From: Siphonodentalium dalli
Taxonomy: Eukaryota > Mollusca > Scaphopoda > Gadilida > Siphonodentaliidae
NCBI GenBank assembly: GCA_032622095.1
Contig: CP136064.1
Location: forward strand, 190,699,794 to 190,763,793
Length of the DNA: 64,000 nucleotides
Direction: 5' to 3'
Every line of letters starts with the position of its first letter. Within the stretch, counting starts at the first letter, position 1. Shown piece after piece: positions 1 to 64,000 of the stretch. Under the pieces are notes generated by a model that searched no databases, was not told the origin of the DNA, and saw only the letters and a program-made list of their open reading frames with translations. The translations under genes and the position numbers were made by a program.

Positions 1-1530
1 CTCTGCACAGAACTATATCACTTGCATGGTCATAAAAAGGGAATTAGAGTTCCCTGGGGGGGGGCTTGCTTCCCTCATATGGTGTACTTATAGACTTAAA
101 ATTGGGTAAAAACCCCTATTTTTATTTCATCAGCATCCCTGCCCCATGCGGGTGTGTCTCCACCATGGACCTATAGTGTATTTGATTAAAGGGATCCCCT
201 GCACAGATACATACAATATTCATGGTCAAAAAAGGGAATTAGGGGTTACAGGGGGGCTGCCTCCCTCATGTGGTGGTCCTATATAGACATGGAAATTGAA
301 GAAAAAACATATTTCCTAATGCATATCAGCATCCCTGCTCCATGAATGCGTGTCTCCACCCGGAGATCTAGTGTATTTGATAAAAGGGACACCTCCTGCA
401 CAGATATATACAAGTTCCATTGTAATAAAAAGGGAATTAGTTGTCTCTGGGGGCTTGATTCCCTCATATGGTGTACTTATTGACTTAAAATTGGGTAAAA
501 ACCCCTATTTTCAAATCATCAGCATCCCTGCCTCATGCAAGTGTGTATCCACCTGCAGCTCTATGGTATTTGATTAAAGGGGCATCCCCTGCACAGATAC
601 ATACCACATCCATGATCATAAAAAGGGAATTAGGGGTTATAGGGGGCCTGCGTCCCTCATGTGGTGGTCCTAATGGACTCGAAAATTTAAGAAAAAATAT
701 ATTTCCTTATGCATATCAGCATACCTGACCCATGAATGTGCATGTGTCTCCACCGGAGCTCTAGTGTATTTCATAAAAGGGACATCTCCTGCACAGATAT
801 ATACAAGTTCCATGGTCATAAAAGGGGAATTAGGGGTCCCTGGGGGCTTGCTTCCCTGATATGGTGTACTTATTGACTTAAAATTGTGTACAAACCACTA
901 TTTTCATGTCATCAGCATCCCTGCCCCATGCAAGTTTGTCTCCATCCTGGAGCTCTATTGTATTTAAATAATGGGGCATCTCCTGCACAGATACATACAA
1001 GTTCCATGGTCATAAAAAGGGAATTAGGGGTTACAGGGGGCCTGCTTCCCTCATGTGGTGGTCCTATATAGACTCGAAAATTGAAGAAAAAACATATTTC
1101 CTAATGCATATCAGCATACATGTCCCATGCATGTGTGTCTCCACCCGGAGCGCTAGTGTATTTGATAAAAGGGACATCTTCTGCACAGATATATAAAAGT
1201 TCCATGGTCATTAAAAGGGAATTAGGGGTCCCTGGGGGGCTTGCTTCCCTCACATGGTGTACTTATTGACTTAAAATTAGGTAAAAACCCCTATTTTCAT
1301 GTCATCAGCATCCCTGCCCCATGCAAGTATGTCCCAACCCTGGAGCTCTGGTGTATTTGAATAAAGGGTCATCTCCTGCAGATATAAATATAAGATCCAT
1401 GGTCATAAAAAGGGAATTAGGGGTTACAGGGGGCCTGCTTCCCTCATGTGGTGTGCCTATATATAGTCTCGAAAATTGAAGAAAAAACATATTTCCTAAT
1501 GCCTATCAGCATACATGCCCCATGTCTATG
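1..1530 (+). repeat. 392-bp dimeric satellite, plus orientation
   Basis: Tandem copies of a unit of about 392 bp made of two related halves of about 196 bp. Half A contains a stretch reading TTGACTTAAAATTGGGTAAA; half B contains GAAAATTGAAGAAAAAACAT. Both halves share the GGTCATAAAAAGGGAATTAG and CTGCACAGATA boxes. About four dimers are present and they are more diverged than those at 30-35 kb. The short open frames in it are not kept across units, because 392 is not a multiple of three. The array runs off the left window edge. Confidence 0.9.
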
Positions 1531-2035
1531 GAAGGCCATTTGTGTCAAAAATCAAAGTGCCAGTTTTCAAATTCTAAACTTCAATTTATTTATTTTAAGT
1601 GTCCCAACGCTCATTTTATAAACCAATTGGGCGTATTCTTATACACGGGTGTTATTTACTGATTCTAGAAGGCGAATTAAATCTTCATTTCAGGAAGGCC
1701 ATTTGTGTCAAAAATCAAAGTGCCAATTTTCAAATCCTAAACTTGTTTTTTAAGTGTCCCAACGCTCAATTTATAAAACCAATTTTATAAACCAATTGGA
1801 CTTATTCTTATACACGGGTGCTATTTACTGATTCCAAATGGCAAAATCTTCATTTCAGGAATGCCATTTGTGCCAAAAATCAAAGTGCCAATTTTCAAAT
1901 TCTAAACTTCATTTTATTTTTTTGAAGTGTCCCAATGCTCATTTTATAAACTAACTGGGCTTATTCTTTATATACAGGCATTACAGGGTGTTATATGATT
2001 TACTGATTCTAGAAGGCAAAATCTTCATTTCAGGT
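1531..2035 (+). repeat. 164-bp tandem repeat, three copies
   Basis: Three head-to-tail copies begin near 1531, 1694 and 1859 with GAAGGCCATTTGTG or a variant and end with CTTCATTTCAGG. The copies differ by scattered substitutions and small indels. No coding signal was seen. Confidence 0.85.
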
Positions 2036-2209
2036 TCCAATTAACTCACACAAATATCCATAACGCAAACGGGCTATTACCCTAATTCTAGAATATATAT
2101 TATATGTGTCTTGCATTATAGGCGAGTTAAAATTAGAATGATGAAATAAGCATAGTAGAAGTCATAACGCGAAAGGAGGTTACGTCAATTCATATTCGTA
2201 CCCAAACTT

Positions 2210-2692
2210 AAAGGTACTCAACCCGATAAAACTCCTCTCAATTACTATTTCGATGGCTTCGGGGGTCAAAAATATTTGATTCGAGTCGAGGAAGTCACCC
2301 ATCAAACCTCAGATTTGTTAGATATCGATTTTAGAAATCTATTATTTTTCATTATCGGGAATTCTTTCTGGCCCAGAAGATAGTAAAAAATTCGTTATTA
2401 TTACCCACTTGATTATATAGTTATCCATCCTTGTCTGTTTGAATAGAATTTTGGCGTAAAATCTCGAGCATGTTACCAAATTGACGGCAGTTATAAGTAC
2501 TCATCTCGAGAACATAAGAATTTTCAAAAATCAATATCTAATGACTCTGAGCTTTGTTTGATGGGTTCCTCGACTCGAATCAAATATTTTTTACCCCCAA
2601 AGCCAAAGAAATAGTAATATAGGACCTCTGATCGGATTGTTGTTGTTGGAATCTGTTGAGATGGGGACCCTCTTTACGGGTTGAGTACCTTT
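2210..2692. mobile_element. Small foldback element (MITE-like), 6-bp target duplication
   Basis: The ends read AAAGGTACTCAACCCG and its reverse complement. They are flanked by AAACTT on both sides (2204-2209 and 2693-2698). About 150 bp at each end are inverted copies of one another, including a GATTCGAGTCGAGGAA block. No ORF of note lies inside. A related but larger copy lies at 4478-5843. Confidence 0.75.
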
Positions 2693-2702
2693 AAACTTTT
2701 TT

Positions 2703-2767
2703 AGAATGAAGATTATAAAATCTACTTTTCAGAATGAAGATTATAAAATCTACTTTTCAGAATGAAC
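2703..2767 (+). repeat. 28-bp minisatellite, about 2.3 copies
   Basis: AGAATGAAGATTATAAAATC followed by TACTTTTC is repeated head to tail, with a third partial copy. The next 260 bases, up to the foldback element, hold nothing I recognise. Confidence 0.8.
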
Positions 2768-3033
2768 ATTTTAGCGAAGCACGGCCTTGACCCTTACATT
2801 TCAAGGTTGTTGTTAATGAAGGATCCCCAGCTTGGTGTGGGCTGAAAGGAAGGAAGCGGCGCCTTATCATCGATTTTTTGGAAATTGAAGGGCAATAAAT
2901 CAATAATAGTCTCAGAAGATATGGAAGATATTGTACAGAATATGCTGTAACCACGTCTATAATTTATAAACAGAGTTAGTGTGGTAAGTTGTAACCTGTA
3001 TTTATTTTTTGACAGTGTCATTGTGGCACAAAT

Positions 3034-4023
3034 GGGGATCTACTAAAAGACGGGACGGGACGATTTTCCGGGACGGGACGGAACGATTTGTCTAAAAGAC
3101 GGGACGGGACGGAACGAATATTTAAAAGTCATGTTATTCGGAAATGAAAGAGTTTAGAGGCACAAACATGGTCTCAACTTGTTTATTGGTATCTACTCTA
3201 TACGAATGTGATGTTTTCCCGATAACATTGAGCGTATGCTGAACGGTGGGCGTTCGAATAACGAAGCGTCGAAATTAGGGAAATTTATCACTTCTGGGAC
3301 GATAATCTACAGACTAAAAGTCATATTTCGTTTACATTTTCATGTTTGGGAGACGGATTTTTGCAGAAAATGTTTGTCTAATATATACTAAATAGTAAAA
3401 TAGAAGTTTGAACTTGTTTTCTGATGGTAAAAGTTGTGTTTTTATCCACGGGACGATGACACCTCCATTCTTGAAAAATCTCCATTCCGCCGAACGAAAA
3501 TCGTCGAAAATCTTAACAGAAAAACTCCCATTTCGTTCACATTTTCATGTTTGGGTGACGGATTTTTGCAGAAAATGTTAGTCTAATATATACTAAATAG
3601 TAAAATAGAAGTTTGAACTTGTTTTCTGATGGTAAAAGTAGTGTTTTTATCGACGGGACGATGACATCCGCATTTTTGAAAAATCTGCATTCCGCCGAAC
3701 GAAAATCGTCGAAAATCTTAACAGTTCGGCGGAAGGGTACCTCGAAACAGTGCGCGGAACTGCGCAGAAGTGCGCGGAACTGCGCAGTACAAACAAAACA
3801 GTTATTATACACGGGGAGTTGATTTAAATCATGTATATTAATGAAATATAGTAGTAGAAGGTCTTCAGTTACGAATTTGCAAGATCATTTTAACGTTTTA
3901 TTAGAGAGAGTGAGTGGTAGAATCTACCGCGCACTGTTTCGAGAAAAGTTTACTGCATGCGCTATATCTTCCGCGCATTGTTTCGAGAAAAGCTTACTGC
4001 GCAGTTGTTACCAGAAAACTTAA
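3034..4023 (+). repeat. Left inverted arm of foldback element
   Basis: Inverted counterpart of 6172-7102. It holds two tandem copies (about 3310-3530 and 3535-3790) of a block with AATATATACTAAATAGTAAA and a CGGGACGATGACA motif. The ORFs found here in both directions are mirrored by the other arm and shifted by indels, so they are not read as genes. Confidence 0.85.
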
Positions 4024-4477
4024 TGCGCGATGTCGGATTAATAGCCACAGTTACGTGATAAATTATATATTATAAAACAATTTTTAAAAACTCCCATCAG
4101 CTTTTATCCGGGCTTTGGACCGGCAGACTTAAAATGTCAAAATGAAATTACCGGTGCCATATAGGCTATGGCATCTCTGTGCATATATGGTACCTCTTAT
4201 CTCTCTCTGTTGATCAGTTATTATGTCAAGTAGTCTGTCCGTCAAATCAGGTAATTTCAATATATCAGTCTCTATTTTGATCACATTGTTTAAACCTGCA
4301 CATTTATTATTAGTCAGTTTCGATTTCCTCATATGTTTCCAAATTTATTATTTATTGTTAAAATTCCGTTCGACGTGGAAAATAACCGATCAACGATTTT
4401 GGTGCTTTCTAAATTTAAGTCAAAAAGAGAGAGAGAGTTTGGTTTTGGAGTAATTAAGTTTATTCCCAAATACGATT

Positions 4478-5843
4478 AAAGGTACTCAATCCGATAAAAC
4501 TCCTCTCAATTACTATTTCAATGGCTTTAGGGGCCAAAAATATTTGATTCGAGTCGAGGAAGCCACCCATCAAAGCTCAGATTTATTAGATATCGATTTT
4601 AGAAATCTATTATTTTCATTATCGGGAATACTTGCTGTCCCAGAAGTTTTCCGAAAAAGTCGACCCTCATACTCTCGATACCGGTACTAAGTTCCATCGA
4701 ACAAAATGTTGCTATACAACACATTTTGGGCAATTATATACGACATTTCACAGTCGTTAGCAATATTTTTATACGCCCTTTTGAAAAAAAGGCCGTATTA
4801 TAGTATTGGTCTGTCCGTCCGTCCGTCCGTCCGTCCGGGCGGGCGTCCGTCCGTCCGTTAACCTGTTGTCCGGATGATAACTTTAGTTAGAGTGAACCAA
4901 ATTTAATAAAATTTGGTATGTGGGTTTATTAGCCGAAAAGTAAGTTCAAGTTCGAATTTGGGTTCCGCCCGCCAATTTTCACCGGAGTTATGCCCCTTAT
5001 TTGACGTTTTTTGACTTAGAAAATTCTTGAAATTTGTTGTCCGGATGATAACTTTAGTATAGTTTATCGGAATGAATCCAAATGTGGTATATTACTTTCT
5101 CCCACCAAAACACAGGTCAAGTTCGAACTTGGGTTCTGTCCGACCATTTTTGGCAGAGTTATGCCCCTTTTTCGACTCAGAAAATTCAGTTTTTCTTATG
5201 TTTTTTGGTTTCCGGATGATAACTCGATTTTGGAATGTTTATACGCAAAACCCGTTTTTTTGTGGATTACATATATCGAAATACAGCTCAAGTCCGAATT
5301 TCGTTTTAATCCGATAATTTTTGCGAGAGTTATGGCCCCTTTTTTGACTTAGAAAATCCCTGAAATTTGTTGTCCGGATGATAACTTTAGTTAGAGTGAA
5401 CCGATTTCAATCAAATTTGGTATGTGGGTTTACTAGGAGAAAATACAGCTCAAGTTCGAATTTGGGTTCCGTCCGCCAATTTTCACCGGAGTTATGCCCC
5501 TTATTTGACGTAATTTGACTTAGAAAATCCCTGAAATTTGTTGTCCGGATGATAACTTTACTAGAGCTTATCGGATTCAATGATAATTTGGTATATTACT
5601 TTCTCCCACCAAAACACAGGTCAAGTTCAAATTTGAGTTCCGTCCGCCAATTTTTACCAGAGTTATGCCCCTTATTTACCAGTTTCCGCCGACCCAAGAG
5701 AGGGCGTATATTGCACGCCCAGCGTAGCTCTTGTTGGATAATTAATCGATTCTAATAACTAAAGTGACCTTTGATAAAAACAAAATGGTTGTTGGAATCT
5801 GTTGAGATGAGGACATGTGACTCTGATCGGATTGAGTACCTTT
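4478..5843. mobile_element. Diverged copy of the 2210-2692 element, nested
   Basis: The terminal sequence AAAGGTACTCAATCCGAT and its inverted match are near-identical to the element at 2210. The first 150 bp match it closely (GATTCGAGTCGAGGAAGCCA). The interior is interrupted by a separate repeat at about 4770-5710. No target duplication is visible, which suggests age or rearrangement. Confidence 0.7.
4770..5710. mobile_element. Repeat element with (CCGT)n head and five ~171-bp repeats
   Basis: Bounded by TATACGCCC and GGGCGTATA. It starts with a CCGT microsatellite (4810-4858). Five diverged repeats follow, each opening with TTGTCCGGATGATAACTTTA or a variant, at about 4866, 5037, 5210, 5369 and 5541, and each carrying GAGTTATGCCCCTT. 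This layout (oligonucleotide run, then degenerate repeats of about 170 bp) recurs in invertebrate genomes; I do not assign the element class. Confidence 0.65.
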
Positions 5844-6171
5844 AGTTTCGTTTTCAGTGGATTTAATTTGATTCTTCATTTGGAGCACAATTTTTCTAGG
5901 CTATATATGAACACTTGATGTATAGGGTCATTTGGGTATGAAATTGTCAGAGTCGACTTCATACTTAGGCTATACCCTGCAGATTTAATCACTCAATAAT
6001 CACTGCATGATGGTTGTGTTGTTTCAACATTTTAACTTCACACATTTTCTACAGTGACATGCAGTAAGCTGTCACCTCTAATCAGTATACCGCTATACTA
6101 GGCCTATTACTAATTAAGACATGTAGGCTAAGTGTGGTCCCTAATCCGAAACCACGAGTAGGCCTATGGTT

Positions 6172-7102
6172 TTCGTGAAACAATGCGCGGAAGATATTGC
6201 GCAGTAAGCTTTTCTCGAAACAGTGCGCGGTAGATTCTAACACTCACTCTATATCTCAAATACAAGTTAAAACGTTAAAATAACCTTACAAATTCGCAAC
6301 TGAAGACTGTCTACTACTATAGTTCATGTATTAAATCACCCCCCCCCCTCATCTGCCCCTGTGCATAATAACTGTTTCATTTGTACCGCGCACTTCCGCG
6401 TAGTTCTGCGCAGTTCCGCGCACTGTTTCGAGGTGCCGCGGCGGAATGCAGATTTTTCAAGAATGCGGATGTCATCGTCCCGTCGATAAAAACACAACTT
6501 TTACCATCAGAAAACAAGTTCAAACTTCTATTTTACTATTTAGTATATATTAGACTAGCATTTTCTGCAAAAATCCGTCACGCAAACATGAAAATGTGAA
6601 CATAATGCTAATTTTTCTGTTAAGATTTTCGAAGATTTTCGTTCGGCGGAATGGAGATTTTTCAAGAATGGAGGTGTCATCGTCCCGTCGATAAAAACAC
6701 TACTTTTATCAGCAGAAAACAAGTGCAAACTTCTATTTTACTATTTAGTATATATTAGACAAACATTTTCGGCAATAATCCGTCACCCAAACATGAAAAT
6801 GTAAACGAAATATGACTTTTAGTCTGTAGATTATCGTCCCAGAAGTGATAAATTTCCCTAATTTCGACGCTTTGTTATTCGAACGCCCACCGTTCAGCAT
6901 ACGCTCAATTTTATCGGGAAAACATCACATTCGTATAGAGTAGATACCAATAAATAAGTTGAGACCATGTTTGTGCCTCTAAACTCTTTCATTTCCGAAT
7001 AAAATGACTTTTAAATATTCGTTCCGTCCCGTCCCGTCTTTTAGACAAATCGTTCCGTCCCGTCCCGGAAAATCGTCCCGTCCCGTCTTTTAGTAGATCC
7101 CC
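6172..7102 (-). repeat. Right inverted arm of foldback element
   Basis: Inverted counterpart of 3034-4023, ending in AGTAGATCCCC. It includes a C-run near 6339 that is absent from the left arm. Confidence 0.85.
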
Positions 7103-7357
7103 ACAAATGTGACAAAATGAAGGCGCAGAGCTAAACGCTAAACGTCAGGTTTTCGGACTATCGCCGTGCCTGTGTCAGTGTGTGTGCGTCGATATTTCGA
7201 CAGTATTCCAATTTTGTCATTTTTTTTTCCACTTGAAGTTGCACTAAGTGAACGTTCAGACCATCGATCTATATTGAATAATAAGAATTACCATCCAGTT
7301 AATTAAGTTATGTTAAGATTATTTTTTTTTAAGTTAGGACAAGTGATCAGTAACTGA

Positions 7358-7600
7358 ATGGTAAGTTTACACAGCCCAACTACACGGGTGACCATTAATC
7401 ACATTGTTTGCGAGACTGGGTGTTTTCTTTGCGAAAAGGATCCGTCCTCTTTGACGATTCATTTCGGCAATGTTTGTTGTGAAAAGGATCTGTCCTCTTT
7501 GCATATTCATTTTGGCAATGTCTGTTGTGAAAAGGATCTGTTTTCTTTGAAGATTCATTTCAGTTATCCTCCAATTAATATCTGTCCACGAAGCCAGTAA
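7358..7600 (+). CDS. Possible short ORF with three 17-residue repeats
   Basis: An 80-codon frame contains three in-frame copies of a 51-bp repeat (about 7430-7565) encoding a motif of the form CCEKDLSSLxIHFGNV. The period is a multiple of three, so the frame survives the duplications, and Cys and His positions are kept in each copy. The start codon is followed directly by GTAAGT, which resembles a splice donor, so the real transcript start is unclear. There is no recognised domain and no polyadenylation signal tied to it. The opposite strand is also open for 63 codons. It could equally be a non-coding minisatellite. Confidence 0.25.
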   Translation: MVSLHSPTTRVTINHIVCETGCFLCEKDPSSLTIHFGNVCCEKDLSSLHIHFGNVCCEKDLFSLKIHFSYPPINICPRSQ

Positions 7601-7830
7601 GATAATCCTGTTTTGAATTCAATAAACTATGAAAAATATCAAATTCTCCCATCTAACGCACCCGTGCCCAATCAGTTATCCTCCAATTAATATCTGTCCA
7701 CGAAGCCAGTAAGATAATCCTGTTTTGAATTCAATAAACTATGAAAAATATCAAATTCTCCCATCTAACGCACCCGTGCCCAATCAGTTATCATCCAATT
7801 AATATCTGTCCACGAAGCCAGTAAGATAAT
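7561..7830 (+). repeat. 112-bp tandem repeat, about 2.4 copies
   Basis: Copies start at 7561, 7673 and 7785 with CAGTTATCCTCCAATTAATA or a variant. The first two copies are almost identical. Confidence 0.9.
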
Positions 7831-8311
7831 CCTCTTACTTTCCGGATCAGAAATCACGTAATTTTAGTTAGGCTTCATGATCGTCTAAGTATCACTAAGC
7901 AAACAAACCCATCAGATTTTGGAAATTAATTATGATAAAAAAATTGCAAAGTAACATCTAACATGATCATTTAGTGGTATCAATCCATTTTATCAGTCAA
8001 TAAATCATGTAAACCTACTATATATTGCATTACTGCGGGGACCTACGCGAATTGAGTGACCTACGGAGGCCTACGCAAATCTAGGGACCTACTGCATAAC
8101 GCAGTACCCGTTCAGACCACCACGATTCAATCGTAAGTGGAAAGATTTCCGTCATAGGAAGTAACTGATAGTTGAACTCCGCATGGTTCACGTCAATATA
8201 ACAAAATATATTTATATCAAGCCCTGTTTGATTTCAGATGCAAAATTGTGGCGTATTCTTGGCTACTTGCGACATAATCGCAGTCGTGTGTTTTTAAAAA
8301 TTGTAGCTGGA
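7831..8311. other. No gene seen; weak inverted homology to 9508-9690
   Basis: Near 8035-8105 a GACCTACG-type oligomer is repeated several times around two GCATTACTGCG/GCATAACGCAG boxes. The segment GATTCAATCGTAAGTGG near 8120 reappears inverted near 9625-9650, so the 8312 element may sit inside an older inverted-repeat structure. No coding signal was seen. Confidence 0.5.
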
Positions 8312-8340
8312 TATGGGAGGCCAAATTCACATTTAATAAT

Positions 8341-8401
8341 GAATTGCGCTTAAGCGCAAATAATTGCGCTTAAGCGCAATCAATTGCGCTTAAGCGTAAT
8401 T
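8341..8401. repeat. Three tandem TTGCGCTTAAGCGCAA palindromes (left end)
   Basis: Three 16-bp self-complementary boxes, the last carrying a substitution (AAGCGTAA). The mirror cluster is at about 9411-9472. Such iterated subterminal palindromes could be transposase binding sites; this is inference. Confidence 0.8.
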
Positions 8402-8712
8402 ATGACTACTATCTAACCTATCCATAAACTATTAGCATGACCTGGTGTATCACCTAGCAACACAAGATGAGCTTTGGGCTAATTTTGACCTGTACTCAAC
8501 AGTCAACTGTGAGTATGTGTTCAACAAGGAGAATTCCTTATTACATATTATCATCATCCCTCTATCCAAAGAATTGATGTCGCCTTCCCGGAACTCTAGT
8601 AATTTTTTGTATGATGTTTTTAATGTATTTTTGCACAGATTTTAGCCTTTACTATGGTAATATCCTATACATGCATGCGGTGTCATCAACTTCTTACCCC
8701 CAGCAGAAGTAT

Positions 8713-8832
8713 GGGTAACTTTTCAGGATTTAGTCGGAAATATGGCTTGTTGCCATTCATCGAAAAGCTCTCGAGAGCTTTCCGATGAATGGCAACAAGC
8801 CATATTTCCGACTAAATCCTGAAAAGTTATCC
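8713..8832. repeat. 120-bp near-perfect palindrome without spacer
   Basis: The two 60-base halves meet at CTCGAG (8770-8775) with two mismatches that I can see. The right half continues into sequence shared with the MITE at 63849-63977 (GCTGTGGTTAA, GCATTACTGTA), so it looks like a head-to-head duplication of part of such an element. Confidence 0.9.
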
Positions 8833-8864
8833 ATAATGCTGCTGTGGTTAAGGAGTCGATTAAT

Positions 8865-9140
8865 TAGAGCATTACTGTATGGTTTACTTATTGACTTAAA
8901 TCAGGGGGAAAAAAAACCCTATTTTCATATTATCAGCATCCCTGTCCAAAAAATGGTGTGTAATTACTGGAGCTTTGGTGTCTCAGTCCTGGAGCTCTAA
9001 TTTTTCTTATTAAATCAGCATCTCTTGCACAAATCTATAGTATTTCCATGATCATATAGTGTGAATGTGGTGTCACCGAGGGCTTGCTTGAAGTGCTTCC
9101 CTCATATGGTGTGCCTGTATACTCGAAAATTGAAGAAAAT
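8865..9140 (+). repeat. Relic of the 392-bp satellite
   Basis: A diverged dimer: TTTACTTATTGACTTAAAT, then TTATCAGCATCCCTGTCC, a GGAGCT box and ACTCGAAAATTGAAGAAAA in the satellite order. It lies inside the 8312-9501 element. Confidence 0.75.
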
Positions 9141-9507
9141 CAATGTCGTCCCGACTAATACAGAAAGTAATGCTATTGCAAGTAGCCCCAACTAATATAT
9201 ACCGAAGATAATATAATGCTATCACGAGTCGCTCCAACTAAAACAGAAGGTGATACTATTGCGAGTCAGCCATTTTGATAAAGAAGTTGGGCTAGCTCCC
9301 TACCCATCCAAACCAATGAAACCAAGAGGTGACATGTCAATAGGAGTTAATGCTAAGTTATGGAGAAACCTATTTATTCACCAGGGGTGTTTTGTTACAT
9401 ACAACCATGAATTGCGCTTAAGCGCAATTAAGATTGCGCTTAAGCGTAATTAATTGTGCTTAAGCACAATTAATTATTAAATGTGAATTTGGCCTCCCAT
9501 AGCTGGA

Positions 9508-9840
9508 ATGATCGTAGGGTTGTCAATCACATGCTTAACGAACAATCCCTGATATCATCATCTATGACGACATCGCAATCGTGTGAACAAACTATCCACG
9601 ATTTCGACGGGCCCGATTGAGCCAATTCCTCCACTTACGATTGAATTGTGGTTGTCTGAACGTTCACTAAGATAGTAAGAGTCACTTGTATAAATAACTA
9701 GTTCAGTCATGAACCATTCACATTGAACGTAGTGAGTACACTTAATCTGCGAAAGCGGTCATGTTGACCTAAAATAACCGAGGCACTAGTTCACTGTCGT
9801 AGAAGTACTCTCAATTGTCAAATATGAAGCATACATTGAG
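9508..9840. other. No gene seen
   Basis: Single-copy-looking AT-rich sequence, apart from the inverted match to about 8106-8140 near 9625-9665. No ORF or RNA gene was recognised. Confidence 0.5.
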
Positions 9841-9987
9841 CACAGTTACTGGACATAAAGTCCCAAAAATAAGGTTTTAATCGAGTTTAGAAACCGGCAT
9901 CCTTTATATAAAGGCTTCTTTATAAGGATACCGATTTCTAAACTCGATTAAAACCTTATTTTTGGGACTTTATGTCCAGTAACTGTG
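9841..9987. mobile_element. 147-bp hairpin MITE
   Basis: Two arms of about 57 bp (CACAGTTACTGGACATAAAG at each end, inverted) separated by about 33 bp. The flanks CATTGAG (9834-9840) and CATTAAG (9988-9994) look like a 7-bp target duplication with one change. Confidence 0.8.
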
Positions 9988-10046
9988 CATTAAGGGTAGT
10001 GATTATAAAATAGTATAAAATTATCTGTCGTGTACAAATACGATAC

Positions 10047-10361
10047 TTAAAAGAGCCCCCCCCCCCCCTTTTCGTATGCCGTATTCCATGCCCTGTTATG
10101 AGGTACGCCGTATTCCGGCCCCTCTGTTAGGAAGTATTCGGTATAATAATATAAAATGCGATTTTTGTCACAATAAATTAACAGTTTGACATACAGATCG
10201 TCATCTTCATTTTAGATGTGGACACTGCGGGATGACCGGCGTTCGTACGGCAATAGAACATTTATCCGGAAAATTCCATATGGCTGTTAACTGGTATTCC
10301 GTATTCCACCCTCTGTGTTAAGTGGTATTCCGTATTCCAGGGGGGTTGGGGCCTCTTAAAA
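10047..10361. mobile_element. Small inverted-repeat element with GTATTCCG iterations
   Basis: The ends read TTAAAAGAGCCCCC and the near-inverse GGGGCCTCTTAA. Inside each end lie iterated CGTATTCC motifs. The plan resembles the ends of the 28391-29956 element. The target duplication is not clear. Confidence 0.55.
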
Positions 10362-10567
10362 CTATGGGAGTCCAAGCGAGTCAAGCGTCCTGTCCACTAC
10401 ACAATGTCACAATCCCTCATTATGAGCACATTATGACTATGTGCTCGTAACAGAAATGTTTGACTGCACAATGTCAACCAAGGACCAGACTTGGGAGAAT
10501 CTTCTCCCTAAAATGTGCCACTTCTCTCTCATGTACCAGTATGCATATGTCCCAACAGCATAATATA
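10362..10567. other. No gene seen
   Basis: Short spacer between two elements. It contains repeated CACAATGTCA words and a GTGCTC/GAGCAC inverted pair only. Confidence 0.4.
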
Positions 10568-10575
10568 CTGATTAC
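10568..10575. repeat. Target duplication CTGATTAC, left
   Basis: Identical to 19375-19382 on the other side of the 8.8-kb element. Eight base pairs is the hallmark length for hAT insertion. Confidence 0.9.
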
Positions 10576-10906
10576 TAGTGATGCGGACCAGACCACCTTG
10601 GGTGATCCGGTCCACTGCCAATGCGGTCCGGTCCAGGCCATTCCGGTCCGGTACACATGCCTGGACCGGTCCAAAACGGTCCAGTCCACCTATAATAGGC
10701 TATATGTTAAAAAAAAAAAATTTTAAATCTCAAAAATTTATGAAACTTTGAGTTTTCGGTCTCTTACTGAAAATTAATCTCGGCCGACTATTAAATGTCG
10801 GAATGTTTTTAAATTATTTGCGTGTAATATCTTTTGTTATTGGCTAACTCTTTTTGTTCAAACAAATTTTAAATATTTTTCATGAAACTCTGTTAATTTT
10901 ATTAAT

Positions 10907-11145
10907 CGATGTTTAGAAATAGCTTTATACCAATTATATGTGTATGGACTGGTCCGAGTCGCTGTAATTTTGGACATTGACACTATAGGTATGAATGCAT
11001 ACATTCCAGTGTTTATCATCAGACGCGATGTTTAGAAATAACTTTATACCAATTATATGTGTATGGACTGGTCCGAGTCGCTGTAATTTTGGACATTGAC
11101 ACTATAGGTATGAATGCATACATTCCAGTGTTTATCATCAGACGC
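10907..11145 (+). repeat. 119-bp tandem duplication near arm end
   Basis: Two copies start at 10907 and 11026 with CGATGTTTAGAAATA. The same duplication is mirrored at about 18000-18238 in the other arm, so it predates the inversion-duplication. Each copy has a GGACTGGTCCGAGTCG box reminiscent of the GGTCCGGTCC boxes at the hAT ends. Confidence 0.9.
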
Positions 11146-12640
11146 AGTCTCGTCTATTACATCATATAATTGTCTCCACAATACCTGAAATAATTTGACG
11201 CCATTACTCTTACATAAATAATAAAGAGCGTTTATTCTTTACTTCTCTATCCCGATGAAGTTATTGAGTATATGACAAACGTGCATTATCGCGAATTATT
11301 GGAAGAATTATTGAGATGTTGTACTATTTTGAAAGCAGTCACGCTCAGACGAAGAGCGTGATGCGAAATTACTACCCCGAATGAACTGACATATTAATTT
11401 TCAATTATGTACACACACATAATCACACGCGTCAATAGGGTAACACTGTATAGGTCGAAAAAGAGTGACACCTTGGATAAATTGACCAAATGACTGCTAT
11501 TATATCTGTTGACAGCTATGTGTGGTCCGACTCGTTCAATTAAGTTATCGATAGCTTGTCTGAACATCATTACTTGTTTAACGGGTTATGACCACGTAAG
11601 GTTGATAAGCTGTGTCATTGTTAGTATTAACGCGATAATTAGTTATCAAAAATATGCACACATAATACGTACATGTGATAAGACACTCAATAATAGAAGT
11701 TACCTTTGTGTTGTTGTTATAACAACCTTACGTAATAACCACTTATCGACCTATTCATACTTACGCTCATATATAATCTTATATAATGTTAACTCATCTG
11801 TGCTAACTATTTTCGGGAGTTATGGTATACAAATATCTATGACGAAGCTTCCTTTTATGCATGTTAGACGTGCACACGTATACATACGTAATATCAGACT
11901 AAACAAAGCTGTTGATATGTTTCTTTCATCTTTTATATGATGGCGCTATATGTTATATACTCGATAGACCTAGTTACCGCCTGTGCTCAATCGCACATAA
12001 GCGAAACAAACGCTCTTTATTTCAATAACAGGGAGGCTACTCTAACACTCTTAGTTTTTCCAACAAAATAGTTATCAAATTCGATCACCAATAGAACTGT
12101 CTGTGAAACAACGATGACTTATAACAATCTTTAACTTATTTATCGATCTATGCTAGAACATGGCCACAACAAAATCATGACCATAACAAAAAACATTACC
12201 TTAACCTTACCATTACGCATGAATATAAATTTACCATGAGTAAATATTGTCAGACTATCGTCTGATGAGCAAATCTATATGTTTACATTATACTTAATCT
12301 CAGGTATGACTAGAATTGTATCATGTGTGCACATGACATCATTCGAAGGGGCAATACACTCAAGGAGTTAAAGTGACACGAAACAAGGGACGTGATGCAA
12401 TATTGGTGTTTGAATATTAAAGGAACACAAGACACTCTAAAGGGACACAAGACACTCATTATGAATGAATGTTAACAATACAAGCGCAGTGGTTGAAAGT
12501 TAAAATGACACAGAACAATATTTAAAGTTCAAATTTTCGGGCACTTAATGCGCCTTTTATCATTACGTATCGTTTCTCACTCTACAATTCCCAATAATCC
12601 ACTCACTCTCTCCCCGCTTATAGATATATAACGAAAACGG
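11146..12640. other. Outer part of left arm, no convincing gene
   Basis: AT-rich and mirrored at 16750-18000. It contains an open frame at 11509-11940 whose mirror is shortened and changes frame in the other arm (17267-17626), so coding is unlikely. TTATCGATAG and TTGATAAG words recur between 11540 and 11970. The words TGACACCTTGGATAAATTGA at 11468 recur, diverged, in the central spacer near 14672. Confidence 0.6.
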
Positions 12641-12659
12641 GAATATCATGTTGATGAAG

Positions 12660-12665
12660 TTTATT
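12660..12665 (-). terminator. Polyadenylation signal AATAAA of ATPase copy 1
   Basis: Lies 5-11 bases past the stop codon on the minus strand, in the mirrored position to 16727-16732. An AATAAA this close to the stop suggests a very short 3' untranslated region. Confidence 0.6.
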
Positions 12666-12670
12666 GAAAT

Positions 12671-14362
12671 TTAATCGTCCGAATTGTCATCACTTTCGTC
12701 AGAAGTGTCATTTGTTTCGTCCATGAATTTTTCTAGCATCGGTTTGTACTTTAATATTGACAGTTTCACTGCATCACATTCTCCATAACCATTATTCAAA
12801 TATTTGTCGACTTTATCCATGACTCTGTTGTGCAGAGTCCCATTGCACAGCTGCAAATACGCTACTATTGTCCAAGCATAACCATTCATAAATTGCTTCA
12901 TATCTTTACTTTTAAGGTCCTTGTCAGCTTGTTCTTTTGCTTCTGTTTCTTTCGAACCATTTTCCTTATACGTGTCCACTTTATCACTCCATTCCTCATG
13001 TGTTTTATCTCTACTCTCATCACACAAACTTTTGAAGTATTCATCTTCATTCAATTTAATTTTCTTATTCTGACTATCATCCGTGTCCTCAGTTAATTTT
13101 CGTTTTAACTTATTTTCTTGACACCAGTTTTTTAATTGTCTCTGAACATCATAATGATCTTCGAACAAAAGCCCGCTGTCATTACAAGGGTACGACATGT
13201 CTTCTCGAATGTCTATGTTTTGACGGTTCTTCTTATTAATTTCATCGAGCTCACCAGGTGGCCTTAAGTCGTTAGTATAGTCATTATGTTGACCCTGGGG
13301 CACAATATAATTATATGCTATGCCCTTCTGTTGACCAGGGAGTTCTCTGTCATCGTATTTCATCGCATTCTGTTGACCCTGGGTCTCAGTGTCTTTTGTA
13401 TGTTTTTTCATCCCATTCTTTTCATCTGGGTGTTCTCTGTCTTTTTGGAGATTATATTTCATGCCATTCCATTCACCCATATGTCGGTTCGTGTCCTCTT
13501 TTAGTACATTCTGTCGCAGACGTAATGTGTCCGGTGTTGCGGCTTTTAAATCCACCAGTAGGTAACCGTACGGTTCACTCGTCGCTTCCGAAAACTCTCG
13601 AACCATACGCTGAGGACATTCAGGATACATCTGTCTTGATAATGTTGAAATTAATCCCTTGTCGATTGGGTTATTGAACAATACCAAATATTGACAATTT
13701 CGTCGTTGCGTTGGATCTTTGTTGTAGTAGAAATTCTTGTTCAAACTTATCAAAGATAAGTTCAAATGGTGACTTCCTTCGGAATGCAAATCATTAACTC
13801 TCTGGTCTTTTGACGAAGTTTGCATCAAGTCATCGAGTAAAACTAGATTTTTATACCGGGGGTTGATAAGAGAATCCAAGTTTGCTGGTATTCCTCGTAT
13901 AAAGTTGACATGAGGGGTGACGGTATACTTTATTTCGTCATATAGGGGCTGCCAATATTTATAAAACCATATTATTCTGTCAGGTGCGGGTGATATTTTT
14001 GAGGCAGACTTTTGTAGCAAGGTTTTCACGAAGTACGTCTTCCCACTAGATGTCGGTCCACTTACACATGCCGTGAATGGATGCTTGAAAATAAAATCTT
14101 CCTGGATTTTAGCCATTGGATCATCAAAGCAGGATGTCATGTCGCTTGGTGGTTGTTGTTGTTGTTGGTGTTGTTGTTGTGGCTGATGATACTGTTGTTG
14201 TTGTTGTGGCTGATGATACTGTTGTTGTTGTTGTTGTTGGTGTTGTGGCTGATGATACTGTTGTTGTTGTTGTTCTGAAGGCGTGTGTTTAACTTTGATA
14301 TGACGCTTCAAACTATCTTGCCAAGCATAGACACTTAAGCACTCTTCACATTGATACTTCAT
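12671..14362 (-). CDS. Zinc-finger, Q-rich P-loop ATPase (packaging-ATPase-like), copy 1
   Basis: A 563-residue intact frame. The N-terminal C2H2 finger has C5, C8, H21 and H26. Residues 31-72 are a Gln/His/Pro-rich low-complexity tract with repeated QQYHQPQ. The ATPase core follows: Walker A GPTSSGKT at 102-109, Walker B ending LLDD at 175-178, and an EGSHH motif at 195-199. The region 289-365 has degenerate repeats around NGMKY and GQQ. A second finger at 393-414 is damaged: C393 and C414 remain, but the expected Cys at 396 is Ser and the His at 409 is Gln. The tail is charged, ending in an acidic DESDDNSDD run. The core resembles A32-like (FtsK/HerA-type) ATPases that pump DNA into virions; multi-copy relatives occur, I believe, in invertebrate mobile elements. 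The function is inferred, and a different STAND or AAA-type role is possible. A TATA box lies 46 bases upstream of the ATG. Confidence 0.7.
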   Translation of the reverse strand: MKYQCEECLSVYAWQDSLKRHIKVKHTPSEQQQQQYHQPQHQQQQQQQYHQPQQQQQYHQPQQQHQQQQQPPSDMTSCFDDPMAKIQEDFIFKHPFTACVSGPTSSGKTYFVKTLLQKSASKISPAPDRIIWFYKYWQPLYDEIKYTVTPHVNFIRGIPANLDSLINPRYKNLVLLDDLMQTSSKDQRVNDLHSEGSHHLNLSLISLNKNFYYNKDPTQRRNCQYLVLFNNPIDKGLISTLSRQMYPECPQRMVREFSEATSEPYGYLLVDLKAATPDTLRLRQNVLKEDTNRHMGEWNGMKYNLQKDREHPDEKNGMKKHTKDTETQGQQNAMKYDDRELPGQQKGIAYNYIVPQGQHNDYTNDLRPPGELDEINKKNRQNIDIREDMSYPCNDSGLLFEDHYDVQRQLKNWCQENKLKRKLTEDTDDSQNKKIKLNEDEYFKSLCDESRDKTHEEWSDKVDTYKENGSKETEAKEQADKDLKSKDMKQFMNGYAWTIVAYLQLCNGTLHNRVMDKVDKYLNNGYGECDAVKLSILKYKPMLEKFMDETNDTSDESDDNSDD

Positions 14363-14407
14363 TTTCCTATATAATCAGTGAAATCGAGCGTTCTTCTATG
14401 CACCTAT

Positions 14408-14416
14408 ATTTATATA
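14408..14416 (-). promoter_or_regulatory. TATA box of ATPase copy 1
   Basis: TATATAAAT on the minus strand, 46-54 bases before the ATG at 14362; mirrored at 14942-14950. A TATA-type core promoter suits a mobile or viral gene that brings its own promoter. Confidence 0.55.
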
Positions 14417-14486
14417 GAACAGAAACAAGGGAAACGTGGTGGACTAGTTAACTAGTTCAGGCTGTCGTTCACAACGTCTCTTAGTG

Positions 14487-14879
14487 TTGTTTGTACTGGA
14501 TACAAATTTATCACATTGGCTACAATACAACCTACCTATCCAAATGTCAATGCAATTATGAGTGATTTCAATATGAACACTCTATTATATAGATATGTGT
14601 AACCTGGTGACATGATGAAATCGATTGTGTACTGAGTTGACCTCCGGCTTCGTGCCGATTGTGTACTGAGCTGACACCGTGGATAAATTGACCAATGACT
14701 GCTATTGTATCCTTTGACAGATATGCGTGCGCAGACTCGTTTGATGTTCGCTATCGCATTACTATGTTTTAATAGCCGAGACTTCACTTCTCGTCTGACT
14801 CTCTTACCGACAAGACCTGTTGATTCCCCATCTACACAGTGCTTCTCCGGCAGACGTTATATATAGTCTGCCGGAGAAG
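14487..14879. other. 393-bp unpaired centre between divergent ATPase genes
   Basis: Not part of the inverted arms. About 70 bp near 14672-14745 match the outer arm sequence at 11468-11540 (GATAAATTGACCAA, ATGACTGCTATT), with divergence. It also contains a duplicated GATTGTGTACTGAG word (14625 and 14657) and ends in a perfect hairpin. It could be a shared regulatory or replication-related region; this is inference. Confidence 0.7.
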
Positions 14880-14883
14880 CACT
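14838..14883. repeat. Perfect 18-bp-stem hairpin at the centre
   Basis: AGTGCTTCTCCGGCAGAC and its exact complement flank the 10-base AT loop GTTATATATA. The stem overlaps the inner edge of the right arm by four bases. It is GC-rich in an AT-rich context and stands out as a candidate cruciform or nick site. Confidence 0.9.
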
Positions 14884-14941
14884 AAGAGACGTTGTGAACG
14901 ACAGCCTGAACTAGTCCACCACGTTTCCCTTGTTTCTGTTC

Positions 14942-14950
14942 TATATAAAT
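14942..14950 (+). promoter_or_regulatory. TATA box of ATPase copy 2
   Basis: TATATAAAT 46 bases before the ATG at 14996, in the same place as in copy 1. Confidence 0.55.
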
Positions 14951-14995
14951 ATAGGTGCATAGAAGAACGCTCGATTTCACTGATTATATAGGAAA

Positions 14996-16721
14996 ATGAA
15001 GTATCAATGTGAAGAGTGCTTAAGTGTCTATGCTTGGCAAGATAGTTTGAAGCGTCATATCAAAGTTAAACAAACGCCTTCAGAACAACAACAACAACAA
15101 CAACAACAGTATCATCAGCCACAACAACAACAACAACAACACAAACAACACCAACAACAACAGTATCATCAGCCACGACAACAACAACAACAGTATCATC
15201 AGCCACAACAACAACAACACCACCAACAACAACAACAACCACCAAGCGACATAACATCCTGCTTTGATGATCCAATGGCTAAAATCCAGGAAGATTTTAT
15301 TTTCAAGCATCCATTCACGGCATGTGTAAGTGGACCGACATCTAGTGGGAAGACGTACTTCGTGAAAAACCTTGCCACAAAAGTCTGCCTCAAAAATATC
15401 ACCCGCACCTGACAGAATAATATGGTTTTATAAATATTGGCAGCCCCTATATGACGAAATAAAGTATACCGTCACCCCTCATGTCAACTTTATACGAGGA
15501 ATACCAGCAAACTTGGATTCTCTTATCAACCCCCGGTATAAAAATCTAGTTATACTCGATGACTTGATGCAAACTTCGTCAAAAGACCAGAGAGTTAATG
15601 ATTTGCATTCCGAAGGAAGTCACCATTTGAACTTATCTTTGATAAGTTTGAACCAGAATTTCTACTACAACAAAGATCCAACGCAACGACGAAATTGTCA
15701 ATATTTGGTATTGTTCAATAACCCATTCGACAAGGGATTAATTTCAACATTATCAAGACAGATGTATCCTGAATGTCCTCAGCGTATGGTTCGAGAGTTT
15801 TCGGAAGCGACGAGTGAACCGTACGGTTACCTACTGGTGGATTTAAAAGCCGCAACACCGGACACATTACGTCTGCGACAGAATGTACTAAAAGAGGACA
15901 CGAACCAACATATGGGTGAATGGAATGGCATGAAATATAATCTCCAAAAAGACAGAGAACACCCAGATGAACAGAATGGGATGAAAAAACATACAAAAGA
16001 CACTGAGACCCAGGGTCAACAGAATGCGATGAAATACGATGACAGAGAACTCCTTGGTCAACAGAAGGGCATAGCATATAATTATATTGTGCCCCAGGGT
16101 CAACATAATGACTATACTAACGACATAAGGCCACCTGGTGAGCTCGATGAAATTAATAAGAAGAACCGTCAAAACATAGACATTCGAGAAGACATGTCGT
16201 ACCCTTGTAATGACTGTGGGCTTTTGTTCGAAGATCATTATGATGTTCAGAGACACGTAAAAAACTGGTGTCAAGAAAATAAGTTAAAACGAAAATTAAC
16301 TGAGGACACGGATGATAGTCAGAATAAGAAAATTAAATTGAATGAAGATGAATACTTCAAAAGTTTGTGTGATGAGAGTAGAGATAAAACACATGAGGAA
16401 TGGAGTGATAAAGTGGACACGTATAAGGAAAATGGTTCGACAGAAACAGAAGCAAAAGAACAAGCTGACAAGGACCTTAAAAGTAAAGATATGAAGCAAT
16501 TTATGAATGGTTATGCTTGGACAATAGTAGCGTATCTGCAGCTGCGCAATGGGACTCTGCACAACAGAGTCATGGATAAAGTCGACAAATATTTGAATAA
16601 TGGTTATGGAGAATGTGATGCAGTGAAAATGTCAATATTAAAGTACAAACCGATGCTAGAAAAATTCATGGACGAAATAAATTACACTTCTGACGAAAGT
16701 GATGACAATTCGGACGATTAA
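14996..16721 (+). pseudogene. Zinc-finger, Q-rich P-loop ATPase, copy 2, frameshifted
   Basis: Same gene as copy 1 in the opposite arm. One extra A in a run (15365-15369, five A where copy 1 has four) shifts the frame just after Walker A, so the first frame stops at 15410-15412 and the rest reads in another frame up to 16721. The first finger has lost its last ligand (H26 is Gln). The second finger, damaged in copy 1, is complete here with Cys-x2-Cys and His-x4-Cys. The Q-rich tract is longer and differs in repeat number. After the shift I count 15 amino-acid replacements against copy 1 and one silent change. A single-base error in the assembly could mimic the shift; otherwise this copy is broken. 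Confidence 0.75.
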
Positions 16722-16726
16722 ATTTC

Positions 16727-16732
16727 AATAAA
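16727..16732 (+). terminator. Polyadenylation signal AATAAA of ATPase copy 2
   Basis: Six bases after the TAA stop at 16719-16721; mirrored in copy 1. Confidence 0.6.
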
Positions 16733-18417
16733 CTTCATCAACATGATATTCCCGTTTTCGTTATATATCTATAAGCGGGGAGAGAGTGAGTGGATTATTG
16801 GGAATTGTAGAGTGAGAAACGATACGTAATGATAAAAGGCGCATTAAGTGCCCGAAAATTTGAACTTTAAATATTGTTCTGTGTCATTTTAACTTTCAAC
16901 CACTGCGCTTGTATTGTTAACATTCATTCATAATGAGTGTCTTGTGTCCCTTTAGAGTGTCTTGTGTTCCTTTAATATTCAAACACCAATATTGCATAGT
17001 TAAAGATTGTTATAAGTCATCGTTGTTTCACAGACAGTTCTATTGGTGATCGAATTTGATAACTATTTGGTTGGAAAAACTAAGAGTGTTAGAGTAGCCT
17101 CCCTGTTATTTAAATAAAGAGCGTTTGTTTCGCTTATGTGCGATTGAGCACAGGCGGTAACTAGGTCTATCGAGTATATAACATATAGCGCCATCATATA
17201 AAAGATGAAAGAAACATATCAACAGCTTTGTTTAGTCTGATATTACGTATGTATACGTGTGCACGTCTAACATGCATAAAAGGAAGCTTCGTCATAGATA
17301 TTTGTATACCATAACTCCCGAAAAATAGTTAGCACAGATGAGTTAACATTATATAAGATTATATATGAGCGTAAGTATGAATAGGTCGATAAGTGGTTAT
17401 TACGAAAGGTTGTTATAACAACAACACAAAGGTAACTTCTATTATTGAGTGTCTTATCACATGTACGTATTATGTATGCATATTTTTGATAACTAATTAT
17501 CGCGTTAATGCTAACAATGACACAGCTTATCAACCTTACGTGATCATAACCCGTTAAACAAGTAATGATGTTCAGACAAGCTATCGATAACTTAATTGAA
17601 CGAGTCGGACCACACATAGCTGTCAACAGATATAATAGCAGTCATTTGGTCAATTTATCCAAGGTGTCACTCTTTTTCGACCTATACAGTGTTACCCTAT
17701 TGACGCGTGTGATTATGTGTGTGTACATAATTGAAAATTTGTTCCATAGAATATGTCAGTTCGTTCGGGGTAGTAATTTCGCATCACGCTCTTCGTCTGA
17801 GCGTGACTGCTTTCAAAATAGTACAACATCTCAATAATTCTTCCAATAATTCGCGATAATGCACGTGTGTCATATACTCAATAACTTCATCGGGATAGAG
17901 AAGTAAAGAATAAACGCTCTTTATTATTTATGTAAGAGTAATGGCGTCAAATTATTTCAGGTATTGTGGAGACAATTATATGATGTAATAGACGAGACTG
18001 CGTCTGATGATAAACACTGGAATGTATGCATTCATACCTATAGTGTCAATGTCCAAAATTACAGCGACTCGGACCAGTCCATACACATATAATTGGTATA
18101 AAGCTATTTCTAAACATCGCGTCTGATGATAAACACTGGAATGTATGCATTCATACCTATAGTGTCAATGTCCAAAATTACAGCGACTCGGACCAGTCCA
18201 TACACATATAATTGGTATAAAGCTATTTCTAAACATCGATTAATAAAATTAACAGTTTCATGAAAAATATTTAAAATTTGTTTGAACAAAAAGAGTTAGC
18301 CAATAACAAAAGATATTACACGCAAATAATTAAAAAACATTCGACATTTAATAGTCGGCCGAGATTAATTTTCAGTAAGAGACCGAAAACTCAAAGTTTC
18401 ATAAATTTTTGAGATTT

Positions 18418-19240
18418 TTTAAAACTTTATTTTGAAAATTTTGGAAAAAAAAAATTAGGTTTTGAAATTTTTTTTGTGAATATTTTAGTACAAACAATTT
18501 TACCGCCAAAAAATCTATTTTTAGATGTGGAGCGAACGAGCCCCCCCCCGTACTACTGATAATAGTATTTCTAGTAATGCGAACATGCACTAATTAAATG
18601 TATTGGACATATATATAGCTAGGGCCAGAATGTGTTATAACCAATCTAACATGGCACTCAACTGATCGTATGCATGATTCGTATCATACTTATTTTCATT
18701 AAATTGAAATTTAAACGAAATAACTATACTGATTACAATTATACAAATGTGTACTAATATGACTACTACATTAATATTGGAGTCTTGGATTGTGATGGCT
18801 GATTGTATAGTCCTGACAATTACAGTTATATACCTAAGTACAACTACTATTGGTTTAATGTGACTGTCTTGTGTATATGTACTATGTAATTTGGTTTCCA
18901 TGTTTCTTCGATAATTATAACTGTGAAAAACAATAGAATACTCGATTCGATATCCATCCAAATTGATTAGTTGATGCCATGTTACACTGTTTATGACAAA
19001 TAGTTCCATACGCATTCAGTTGCATGTTTGTCGCATTGATAGGGTGCTACATAGTGTTGGCCAGTGTTACACTAATACATTTTAAGGAAAGTGACATGTA
19101 CAAAGTACATCTATACATTGTTTTCGTGGCATAAAACGTTTATTAGATATTAACCACTTGTGTGTGCCAATACATCGTTGCTAATTGATATGATGGCAAA
19201 TACGCAATAATATTTGCGATAATTTATTATAACAGAAGTA
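18418..19240. other. Unpaired right flank inside the hAT-ended element
   Basis: AT-rich, with no partner on the left side. It includes an A/T run, a C-run at 18541 and a 126-codon minus-strand frame (18635-19015) with one hydrophobic stretch but no recognised domain; I do not call it a gene. This may be the remaining interior of the original hAT element. Confidence 0.5.
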
Positions 19241-19374
19241 AAATAGTGGACCGGACCGGAGAGTACAGGACCGGCGGCAAAAAGCAGTCCGGTCCGGTCC
19301 AGTGACACCCGGACCGGACCGCGGTCCACCCCTGGACCACGGACCGGTCCAAAGCGGTCCGGTCCGCATCACTA

Positions 19375-19382
19375 CTGATTAC
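19375..19382. repeat. Target duplication CTGATTAC, right
   Basis: Exact repeat of 10568-10575. Confidence 0.9.
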
Positions 19383-19899
19383 AATGGTGTTCTTGCTCAC
19401 TAGTGCTGGTGCAGCATTAAAGATCATGGTAAAACCATGGTGTCTCAATTTATTTAATGCATGTATATATATATGTGTGTAAATATTTGTCAATATGAAG
19501 CCCGATTCGTGACTCAAAACTGCATTATTATTATTATCCTGTGCCAGTGAATTATCTTGTATTCTAATAAATATTATGCAAGTCTACCCTAGGCAGTGTT
19601 AATACCAGTTAATGCCCAGTTTTCTAAGTTCAAAATTTACAATACAGTCATACTGCTTGTAATAACAAATAAATATTAAGTGTTATAAACTTATTCATAT
19701 ACAGGTATCAATCCTCGAAATTGGCCACAACAATAAACAATTCCATGTGGAATCTAACATGCCATCTGCAGCATCTGGGACTTACCAGGAACTATTATAG
19801 TCCCAGGCATCATTAAATTTTCCATGGGACATTTTTCCTAATTTCAAGGGTTGCATACATGTATCTATCTATATTGACCTGGGTAATCTTATTAGATAC
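19383..19899. other. No gene seen
   Basis: AT-rich sequence with a TATATATATGTGTGT run near 19464. No repeat or coding signal was recognised. Confidence 0.5.
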
Positions 19900-20470
19900 C
19901 GGTAGGTCCCGTTGACCTCTTATGTCGTAAAATGGCACCAATAATTAATTTAAACAATAATTAATTATATAACCATAATGGTTGCAATCTGGTTGGTGAA
20001 AATTGAAACACCAGTGGAGTGTCATGGGATAGATGCCATTGACCTCAGGTGACTTAAAGGGGAAAATATGAGCAAGAAAGAGCGTTCCTTATCAGCTTAG
20101 AAGATATCTAGGATAATTGATACGGATAGGTCAGATGACCTCAGATTACTTGCAGGGGGGAGCTAATAAATTATATGATCAATAAAGAGTGTTTATTATT
20201 AGCACAGAACATATGCGAGAAAATTGGTGCACAAAAGTTAAATGATGCAGAATAGGTGTTGTTGACCTAAAATTACTTAAAGAGGCACTAACAATTAGTA
20301 ATAAAGAGCGTCATTATCAACTTAAAAGTTAGATGTAACATTATCTGGAGAGTCATGCACTAGGTGCTGTTTACCCCAGATGACTAATAATTATGTTAAA
20401 TGACTTGAAGGCCCACTAATAGTTTATGCATTATTCACCCGAGCAACGCCAGGTACCCCAGCTAGTATAG
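19900..20470 (+). repeat. Degenerate ~95-125-bp repeats ending in a retroelement-like tail
   Basis: Words of the type GTTGACCTNAGATGACTTAAAG and AATAAAGAGCGT recur near 19910, 20038, 20133, 20258 and 20368. The run ends in GAGCAACGCCAGGTACCCCA followed by GCTAGTA. A very similar phrase closes the segment at 25998-26029. Such phrases commonly mark 3' ends of invertebrate retroelement-like repeats; the class is not assigned. Confidence 0.5.
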
Positions 20471-20623
20471 AATAAAGTTATTCTGGGAAATATTGTGAAG
20501 CATTATCTCAATGTTAAGTCTTAATTTGATTCAATTTATTCTCCGTGAAATTGTTGTTAGGTGCATATTATATCTTTCATTGGTAAATAAAATGTTGATC
20601 CAAAATTACCCTTTATTTTTCTA

Positions 20624-20692
20624 GGAATTCTAAAGCGCCTAAGGCAAAACAGATGGAGATGGTATTTGTACACGAAGATGAGCCCGATGACT
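20624..20692 (+). pseudogene. Possible terminal exon fragment
   Basis: A pyrimidine-rich tract ends in TTTTTCTAG and is followed by a frame encoding NSKAPKAKQMEMVFVHEDEPDD then a stop. The composition is protein-like, but the stretch is very short. The next 190 bases (20694-20879) contain another protein-like frame (VPNSLTDDISSRALEELVLI). These could be exons or exon relics of an unidentified gene. There is no homology I recognise. Confidence 0.25.
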
Positions 20693-20880
20693 GATGAATT
20701 CAGAAAATGACTGTTCTCTTGTGTTGTTTGTACTTGTTCCAATGAACATTCATGAGGTGCCTAATTCTCTAACTGATGACATTTCTTCAAGAGCCTTGGA
20801 AGAGCTAGTACTAATCCAAAAGACTGAAGCTGACAGTTCGATTCTCATGGTTATTATTATGAGTCCGCAAAGGCCTTGAT
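20693..20880 (+). pseudogene. Possible exon-like frame, unidentified
   Basis: A 61-codon frame whose second half is amphipathic and helix-like (SRALEELVLIQKTEADSS). No intron or exon borders are certain and no start context is convincing. It may be a relic of a captured or decayed gene together with 20624-20692 and 21681-21971. Confidence 0.2.
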
Positions 20881-21044
20881 AAAGTTGAAATGACATTAAT
20901 GACAGCACATAAATTCCCAAACAGTTTAGCTACTGTATGAACCGTTTCCTGGTGTGAGGAAGGAAAACTCAAATTATTATTTTTTACTGGTCTTATCAGT
21001 AGTGGTTATGCCTCAGCTGTATATGATAATTACAACAGTTACAT

Positions 21045-21680
21045 AACTTTATTCCGAAGATCAAATACTCCAAAGGTCCGATATTCAGATCATATCCCAA
21101 AGGATAAATACTGCGAATGTCCGGTATCTTAGTTAAAAAAATATTATACTCCGCATTATATGTGATCGCCATCATCTATGGTGACTTCATCGAAAGGTTA
21201 TATTTTATTTACTAGTGGCCCGATTATCATGTCACACTGTACTGTGACTGTAGTATGTTGATGCTTGAAGTACGACCTTTTATGTTTTCCAAACTGAACC
21301 TCGCATAAAGGTGCCTGTGGCTATTGTTGGGACTGGGATTAATTCAACTCGTGATATCACCGATTGCTTACGTCGCTTGCATATAATGGTAGAAGCTTTA
21401 AAATAATTAAATTTACATACCGTATGCCTATCAATTGACCGCCCTTATAATAAAAATAATCTGACCTTCAGACTATTGTGCCTTCGGAGTATCGGACCTT
21501 CGTAGTATATGGTATGACCTTCGGAGTATTGGGTTTTATGAATATAGGACTTTCGATGTATATTGGACCTTTGTAGTATATTGGACCTTCATAAAATGGG
21601 ACTTTAATAGTATTGGACCTTCGTAATATAGGACCTTCGGATTATTGGAACTTCGGATTATCGGACCTTCTTAATAAAGG
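21045..21680. repeat. Iterated GGACCTTCGTAGTAT-type repeat, inverted at the left end
   Basis: From 21460 to 21675 the words GGACCTTCG and GTATTGGACC recur every 15-30 bases. At 21050-21140 the complementary words AAGGTCCGATAT and CCGAAGATC occur. The two clusters flank about 300 bp, so this resembles a small element with iterated, opposed subterminal motifs. Confidence 0.6.
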
Positions 21681-21971
21681 GATGACACCATTACAGCTTT
21701 CAACATATGACATGTCTAGTGTTGTTCCAACGTCTGAATGTGTACAAAGAGTTGACTTGTTAGAGGTACAGAGAACAAATGCAAGTGCAATATATATATG
21801 ACAGAATATTTGGAAGCAAAACAGAAATCTGCTCAAATGTACAATATGCTATTAGTGGAAGCATTAATGTGCTTCAATTTCTACAGGAAATTATGCTCCA
21901 ATAAATTGAATGGTTTTAGTGGTCTTCTTTACTTTATTTATATCAACGACATCTTACAAGAGACAAGTTGA
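21681..21971 (+). pseudogene. Two adjoining exon-like frames, unidentified
   Basis: A frame from 21681 ends at a stop near 21800 (MTPLQLSTYDMSSVVPTSEC at its start). An overlapping frame from 21798 contains EYLEAKQKSAQMYNMLLVEA, a helix-rich composition like that of small DNA-binding-protein tails. A frame change or an intron between them is possible. I cannot name a family. Confidence 0.2.
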
Positions 21972-21999
21972 GGGATTGGCATTGGTTGGGGTAGCATGC

Positions 22000-22085
22000 A
22001 CAGGCCCTCTGGGGGAAATTACTAAAATACCATAATAGATTAAGAGTCTATATTGGTATTTTAGTAATTTCCCCCAGGGACCTGT
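22000..22085. mobile_element. 86-bp hairpin MITE, 10-bp target duplication
   Basis: Arms ACAGGCCCTCTGGGGGAAAT and the near-inverse enclose about 20 bases. GGTAGCATGC is duplicated at 21990-21999 and 22086-22095. Confidence 0.85.
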
Positions 22086-22324
22086 GGTAGCATGCAGATC
22101 TATCCACTATACTAGTGATGTGGTGTTGACATTGTTTTCATATGATACAAGACAAAAAAAAAACAATAAAAGTTATATGAGAAATTTTAACCCATGAAAA
22201 AATTCACTCTTGTCCAGCTGACCGGTCTTGTTCTTAAATTTTGATTTGTTTTCTTATCTCAGATCCCCACCACTATCCGAGCAAATTGCTTTGCTTATAG
22301 GGAATGTTGATGTGAATACAGAGA

Positions 22325-22736
22325 AGTGTCTCACCCCCCCCCCCCCCCCCCAACTTTGGAAAAAATAGTTGGGAATATCATGCCAGACAAATTTGTTGGA
22401 ACTTTGAGACCAAAAGTAGATTGAATTATTCTGATAGTTGAAATCTCATAAAGTATTTAGCAGTTTTAGTATGAAATTTGTTGTTTTGAGACCAAAGTGG
22501 AATTCGTCAAACTAAAATTGAAATCTCCAACCACACGGTGTTAGTTTGAAAATATCAAACAGTTAGAGAGTTTGATGTACCACTTGAAACATTTCAATCC
22601 AAGAGGAGGTGGAAATATTTTTTCTCAGAATTGGGAATTTTTGTTTGCTTTATGAAAAGGGGTGCTGTTTGAAATTCTACCTACCTCCCCTCACCCCCAT
22701 TGGCACCCATGTGGAGACCCTCTAGCCACATCCTTG
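22325..22736. mobile_element. Truncated hAT-type element (CAGGGATGTGGCTAGAGG family)
   Basis: The right end CCCTCTAGCCACATCCTTG matches the family ends at 29713 and 57314. The interior has the family words AGTTGGGAATATC and a C-run near the left side. The left terminus is missing or too diverged to see. Confidence 0.65.
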
Positions 22737-22829
22737 CTTACCACACTTGGTCAATGATATCACTTGGAAATTTACATTGGTCCATGGTGCAGATTAAATT
22801 CTAACTATTTTATAGCTGAAATTGGGACC

Positions 22830-22945
22830 TGTAGCCTGCATTGTTGACGCCTTACGTACACACGTACACACGCACACACGGACGACGGACGACAAAGCCA
22901 TGGCAATAGCTCAAACTTTACAAAGTAAAGTTGAGCTAATAATGG
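22830..22945 (+). repeat. Repeat tail with GGACGACGGACGAC motif
   Basis: ACACACGTACACACG-type sequence leads into GGACGACGGACGACAAAGCC, ATGGCAATAGCTC and an AACTTTACAAAGTAAAGTT palindrome. I recognise this style as the tail of dispersed repeats common in molluscs and relatives; this is from memory and not certain. Confidence 0.45.
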
Positions 22946-23690
22946 TGTGGTTTAAATACGTCAAACAAGGCGCCGTTTGAGTCAGGAATGCACGAAAGGG
23001 GAGAGGGGCACCAAAATTGATAAAAATAATTTTAGCGCCGATTTCCACCAAATTGATACACATTCTTCTCCATGATACAAAGAATCTAATTGTTTGATTT
23101 AAAGGCGCCAAATTGTTGTCGTTTGAGAGATTGGGGGGGGGGGTGGGCACTAAATTTGATAAGAATTGGTTTAGTCGCCGATTGCCACCAAACTTATACA
23201 AAATCATCCACATGGTATGAGGAGTCTAATGGTGTGGCTGAAAGCTGCCAAAAGTGGCGTTCGAGTCAGGGGTGCACTGAACGGGAGAGGAGCACCAAAT
23301 TTATATTGTGTATTTTTAGCGCCAATTTCCACCAAATTGATACACCTTCTTATCCATGATACGAGGAATATAATCGTGTAATTTAAAGACGTCATATTGG
23401 CGCTGTTTGTGTGAGAGATGGTATAGGGTGGAGTAGGCAATATATTTGATAAAAAATGGTTTAGTCGCCTATTAGCACCGAACTTATAAATAATCATCTC
23501 CATGATATATCTTGAGTCTAATTATGTGGTTTAAATATGTCAAAAGTGGGGCCATTCGAATCAGGGGTGCACATAGGGTGAGAGAGACACAAACATTTAT
23601 ACACATTATGTTTAGCGCCGATTTCCACCAGATTGATACATTTTCTTCTCCGGATACGAGGATTCTAATCGTGTGGTTTAAATACGCCTA
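22945..23690 (+). repeat. ~147-bp tandem repeat, five diverged copies in alternating types
   Basis: Copies start near 22950, 23095, 23230, 23375 and 23525, each with a GGTTTAAA(T/G)ACG-like word, GCGCC(G)ATTTCCACCA and TTGATACA. Odd and even copies resemble each other more, so the higher-order period is near 290 bp. Frames are broken in every copy. Confidence 0.75.
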
Positions 23691-25054
23691 ATTATATAAT
23701 TATTAAAACAACTAAATGGTTGAGAGCATCCATGGCTTCCGATTATTGGAAACTAATTATTCATAATTCCTTCAAAGTTTCATGAATGAACCACCTCAGA
23801 ATTCCGTTACAACAAATATAATCCTTCAAATTATTACAACACCTATTGTTTATCACTGAATGTTTCTCATTCACCACACCAGAAAGGCCTCTAGATGCGG
23901 ACCAAAATATACTAATCGGATTAAATACACCCCCGATACTTCGCAACACGACCTTTATTCTACATTCCAACTTAGACATAATTCAACAATGTTATCTGCT
24001 ATATTCTGCATTGTATTACCACAATAAACTTTTCATGAGTGGTCCAGCCATTGTTCACACTGAATATCGAAAACAATTAACGCGGTCATAAAAAGTACAT
24101 ACTGCATCAATGAGACATCCGCGAAATTACGTCCGCTAATAAATACATTCTGAAAAAAGTCTAACAGGTGCGCACAATGATATTTTCCCCTTAGCTTCAT
24201 TGTCAGGCAAAACAAAAACAGCCTAACGGAATACACCCTATAGAGGGCGTAATGGTTGAGCTCCATCATCGCCATCAAAACCGCCATATTCTCAGGACTG
24301 AAAAGCTTTTCAGCTATACAATATCAGGGGACATTTGTGCCTGATGTTTTCTTGCAGCTTCATGGGAATATGCCATTAGAGTGTACTGGCCTATATATTT
24401 CAGAATAATTTGTATGAAAACAAAGTCCATCTATTTTCCCATGTTCTTCTTAATAGTGATAAATATAGTTAATCTTGATAATTTCTCACGTTCACCTAGT
24501 GTGATTGCCTTACGTGTAAGAAAAGATAAAACGGTACAATCATAACTTTAAGAGTCTTGTGTACATGTACAATGAAAAGTGCGTTGTTCAAATACATGGC
24601 ATACTCACGTAGTTCCCTACTTAAATATCGCGGTATTGAGTCTCATCGTCTTTCTCGCGGGTGCAGTCTGGGTTAAGTGTATATCTCAACAAATATCTGA
24701 CAACGTATACACAGCACAACAACGGGCACAATAATTCGGACCTCGTTGATAGGATAGGCTATTTAATTTCCAATTTACACATATATCGTTATTGACAGTT
24801 ATATTATATTAAAAATTCGATTGATTTTACATTTTTGGAATAAGTTACGCGAACAGAGCTTTATTTGCACACTTAGCTGTCATGACTCATAAGGGAGTAC
24901 AATAAGAATTGTTGCGAAATCTCTAAACAGATGAATTACGACCTCATGCATACTCTATTTGTTTACATAAAACAAAACTCCCGATTTAAACTGTCATTTG
25001 ACTGTAATACAGCATTTACGATATACTCGAGTGAGTTGTAAATTGGGTTGTTGA
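23691..25054. other. About 1.36 kb with no recognised feature
   Basis: AT-rich sequence without long frames, repeats or RNA genes that I can support. The ORFs here are short and overlap on both strands. Confidence 0.5.
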
Positions 25055-25548
25055 CAGTATCCGCCCCAGGCCAAGTGGTCCTGCTAATATGCTATGATTA
25101 TGTTGGTCATGCTGAATTGCAATGATGCGGGTAGGGCAAACTGTTGCCGTTATTTTATCTAAAGTTGTAATTTTCGCGGTGTTTTGGCTAATCCGAGCGA
25201 TTTGAGAAAAAAAAATCAGTGTGTATATGTAACATTCAAGAACATATAAATTTTTGAAAGGCATAATAATGCATGCGAATAACCATCTTGCTTATATTCG
25301 ATTTTCAACTAATACAACCAGTACTAAAAATATTTCGCAATAACTATGTTTTTGTATGTTTGATAATCATAATGGCTTTTCCTGTATATGTTCAAATTAT
25401 CAGAAAAACCGCGAAAAAGATTTTTTTTTTAAATATAACGGTACTTTTTATTAACAGCATCAGTTTGCCATAACAGCATCATAGCAATTCAGCAGGACAC
25501 AACTGCATCATAACACATTAGTAGGACCATTTGACCAGGGGTGGTATC
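25055..25548. mobile_element. Old inverted-repeat element
   Basis: 25068-25145 (CAAGTGGTCCTGCTAAT, GCTGAATTGCAATGATGC, GGCAAACTGTTGC) reappears inverted at about 25465-25545 with 15-25% divergence, and a TTTTCGCGGT word is mirrored further inside. No target duplication was found. Confidence 0.6.
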
Positions 25549-25985
25549 ACGTTTTTCTTCGAAATATATATTTTCTCAAATAGAACGATTTTCCAAAAAA
25601 ATATCGCGATGTATCAACCAATATGATATAGACATAATTATATATCACCGGAATATTCATATAGTGCTGGTTCATGTATATAAGTGTCAGCTTTTCTACC
25701 GGAATATTCACAGCGGATATCCAGTAAATTCTGGAACTATGAAAACAGAAATCCGCAGTTGTAAATAAATAAATACTTCTTTATTAGTGGGACGGATTAA
25801 TCGCGATAAACAGTATGACAATCGCTCCGATCCGACAAGGTGAGCCACTACTTATATTCCATGTATAAGAATCATGTTTTGTGATGCTAGTTGGATATAC
25901 AATTTATGAGAATACGTGTAAAACTTTGAGCAAGAGTATCCTCTATTCCCACCAAATATCCACAGTATGCAAAGGGTTTCACCTC
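25549..25985. other. No gene seen
   Basis: AT-rich. ACCGGAATATTCA occurs twice (25648 and 25700). Nothing else is supported. Confidence 0.45.
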
Positions 25986-26030
25986 ACTTTAACCTGGGCA
26001 ACGCCGGGTAACCCTGCTAGTATATACTAT
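25986..26030 (+). repeat. Retroelement-like tail phrase
   Basis: ACCTGGGCAACGCCGGGTAA then CCCTGCTAGTATA, matching the phrase at 20440-20470. It is probably the 3' end of a dispersed repeat whose body is not clear. Confidence 0.4.
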
Positions 26031-26159
26031 ATGCGATTGCATCCAATTTGGGTTTATTGTGATATCTTTAGTGTAGTTTTGTGGTTATGAGAGCTCATTT
26101 CCCCTTGATTTATGCTCCATATGTGGTCTTCTCCTTTACAATTTCTATATGATTTCAAA

Positions 26160-26337
26160 CAGGGGTGGTGCCAGGATATCCCCGACGCAGGGGCTATAGG
26201 ATTCCCCAAACAGGGGGACGGGCTTTAGCTATACCGGGTTGACCATTGAAGATCTCAACGACGGGGTGGCTATCCTTCCCTGACAGGGTTGGGGATGTAG
26301 CCCCTGACTCCTCCCCGGGTGCCACGCAACATAGTTT
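26160..26337. repeat. GC-rich imperfect foldback
   Basis: GGTGCCAGGATATCCCC with CAGGGGCTATAGG on the left faces GGATGTAGCCCCTG with CCGGGTGCCAC on the right. It is a small old inverted-repeat element, clearly richer in GC than its surroundings. Confidence 0.5.
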
Positions 26338-26399
26338 AGTATGGATGATTTCTCGTCTCCAGTGAACACAAGACCGCGCTCTCAGCATGGTGTGCCAAG

Positions 26400-27094
26400 C
26401 AGGGACAGGGGTGTTATGCAGGGGTCTTACCCCCCCAAACTGTAGTCAAACCTAATGCAACATTAATTGGAAAATACACACCAAAATTAGGTTGAAATTG
26501 TTCTCGTAGTTTTGACTTTCCAACAATTTTTAGTGACGAATTTGTTGTTTTTAGACCAACATTTGCATATTACCCTTTTATTTGCAAAATATTGGACTGA
26601 AATGGCAATTTTCAAGGGTGAGTGTCAGGTTAAAAATTTCACCGAATTGGAAAGCTTGAGGCCAGTCTAGATGCTAGGATTGTCTAATGTTCATGTTCAG
26701 ATTTTCGAAATGTTCTCACATCGGGCCTGACCATGGGCCGACCCGTGTGTTCTGTGCCCTTGCCAGTAGTTACTTTCTAATTAATTTAAGAACAAATTAA
26801 TCGGGGTGTAAATTTGTCTGGCGTTATACCACTAGATGTTAGGATTTTTTAATCTCATACTGGACCGAACCATCCTTTTCATCCCCCTGGTGGCCAGTGG
26901 CCACAAGACTATTGGTCCATTAAGAATAGGCTACCATCTAGTAGTATGTGAGGGAACATTTGGGGAAAATCAAAGCACCGGGGGGGGGGTGCACATTGAA
27001 TTACGCAAACTTGTGGTTCAATGGGGTGGGCCCGTGGCAGTTGGAAATTCCGAGGTGGAGACCACCCCAACAAAAACCCTCTAGCCAAGTCCCG
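26400..27094. mobile_element. Old hAT-type element of the CAGGGATGTGG family
   Basis: The left end CAGGGACAGGGG and the right end CCCTCTAGCCAAGTCCCG are degraded family termini. The interior has the family landmarks AGATGCTAGGATT, a CGGGCC/GGCCGACC palindrome and GTGCA after a G-run. No target duplication remains. Confidence 0.65.
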
Positions 27095-27470
27095 AGTTCC
27101 AAATATCCCAGACTCAACCAGGGGTGCCCATCGCGACTTATAAAAATAGGCCTATTTGTTTTCTCTCCGAGAATACGTTGCACCGGCGGCAATATATGTC
27201 ATATATTGACCATGCTCTGAATCAAAACGCTTCCGTTGCAATCACACGGTAACGTCATAGACTTCATCTATGGTAACGTCGTGCTGCAAGTTGGACGATA
27301 ATTGTGTTTTAGAAATGATACGGAAGACCGATTGTCAAAAAAGGCAACATCAAAATACACAGGGCAATGCTTATCTATCCAAACTGTGGAGTGTGTGTTT
27401 CATTGTGTATTTCTCGCATATAGGCCTACCCATGGTTATATATAAACGGGCTACGAGCATCTGACTGCTG
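27095..27470. other. No gene seen
   Basis: Ordinary AT-rich sequence between a hAT relic and the satellite. GGTAACGTC occurs twice (27248 and 27272). Confidence 0.4.
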
Positions 27471-28390
27471 GTGTATTTGATAAAACGGACATCTTCTACA
27501 CAGATGTATACAAGTCTCATGGTCATACAAAGGGAATTAGGGGTGACTGAGGGCTTGCTTCCCTCATATGGTGTACTTATTGACTTAAAATTGTGTAAAA
27601 ACCCCTATGTTCATATCATCAGCATCCCTGCCCCATGCAAGTATGTCACCATCCTGGAGCTCTAGTGTATTTGATAAAAGGGACGTCTCCTGCACAGATA
27701 CATACAATATCCATGGTCATAAAAAGGGAATTAGCTAGGGGTTATAGGGGGCCTGCTTCTCTCATGTGGTGGTCCTATATAGGCTCGAAAATTGAAGAAA
27801 AAACATATATCCTTATGCATATCAGCATACCTGACCCATGAATGTGTGTCTCCACCCGGAGATCTAGTGTATTTGATAAAAGGGACATCTCCTGCACAGA
27901 TATATATTTTCATGTCATCAGCATCCCTGCCTCATGTAAGTTTGTCTCCACCCGGTGCTCTGGTGTATTTGAATAAAGGGGCATCTCCTGCACATATACA
28001 TATAAGATCCATGGTCATAAAAAGGGAATTAGGGGTTACAGGGGGCCTGCTTCCCTCATGTGGTGTGCCTATATAGGCTCGAAAATTGAAGAAAAAACAT
28101 ATTTCCTAATGCATATCAGCATACATGCCTCATGCATGTGTGTCTCCACCCGGAGCTCTAGTGTATTTGATAAAAGTGACATCTCCTGCACAGATATATA
28201 CAAGTTCCATGGTCATAAAAAGGGAATTAGGGGTCCCTGGGGGCTTGCTTCCCTCATATTGTGTACTTATTGACTTAAAATTGGGTAAAAACCCCTATTT
28301 TCATATCATCAGCATCCCTGCCCATGCAAGTATGTCTTCACCGGGAGCTCTGGTGTATTTGAATAAAGGGCATCTCCTGCACACATACAT
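27471..28390 (+). repeat. 392-bp satellite, plus orientation, irregular
   Basis: About two and a third dimers with the same A and B halves as 1-1530; one dimer is shortened near 27900. It is cut at 28390 by an element insertion and resumes at 29957. Confidence 0.9.
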
Positions 28391-29956
28391 GAGGGTATCA
28401 CCCCCCCCCCCTTTTCGGTACGCGGGATTCAGGGTGTTTTGAAGCCGTACACGGGATTCATACCCTCGAATTAACTGGTATTCGGGTTCAAGCAAAACAT
28501 CTTGGACGCAGGTTTTGATGGCGCAAACTAATATTTTGTGCTAGTTATATGTATGAATGAGTGGGTAGAATAGCTTCTTGGGCATATTCGACCACCATGC
28601 CATCATAAACAGAGACGTGGCGACAGGGGGGGGGGGGGGTCCCCAACTTTGGTCAAAATTTTCAACAGTTGGAAATTTCATACCTACCAAAACATTAGTT
28701 GGAAATTTCACACCTATAATAGGTTGAAATGTTCTTGTAGTTTGATTTTCAAACAATTTATTGGGGGGGGGGGGGGGGGGGATTAATTGTTTTTGGACCA
28801 ATATTTGCATATTTTCCTATTTTTTGTCAAAATTTTGGACTGAAATGGTCATCAGTTGGAAATTTCCAACCTCAGGAGGGTGACAGGTTGGAAATTTCCA
28901 ACACTTGGAAATCTTGTGTCCTGATCCCTCCCCCGTGGCCAGTCAAAAAATGCTAGTTAATTTAAGAAAACAATATTCTCATACATTTGGTCAACATTGG
29001 CATTGGAATTGTCATCAGTTGTAAATTTTCCAACCTAAGCAGCTGACCTAAGTGGTGTGTCAGGTTTGAAATTTCCAACTCTAAGAATGCTTGACGCTAG
29101 TCTAGATGCTAGGATTTTGCGATTTTCTTGTTCAGATTAAAAAAAATTCCCACACCGGGCCGAACCATGGTCGGCCCGGTGTGTCATTGTCTCTCCCCTG
29201 TGGCCAATACAAAAATGCTAATAATTTTTACAATATTTTACTACATTTGATCAAACTTGTGGTCATCAGTTGGAGAATTTTCCAACCTGAAGCGGAGTAT
29301 GAGGTTTGAAATTTCCAACACTATAGGAAAGCTTTAGTTGAGGCCAGTCTGGATCCTAGGATTTGTGATTTTCTTGTTCAAATTTCAAAATTTTCTCACA
29401 CCGGCCGAACAACGATGGTCAACTCGGTGTGTCGTGGTCTCTTGCCCGTAGCCGTGTGCATTTGTATGGAGTTAGACCACTAGATGTTAGGATTTATGCA
29501 ATGTTTCAGGTTAAAATATCTGAATGTTCTCATACCGGGAATATAGAACCATGGTTTATGAAGATATAGGATATTAGGCCTAAAGGGGGGTGTGCAAATG
29601 GAATTATGCAAAACTTGTGTTCGGTCTGATTCTGACTCAAGAGGGGGGGGGGGTGCAGTTGGAAATTCCAAAGGTGGACACCCCCCAACGGAAACCCTCT
29701 AGCCACATCCCTGATCATAAAGTATCATTAATGGTATCATAACGGCCTCATAACGCGACCGGCATCATAATGTGTCCTATGTAACTTCTGCTTGTATCTG
29801 TCTGATATTAAAACAGTCAATTTGTATGTCATTTATCGCATATTATTTCTTAACATGCATTCAGGATTCACCCCCCCAAAATTAACTCGTATTCAGGATT
29901 CACCCCCCAAAATTAACTCGTATTCGGGATTCAGGGGGGAGGGGGGTGATACCCTC
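28391..29956. mobile_element. Inverted-repeat element inserted in satellite, 6-bp target duplication
   Basis: The ends read GAGGGTATCACCCCCC and the inverse. ATACAT is repeated at 28385-28390 and 29957-29962, matching the uninterrupted satellite. Iterated ATTCGGGATTCAGG-like words lie inside each end. Most of its length is a nested hAT-type element, so the original element was about 460 bp. Confidence 0.8.
28610..29713. mobile_element. Nested hAT-type non-autonomous element, perfect 8-bp duplication
   Basis: Ends CAGAGACGTGGCGACAGG and CCCTCTAGCCACATCCCTG; ATCATAAA is duplicated at 28602-28609 and 29714-29721. The interior repeats TTGGAAATTTCCAAC-type words and near-palindromes around CACCGGGCCGAACCATGG with GGTCGGCCCGGTGTG. 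No transposase frame is present. Confidence 0.85.
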
Positions 29957-30168
29957 ATACATATAAGATCCATGGTCATAAAAAGGGAATTAGGGGTTAC
30001 AGGGGGCCTGCTTCCCTCATGTCGTGTGCCGATATAGGCTCGAAAATTGAAGAAAAAACATATTTCCTAATGCATATCAGCATACATGCCCCATGCATGT
30101 GTGTCTCCACCCGGAGCTCTAGTGTATTTGATAAAAGTGACATCTCCTGCACAGATATATACATGTTC
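29957..30168 (+). repeat. 392-bp satellite, plus orientation, up to inversion junction
   Basis: Continues the array of 27471-28390 after the insertion; half a dimer. Confidence 0.9.
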
Positions 30169-33100
30169 CATATATCTGTGCAGGAGATGTCAATTTTATC
30201 AAATACACTAGAGCTCCGGGTGGAGACACACATGCATGGGTCATGTATGCTGATATGCATTAGGAAATATGTTTTTTCTTCAATTTTCGAGCCTATATAG
30301 GCACACCACATGAGGGAAGCAGGCCCCCAGTAACCCCTAATTCCCTTTTTATGACCATGGATCTTATATGTATATGTGCAGGAGATGCCCTTTTATTCAA
30401 ATACACCAGAGCTCCGGGCTGGAGACATACTTGCATGGGGCAGGGATACTGATTATATGAAAATAGGGGTTTTTACCCAATTTTAAGTCAATAAGTACAC
30501 CATATGAGGGAAGCAAGCCCCCAGGGACACCTAATTCCCTTTTTATGACCATGGAACTTGTATATATCTGTGCAGGAGATGTCACTTTTATCAAATACAC
30601 TAGAGCTCCGGGTGGAGACATACATGCATGGGGCATGTATGCTGATATGCATTAGGAAATATGTTTTTTCTTCAATTTTCGAGCCTATATAGGCACACCA
30701 CATGAGGGAAGCAGGCCCCCTGTAACTCCTAATTCCCTTTTTATGGCCATGGATCTTATATGTATATGTGCAGGAGATGACCCTTTATTCAAATACACCA
30801 GAGCTCCGGGTGGAGACATACTTGCATGGGGCAGGGATGCTGATGATATGAAAATAGGGGTTTTTACCCAATTTTAAGTCAATAAGTACACAATATGAGG
30901 GAAGCAAGCCCCCGGGGACCCCTAATTCCCTTTTTATGACCATGGAACTTGTATATGTCTGTGCAGGAGATGTCACTTTTATCAAATACACTAGGGCTCC
31001 GGGTGGAGACACGCATGCATGGGGCATGTATGCTGATATGCATTAGGAAATATGTTTTTTCTTCAATTTTCGAGCCTATATAGGCACACCACATGAGGGA
31101 AGCAGGGCACCTGTAACCCCTAATTCCCTTTTTATGACCATGGATCTTATATTTATATGTGCAGGAGATGCCACTTTATTCAAATACACCAGAGCTCCGG
31201 GGTGGAGACATACTTGCATGGGGCAGGGATGCTGATGAAATGAAAATAGGGGTTTTTACCCAATTTTAAGTCAATAAGTACACCATATGAGGGAAGCAAG
31301 TCCCCAGGGACCCCTAATTCCCTTTTTATGACCATGGAACTTGTATATATCTGTGCAGAAGATGTCACTTTTATCAAATACACTAGAGCTCCGGGTGGAG
31401 ACACACATGCATGGGGCATGTATGCTGATATGCATTAGGAAATATGTTTTTTCTTCAATTTTCGAGCCTATATAGGCACACCACATGAGGGAAGCAGGCC
31501 CCCAGTAACCCCTAATTCCATTTTTATGACCATGGATCTTATATGTATATGTGCAGGAGATGCCCCTTTATTCAAATACACCAGAGCTCCGGGGTGGAGA
31601 CATACTTGCATGGGGCAGGGATGCTGATGATATGAAAATAGGGGTTTTTACCCAATTTTAAGTCAATAAGTACACCATATGAGGGAAGCAAGCCCCCGGG
31701 GACCCCTAATTCCCTTTTTATTACCATGAAACTTGTATATATCTGTGCAGGAGATGTCACTTTTATCAAATACACTAGAGCTCCGGGTGGAGACACACAT
31801 GCATGGGGCATGTATGCTGATATGCATTAGGAAATATGTTTTTTCTTCAATTTTCGAGCCTATATAGGCACACCACATGAGGGAAGCAGGCCCCCAGTAA
31901 CCCCTAATTCCCTTTTTATGACCATGGATCTTATATGTATATGTGCAGGAGATGCCCCTTTATTCAAATACACCAGAGCTCCGGGGTGGAGACATACTTG
32001 CATGGGGCAGGGATGCTGATGATATTAAAATAGGGGTTTTTACCCAATTTTAAGTCAATAAGTACACAATATGAGGGAAGCAAGCCCCCAGGGACCCCTA
32101 ATTCCCTTTTTATGACCATGGAACTTGTATATATCTGTGCAGAAGATGTCACTTTTATCAAATACACTAGAGCTCCGGGTGGAGACACACATGCATGGGG
32201 CATGTATGCTGATATGCATTAGGAAATATGTTTTTTCTTCAATTTTCGAGCCTATATAGGCACACCACATGAGGGAAGCAGGCCCCCAGTAACCCCTAAT
32301 TCCCTTTTTATGACCATGGATCTTATATGTATATGTGCAGGAGATGCCCTTTTATTCAAATACACCAGAGCTCCGGGGTGGAGACATACTTGCATGGGGC
32401 AGGGATGCTGATTATATGAAAATAGGGGTTTTTACCCAATTTTAAGTCAATAAGTACACCATATGAGGGAAGCAAGCCCCCAGGGACACCTAATTCCCTT
32501 TTTATGACCATGGAACTTGTATATATCTGTGCAGGAGATGTCACTTTTATCAAATACACTAGAGCTCCGGGTGGAGACACACATGCATGGGGCATGTATG
32601 CTGATATGCATTAGGAAATATGTTTTTTCTTCAATTTTCGAGCCTATATAGGCACACCACATGAGGGAAGCAGGCCCCCTGTAACCCCTAATTCCCTTTT
32701 TATGACCATGGATCTTATATGTATATGTGCAGGAGATGACCCTTTATTCAAATACACCAGAGCTCCGGGTGGAGACATACTTGCATGGGGCAGGGATGCT
32801 GATGATATGAAAATAGGGGTTTTTACCCAATTTTAAGTCAATAAGTACACAATATGAGGGAAGCAAGCCCCCAGGGACCCCTAATTCCCTTTTTATGACC
32901 ATGGAACTTGTATATATCTGTGCAGGAGATGTCACTTTTATCAAATACACTAGGGCTCCGGGTGGAGACACACGTGCATGGGGCATGTATGCTGATATGC
33001 ATTAGGAAATATGTTTTTTCTTCAATTTTCGAGCCTATATAGGCACACCACATGAGGGAAGCAGGCCCCCAGTAACCCCTAATTCCATTTTTATGACCAT

Positions 33101-34795
33101 GGATCTTATATGTATATGTGCAGGAGATGCCCCTTTATTCAAATACACCAGAGCTCCGGGGTGGAGACATACTTGCATTGGGCAGGGATGCTGATTATAT
33201 GAAAATAGGGGTTTTTACCCAATTTTAAGTCAATAAGTACACCATATGAGGGAAGCAACCCCCCAGGGACCCCTAATTCCCTTTTTATTACCATGGAACT
33301 TGTATATATCTGTGCAGGAGATGTCACTTTTATCAAATACACTAGAGCTCCGGGTGGAGACACACATGCATGGGGCATGTATGCTGATATGCATTAGGAA
33401 ATATGTTTTTTCTTCAATTTTCGAGCCTATATAGGCACACCACATGAGGGAAGCAGGCCCCCAGTAACCCCTAATTCCCTTTTTATGACCATGGATCTTA
33501 TATGTATATGTGCAGGAGATGCCCTTTTATTCAAATACACCAGAGCTCCGGGGTGGAGACATACTTGCATGGGGCAGGGATGCTGATTATATGAAAATAG
33601 GGGTTTTTACCCAATTTTAAGTCAATAAGTACACCATATGAGGGAAGCAAGCCCCCAGGGACACCTAATTTCCTTTTTATGACCATGGAACTTGTATATA
33701 TCTGTGCAGGAGATGTCACTTTTATCAAATACACTAGAGCTCCGGGTGGAGACACACATGCATGGGGCATGTATGCTGATATGCATTAGGAAATATGTTT
33801 TTTCTTCAATTTTCGAGCCTATATAGGCACACCACATGAGGGAAGCAGGCCCCCAGTAACCCCTAATTCCCTTTTTATGACCATGGATCTTATATGTATA
33901 TGTGCAGGATGCCACTTTATTCAAATACACCAGAGCTCCGGGGTGGAGACATACTTGCATGGGGCAGGGATGCTGATGAAATGAAATTAGGGGTTTTTAC
34001 CCAATTTTAAGTCAATAAGTACACCATATGAGGGAAGCAAGCCCCCAGGGACCCCTAATTCCCTTTTTATGACCATGGAACTTGTATATATCTGTGCAGG
34101 AGCTGCCCCTTTATTCAAATACACCAGAGTTCCGGGTGGAGACATACTTGCATGGGGCAGGGATGATGATGATATGAAAATAGGGGTTTTTACCCAATTT
34201 TAAGTCAATAAGTACACCATATGAGGGAAGCAAGCCCCCCGGGGACCCCTAATTCCCTTTTTATTACCATGGAACTTGTATATATCTGTGCAGGAGATGT
34301 CACTTTTATCAAATACACTAGAACTCCGGGTGGAGACACACATGCATGGGGCATGTATGCTGATATGCATTAGGAAATATGTTTTTTCTTCAATTTTCGA
34401 GCCTATATAGGCACACCACATGAGGGAAGCAGGCCCCCAGTAACCCCTAATTCCCTTTTTATGACCATGGATCTTATAGGTATATGTGCAGGAGATGTCA
34501 CTTTATTCAAATACACCAGAGCTCCGGGGTGGAGACATACTAGCATGGGGCAGGGATGCTGATGAAATGAAAATAGGGGTTTTTACCCAATTTTAAGTCA
34601 ATAAGTACACCATATGAGGGAAGCAAGCCCCCGGGGACCCCTAATTCCCTTTTTATGACCATGGAACTTGTATATATCTGTGCAGAAGATGTCACTTTTA
34701 TCAAATACACTAGAGCTCCGGGTGGAGACACACATGCATGGGGCATGTATGCTGATATGCATTAGGAAATATGTTTTTTCTTCAATTTTCATAAT
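30169..34795 (-). repeat. 392-bp dimeric satellite, minus orientation, ~12 dimers
   Basis: Highly uniform head-to-tail dimers (A and B halves of about 196 bp), much less diverged than the plus-oriented arrays. At about 33905-34300 two A halves stand next to each other with the intervening B half missing, a typical trace of unequal exchange. The left border is a head-to-head junction at 30165-30175, and the right border falls inside the B half at 34793. Frames of 71-79 codons repeat in each unit only because the DNA is conserved. Confidence 0.95.
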
Positions 34796-35281
34796 ATCCC
34801 TTTTATACCAGCAATATAGGTTTTATTTCTAACTGTTCGTCACAGTTAGGATTGTGTCAAATAGTTGTTTATATCGACAATAGGGAAGTTGGTTTTTGAC
34901 ACAATCACATTTCACATATTTATTAATATCCATACTGGATATTTATTCGGCAGCAACTACAACCTATGTATTTGTTCGCCAGGGTCCTGTAACTCCTGTT
35001 GGTTATTTCGTTGGTCATCTGGATCTCTCATCTTGATGTCTGATGTCTGATGTTTGATGTTGTTGGATGTCTAGCTGTCTGTAGATGTGTGTGATGTCAT
35101 CCCTGTGTCGTGATGTTGGATTGTGTTCCGTTTGCATAAGTATTGAATAAATGCATGATGAAGACTTTTAAAGGTAGGCTCAGTTTACTATAGACCCTGC
35201 CAGATGTTTAGACTCAGAGCCCTACAAATGTTTGTGATAGCGACATGGTTCTCTTAAGACCCACCCCTGTGCTCTACCACA
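34796..35281. other. No gene seen; one AATAAA
   Basis: A short inverted word pair TTGTGTCAAA/TTTGACACAA lies at 34853 and 34897. GATGTCTGATGT words recur at 35035-35070, and AATAAA at 35147 could be a polyadenylation signal. No supported reading frame was found. Confidence 0.4.
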
Positions 35282-36618
35282 CATATAACGGGAGTACCTA
35301 AAACCAGCGATGTATATACGTCCATGCTAAAACGCTGAATCAGCTGCTGATAAGCAGGTTACCAATTAAAATGCTGATCAGCAGATTTCCAAATTTCAGT
35401 TTAACTCAAATATACCGACGGTAGTCGGTCGCGGGTTGTGTAAATGACACGTAATATAAGTGTTATACAGGAAGGGGACACATTTTGACCGCCTGCCATG
35501 CCCGTTCAACAGTTCAAAATCCCGTTCAGCAGTATACGGCGGCTGCAGTTCGCCATGGCCGTTCAATAGTTCAAAATCCCGATCAGCAGTAAGGCGGCTG
35601 CAGTTCGTCAGATTATCGCGAACGCAGTTTATCTCAATTATAACAAAGTTAGTCGAGTTTAATGATGACTTGTAATCGATGGGCCATAACCATATACAGG
35701 GGAGGAAAACCATTCGACGGACATTCACCCCCCAGTTTAGCAGTTCAAAATCCCGTTCAGCAGTTCATAAGGAGCAGCTCATGCAGCTGATTCCCCGAAC
35801 GCAGTTTAACTAAATTATAATGAAGTTATTCGAGAATAGTTTATGCAAACGACATGATCGACGTGCCTTAACTAAATACAAAGAGAGAACACCATTTGAC
35901 CGACCTCTACCCAGGTATAGTTCAACAGTTCAAAATCCCGTTCAGCACGTTATTCAGCAGATTCCACCGAACGCAGTTTAACCGATTTTTAACGAGGATT
36001 GTCGGGTATATGTTGTGCAAATGACTATCGATGGAACATAACCAAATACAGGGATGGAACACCATTTGTCCCATTTTGCTGGGACAGACACACAGACATG
36101 CTACTATTTTGTGTCTATTTTGGAACGATCTTGGTAACCTGTCGTTAACCAACATGGATTACTGTACCCTACAGTAGATCAAGATTCGTCATACTAGTAA
36201 TTATGCATGATATGATCCAGCGATGTATATATGTAGGCATGATCTAATAAAAGTTAAACCTACCTTCTACAATTTTTGGAAATATGAATGTGCTATCTGC
36301 ATCGCTACCAACACATTTTTGGTTTACTGTTACCCATTCATTCGGCCTATCTCGGAGACAAGAACGTTCCAGCATGCAAACCGAATGTGAATATAAAGGT
36401 AATAATATTTCGCGGAAATGTAATCACGTGATACCGATTCCTGGTATTTCCAAGTGAAAGTGAAAGTGAATGCATATAACGGGAGTACCTAAAACCAGCG
36501 ATGTATATACGTCCATGCTAAAACGCTGAATCAGCTGCTGATAAGCAGGTTACCAATTAAAATGCTGATCAGCAGATTTCCAAATTTCAGTTTAACTCAA
36601 ATATACCGACGGTATAGT

Positions 36619-37645
36619 GAGGTATGTAATTTAGCGGGATTAACACAAAGGCGCACGGCGGGTTTGCTGTAGTTAAGCCGACAAAGGAGCATTGTGTGGC
36701 TCTGCGGTAACGTGATCCCTGTATTGACAAACCCGCAGGCGCTGACAGTTCTATTGAGGCTGCGGATATCCACACACCCGCATGCCTCATAAACCAACAC
36801 ATGCGCAGAGTGGAAATTGCGCATTACAATCAACATGTCTCATAAACCAACTAATTGCCGTTACAAAAAAACACGCAACTGAAATGGCGCAAAATGAGTA
36901 CAAGACTTTATGTGACGAACTCAAGTGTTCTAAAAGTGTCCAGGCTGTCGTCACATCAGCAGGTCGAGTGTGTCCAGCACATCTCAGAATGATTCTTGGA
37001 GAACTGTCTCGTGCTATTCTCCAATTCGGCGGCGATGAAAAGGTCCCGAAAATATTGACACAAGTTGTTAAAGGACAAACTAATCTTGTTGATCCAACGA
37101 AACAAAGTGATTTCGGTTTAGTCATTAAAACGTGTCCATTGTTGAAAGATCTCCTGAACTGTAAGACAATAGCTCCAAATGTGAGAGCACTGTTGGGCGA
37201 AATGTTGTCTCCGAATAAATGGTGATGGGACAAAAATGTTGTAGTTCGTTAATTATTACTCAATATATGGCATGCGCGAATGTAGCATAATCTTATTACA
37301 GCACCGACATTTGCGCATTGAATAATGTGTTTATGGCATGCGTTAATATGTTATTAGGCACATGCGCAAATGTTTAGTTAGGCACTGCCCATTTGTCTGG
37401 TCCTAATCCGATTCACGCACGATGTGATCATAATTACCAACACGCGTCTTAGAAGACCACGCCCATGCCTGTTTGTGACAACATGTAATCCAATTCCGCA
37501 TGTCTTCGGCGCGTGAAAGGAGTAAACCGCGCCTTTGTGTCTTTCCTTAGGGCATTTGCGCAAGCCAATAAGATGCTCCTTTGAGCTGTCAATCACACTA
37601 ACCCGCCGTGCTCCTTTGTGGTATATGAGGCAAATTACATATATG
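36619..37645. mobile_element. 1,027-bp inverted-repeat element, copy 1
   Basis: Inserted in array unit 2. The inverted ends contain TATGTAATTT and, further in, CACAAAGG(C/A)GCACGGCGGGTT, with AAAGGAGCAT deeper. The flanking CGGTAGT is present on both sides (CGGTATAGT on the left in this copy), giving a duplication of 7-8 bp. It carries a 147-codon frame. On its right side GCATGCGC(G/A)AATGT recurs three times. The superfamily is not clear; an 8-bp duplication would suit hAT. Confidence 0.75.
36782..37225 (+). CDS. Hypothetical 147-residue protein of the 1,027-bp element, copy 1
   Basis: An open frame from an ATG at 36782 to TGA. A second ATG (residue 41, MAQNEYKTLCDELK) is an equally possible start. 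The protein is mostly helical in composition, with HLRMILGELSRAILQFGG and a C-terminal VRALLGEMLSPNKW. I recognise no domain. The antisense strand is open over almost the same span, so coding is not certain; the sense frame was preferred for its amino-acid make-up. The other copy (51542-51985) differs by one base inside the frame, and that change is silent. Confidence 0.4.
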   Translation: MPHKPTHAQSGNCALQSTCLINQLIAVTKKHATEMAQNEYKTLCDELKCSKSVQAVVTSAGRVCPAHLRMILGELSRAILQFGGDEKVPKILTQVVKGQTNLVDPTKQSDFGLVIKTCPLLKDLLNCKTIAPNVRALLGEMLSPNKW

Positions 37646-39834
37646 CGGTAGTCGGTCGCGAGTTGTGTAAATGACACGTAATATAAGTGTTATACAGGAA
37701 GGGGACACATTTTGACCGCCTGCCATGCCCGTTCAACAGTTCAAACTCCCGTTCAGCAGTACGGCGGCGCCATGGCCGTTCAACAGTTCAAAATCCCCAT
37801 CAGCAGTAAGGCGGCTGCAGTTCGTCAGATTATCGCGAACGCAGTTTATCTCAATTATAACAAAGTTAGTCGAGTTTAATGATGACTTGTAATCGATGGG
37901 CCATAACCATATACAGGGGAGGAAAACCATTCGACGGACATTCACCCCCAGTTTAGCAGTTCAAAATCCCGTTCAGCAGTTCATAAGGAGCAGCTCATGC
38001 AGCTGATTCCCCGAACGCAGTTTAACTAAATTATAATGAAGTTATTCGGGAATAGTTTATGCAAACGACATGATCGACGTGCCTTAACTAAATACAAAGA
38101 GAGAACACCATTTGACCGACCTCCACCCAGGTAGTTCAACAGTTCAAAATCCCGTTCAGCACGTTATTCAGCAGATTCCACCGAACGCAGTTTAACCGAT
38201 TTTTAACGAGGATTGTCGGGTATATGTTGTGCAAATGACTATCGATGGAACATAACCAAATACAGGGATGGAACACCATTTGTCCCATTTTGCTGGGACC
38301 GACACACAGACATGCTACTATTTTGTGTCTATTTTGGAACGATCTTGGTAACCTGTCGTTAACCAACATGGATTACTGTACCCTACAGTATAGATCGAGA
38401 TTCATCATACTAGTAATTATGCATGATATGATCCAGCGATGCATATATGTATGCATGTCGTGCATGATCTAATAAAAGTTAAACCTACCTTCTACAATTT
38501 TTTGGAAATACCAATGTGCTATCTGCATCGCTACCAACACATTTTTGGTTGACTGTTACCCATTCATTCGGCCTATCTCGGAGACAAGAACGTTCCAGCA
38601 TGCAAACCGAATGTGAATATAAAGGTAATAATATTTCGCGGAAATGTAATCACGTGATACCGATTCCTGGTATTTCCAAGTGAAAGTGAAAGTGAAAGTA
38701 AATGCATATAACGGGAGTACCTAAAACCAGCGATGTATATACGTCCATGCTAAAACGCTGAATCAGCTGCTGATAAGCAGGTTACCAATTAAAATGCTGA
38801 TCAGCAGATTTCCAAATTTCAGTTTAACTCAAATATACCGACGGTAGTCGGTCGCGGGTTGTGTAAATGGCACGTAATATAAGTGTTATACAGGAAGGGG
38901 ACACATTTTGACCGCCTGCCATGCCCGTTCAACAGTTCAAAATCCCGTTCAGCAGTACGGCGGCTGCAGTTCGCCATGGCCGTTCAACAGTTCAAAATCC
39001 CCATCAGCAGTAAGGCGGCTGCAGTTAGTCAGATTATCGCGAACGCAGTTTATCTCAATTATAACAAAGTTAGTCGAGTTTAATGATGACTTGTAATCGA
39101 TGGGCCATAACCATATACAGGGGAGGAAAACCATTCGACGGACATTCACCCCCATGCAGTTTAGCAGTTCAAAATCCCGTTCAGCAGTTCATAAGGAGCA
39201 GCTCATGCAGCTGATTCCCCGAACGCAGTTTAACTAAATTATAATGAAGTTATTCGGGAATAGTTTATGCAACGACATGATCGACGTGCCTTAACTAAAT
39301 ACAAAGAGAGAACACCATTTGACCGACCTCCACCCAGGTATAGTTCAACAGTTCAAAATCCCGTTCAGCACGTTATTCAGCAGATTCCACCGAACGCAGT
39401 TTAACCGATTTTTAACGAGGATTGCCGGGTATATGTTGTGCAAATGACTATCGATGGAACATAACCAAATACAGGGATGGAACACCATTTGTCCCATTTT
39501 GCTGGGACAGACACACAGACATGATCAAGATTCTTCATACTAGTAATTATGCATGATATGATCCAGCTGATTCATCATCCATTCATTCATATGCATTCAT
39601 TCGTATTTTTTACATATTCATTCACGTTCATGTTATTATGTATATATGTTCTTATGTTATTATTGTTATCATCCGAATAAATAATTATCACTACTACCCA
39701 ACTATCCAATCTATCTCATGACAACCCTTAGAGAGAGAGACAGACAGAGGGAGGGAGAGAGTGAGAGAGAAAGCAAGCAAAAAGACACAAAAGAAAACCA
39801 ACTTAAATAAGACATTATCCCTTGGGGCGAGCTG

Positions 39835-39910
39835 GCCCGGGGCGAGCTGGCCCGGGGGGAGCTGGCCCAGGTCGACTGGGGCGACTGGGCCCTGGGGCGA
39901 GTGGGCCCGT
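39835..39910 (+). repeat. GC-rich 15-16-bp minisatellite before the P-loop ORF
   Basis: GGGGCGAGCTGGCCC repeats, then degenerate GACTGGG(C/G)CGACTGGGCC forms. Similar runs are at 44284-44370 and 54658-54730, with copy-number differences. It is strongly GC-rich against the AT-rich surroundings and lies directly before the ATG. Confidence 0.85.
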
Positions 39911-39918
39911 TTCCAAAA

Positions 39919-40119
39919 ATGGACGCCACCGTTATGACAAAATACAATGTGTTGCTCACTGGACAGGCGGGCACAGGAAAATCCACTTGCCTCAACAAAT
40001 GGTACAAGACAAGCAATGTCAGAAATGGTAACGCGCTCAAGATCATATATTATACACATGATTGTAATTATAAAGAATATAGACATAGCTTGTCACAAAC
40101 CAAAAATCAACATTATTGA
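39919..40119 (+). CDS. P-loop NTPase fragment, copy 1 (helicase-like first exon?)
   Basis: A 66-codon frame from ATG 39919, in a good start context (AAAAATGGAC). Residues 15-22 read GQAGTGKS, a textbook Walker A, preceded by a beta-strand-like NVLLT and followed by TCLNKW. This is the arrangement seen at the N-terminus of superfamily 1 helicases such as Pif1-like or herpes-type helicases; which one cannot be told. After residue 36 the likeness to a protein fades and GTAACG at about 40028 could be a splice donor, so only the first exon or a captured fragment may be present. No Walker B partner is visible downstream. The same frame occurs three times in the array. Confidence 0.4.
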   Translation: MDATVMTKYNVLLTGQAGTGKSTCLNKWYKTSNVRNGNALKIIYYTHDCNYKEYRHSLSQTKNQHY

Positions 40120-40685
40120 CATAATAATGTAAAGGACAATAAACGAAATTGAAATTCCCAAATACACCTTTTATCGGACTCGGCCTCCTGGTCGTGCAGT
40201 TCGACTTTTAAACCGGAAAAAAACCCATTATCTATAAATAAAATGCCCAGCGGACCACAGCTATCAAGAATTTGGAGAACAGTACGCATGCGTGCTAATA
40301 ATATGGCCGCCAGAGAGGCATACCTTTCTTTTTATATTAGTAATAAAATATTTGTGACATGTACCTGTGGGCATGACCTGGCGATGTATATAATACGTCC
40401 GTGCATGATCTGATAAAAGTTATATAAACATACCTTCTACGATTGCAACTACCAATGTGCTATCTGCATCGCTACTATGCAACACTTTGATTGACTGTTA
40501 CCCATTCACTCGGCCTATTTCGGAGATAAGAACGTTCCAGCATGAAAACAGAATGTGAATGTAAAGGTAAGATCGTATTTCGAGGAAATGTAATCACGTC
40601 ATACCTATTCATGCATTACCTGTTCTGGCCGCTTCAGTCACCTGGTATTTCCAAGTGAAAGAAATTACAATTTCTTTGAGGCCTA

Positions 40686-41920
40686 GTGTAGCCTGTAGAT
40701 ATCACCTGATCACCCGTAGACAAGAAAACCATCGTCAAAATGGTAACGCCACCAATATCATATTATTAGCCATAAATATAAATTATAATACAATTATTCT
40801 ATAAACTAGCTTTAAAATTTTATGTGGGAAATTTGCATACTTCTATATTTCAAGTTTTCCCGTTTCTCGTGTTATACATTACTTTCTTCAAACTGTCTTC
40901 TTTATTACACAAGCTGATGGGCCCGACTTCGTCCGGGATGTTTCCCATCTGATTTCCGGCGAAAGGCGCGATTTGACCTTCATGATTTGACCCGTCCAAA
41001 AACACTCCCACCCGGAGAAAAGTATCCCTATAGGTATCAAATTTCGTCGAAATCCGTCCGTTTTACCCCACTTGACCTTCAATTAAAAAAATTGAAGGTC
41101 AAGGTAAGGTCGGAGTCATGATTTGACCCGTCCAAAACACTCCCCCGACAAAATACCCATAGGTATCAAATTTCGTCGAAATCCATCCGTTTTACCCGAT
41201 TTGACCTTTGATTGACCACATTTTAGGTCAAGGTCACACCGATGTCACGATTTGACCCGTTCAAAACACTCCCCGGACAAAAGTATCCCTAGGTATCAAA
41301 TTTCGCCGAAATGTGTCCGTTTTACCCAAATTGACCTTGCATTGACAGTTTTAAAGGTCAAGCAAGGTCAGGTCGGGCTCACGATTTGACCCGGACACAA
41401 ATACCCATAAGTATCAAATTACGTTGAAATCTATGGAAAGCCGAAGAGGACATGTTAGTTGCTAATTGCTAGATATACGACGCACGACTTGTCGCGGTAT
41501 TTTAAAGGTGTTTCAAACTAGGAGATAGAAGGATTCTGCGTTTCAAATGGTGATGAATTATAGTAATTTATTCAAATTTTATGGCATAAATTGTTATTAA
41601 AACCCTAGAAAATAGCCTGTGGGTGTGGAATCCAATTTGATTATTTTTTTTAGTCGTCGGCCACTTCGCAAACGCTGTGAAATTTAGATGAAATTTACTT
41701 TTCCCGATAAATCCCACGGGCCCCGAATTTAAAAACTGTAGCGGGGTGCCATCCCACCCGGATCAATCGCGGTCTTGTGAAAATGCGATAAAAAATAAAA
41801 AGTGCTGGACTTACCCCAAAAAAACCTTACTTAAACAGTGTCCCTTTTTTGGCGGCGACAACCCCGGCCCTGTCCTCTCCTGTCTTCTCGGACCCTCGGA
41901 TCCCCGGGAAACCTTGGGGA
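40686..41920 (+). repeat. Block E, copy 1, with ~145-bp tandem repeats
   Basis: Contains GCTGATGGGCCCGACTTCGT then four diverged repeats of about 120-145 bp built around GATTTGACCCGTCCAAAACA, GGTATCAAATTTCGTCGAAA and TTGAAGGTCAAGG. The design matches the 122-bp repeat element at 55276 (GCCGATGAGCCCGACGTTGT). Its last 80 bases (41840-41920) are GC-rich. Copies lie at 45258-46492 and 57500-58417. Confidence 0.8.
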
Positions 41921-44379
41921 GTCCATGCTAAAACGCTGAATCAGCTGCTGATAAGCAGGTTACCAATTAAAATGCTGATCAGCAGATTTCCAAATTTCAG
42001 TTTAACTCAAATATACCGACGGTAGTCGGTCGCGGGTTGTGTAAATGACACGAAATATAAGTGTTATACAGGAAGGGGACACATTTTGACCGCCTGCCAT
42101 GCCCGTTCAACAGTTCAAAATCCCGTTCAGCAGTACGGCGGCTGCAGTTCGCCATGGCCGTTCAACAGTTCAAAATCCCGATCAGCAGTAAGGCGGCTGC
42201 AGTTCGTCAGATTATCGCGAACGCAGTTTATCTCAATTATAACAAAGTTAGTCGAGTTTAATGATGACTTGTAATCGATGGGCCATAACCATATACAGGG
42301 GAGGAAAACCATTCGACGGACATTCACCCCCAGTTTAGCAGTTCAAAATCCCGTTCAGCAGTTCATAAGGAGCAGCTCATGCAGCTGATTCCCCGAACGC
42401 AGTTTAACTAAATTATAATGAAGTTATTCGAGAATAGTTTATGCAAACGACATGATCGACGTGCCTTAACTAAATACAAAGAGAGAACACCATTTGACCG
42501 ACCTCCACCCAGGTAGTTCAACAGTTCAAAATCCCGTTCAGCACGTTATTCAGCAGATTCCACCGAACGCAGTTTAACCGATTTTTAACGAGGATTGTCG
42601 GGTATATGTTGTGCAAATGACTATCGATGGAACATAACCAAATACAGGGATGGAACACCATTTGTCCCATTTTGCTGGGACAGACACACAGACATGCTAC
42701 TATTTTGTGTCTATTTTGGAACGATCTTGGTAACCTGTCGTTAACCAACATGGATTACTGTACCCTACAGTAGATCAAGATTCATCATACTAGTAATTAT
42801 GCATGATATGATCCAGCGATGTATATATGTATGCATGTCGTGCATGATCTAATAAAAGTTAAACCTACCTTCTACAATTTTTGGAAATACCAATGTGCTA
42901 TCTGCATCGCTACCAACACATTTTTGGTTGACTGTTACCCATTCATTCGGCCTATCTCGGAGACAAGAACGTTCCAGTATGCAAACCGAATGTGAATATA
43001 AAGGTAATAATATTTCGCGGAAATGTAATCACGTGATACCGATTCCTGGTATTTCCAAGTGAAAGTGAAAGCGAAAGTGAATGCATATAACGGGAGTACC
43101 TAAAACCAGCGATGTATATACGTCCATGCTAAAACGCTGAATCAGCTGCTGATAAGCAGGTTACCAATTAAAATGCTGATCAGCAGATTTCCAAATTTCA
43201 GTTTAACTCAAATATACCGACGGTAGTCGGTCGCGGGTTGTGTAAATGGCACGTAATATAAGTGTTATACAGGAAGGGGACACATTTTGACCGCCTGCCA
43301 TGCCCGTTCAACAGTTCAAAATCCCGTTCAGCAGTACGGCGGCTGCAGTTCGCCATGGCCGTTCAACAGTTCAAAATCCCCATCAGCAGTAAGGCGGCTG
43401 CAGTTCGTCAGATTATCGCGAAAGCAGTTTATCTCAATTATAACAAAGTTAGTCGAGTTTAATGATGACTTGTAATCGATGGGCCATAACCATATACAGG
43501 GGAGGAAAACCATTCGACGGACATTCACCCCCAGTTTAGCAGTTCAAAATCCCGTTCAGCAGTTCATAAGGAGCAGCTCATGCAGCTGATTCCCCGAACG
43601 CAGTTTAACTAAATTATAATGAAGTTATTCGAGAATAGTTTATGCAAACGACATGATCGACGTGCCTTAACTAAATACAAAGAGAGAACACCATTTGACC
43701 GACCTCCACCCATGCAGGTATAGTTCAACAGTTCAAAATCCCGTTCAGCACGTTATTCAGCAGATTCCACCGAACGCAGTTTAACCGATTTTTAACGAGG
43801 ATTGCCGGGTATATGTTGTGCAAATGACTATCGATGGAACATAACCAAATACAGGGATGGAACACCATTTGTCCCATTTTGCTGGGACAGACACACAGAC
43901 ATGCTACTATTTTGTGTCTATTTTGGAACGATCTTGGTAACCTGTCGTTAACCAACATGGATTACTGTACCCTATATACAGTAGATCAAGATTCATCATA
44001 CTAGTAATTATGCATGATATGATCCAGCTGATTCATCATCCATTCATTCATATGCATTCATTCGTATTTTTTACATATTCATTCACGTTCATGTTATTAT
44101 GTATATATGTTCTTATGTTATTATTGTTATCATCCGAATAAATAATTATCACTACTACCCAACTATCCAATCTATCTCATGACAACCCTTAGAGAGAGAG
44201 ACAGACAGAGGGAGGGAGAGAGTGAGAGAGAAAGCAAGCAAAAAGACACAAAAGAAAACCAACTTAAATAAGACATTATCCCTTGGGGCGAGCTGGCCCG
44301 GGGCGAGCTGGCCCGGGGGGAGCTGGCCCAGGTCGACTGGGGCGACTGGGCCCTGGGGCGAGTGGGCCCGTTTCCAAAA

Positions 44380-44580
44380 ATGGACGCCACCGTTATGACA
44401 AAATACAATGTGTTGCTCACTGGACAGGCGGGCACAGGCAAATCCACTTGCCTCAACAAATGGTACAAGACAAGCAATGTCAGAAATGGTAACGCGCTCA
44501 AGATCATATATTATACACATGATTGTAATTATAAAGAATATAGACATAGCTTGTCACAAACCAAAAATCAACATTATTGA
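44380..44580 (+). CDS. P-loop NTPase fragment, copy 2
   Basis: Same 66-codon frame as at 39919, with the Walker A GQAGTGKS kept; the Gly codon before Lys is GGC here and GGA in copy 1, a silent change. Confidence 0.4.
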   Translation: MDATVMTKYNVLLTGQAGTGKSTCLNKWYKTSNVRNGNALKIIYYTHDCNYKEYRHSLSQTKNQHY

Positions 44581-44703
44581 CATAATAATGTAAAGGACAA
44601 TAAACGAAATTGAAATTCCCAAATACACCTTTTATCGGACTCGGCCTCCTGGTCGTGCAGTTCGACTTTTAAACCGGAAAAAAAACCATTATCTATAAAT
44701 AAA

Positions 44704-44844
44704 ATGCCCAGCGGACCACAGCTATCAAGAATTTGGAGAACAGTACGCATGCGTGCTAATTACGACCTCAACGCAAGTGGGAGAGCTGTTTGTCGCCTTG
44801 GATCAACGGGGGCAGCGAGCACCTCATCAAACTCGAAGTTGTAA
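44704..44844 (+). CDS. Possible 46-residue basic ORF, copy 2 of block D
   Basis: Begins MPSGPQLSRIWRTVRMRANY and ends TSSNSKL. Basic N-terminal half; ATG preceded by TATAAATAAA. The frame is intact in two of three blocks; in block 1 a 113-bp deletion replaces its second half. No family recognised. Confidence 0.25.
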   Translation: MPSGPQLSRIWRTVRMRANYDLNASGRAVCRLGSTGAASTSSNSKL

Positions 44845-45257
44845 CCCGGAAGTAAGTTCAAACCAAATTTGAATATGGCCGCCAGAGAGGCATACCTTTC
44901 TTTTTATATTAGTAATAAAATATTTGTGACATGTACCTGTGGGCATGACCTGGCGATGTATATAATACGTCCGTGCATGATCTGATAAAAGTTATATAAA
45001 CATACCTTCTACGATTGCAACTACCAATGTGCTATCTGCATCGCTACTATGCAACACTTTGATTGACTGTTACCCATTCACTCGGCCTATTTCGGAGATA
45101 AGAACGTTCCAGCATGAAAACAGAATGTGAATGTAAAGGTAAGATCGTATTTCGAGGAAATGTAATCACGTCATACCTATTCATGCATTACCTGTTCTGG
45201 CCGCTTCAGTCACCTGGTATTTCCAAGTGAAAGAAATTACAATTTCTTTGAGGCCTA

Positions 45258-46492
45258 GTGTAGCCTGTAGATATCACCTGATCACCCGTAGACAAGAAAA
45301 CCATCGTCAAAATGGTAACGCCACCAATATCATATTATTAGCCATAAATATAAATTATAATACAATTATTCTATAAACTAGCTTTAAAATTTTATGTGGG
45401 AAATTTGCATACTTCTATATTTCAAGTTTTCCCGTTTCTCGTGTTATACATTACTTTCTTCAAACTGTCTTCTTTATTACACAAGCTGATGGGCCCGACT
45501 TCGTCCGGGATGTTTCCCATCTGATTTCCGGCGAAAGGCGCGATTTGACCTTCATGATTTGACCCGTCCAAAAACACTCCCACCCGGAGAAAAGTATCCC
45601 TATAGGTATCAAATTTCGTCGAAATCCGTCCGTTTTACCCCACTTGACCTTCAATTAAAAAAATTGAAGGTCAAGGTAAGGTCGGAGTCATGATTTGACC
45701 CGTCCAAAACACTCCCCCGACAAAATACCCATAGGTATCAAATTTCGTCGAAATCCATCCGTTTTACCCGATTTGACCTTTGATTGACCACATTTTAGGT
45801 CAAGGTCACACCGATGTCACGATTTGACCCGTTCAAAACACTCCCCGGACAAAAGTATCCCTAGGTATCAAATTTCGCCGAAATGTGTCCGTTTTACCCA
45901 AATTGACCTTGCATTGACAGTTTTAAAGGTCAAGCAAGGTCAGGTCGGGCTCACGATTTGACCCGGACACAAATACCCATAAGTATCAAATTACGTTGAA
46001 ATCTATGGAAAGCCGAAGAGGACATGTTAGTTGCTAATTGCTAGATATACGACGCACGACTTGTCGCGGTATTTTAAAGGTGTTTCAAACTAGGAGATAG
46101 AAGGATTCTGCGTTTCAAATGGTGATGAATTATAGTAATTTATTCAAATTTTATGGCATAAATTGTTATTAAAACCCTAGAAAATAGCCTGTGGGTGTGG
46201 AATCCAATTTGATTATTTTTTTTAGTCGTCGGCCACTTCGCAAACGCTGTGAAATTTAGATGAAATTTACTTTTCCCGATAAATCCCACGGGCCCCGAAT
46301 TTAAAAACTGTAGCGGGGTGCCATCCCACCCGGATCAATCGCGGTCTTGTGAAAATGCGATAAAAAATAAAAAGTGCTGGACTTACCCCAAAAAAACCTT
46401 ACTTAAACAGTGTCCCTTTTTTGGCGGCGACAACCCCGGCCCTGTCCTCTCCTGTCTTCTCGGACCCTCGGATCCCCGGGAAACCTTGGGGA
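45258..46492 (+). repeat. Block E, copy 2
   Basis: Nearly identical to 40686-41920. Together with the adjacent array units it shows that 38705-43083 was duplicated as 43084-47657. Confidence 0.85.
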
Positions 46493-49400
46493 GTCCATGC
46501 TAAAACGCTGAATCAGCTGCTGATAAGCAGGTTACCAATTAAAATGCTGATCAGCAGATTTCCAAATTTCAGTTTAACTCAAATATACCGACGGTAGTCG
46601 GTCGCGGGTTGTGTAAATGACACGAAATATAAGTGTTATACAGGAAGGGGACACATTTTGACCGCCTGCCATGCCCGTTCAACAGTTCAAAATCCCGTTC
46701 AGCAGTACGGCGGCTGCAGTTCGCCATGGCCGTTCAACAGTTCAAAATCCCGATCAGCAGTAAGGCGGCTGCAGTTCGTCAGATTATCGCGAACGCAGTT
46801 TATCTCAATTATAACAAAGTTAGTCGAGTTTAATGATGACTTGTAATCGATGGGCCATAACCATATACAGGGGAGGAAAACCATTCGACGGACATTCACC
46901 CCCAGTTTAGCAGTTCAAAATCCCGTTCAGCAGTTCATAAGGAGCAGCTCATGCAGCTGATTCCCCGAACGCAGTTTAACTAAATTATAATGAAGTTATT
47001 CGAGAATAGTTTATGCAAACGACATGATCGACGTGCCTTAACTAAATACAAAGAGAGAACACCATTTGACCGACCTCCACCCAGGTAGTTCAACAGTTCA
47101 AAATCCCGTTCAGCACGTTATTCAGCAGATTACACCGAACGCAGTTTAACCGATTTTTAACGAGGATTGTCGGGTATATGTTGTGCAAATGACTATCGAT
47201 GGAACATAACCAAATACAGGGATGGAACACCATTTGTCCCATTTTGCTGGGACAGACACACAGACATGCTACTATTTTGTGTCTATTTTGGAACGATCTT
47301 GGTAACCTGTCGTTAACCAACATGGATTACGGTACCCTATACAGTAGATCAAGATTCATCATACTAGTAATTATGCATGATATGATCCAGCGATGTATAT
47401 ATGTATGCATGTCGTGCATGATCTAATAAAAGTTAAACCTACCTTCTACAATTTTTGGAAATACCAATGTGCTATCTGCATCGCTACCAACACATTTTTG
47501 GTTGACTGTTACCCATTCATTCGGCCTATCTCGGAGACAAGAACGTTCCAGTATGCAAACCGAATGTGAATATAAAGGTAATAATATTTCGCGGAAATGT
47601 AATCACGTGATACCGATTCCTGGTATTTCCAAGTGAAAGTGAAAGCGAAAGTGAATGCATATAACGGGAGTACCTAAAACCAGCGATGTATATACGTCCA
47701 TGCTAAAACGCTGAATCAGCTGCTGATAAGCAGGTTACCAATTAAAATGCTGATCAGCAGATTTCCAAATTTCAGTTTAACTCAAATATACCGACGGTAG
47801 TTGGTCGCGGGTTGTGTAAATGGCACGTAATATAAGTGTTATACAGGAAGGGGACACATTTTGACCGCCTGCCATGCCCGTTCAACAGTTCAAAATCCCG
47901 TTCAGCAGTACGGCGGCTGCAGTTCGCCATGGCCGTTCAACAGTTCAAAATCCCGATCAGCAGTAAGGCGGCTGCAGTTCGTCAGATTATCGCGAACGCA
48001 GTTTATCTCAATTATAACAAAGTTAGTCGAGTTTAATGATGACTTGTAATCGATGGGCCATAACCATATACAGGGGAGGAAAACCATTCGACGGACATTC
48101 ACCCCCAGTTTAGCAGTTCAAAATCCCGTTCAGCAGCTCATGCAGCTGATTCCCCGAACGCAGTTTAACTAAATTATAATGAAGTTATTCGGGAATAGTT
48201 TATGCAAACGACATGATCGACGTGCCTTAACTAAATACAAAGAGAGAACACCATTTGACCGACCTCCACCCAGGTATAGTTCAACAGTTCAAAATCCCGT
48301 TCAGCACGTTATTCAGCAGATTCCACCGAACGCAGTTTAACCGATTTTTAACGAGGATTGTCGGGTATATGTTGTGCAAATGACTATCGATGGAACATAA
48401 CCAAATACAGGGATGGAACACCATTTGTCCCATTTTGCTGGGACAGACACACAGACATGCTACTATTTTGTGTCTATTTTGGAACGATCTTGGTAACCTG
48501 TCGTTAACTAACATGGATTACTGTACCCTACAGTATAGATCAAGATTCATCATACTAGTAATTATGCATGATATGATCCAGCGATGTATATATGTATGCA
48601 TGTCGTGCATGATCTAATAAAAGTCAAACCTACCTTCTACAATTTTTGGAAATACCAATGTGCTATCTGCATCGCTACCAACACATTTTTGGTTGACTGT
48701 TACCCATTCATTCTGCCTATCTCGGAGACAAGAACGTTCCAGCATGCAAACCGAATGTGAATATAAATGTAATAATATTTCGCGGAAATGTAATCACGTG
48801 ATACCGATTCCTGGTATTTCCAAGTGAAAGTGAACGCGAAAGTGAATGCATATAACGGGAGTACCTAAAACCAGCGATGTATATACGTCCATGCTAAAAC
48901 GCTGAATCAGCTGCTGATAAGCAGGTTACCAATTAAAATGCTGATCAGCAGATTTCCAAATTTCAGTTTAACTCAAATATACCGACGGTAGTCGGTCGCG
49001 GGTTGTGTAAATGACACGTAATATAAGTGTTATACAGGAAGGGGACACATTTTGACCGCCTGCCATGCCCGTTCAACAGTTCAAAATCCCGTTCAGCAGT
49101 ACGGCGGCTGCAGTTCGCCATGACCGTTCAACAGTTCAAAATCCCGATCAGCAGTAAGGCGGCTGCAGTTCGTCAGATTATCGCGAACGCAGTTTATCTC
49201 AATTATAACAAAGTTAGTCGAGTTTAATGATGACTTGTAATCGATGGGCCATAACCATATACAGGGGAGGAAAACCATTCGACGGACATTCACCCCCCAG
49301 TTTAGCAGTTCAAAATCCCGTTCAGCAGTTCATAAGGAGCAGCTCATGCAGCTGATTCCCCGAACGCAGTTTAACTAAATTATAATGAAGTTATTCGAGA

Positions 49401-51378
49401 ATAGTTTATGCAAACGACATGATCGACGTGCCTTAACTAAATACAAAGAGAGAACACCATTTGACCGACCTCCACCCAGGTATAGTTCAACAGTTCAAAA
49501 TCCCGTTCAGCACGTTATTCAGCAGATTCCACCGAACGCAGTTTAACCGATTTTTAACGAGGATTGTCGGGTATATGTTGTGCAAATGACTATCGATGGA
49601 ACATAACCAAATACAGGGATGGAACACCATTTGTCCCATTTTGCTGGGACAGACACACAGACATGTTACTATTTTGTGTCTATTTTGGAACGATCTTGGT
49701 AACCTGTCGTTAACCAACATGGATTACTGTGCCCTACAGTAGATCAAGATTCATCATACTAGTAATTATGCATGATATGATCCAGCGATGTATATATGTA
49801 TGCATGTCGTGCATGATCTAATAAAAGTTAAACCTACCTTCTACAATTTTTGGAAATACCAATGTGCTATCTGCATCGCTACCAACACATTTTTGGTTGA
49901 CTGTTACCCATTCATTCGGCCTATCTCGGAGACAAGAACGTTCCAGCATGCAAACCGAATGTGAATATAAAGGTAATAATATTTCGCGGAAATGTAATCA
50001 CGTGATACCGATTCCTGGTATTTCCAAGTGAAAGCGAAAGTGAATGCATATAACGGGAGTACCTAAAACCAGCGATGTATATACGTCCATGCTAAAACGC
50101 TGAATCAGCTGCTGATAAGCAGGTTACCAATTAAAATGCTGATCAGCAGATTTCCAAATTTCAGTTTAACTCAAATATACCGACGGTAGTCGGTCGCGGG
50201 TTGTGTAAATGACACGTAATATAAGTGTTATACAGGAAGGGGACACATTTTGACCGCCTGCCATGCCCGTTCAACAGTTCAAAATCCCGTTCAGCAGTAC
50301 GGCGGCTGCAGTTCGCCATGGCCGTTCAACAGTTCAAAATCCCGATCAGCAGTAAGGCGGCTGCAGTTCGTCAGATTATCGCGAACGCAGTTTATCTCAA
50401 TTATAACAAAGTTAGTCGAGTTTAATGATGACTTGTAATCGATGGGCCATAACCATATACAGGGGAGGAAAACCATTCGACGGACATTCACCCCCAGTTT
50501 AGCAGTTCAAAATCCCGTTCAGCAGTTCATAAGGAGCAGCTCATGCAGCTGATTCCCCGAACGCAGTTTAACTAAATTATAATGAAGTTATTCGAGAATA
50601 GTTTATGCAAACGACATGATCGACGTGCCTTAACTAAATACAAAGAGAGAACACCATTTGACCGACCTCCACCCAGGTATAGTTCAACAGTTCAAAATCC
50701 CGTTCAGCACGTTATTCAGCAGATTCCACCGAACGCAGTTTAACCGATTTTTAACGAGGATTGTCGGGTATATGTTGTGCAAATGACTATCGATGGAACA
50801 TAACCAAATACAGGGATGGAACACCATTTGTCCCATTTTGCTGGGACAGACACACAGACATGCTACTATTTTGTGTCTATTTTGGAACGATCTTGGTAAC
50901 CTGTCGTTAACCAACATGGATTACTGTACCCTACAGTAGATCAAGATTCGTCATACTAGTAATTATGCATGATATGATCCAGCGATGTATATATGTAGGC
51001 ATGATCTAATAAAAGTTAAACCTACCTTCTACAATTTTTGGAAATATGAATGTGCTATCTGCATCGCTACCAACACATTTTTGGTTTACTGTTACCCATT
51101 CATTCGGCCTATCTCGGAGACAAGAACGTTCCAGCATGCAAACCGAATGTGAATATAAAGGTAATAATATTTCGCGGAAATGTAATCACGTGATACCGAT
51201 TCCTGGTATTTCCAAGTGAAAGTGAAAGTGAATGCATATAACGGGAGTACCTAAAACCAGCGATGTATATACGTCCATGCTAAAACGCTGAATCAGCTGC
51301 TGATAAGCAGGTTACCAATTAAAATGCTGATCAGCAGATTTCCAAATTTCAGTTTAACTCAAATATACCGACGGTAGT

Positions 51379-52405
51379 GAGGTATGTAATTTAGCGGGAT
51401 TAACACAAATGCGCACGGCGGGTTTGCTGTAGTTAAGCCGACAAAGGAGCATTGTGTGGCTCTGCGGCAACGTGATCCCTGTATTGACAAACCCGCAGGC
51501 GCTGACAGTTCTATTGAGGCTGCGGATATCCACACACCCGCATGCCTCATAAACCAACACATGCGCAGAGTGGAAATTGCGCATTACAATCAACATGTCT
51601 CATAAACCAACTAATTGCCGTTACAAAAAAACACGCAACTGAAATGGCGCAAAATGAGTACAAGACTTTATGTGACGAACTCAAGTGTTCTAAAAGTGTC
51701 CAGGCTGTCGTCACATCAGCAGGTCGAGTGTGTCCAGCACATCTCAGAATGATTCTTGGAGAACTGTCTCGTGCTATTCTGCAATTCGGCGGCGATGAAA
51801 AGGTCCCGAAAATATTGACACAAGTTGTTAAAGGACAAACTAATCTTGTTGATCCAACGAAACAAAGTGATTTCGGTTTAGTCATTAAAACGTGTCCATT
51901 GTTGAAAGATCTCCTGAACTGTAAGACAATAGCTCCAAATGTGAGAGCACTGTTGGGCGAAATGTTGTCTCCGAATAAATGGTGATGGGACAAAAATGTT
52001 GTAGTTCGTTAATTATTACTCAATATATGGCATGCGCGAATGTAGCATAATCTTATTACAGCACCGACATTTGCGCATTGAATAATGTTTTTATGGCATG
52101 CGTTAATGTGTTATTAGGCACATGCGCAAATGTTTAGTTAGGCACTGCCCATTTGTCTGGTCCTAATCCGATTCACGCACGATGTGATCATAATTACCAA
52201 CACGCGTCTTAGAAGACCACGCCCATGCCTGTTTGTGACAACATGTAATCCAATTCCGCATGTCTTCGGCGCGTGAAAGGAGTAAACCGCGCCTTTGTGT
52301 CTTTCCTTAGGGCATTTGCGCAAGCCAATAAGATGCTCTTTTGAGCTGTCAATCACACTAACCCGCCGTGCTCCTTTGTGGTATATGAGGCAAATTACAT
52401 ATATG
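51379..52405. mobile_element. 1,027-bp inverted-repeat element, copy 2
   Basis: Same length and same position in array unit 10 as copy 1 in unit 2, flanked by CGGTAGT at 51372-51378 and 52406-52412. I count six substitutions between the copies. Identical insertion sites show that it was copied with the array and did not insert twice. Confidence 0.8.
51542..51985 (+). CDS. Hypothetical 147-residue protein of the 1,027-bp element, copy 2
   Basis: Encodes the same protein as 36782-37225; the only difference seen is CTC to CTG in a Leu codon. No domain recognised. The remaining five differences between the two elements lie outside the frame, which is compatible with but does not prove constraint. 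Confidence 0.4.
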   Translation: MPHKPTHAQSGNCALQSTCLINQLIAVTKKHATEMAQNEYKTLCDELKCSKSVQAVVTSAGRVCPAHLRMILGELSRAILQFGGDEKVPKILTQVVKGQTNLVDPTKQSDFGLVIKTCPLLKDLLNCKTIAPNVRALLGEMLSPNKW

Positions 52406-54739
52406 CGGTAGTCGGTCGCGAGTTGTGTAAATGACACGTAATATAAGTGTTATACAGGAAGGGGACACATTTTGACCGCCTGCCATGCCCGTTCAACAGT
52501 TCAAACTCCCGTTCAGCAGTACGGCGGCGCCATGGCCGTTCAACAGTTCAAAATCCCCATCAGCAGTAAGGCGGCTGCAGTTCGTCAGATTATCGCGAAC
52601 GCAGTTTATCTCAATTATAACAAAGTTAGTCGAGTTTAATGATGACTTGTAATCGATGGGCCATAACCATATACAGGGGAGGAAAACCATTCGACGGACA
52701 TTCACCCCCAGTTTAGCAGTTCAAAATCCCGTTCAGCAGTTCATAAGGAGCAGCTCATGCAGCTGAATCCCCGAACGCAGTTTAACTAAATTATAATGAA
52801 GTTATTCGAGAATAGTTTATGCAAACGACATGATCGACGTGCCTTAACTAAATACAAAGAGAGAACACCATTTGACCGACCTCCACCCAGGTAGTTCAAC
52901 AGTTCAAAATCCCGTTCAGCACGTTATTCAGCAGATTACACCGAACGCAGTTTAACCGATTTTTAACGAGGATTGTCGGGTATATGTTGTGCAAATGACT
53001 ATCGATGGAACATAACCAAATACAGGGATGGAACACCATTTGTCCCATTTTGCTGGGACAGACACACAGACATGCTACTATTTTGTGTCTATTTTGGAAC
53101 AATCTTGGTAACCTGTCGTTAACCAACATGGATTACTGTACCCTACAGTAGATCAAGATTCATCATACTAGTAATTATGCATGATATGATCCAGCGATGT
53201 ATATATGTATGCATGTCGTGCATGATCTAATAAAAGTTAAACCTACCTTCTACAATTTTTGGAAATACCAATGTGCTATCTGCATCGCTACCAACACATT
53301 TTTGGTTGACTGTTACCCATTCATTCGGCCTATCTCGGAGACAAGAACGTTCCAGCATGCAAACCGAATGTGAATATAAATGTAATAATATTTCGCGGAA
53401 ATGTAATCACGTGATACCGATTCCTGGTATTTCCAAGTGAAAGTGAAAGCGAAAGTGAATGCATATAACGGGAGTACCTAAAACCAGCGATGTATATACG
53501 TCCATGCTAAAACGCTGAATCAGCTGCTGATAAGCAGGTTACCAATTAAAATGCTGATCAGCAGATTTCCAAATTTCAGTTTAACTCAAATATACCGACG
53601 GTAGTCGGTCGCGGGTTGTGTAAATGACACGTAACATAAGTGTTATACAGGAAGGGGACACATTTTGACCGTCTGCCATGCCCGTTCAACAGTTCAAAAT
53701 CCCGTTCAGCAGTACGGCGGCTGCAGTTCGCCATGGCCGTTCAACAGTTCAAAATCCCGATCAGCAGTAAGGCGGCTGCAGTTCGTCAGATTATCGCGAA
53801 CGCAGTTTATCTCAATTATAACAAAGTTAGTCGAGTTTAATGATGACTTGTAATCGATGGGCCATAACCATATACAGGGGAGGAAAACCATTCGACGGAC
53901 ATTCACCCCCAGTTTAGCAGTTCAAAATCCCGTTCAGCAGTTCATAAGGAGCAGCTCATGCAGCTGATTCCCCGAACGCAGTTTAACTAAATTATAATGA
54001 AGTTATTCGGGAATAGTTTATGCAACGACATGATCGACGTGCCTTAACTAAATACAAAGAGAGAACACCATTTGACCGACCTCCACCCAGGTATAGTTCA
54101 ACAGTTCAAAATCCCGTTCAGCACGTTATACAGCAGATTCCACCGAACGCAGTTTAACCGATTTTTAACGAGGATTGCCGGGTATATGTTGTGCAAATGA
54201 CTATCGATGGAACATAACCAAATACAGGGATGGAACACCATTTGTCCCATTTTGCTGGGACAGACACACAGACATGCTACTATTTTGTGTCTATTTTGGA
54301 ACGATCTTGGTAACCTGTCGTTAACCAACATGGATTACTGTACCCTACAGTATATATCAAGATTCATCATACTAGTAATTATGCATGATATGATCCAGCT
54401 GATTCATAATCCATTCATTCATATGCATTCATTCGTATTTTTTACATATTCATTCACGTTCATGTTATTATGTATATATGTTCTTATGTTATTATTGTTA
54501 TCATCCGAATAAATAATTATCACTATACTACCCAACTATCCAATCTATCTCCTGACAACCCTTAGAGAGAGAGACAGACAGAGGGAGGGAGAGAGTGAGA
54601 GAGAAAGCAAGCAAAAAGACACAAAAGAAAACCAACTTAAATAAGACATTATCCCTTGGGGCGAGCTGGCCCGGTGCGAGCTGGCCCGGGGGGGGGAGCT
54701 GGCACAGGTCGACTGGGGCGACTGGGCCCGTTTCCAAAA

Positions 54740-54940
54740 ATGGACGCCACCGTTATGACAAAATACAATGTGTTGCTCACTGGACAGGCGGGCACAGGCA
54801 AATCCACTTGCCTCAACAAATGGTACAAGACAAGCAATGTCAGAAATGGTAACGCGCTCATGATCATATATTATACACATGATTGTAATTATAAAGAATA
54901 TAGACATAGCTTGTCACAAACCAAAAATCAACATTATTGA
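54740..54940 (+). CDS. P-loop NTPase fragment, copy 3
   Basis: Same 66-codon frame with GQAGTGKS intact; one replacement downstream (NALMII for NALKII). Confidence 0.4.
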   Translation: MDATVMTKYNVLLTGQAGTGKSTCLNKWYKTSNVRNGNALMIIYYTHDCNYKEYRHSLSQTKNQHY

Positions 54941-55063
54941 CATAATAATGTAAAGGACAATAAACGAAATTGAAATTCCCAAATACACCTTTTATCGGAC
55001 TCGGCCTCCTGGTCGCGCAGTTCGACTTTTAAACCGGAAAAAAACCCATTATCTATAAATAAA

Positions 55064-55204
55064 ATGCCCAGCGGACCACAGCTATCAAGAATTTGGAGAA
55101 CAGTACGCATGCGTGCTAATTACGACCTCAACGCAAGTGGGAGAGCTGTTTGTCGCCTTGGATCAACGGGGGCAGCGAGCACCTCATCAAACTCGAAGTT
55201 GTAA
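55064..55204 (+). CDS. Possible 46-residue basic ORF, copy 3 of block D
   Basis: Same frame and apparently the same sequence as 44704-44844. Function unknown. Confidence 0.25.
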   Translation: MPSGPQLSRIWRTVRMRANYDLNASGRAVCRLGSTGAASTSSNSKL

Positions 55205-55275
55205 CCCGGAAGTAAGTTCAAACCAAATTTGAATATGGCCGCCAGAGAGGCATACCTTTCTTTTTATATTAGTAA

Positions 55276-56013
55276 CTAGCCGATGAGCCCGACGTTGTCC
55301 GGGCTATTCAAAAACCAAATTTCAAGTCGATAGCTCTACCCGTTTCCGAGATCTAGTCTGCGCATGCGCGAAGCTGGCGTCGCACGGGCTCGGCGACCCG
55401 ATAAAATTCGTATCCGGGGCAAGATACTTGCACATACCAAATTTCAAGTCGATAGCTCCACCCGTTTCCGAGATCTCGTCTGCGCATGCGCGAAACTGGC
55501 GTCGCACGGGCTCGGCGACCCGATAAAATTCGTATCAGGGGCAAGATACATTCACATAGCAAATTTCAAGTCGATAGCTCCACCCGTTTCCGAGATCTCG
55601 TCTGCGCATGCGCGAAGCTGGCGTCGCACGGGCTCGGCGACCCGATAAAATTCGTATCCGGGGCAAGATACTTGCACATACCAAATTTCAAGTCGATAGC
55701 TCCACCCGTTTCCGAGACCTCGTCTGCGCATGCGCGAAACTGGCGTCGCACGGGCTCGGCGACCCGATAAAATTCGTATCCGGGGCAAGATACATTCACA
55801 TAGCAAATTTCAAGTCGATAGCTCCACCCGTTTCCGAGATCTCGTCTGCGCATGCGCGAAGCGGGCGCCGCACGGGCTCGCCAATACGACAACGACGACC
55901 GCCTGGTCAAACTACACACACGTACCAAGTTTCGTCCCGATCGGTCGAGAATCGTAGATTTGTATCAATGACAGACAAACATACAGACAGAGGTCTTCAA
56001 AATATATATGAGA
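55276..56013 (+). mobile_element. 738-bp insertion of ~4.5 tandem 122-bp repeats with a CAGACA tail
   Basis: Absent from the matching places in blocks 1 and 2 (next to ATTAGTAA). It begins GCCGATGAGCCCGACGTTGT. The 122-bp unit contains CAAATTTCAAGTCGATAGCT, CTGCGCATGCGCGAA and GGCTCGGCGACCCG. Alternate units differ (GAAGCTGG versus GAAACTGG), so the higher-order period is 244 bp. It ends in GACAGACAAACATACAGACA. This head, repeat and tail plan recurs in invertebrate dispersed repeats; the mechanism is not assigned. Confidence 0.75.
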
Positions 56014-56171
56014 TAAAATATTTGTGACATGTACCTGTGGGCATGACCTGGCGATGTATATAATACGTCCGTGCATGATCTGATAAAAGTTATATAAACA
56101 TACCTTCTACGATTGCAACTACCAATGTGCTATCTGCATCGCTACTATGCAACACTTTGATTGACTGTTAC

Positions 56172-57314
56172 CAGGGATGTGGCTAGAGGGGGGTGTGGGG
56201 GTGTCTCACCCCCCAGCAGAGAGCTATATTTTCAATAGTTGGAAATTTCATACCTGCCACAACTAAATTTCACACCAACAATAGGTTGAAAATGTTCTTG
56301 TAGTTTGATTATAAAACAATTTATTGTTTTTCGACCAATATTTGCATATGATCCTATTTTTGGTCAAAAATTTTGACAGAAATGGTCATCAGTTGGAAAT
56401 TTTCCAACCTTAGGGGGGTGACAGGTTGGAAATTTCCAACACTTGGAAAGCTTGTGTCCTGGTCCCTCCCCCGTGGCCAGTCAAAAACTTCTAGTTAATT
56501 TAAGAAAACAATATTGTCATACAATTGGTCAACATTGTCATTGGAATTGTCATCAGTTGGAAATTTTCCAACAGTAGGAAGGCTTGAGGATAGTCTAGAT
56601 GTTAGGATTTTGCGATTTTCTTGTTCAGATTTCAAAATTTTCGCACACCGGGCCGAACCATGGTCGGCCCGGTGTGTCATTGTCCCATCCACATGGCCAA
56701 TACAAAACTGATAATTAGTTTAGCAAAACAATATTTTACTACATTTGGTCAAACTTGTAGACATAAATGGTCATCAGTTGAAGAATTTTCCAACCTGAGG
56801 TTTGAAATTTCCAACACTAGGAAAGCTTCAGTTGAGGCCAGTCTAGATGCTAGGATTTGCGATTTTCTTGTATAGTTTTAAAAAATTTCTCACACCGGGC
56901 CAAACAACCATGGTCGGCCCGGTGTTTCCTGGTCTGTTGTCGGTAGCTGTGTGCATTTGTCTGGAATTAGATTACTAGTTGTTTTTTTGGGGGGCAATTT
57001 TCAGGTTAAAATATCTTAATGTTCTCATACTGGGAAAATAGAAGCATGGTTTATGAATATATAGGAAATTAGGCCTGAGCATGAGGTACAAGGGTGGGGG
57101 GGGGGGGGGGTGGTGCATATGGAATTATGCAAAAGCAAATGGAATTATGCAAAAAGTTGTGTTGGTGCGATTCCGACTCAATGGGGAGGGGTGCAAATGG
57201 AATTATGCAAAAAGTTGTGTTGGTGTGATTCCGACTCAAGGGGGGGGGGGTGCAGTTGGAAATTCCCAAGGTGGACACCCCCCCCCCAGCGGAGACCCTC
57301 TAGCCACATCCCTG
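56172..57314. mobile_element. 1,143-bp hAT-type non-autonomous element, perfect 8-bp duplication
   Basis: Inverted ends CAGGGATGTGGCTAGAGGG are flanked by ACTGTTAC at 56164-56171 and 57315-57322. The matching sites near 40495 and 45067 are empty and carry one ACTGTTAC, which proves insertion after the block was duplicated. The interior has the family words TTGGAAATTT, GATGCTAGGATTT and a CCGGGCCGAACCATGGTCGG near-palindrome. No transposase. Confidence 0.95.
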
Positions 57315-57499
57315 ACTGTTACCCATTCACTCGGCCTATTTCGGAGATAAGAACGTTCCAGCAAGAAAACAGAATGTGAATGTAAAGGTAAGATCGTATT
57401 TCGAGGAAATGTAATCACGTCATACCTATTCATGCATTACCTGTTCTGGCCGCTTCAGTCACCTGGTATTTCCAAGTGAAAGAAATACAATTTCTTTGA

Positions 57500-58417
57500 G
57501 GCCTAGTGTAGCCTGTAGATATCACCTGATCACCCGTAGACAAGAAAACCATCGTCAAAATGGTAACGCCACCAATATCATATTATTAGCCATAAATATA
57601 AATTATAATACAATTATTCTATAAACTAGCTTTAAAATTTTATGTGGGAAATTTGCATACTTCTATATTTCAAGTTTTCCCGTTTCTCGTGTTATACATT
57701 ACTTTCTTCAAACTGTCTTCTTTATTACACAAGCTGATGGGCCCGACTTCGTCCGGGATGTTTCCCATCTGATTTCCGGCGAAAGGCGCGATTTGACCTT
57801 CATGATTTGACCCGTCCAAAAACACTCCCACCCGGAGAAAAGTATCCCTATAGGTATCAAATTTCGTCGAAATCCGTCCGTTTTACCCCACTTGACCTTT
57901 AATTAAAAAAATTGAAGGTCAAGGTAAGGTCGGAGTCATGATTTGACCCGTCCAAAACACTCCCCCGACAAAAGTACCCATAGGTATCAAATTTCGTCGA
58001 AATCCATCCGTTTTACCCGATTTGACCACATTTTAGGTCAATGTCACACCGATGTCACGATGTCGATCAAAACACTCCCCGGACAAAAGTATCCCTAGGT
58101 ATCAAATTTCGCCGAAATGTGTCCGTTTTACCCAAATTGACCTTGCATTGACAGTTTTAAAGGTCAAGGTCAGGTCGGGCTCACGATTTGACCCGTCCAC
58201 TTCCCGGACACAAATACCCATAAGTATCAAATTACGTTGAAATCTATGGAAAGCCGAAGAGGACATGTTAGTTGCTAATTGCTAGATATACGACGCACGA
58301 CTTGTCGCGGTATTTTAAAGGTGTTTCAAACTAGGAGATAGAAGGATTCTGCGTTTCAAATGGTGATGAATTATAGTAATTTATTCAAATTTTATGGCAT
58401 AAATTGTTATTAAAACC
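57500..58417 (+). repeat. Block E, copy 3, cut at an inversion
   Basis: Follows copies 1 and 2 (with small deletions in the tandem repeats near 58025 and 58060) up to TTATTAAAACC, then departs from them. Confidence 0.85.
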
Positions 58418-58885
58418 GTATATACTATAACAAAAATGAATGACTCGAAAATTAAGTGGGCCTTTAAACAAAGTCACAATTGCAGTTAGGCTCATCTCAT
58501 ACTCGTCTAAACAGCGATATTCTGCTGCGCAGTTTGTTATAGCTCCCAGTATTCATTGAGCGTTATAGCCCCACTGTTATACTGAATTCGCTTTTAGCAG
58601 GCGTACTCTTGCCTCAGATTATTGAGATATTAGGTCACACGTAATGACATTAAATCGCATGGAAACATAGCAATTGTGTGGGCTGCTTGGCGTGAATATG
58701 TAATGAGAAATAAAGTCAAACGTAATGACATTAGACTCAAGAAAACCCGCGAAAACAAAACAAAATCATATTTAATGTTTTAAGTTATTTCCTTCATAAA
58801 AAATAATCAAATTGGATTCCACACCCACAGGCTATTTTCTAGGGTGTAGATTATGCTGAATCAGCTGCTGGTCAGCAGGTATACA
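58418..58885. other. Rearranged segment with inverted piece of block E
   Basis: 58798-58845 is the reverse complement of the block-E sequence that should follow directly after 58417 (CCTAGAAAATAGCCTGTGGG in copies 1 and 2). About 380 bp of sequence not seen elsewhere in the window lies between. 58846-58885 resumes with array-unit sequence (GCTGAATCAGCTGCTG). An inversion with one end here is the simplest reading. Confidence 0.7.
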
Positions 58886-59935
58886 CAGGGACGTGGCGAC
58901 CGGGGTTTTTTTTTGGGGGGGGGGGGGGGTGTCAAGTTTGGTCAAAATTTTCAAGTTGGAAATGTCATACCTGACACAACATTAGTTGGTAATTTCACAC
59001 CAATAATAGGTTGAAAATGTTCTTGTAGTTTGATTTTCAAACAATTATTGGGGGAAATAAAAAAATTTTGGACCAATATTTGCATATTTTCCTACTTTTG
59101 GTTAAAATTTTGGACTGAAATGGCCATCAGTTGGAAATTTTCCAACCTTAGGGGGGGGTGTCCGGTTGGAAATTTCCAACACTTGGAAAGCTTGTGTCCT
59201 GGTCCCTCCCCCGTGACCAGAAAAACTGCTAGTTAATTTAAGAAAACAATATTGTCCTTCATTTGGTCAATGTAGTCATTGGAATTGTCATCAGTTGGAA
59301 ATTTTCCAACCTCAGTGGGGGTGTCAGGTTGGAAATTTCGAACTCTAGGAAGGCTTGAGTCTAGTCTAGATGCTAGGATTTTGCGATTTTCTTTCAAAAT
59401 TTTCACACACCGGGCCGAACCATGGTCTGCCTGGTGTGTCATGGTTCCTCCCCCTGGCAAATGAAAGACGGCTAATTAGTTTTTTGGTCAAAATTATGGA
59501 CTGAAATGGTTATCAGTTGGAGTTTTTTTTCCAACCTAAGGGTGAGTAATATGGTTTGAAATTTACAACACTAGGAGAGCTTGAGGCCAGTTTAGATGCT
59601 AGGATTTTGCGATTTTCTTGTTTAGTTTTAAAATTTAAATCACACCAGGCCGAACAATCATGGTCGGACCAGTTTGTCCTGGTGTCATGTCTGTAGCCGT
59701 GTGCATTTGTCTGAAGTTGGACCACTAGATGTTAGGATTTATGCAATTTTCAGGTTCAAATATCTGAATGTTCTGATACCTGGTGTATAGAACCATGGTT
59801 TATGAATATATAGGCTAGGTGCAAATAGAATTATGCAAGACTTGTGTTTGGTTGGATTCAAGGGGGGGGGGGGTGGTGCAGTTGGAATTTCCCAAAGTAG
59901 ACACCCCCAATGGAGACCCTCTAGCCGCTTCCTTG
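58886..59935. mobile_element. hAT-type element of the CAGGGATGTGG family
   Basis: Left end CAGGGACGTGGCGACC, right end CCCTCTAGCCGCTTCCTTG. The flanks GGTATACA and GGTACAGA look like a decayed 8-bp duplication within array-unit sequence. The same interior words as the other members. Confidence 0.8.
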
Positions 59936-60060
59936 GGTACAGATATCCAGATTTCAGTTTAACTGATTTACACAACTATCAATCAAACTTCGAAGATAGT
60001 CGATCGTAGGTTGTGCAAATGACACATAATCACCAGGAAACCATATTCACATTATGCATG
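59936..60060 (+). repeat. Diverged remnant of the 1.19-kb array unit
   Basis: ATTTCAGTTTAACTGA, then AGTCGATCGTAGGTTGTGCA and AATGACACATAATCACCAGG follow the order found in the unit. It marks the decayed right edge of the array. Confidence 0.65.
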
Positions 60061-60121
60061 AAGCTAGGACCATTACCTGCAAAGCTTGGGTCCTACTAAA
60101 CAACGAACACAAACTAACACA

Positions 60122-61795
60122 AACGAACATAAACGAACACATGTCTAAAGAGCGGAATAGAATGGTCAAATTTGGTTTGTGGGTCCATTATATGTGTATG
60201 TGGTGTTATTTCCAACTTTGATGACTTATTTTTTGAGTTATTAACATTATTTGAATACAAAGCTACTAAACAACGAACACAAACGAACATAAGATTAGCG
60301 GCAGTACAAAGGCTACCAGGTGTTAATTAACTACAGCTTAATCGGTCTCCTTGTTAATTGCACATCTTGCATAACTTTTTGGTATATATGGTGTCATTTC
60401 GCATATTTAACAAAGACATTGGGCCCTAATTAGGCTATATAGAAATTAGTGATAATTATTCCTGATATTTTGCGGATAAGCGAAAATGATGAGCAACTTC
60501 GGTGCGCAAACGCATGCCAAATTTACTTATATATCGACGGTGTAATCGTAAATTTTGAGTCATTCAATAAAAATTTCACTCTGGCCTACCGGCTCTCGCG
60601 AACTATTCCTACGCCATTGCAATTTGTTACGTAAAACACTCCTCGATTCCAACAAAAATTGTGGCAGGCCAGATTCAAGTTTATCAACATAGGTCACTTT
60701 CGAAAATAGAATGAATTCGGTCTGGTTTCAATCTGCATGTTGCCTTATAGTAAACTCTGATTTAGATTGTTCTGAAGTTTCCTATACCTTTTGACCCAAA
60801 CTGGAGTGATGTGACCGCGAATCTGCCACTCTCATGTAATATAAACCTTTTGCAAAACCCTGGTTACGTACACGAATGGGGGAATTATGTTATTTCCAAC
60901 TATATCATTAAATCGCGATATATATATACGGTTGAGGGGATTATGTCATTTATGACCAAATTTTCAAATTATTACCGGCGACATCGAATACACATCGAGA
61001 GGGTGCACCTTACGTTATCATTGCAAACAGGTTTGTGGTTTTAATAACACTACTGATACAAAATTACAGGTAGAACTTAATAATTCCTACCAAATTCTAC
61101 CAAATTCACAGGTCTGAAATTTCCAAATTTTCGAATTATGACCTCCAAATGTTGAACATTTTGGCAAAAATTGGGGGGGGGGTGACACCCACACCCCCTG
61201 TAGCAACGTCCCTGCGTATGTTGGTCGTAGGGACAATGGAGAGGTCGTATGTTGTAAATGTTTTATGTCCGCCTAAAACTGGATTTATGCATAAAATATA
61301 TCGGGTCTACCAAATACTGCTACTACATGTATATACAAATACATATGATGTCTTCTGAATGATCACAACATATAGCGAAAAAATTAGGCAGACCTCAGAA
61401 TTTGTATATTTCATATTACTTGAGGAATCACAAATTCCCATTGATCATAGCTTGGTGGTCACATTTAGAACAAAACTAGAGAAAGAAGGATGAGGGAGTT
61501 AAACGAAGTCATAATTAGACAAAATAAATAAGTAAAAACAACTCAGTGACAAAGAGACAGAGTATGAGCCATAGAGAAGGCGGTAGTTAATTAACACCTT
61601 TATTAACACCTTTGCAATACGGCTAATCTTATGTTCGTTTGTGTTCGTTGTTTAGTAGCTTTGCATTCAAATATTGCTAATAACTCGAAAAATAAGTCAT
61701 CAAAGTTGGAAATAACACCACATAGATATAAAATGGACCCACAAACCAAATTTCACCCTTCTATTCCGCTTTTTATACCTGTGTTCGTTTATTAC
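60122..61795. mobile_element. 1.67-kb inverted-repeat element, arms ~215 bp
   Basis: Arms 60122-60340 and 61581-61795 are inverted copies (CAAATTTGGTTTGTGGGTCC, TTATTTCCAACTTTGATGAC, CAACGAACACAAACGAACAT) with roughly 10% divergence. CAACGAACACAAAC occurs twice around the left arm. The interior (60341-61580) has no supported gene; near 61170-61214 there is a right-end relic of the hAT family (ACCCCCTGTAGCAACGTCCC). Confidence 0.75.
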
Positions 61796-61878
61796 GCCAC
61801 CTGTGGTGTTTCTAGCTTCTGTGAGTTTGATATTGTGTGGTGGACAGGGCGAATGTATTCTTGGAGATTTTGTGTACC

Positions 61879-62310
61879 TTACTCAATCGTACCGATAGAA
61901 TCACGTAGATGCCGAAATTGTAAAGTTAACGTCACCGGTGTATAATATGTTTATGAAAATATGATAAATCGTATCGATAGAGTCAGGACAGGCTGAAATT
62001 GTAAACTTAAAGTCACCGGTGTAATAATATGTTGTTGAAAATATAAATAATTTGATAGACTGAAAATAATATATAACCCATTGGGAGCCCCTGATGTATT
62101 CTTGTTTGTACCTTACTCAATCGTACCGATAGAATCACGTAGATGCTTAAATTGTAAAGTTAACGCCACCGGTGTATAATACGTTTTTGAAAATGTGTTA
62201 AATCGTATCGATAGAGTCAGGACAGGCTGAAATTATAAACTTAAAGTCACTTGTTGTTGAAAATATAAATAATCTGATAGACTGAAAATAATGTGTAACC
62301 CATTGAGAAC
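61879..62310 (+). repeat. 234-bp tandem duplication with ~97-bp subrepeats
   Basis: Copies begin near 61880 and 62114 (ACTCAATCGTACCGATAGAA). Within each, TCGTACCGATAGAATCACG and TCGTATCGATAGAGTCAGG lead two related subrepeats that end in CACCGGTGTA in most cases. Confidence 0.85.
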
Positions 62311-62579
62311 CCCTGGTTTAGTGAAGTGCATTGTGGGAAGTTTAATTGTGATTCACCTCCATCTTTATTTTCTGGAATTATCACCAAGATTTCTCCACTC
62401 TATTCTCTTAAAATGTACCCTGATCGGTCATATTCTTTTGATAATTCTATCTAAATACATCTTAGCTACTATTCGGATCTGCTGTCCCGGTCGAAGAAGG
62501 TTTAGTTTTACCAAAACGGTTATTGACAAAAGTTTGTTTACAAAAATTGAGCATACTCAATGACCCGTAGGCCGTACAC
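62311..62579. other. No supported gene
   Basis: A 90-codon plus frame spans 62291-62563 but starts inside the preceding repeat and shows no recognisable domain; it is hydrophobic and probably chance. Confidence 0.4.
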
Positions 62580-62845
62580 GCTGTAAATTTTTTATCGTAA
62601 ACAAATTCAATTTATTCCATCTAAAACATAATTACGCGCTGAACTCTGTCATTTTAAGAATATAGTTGTATTATACACATACACACCAAGTTTCGGCTCA
62701 AAATTTTGAAAAATGACAGTTTTATAGACATAAATCGATTTTATTATGGCAAATCCCATGTTAAATTTTATCATCGAAAAAAAAAAATCATTTCTTCGAT
62801 CTAGGAAATAATTACGTGCTGTACCCTGTCATATTTGACCGGTTC
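62580..62845 (+). repeat. ~180-bp repeat, two diverged copies
   Basis: TTTATCGTAAAC, then CCATCTAAAACATAATTACG and CTGAACTCTGTCAT at 62590-62650, repeated in changed form at 62768-62832 (ATAATTACGTGCTGTACCCT). Confidence 0.65.
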
Positions 62846-62859
62846 TACCTGATAATTGT

Positions 62860-63545
62860 GTGATAGTACAGTCGCGTTACTTTATACGTCAACATTGGTC
62901 ATTATCACTCGACAAATTTATTTCGGTCTATGTATCAACCCCTATTTCCCCCGCGTAGCCTGACTAAGTGTCTTTATCGCTCCACTAATTTGTATCGTTT
63001 CATCGGTATGAATTCCATATCCAATTATCCACATATAACCAACCCAACCTCTAATCCCGGTTCAATTTCTTTATTTCTTTCATCGGTATATAGTCATGTT
63101 ACGTAATATTTTATCTCGTGATACTTGTACTTATATATCTATGGTATTACTATAGTATACCGTATATGTATATCAATTGCTATTCCTTTCTATATAATCC
63201 TGGTGCCAACTATAGAGATAATTTCAGACCCCCCCCCCCCAATTTTTTATAATTGCTGCTTTAGTACAGTCACGATGCATTACATGGCAACATCGATCCA
63301 CTAATTTATGTCAGTTCATCAACTTCATCGGTACAAACCCCTTTTTTCTCCGAGTCCATATAACCAACCCAACATCTTATAGAACTCCATAAATGACTAT
63401 TCTGGCACTATATAGAGATGACTAAGATTCTGACACCGGGTCACCCCCCTATTTTATAGCCTTGTTGCAACAGTAGAGTTGATATGCATAATATGTCAAC
63501 ATTGGTCGTTATTGCTCTACAAATTTATATCGGTTCAACCCTTAG
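62860..63545 (+). repeat. Three degenerate repeats around TAGTACAGTC
   Basis: TAGTACAGTC(G/A)CG, GTCAACATTGGTC and a CAAATTTAT(A/T)TCGGT word recur near 62864, 63262 and 63466, each followed by an ACCCCTA- or CCCTTAG-type pyrimidine stretch. A C-run lies at 63229. Confidence 0.55.
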
Positions 63546-63846
63546 TTCCCTGTATCGCCCACCCCTCCCTCAATTTATTTTTTCATTTGTATTATAGTCT
63601 CGTCACATACACATTTTATCTTTTGTAACTTTTGCTTCAAAGCGTCGAGATCCGCTGCAGACAATACAAAACTGACAACATTTTGAAATGTAAGCAGGCT
63701 TCAAACTCATCTTATCCAAGAAAAACTCTGGTTACATAACAAATTTGTGTATACGGTGTACGCGCATTTGTTGCGTTAAAAACCAAAGGTCCCAAGTCAA
63801 GGTCCAAATCCCCAACACACTGATGTGAGGTTTAACTCCATCTACA
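63546..63846. other. No gene seen
   Basis: AT-rich sequence with no repeat or coding signal recognised. Confidence 0.4.
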
Positions 63847-63848
63847 TA

Positions 63849-63977
63849 CAGTAATGTCCAAAGTAATTCATCACTTAACCACAGCAAAATTGTGTGTATT
63901 TTTTCATGATTCTAAATCCTGAAAAATTACCCATAATTATGCTGTGGTTAAAGGGTCAATTACTTTGGGCATTACTG
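63849..63977. mobile_element. 129-bp hairpin MITE, TA target duplication (Tc1/mariner-like)
   Basis: Inverted ends CAGTAATG(T/C)CCAAAGTAATT are flanked by TA on both sides. CAGT-starting ends with TA duplications are a Tc1/mariner hallmark. Its right half is closely similar to 8812-8878. Confidence 0.85.
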
Positions 63978-64000
63978 TAACCAATATAAGGATTTGAGGT

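What the first reader, a model, noticed from the sequence alone, without database searches (positions are those of the whole stretch)
10568..19382. hAT-ended 8.8-kb element whose cargo is a giant inverted repeat with packaging-ATPase-like genes
A perfect 8-bp duplication (CTGATTAC) and matching TAGTGATGCGGACC ends fix the borders exactly. The cargo is not a transposase but two head-to-head copies of a zinc-finger, Q-rich, P-loop ATPase gene. A virus-like packaging ATPase alone in a long palindrome, carried by hAT ends, is not an element type I know. It may be a non-autonomous element using a hAT transposase supplied in trans, or a nested pair.
Basis: partly seen in the sequence, partly recalled or inferred. 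Interest (0 to 1): 0.9.

Follow-up and report, generated by a model that had tools for sequence, protein, structure and literature searches.

The report
Palindromic non-autonomous Polinton with packaging ATPase
The 8-kb mirror-image stretch is one of many copies of a small mobile DNA that shares the ends of a larger virus-like transposon in the same, probably bivalve, genome and carries a DNA-packaging motor gene of its own, so it may be a virus-satellite system living in animal chromosomes; here it sits inside an unrelated transposon.

Summary
hAT-type ends (8-bp duplication, 14-bp inverted ends, GGWCC repeats) frame a nested element. The palindrome (10712-18557) belongs to a separate, high-copy family: of 12 loci with both ends seen (9 with the ATPase, 3 larger), 12 have AG-type ends and 6-bp duplications. 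Its terminal ~1.3 kb is 95-98% identical to the terminal repeats of a 16.5-kb Polinton/Maverick in the same genome, which encodes integrase, PolB, double-jelly-roll capsid protein, an adenain-like ORF and its own small ATPase. The palindromic element lacks these and carries one gene per arm: a packaging ATPase only 31% identical to the helper's. A second subfamily with different ends has 16.2-kb partners with those ends and helper genes. So this is a non-autonomous Polinton satellite, probably mobilised in trans. Arms are mostly 97-100% alike within a copy even in a stretch where copies differ strongly, suggesting self-templated homogenisation. Whether the ATPase diverts helper capsids (like a phage satellite) is open: evidence for selection is weak (omega 0.37-0.61, few changes) and particles were not tested. 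Both window ATPase copies look damaged. Searches for the hAT ends did not complete.

The parts
10568..10575 (.). left copy of the 8-bp target duplication CTGATTAC of the outer hAT-type element
10576..10711 (+). left end of the outer hAT-type element: 14-bp inverted end and dense GGWCC repeats
10712..18557 (.). inner element: palindromic non-autonomous Polinton; left end truncated by ~125 bp, right end intact (AGTAGTAC.. read on the minus strand from 18557)
10712..11864 (+). Polinton-type terminal inverted repeat, left (truncated); 96-97% to the terminal repeats of the 16.5-kb Polinton
10907..11145 (+). two 119-bp tandem repeats inside the left terminal repeat, shared with the Polinton
12137..12394 (+). 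258 bp present in the left arm, missing from the right arm
12671..14362 (-). packaging-type ATPase with zinc-finger-like motifs, left copy, open frame of 563 aa; two ligand positions of the second finger and one near-invariant core residue depart from the family
   Evidence: model and fold searches
14487..14840 (.). near-centre stretch of the left arm with no partner in the right arm (approximate limits)
14838..14884 (.). palindrome centre: short hairpin with a ~10-nt loop, a centre also seen in L004, L007, L013 and L017/L021 (approximate limits)
14996..15412 (+). ATPase, right copy, first part before a frameshift
15366..16721 (+). ATPase, right copy, second part after the frameshift (open frame)
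17270..18557 (-). Polinton-type terminal inverted repeat, right (complete end); 95-98% to the terminal repeats of the 16.5-kb Polinton
18000..18238 (-). two 119-bp tandem repeats of the right terminal repeat
18558..19374 (-). right part of the outer hAT-type element: ~690 bp with no ATG frame over 126 aa, then GGWCC cluster (19248-19374) and inverted end
19375..19382 (.). right copy of the 8-bp target duplication

Best explanation
The palindrome is a truncated copy of a multi-copy, non-autonomous Polinton (Maverick) satellite nested in a hAT-type element. SHOWN: it shares the long terminal repeats, AG-type ends and (in other copies) 6-bp duplications of full-length Polintons in the same genome, lacks their polymerase, integrase, capsid and protease genes, and encodes in each arm an FtsK/HerA-type packaging ATPase distinct from the helper's. 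INFERRED: the helper's integrase and protein-primed polymerase act on the shared terminal repeats in trans to copy and integrate it; the arms are kept alike because replication passes through a fold-back (hairpin) strand that templates its other half; the ATPase is kept because it helps the element's own spread, most plausibly by loading its DNA into helper capsids. In the window it entered a hAT-type element and later lost its left tip (inferred).
For: Ends: 12 of 12 independent loci with both ends seen have exact 6-bp duplications (eight printed by script; four read by eye from printed flanks). Shared terminal repeats: window 95-98% to both ends of the 16.5-kb Polinton over ~1.2-1.3 kb; the helper's own ends are 96% alike over 1372 bp. 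Helper genes: rve integrase and chromodomain, DNA_pol_B_2, capsid protein whose model hits iridovirus, mavirus and Sputnik capsid proteins, best E 2.7e-13, adenain-like ORF below Pfam's cut-off, own ATPase 31% to the satellite's. Two size classes: window-type end pairs at 16.1-17.9 kb and 6.1-7.7 kb, plus one pair 34 kb apart; L034-type mainly at 7.9-9.6 and 16.2 kb, with single pairs at 3.9, 13.3 and 20.6 kb. Both 16.2-kb elements hold helper genes, and their ends are 96-98% to L034's over 258 bp. Census by ends: of 20 window-type ends, 13 lead to the ZF-ATPase, 2 to helper genes, 5 to neither. Six of six short elements fetched whole carry it. Arms: 97-100% within a locus in a non-coding stretch where loci share 30-80%. 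ATPase: STIV B204 best in PDB (1.7e-6), A32 and IVa2 types among viral models. No stop inside the match in 53 of the 77 full-length matches scored (best-scoring only, hence biased).
Against: Trans mobilisation, fold-back replication and packaging were not observed; no expression or particle data. omega between fresh ATPase copies is 0.37-0.61 on 5-13 synonymous changes, which does not exclude hitch-hiking. 24 of 77 matches have stops, and both window copies are damaged. In the ATPase core, arms of one locus are often no closer to each other than to other loci, so exchange between copies also occurs. Near the centre the arms of L033 and of the window differ. Of 11 L034-type probes only 3 gave a ZF-ATPase match, two of them at ~63% identity; the other 8 match satellite non-coding sequence or one another, one also the 3' end of such an ATPase. 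The terminal repeats of L031 and L034 are only 80-82% to the first helper, and for L031 no closer partner was looked for.
Confidence: 0.85

Rival explanations
1. Ordinary non-autonomous Polinton derivative: a fold-back deletion product in which the ATPase gene is a passenger without a role; only the terminal repeats matter for mobility.
For: omega 0.37-0.61 with few changes; 24 of 77 scored copies have stops; a 45-bp relic like the ATPase's second finger lies between terminal repeat and helper ATPase in both sampled window-type helpers, so the gene may once have sat in a Polinton; in some Mya and Mytilus predicted proteins the same ATPase is joined to integrase-type or adenain domains.
Against: In the sampled helper the genes next to both terminal repeats point inward, whereas the satellite ATPases point outward, so a simple snap-back of a helper end does not give this layout. 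The satellite ATPase is not the helper's (31%). 13 of 15 gene-bearing window-type ends lead to it; 53 of 77 scored copies have no stop; six of six short elements fetched whole carry it.
Confidence: 0.4
2. The ATPase serves the element in another way: as a DNA-binding replication, integration or silencing-evasion factor rather than as a packaging motor.
For: Two C2H2-like motifs (below Pfam's cut-offs) and a helical C-terminal domain outside the motor.
Against: The motor core matches virus packaging ATPases best.
Confidence: 0.2
3. A single hAT-mobilised unit, with the palindrome as permanent cargo of hAT ends.
For: Exact 8-bp duplication and matching ends; TAGTG end and nTnnnnAn-like target fit the hAT superfamily (recalled).
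Against: Other copies have their own ends and 6-bp duplications; 4 of 4 checked show no hAT ends.
Confidence: 0.02
4. Assembly artefact (fold-back read).
For: Long near-perfect palindromes are a known artefact class (recalled).
Against: Arms differ by indels and substitutions; 12 head-to-head pairs at different loci; unique flanks with target duplications.
Confidence: 0.01

Closest known systems
Polinton/Maverick transposons (polintoviruses, adintovirus-like)
   Same: Long terminal inverted repeats, AG-type ends, 6-bp duplications, terminal sequence shared with full-length members in the same genome; an FtsK-like packaging ATPase.
   Different: 8-9 kb near-complete palindrome instead of 15-20 kb; no PolB, integrase, capsid or protease gene; an ATPase different from the partner's; genes point outward.
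Non-autonomous Polintons (deletion derivatives; recalled). Tlr elements were once proposed to be such, a view that PMC4028283 disputes (passage read)
   Same: Terminal repeats of an autonomous element without its enzymes.
   Different: Keeps one virus-type gene in duplicate, with a hairpin centre and arms homogenised per copy.
Phage-inducible chromosomal islands (PICI) and other phage satellites
   Same: Works like: integrated, about half the helper's size, would depend on a helper with capsid genes, carries its own packaging-type gene.
   Different: Not homologous; eukaryotic; no helper induction, capsid resizing or transfer shown.
Virophages and transpovirons
   Same: Small elements tied to a larger DNA virus; virophages carry FtsK-type ATPases (recalled).
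   Different: Virophages carry their own capsid genes and parasitise giant viruses (recalled); here the partner is a Polinton sharing the same ends.
hAT superfamily (outer frame only)
   Same: 8-bp duplication, short inverted ends, subterminal repeats.
   Different: No transposase seen; does not explain the palindrome.

Membership tests
Polinton/Maverick, as non-autonomous member | terminal inverted repeats shared with an autonomous Polinton of the same genome | tested here: met
   95-98% over ~1.2-1.3 kb
Polinton/Maverick, as non-autonomous member | 6-bp target duplication and AG end (criterion recalled; not found stated in the passages read) | tested here: met
   12 of 12 loci with both ends seen; in the window itself the left end is missing, so the duplication cannot be tested for that copy
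Polinton/Maverick, autonomous | protein-primed PolB, RVE integrase, capsid and protease genes | tested here: not met
   no such ORF in the window element; DNA matches of the window element to the fetched helper pieces confined to the terminal repeat (and repeats of its parts) plus a 45-bp relic
FtsK/HerA-type virus packaging ATPase | motor core related to A32, IVa2 and B204 | tested here: met
   Pox_A32 above cut-off; PDB and BFVD hits
FtsK/HerA-type virus packaging ATPase | packages DNA into capsids | not testable with these tools
   needs particles
hAT element (outer frame) | 8-bp target duplication and short inverted ends | tested here: met
hAT element (outer frame) | hAT transposase, or an autonomous copy with the same ends in the genome | tested here: inconclusive
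   largest ATG frame in 18558-19374 is 126 aa, not scanned further; genome searches for these ends did not complete (for example)
PICI-like satellite (works like) | ends recognised by a helper present in the same cell | tested here: inconclusive
   helpers with the same ends present in the same genome; activity not shown
PICI-like satellite (works like) | own packaging gene that redirects helper capsids | not testable with these tools
   gene present and distinct; redirection untested

The most novel reading that the evidence does not exclude
A satellite-virus system built into animal chromosomes: a hairpin-forming palindromic DNA that uses the replication and integration signals of Polinton viruses, switches between helper lineages by swapping terminal repeats, and carries its own packaging ATPase to load itself into helper capsids. 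This would be an animal counterpart of phage satellites.
Probability: 0.35. Interest if true: 0.92.

Novelty: new variant of a known kind. Interest (0 to 1): 0.76.

Why it matters
Polintons are thought to be viruses, but a 2021 abstract says their particles had not been observed (PMC8097293, abstract in the listing). A separate element family that shares their ends and keeps only a packaging-type motor is what one would expect if Polinton particles form and matter. It makes the question testable: look for protected 8-9 kb and 16 kb molecules. It also gives a natural case of a near-perfect long palindrome kept alike, copy by copy, in an animal genome.

Tried and rejected
Single hAT unit: rejected, other copies have their own ends and 6-bp duplications. 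Assembly artefact: rejected (and arm differences). Chance ends: rejected. Flip-flop of the hairpin loop: the loop appears in both orientations, but in a palindrome that is expected from viewing it from either side, so it is not evidence. 'Every short element visibly carries the ATPase': 8 of 11 L034-type probes gave no ATPase match; they lie in the longer non-coding flank of the satellite, so the gene was mostly not reached there. Strong purifying selection: not shown. Searches that found nothing: viral contigs with the protein and with A1, genome contigs with A1, phages by tblastn; PHROGs gave one hit at E 0.34 only. Two palindrome loci (L052/L053, L054/L055) were left out of the duplication count because the left end was not in the fetched piece (a loose pattern hit in L052 is not an end). 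Paper searches (open-access papers only, listings) gave no title or abstract describing such an element; passages were read in five papers.
Full report
WHAT IS THERE. Between them lies an inverted repeat: 10712-14486 against 14880-18433, 97-98% by BLAST with indels. The left arm codes for a 563-aa protein on the minus strand (12671-14362); the right copy is broken by a frameshift. The right arm lacks 258 bp and also a stretch of roughly 350-390 bp beside the centre.

THE GENE. The protein has a C2H2-like motif, a Q-rich linker, a P-loop motor, a second C2H2-like motif and a helical C-terminal domain; the finger matches are below Pfam's cut-offs. Pox_A32 is above its cut-off (23.6 against 22.8 bits). 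The best solved structures for the AlphaFold model (mean pLDDT 73, motor mostly above 90) are STIV B204 packaging ATPases (E 1.7e-6); viral models give A32-like packaging ATPases and adenovirus IVa2 among the best. 209 relatives were found, 120 listed; those named to an organism are bivalves (Mizuhopecten, Pecten, Pinctada, Mytilus, Solemya, Ruditapes, Mya) apart from one labelled as a bacterial metagenome bin, and the closest are scallops at 64-68% over the motor region. Some relatives are predicted as fusions with an adenain-type domain (P0039, P0053) or with integrase C-terminal and chromodomains (P0056, P0067), which points to Polintons. Compared with the family, the left window copy departs at two ligand positions of the second finger and at one near-invariant core residue, and the right copy is frameshifted, so both look damaged.

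THE FAMILY IN THE GENOME. A search of the own genome (2.227 Gb, 9 contigs) gave 106 matches: 77 full-length or nearly so and 29 N-terminal pieces, from 6636 first-look candidates of which 77 were scored, so counts are lower bounds. 53 of the 77 have no stop inside the match, 24 have one or more; these are the best-scoring ones, so the share is biased upward. Twelve close pairs occur (24 of 77 matches) and all twelve are head to head.

ENDS. In four 10-kb stretches the element ends with AGTAGTAY.. or AGAAGAATAG.., flanked by exact 6-bp duplications: L031 AATGTG (8541 bp), L032 ACTCTG (5384 bp, most of one arm lost), L033 GATACA (7921 bp), L034 GTTACA (8855 bp). None of the four matches the hAT end regions over 60 bp or more. 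Further ATPase-bearing loci: CATACC, CACATG, CATAGG, TGAAGG, GCTAGA; larger elements: AATAAC, CCTTCC, GACGTT, the last not looked at for genes. That is 12 of 12 independent loci with both ends seen. Two more loci lacked one end in the fetched piece and are not counted, and C2:125174296 is an inverted duplicate of the AATAAC locus with the same flanks. In the window the right end of this type is at 18557, while the left ~125 bp are missing and the hAT end abuts at about 10712. Nesting followed by a deletion is the simplest reading (inference).

THE PARTNER. The terminal 258 bp occur at 40 scored places (1414 candidates), in inverted pairs 16.1-17.9 kb apart as well as 6.1-7.7 kb apart, and one 34 kb apart. 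Two pieces of a 16.5-kb element (L035, L036) hold an ATPase frame of 223 aa, an rve integrase and a chromodomain in two overlapping frames, a 416-aa protein, an adenain-like ORF (18.0 bits, below the cut-off of 21.3) and DNA_pol_B_2. The 416-aa protein has relatives called F54H12.2-like in bivalves, and its model (mean pLDDT 86.7) matches double-jelly-roll capsid proteins of iridovirus, mavirus and Sputnik. The helper's two terminal repeats are 96% alike over 1372 bp. The window element shares ~1.2-1.3 kb of them at 95-98% and otherwise only a 45-bp stretch like the second finger, present also in a second helper copy (L038). The helper ATPase is 31% identical to the satellite ATPase.

TWO SUBFAMILIES, TWO PARTNERS. 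L034-type ends (40 places scored, 1643 candidates) pair at 8855, 8566, 8452, 9381, 9057, 7905, 9466, 9473, 9643, 8461, 8558 and 3931 bp, and at 16191, 16227, 13315 and 20554 bp. Both ~16.2-kb elements hold helper genes, the longer matched pieces 89-97% identical to the first helper's proteins, and all four of their ends are 96-98% to L034's over 258 bp. Of 11 probes inside other L034-type pairs, 3 gave a ZF-ATPase match (one at 92%, two near 63%, a second lineage). The other 8 did not; they match one another and, where the output was not cut, the non-coding flank of known satellites at up to 97%, and one (L088) matches the ATPase 3' end of L091 at 98% over 307 bp. I had written the prediction of partners with the same ends before that search was answered (note).

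CENSUS BY ENDS. Of 20 window-type ends not yet assigned (one further unassigned end was left out for the limit of 20 stretches), 13 lead to the ZF-ATPase, 2 to helper genes (perhaps two ends of one element 34 kb long) and 5 to neither. Two short elements chosen by ends alone both carry the ZF-ATPase: one open copy in L058, two broken copies in L059.

PALINDROME UPKEEP. In L031, L033 and L034 the arms are mostly 97-100% alike; lower windows are the extreme ends of L031 and L033 (0.93, 0.90) and the centres (0.95-0.96; in L033 0.79 and 0.51). In a non-coding stretch of about 0.5-1 kb (window 17713-16998 and equivalents) loci of different subfamilies share only about 30-80%, some of it perhaps not homologous, while the arms of each locus there are 97-100% alike. 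Terminal repeats of one locus are sisters in the tree for the satellite loci with both ends in it (L034 had one end only). In the ATPase core the picture is less clear: pair distances 0-0.0139, with other loci often as close or closer. So arms are homogenised within a copy, and copies also exchange the ATPase. Fourteen of 30 upstream regions (11 distinct loci) show a centre at least 79% palindromic, with short or GC-rich loops. I infer fold-back replication; gene conversion between arms in the chromosome is the alternative.

SELECTION. Among 23 open cores the median pairwise dN/dS is 0.58, with dS below 0.06 in 246 of 251 pairs; between fresh copies of different subfamilies it is 0.37-0.61 on 5-13 synonymous changes. 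This is weak evidence for constraint. Conservation across relatives (26 invariant columns in 30 sequences) shows long-term constraint on the family, but those proteins may belong to full Polintons.

MECHANISM. Shared terminal repeats should carry the signals for the helper's integrase and protein-primed polymerase (recalled biology of Polintons; passages of PMC6431247, and PMC4028283). A palindrome with such ends can be copied like the helper, and its displaced strand folds into a hairpin that can template its other half. A separate packaging ATPase suggests particle loading. None of these steps has direct evidence here. The satellites are about half the helper's length.

COMPARISON. It is a non-autonomous Polinton by ends, duplications and shared repeats. 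It works like a phage satellite, but membership there is not claimed. No title or abstract found in my searches describes it; the passages on Mavericks seen in two bivalve genome papers are general.

Noticed in passing
window 30170-34771 and 3-1524: Satellite array with a ~392-bp higher unit (two ~196-bp halves), and a related array in inverted orientation at the window start.
   Followed up: partly
window 35282-55276: Large 97-99% duplicated blocks (for example 35282-39523 with 50047-54276) holding two copies of a 155-aa frame without a Pfam match above cut-off.
   Followed up: partly
G000 C2:124728661-124745186 and C2:125174296-125190860: Same Polinton insertion with the same flanks in inverted orientation ~446 kb apart: a segmental duplication or assembly duplication.
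   Followed up: partly
L038 2286-5321: Polinton copy with a partial tandem duplication of one terminal repeat, which would explain its 17.9 kb.
   Followed up: partly
L087, L088, L091: A second ATPase lineage, about 63% identical to the window protein, in L034-type satellites.
   Followed up: no
L035 1691-1735 and L038 2707-2751: 45-bp relic resembling the satellite ATPase's second finger, between terminal repeat and helper ATPase.
   Followed up: partly
G000 C9:126504647-126517961 and C2:199640860-199661413: L034-type end pairs 13.3 and 20.6 kb apart, with satellite-type flank inside; perhaps nested insertions.
   Followed up: no
window 10093-10335: Short CTGTTA.. repeats with 75% identity just left of the hAT-type element.
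   Followed up: no
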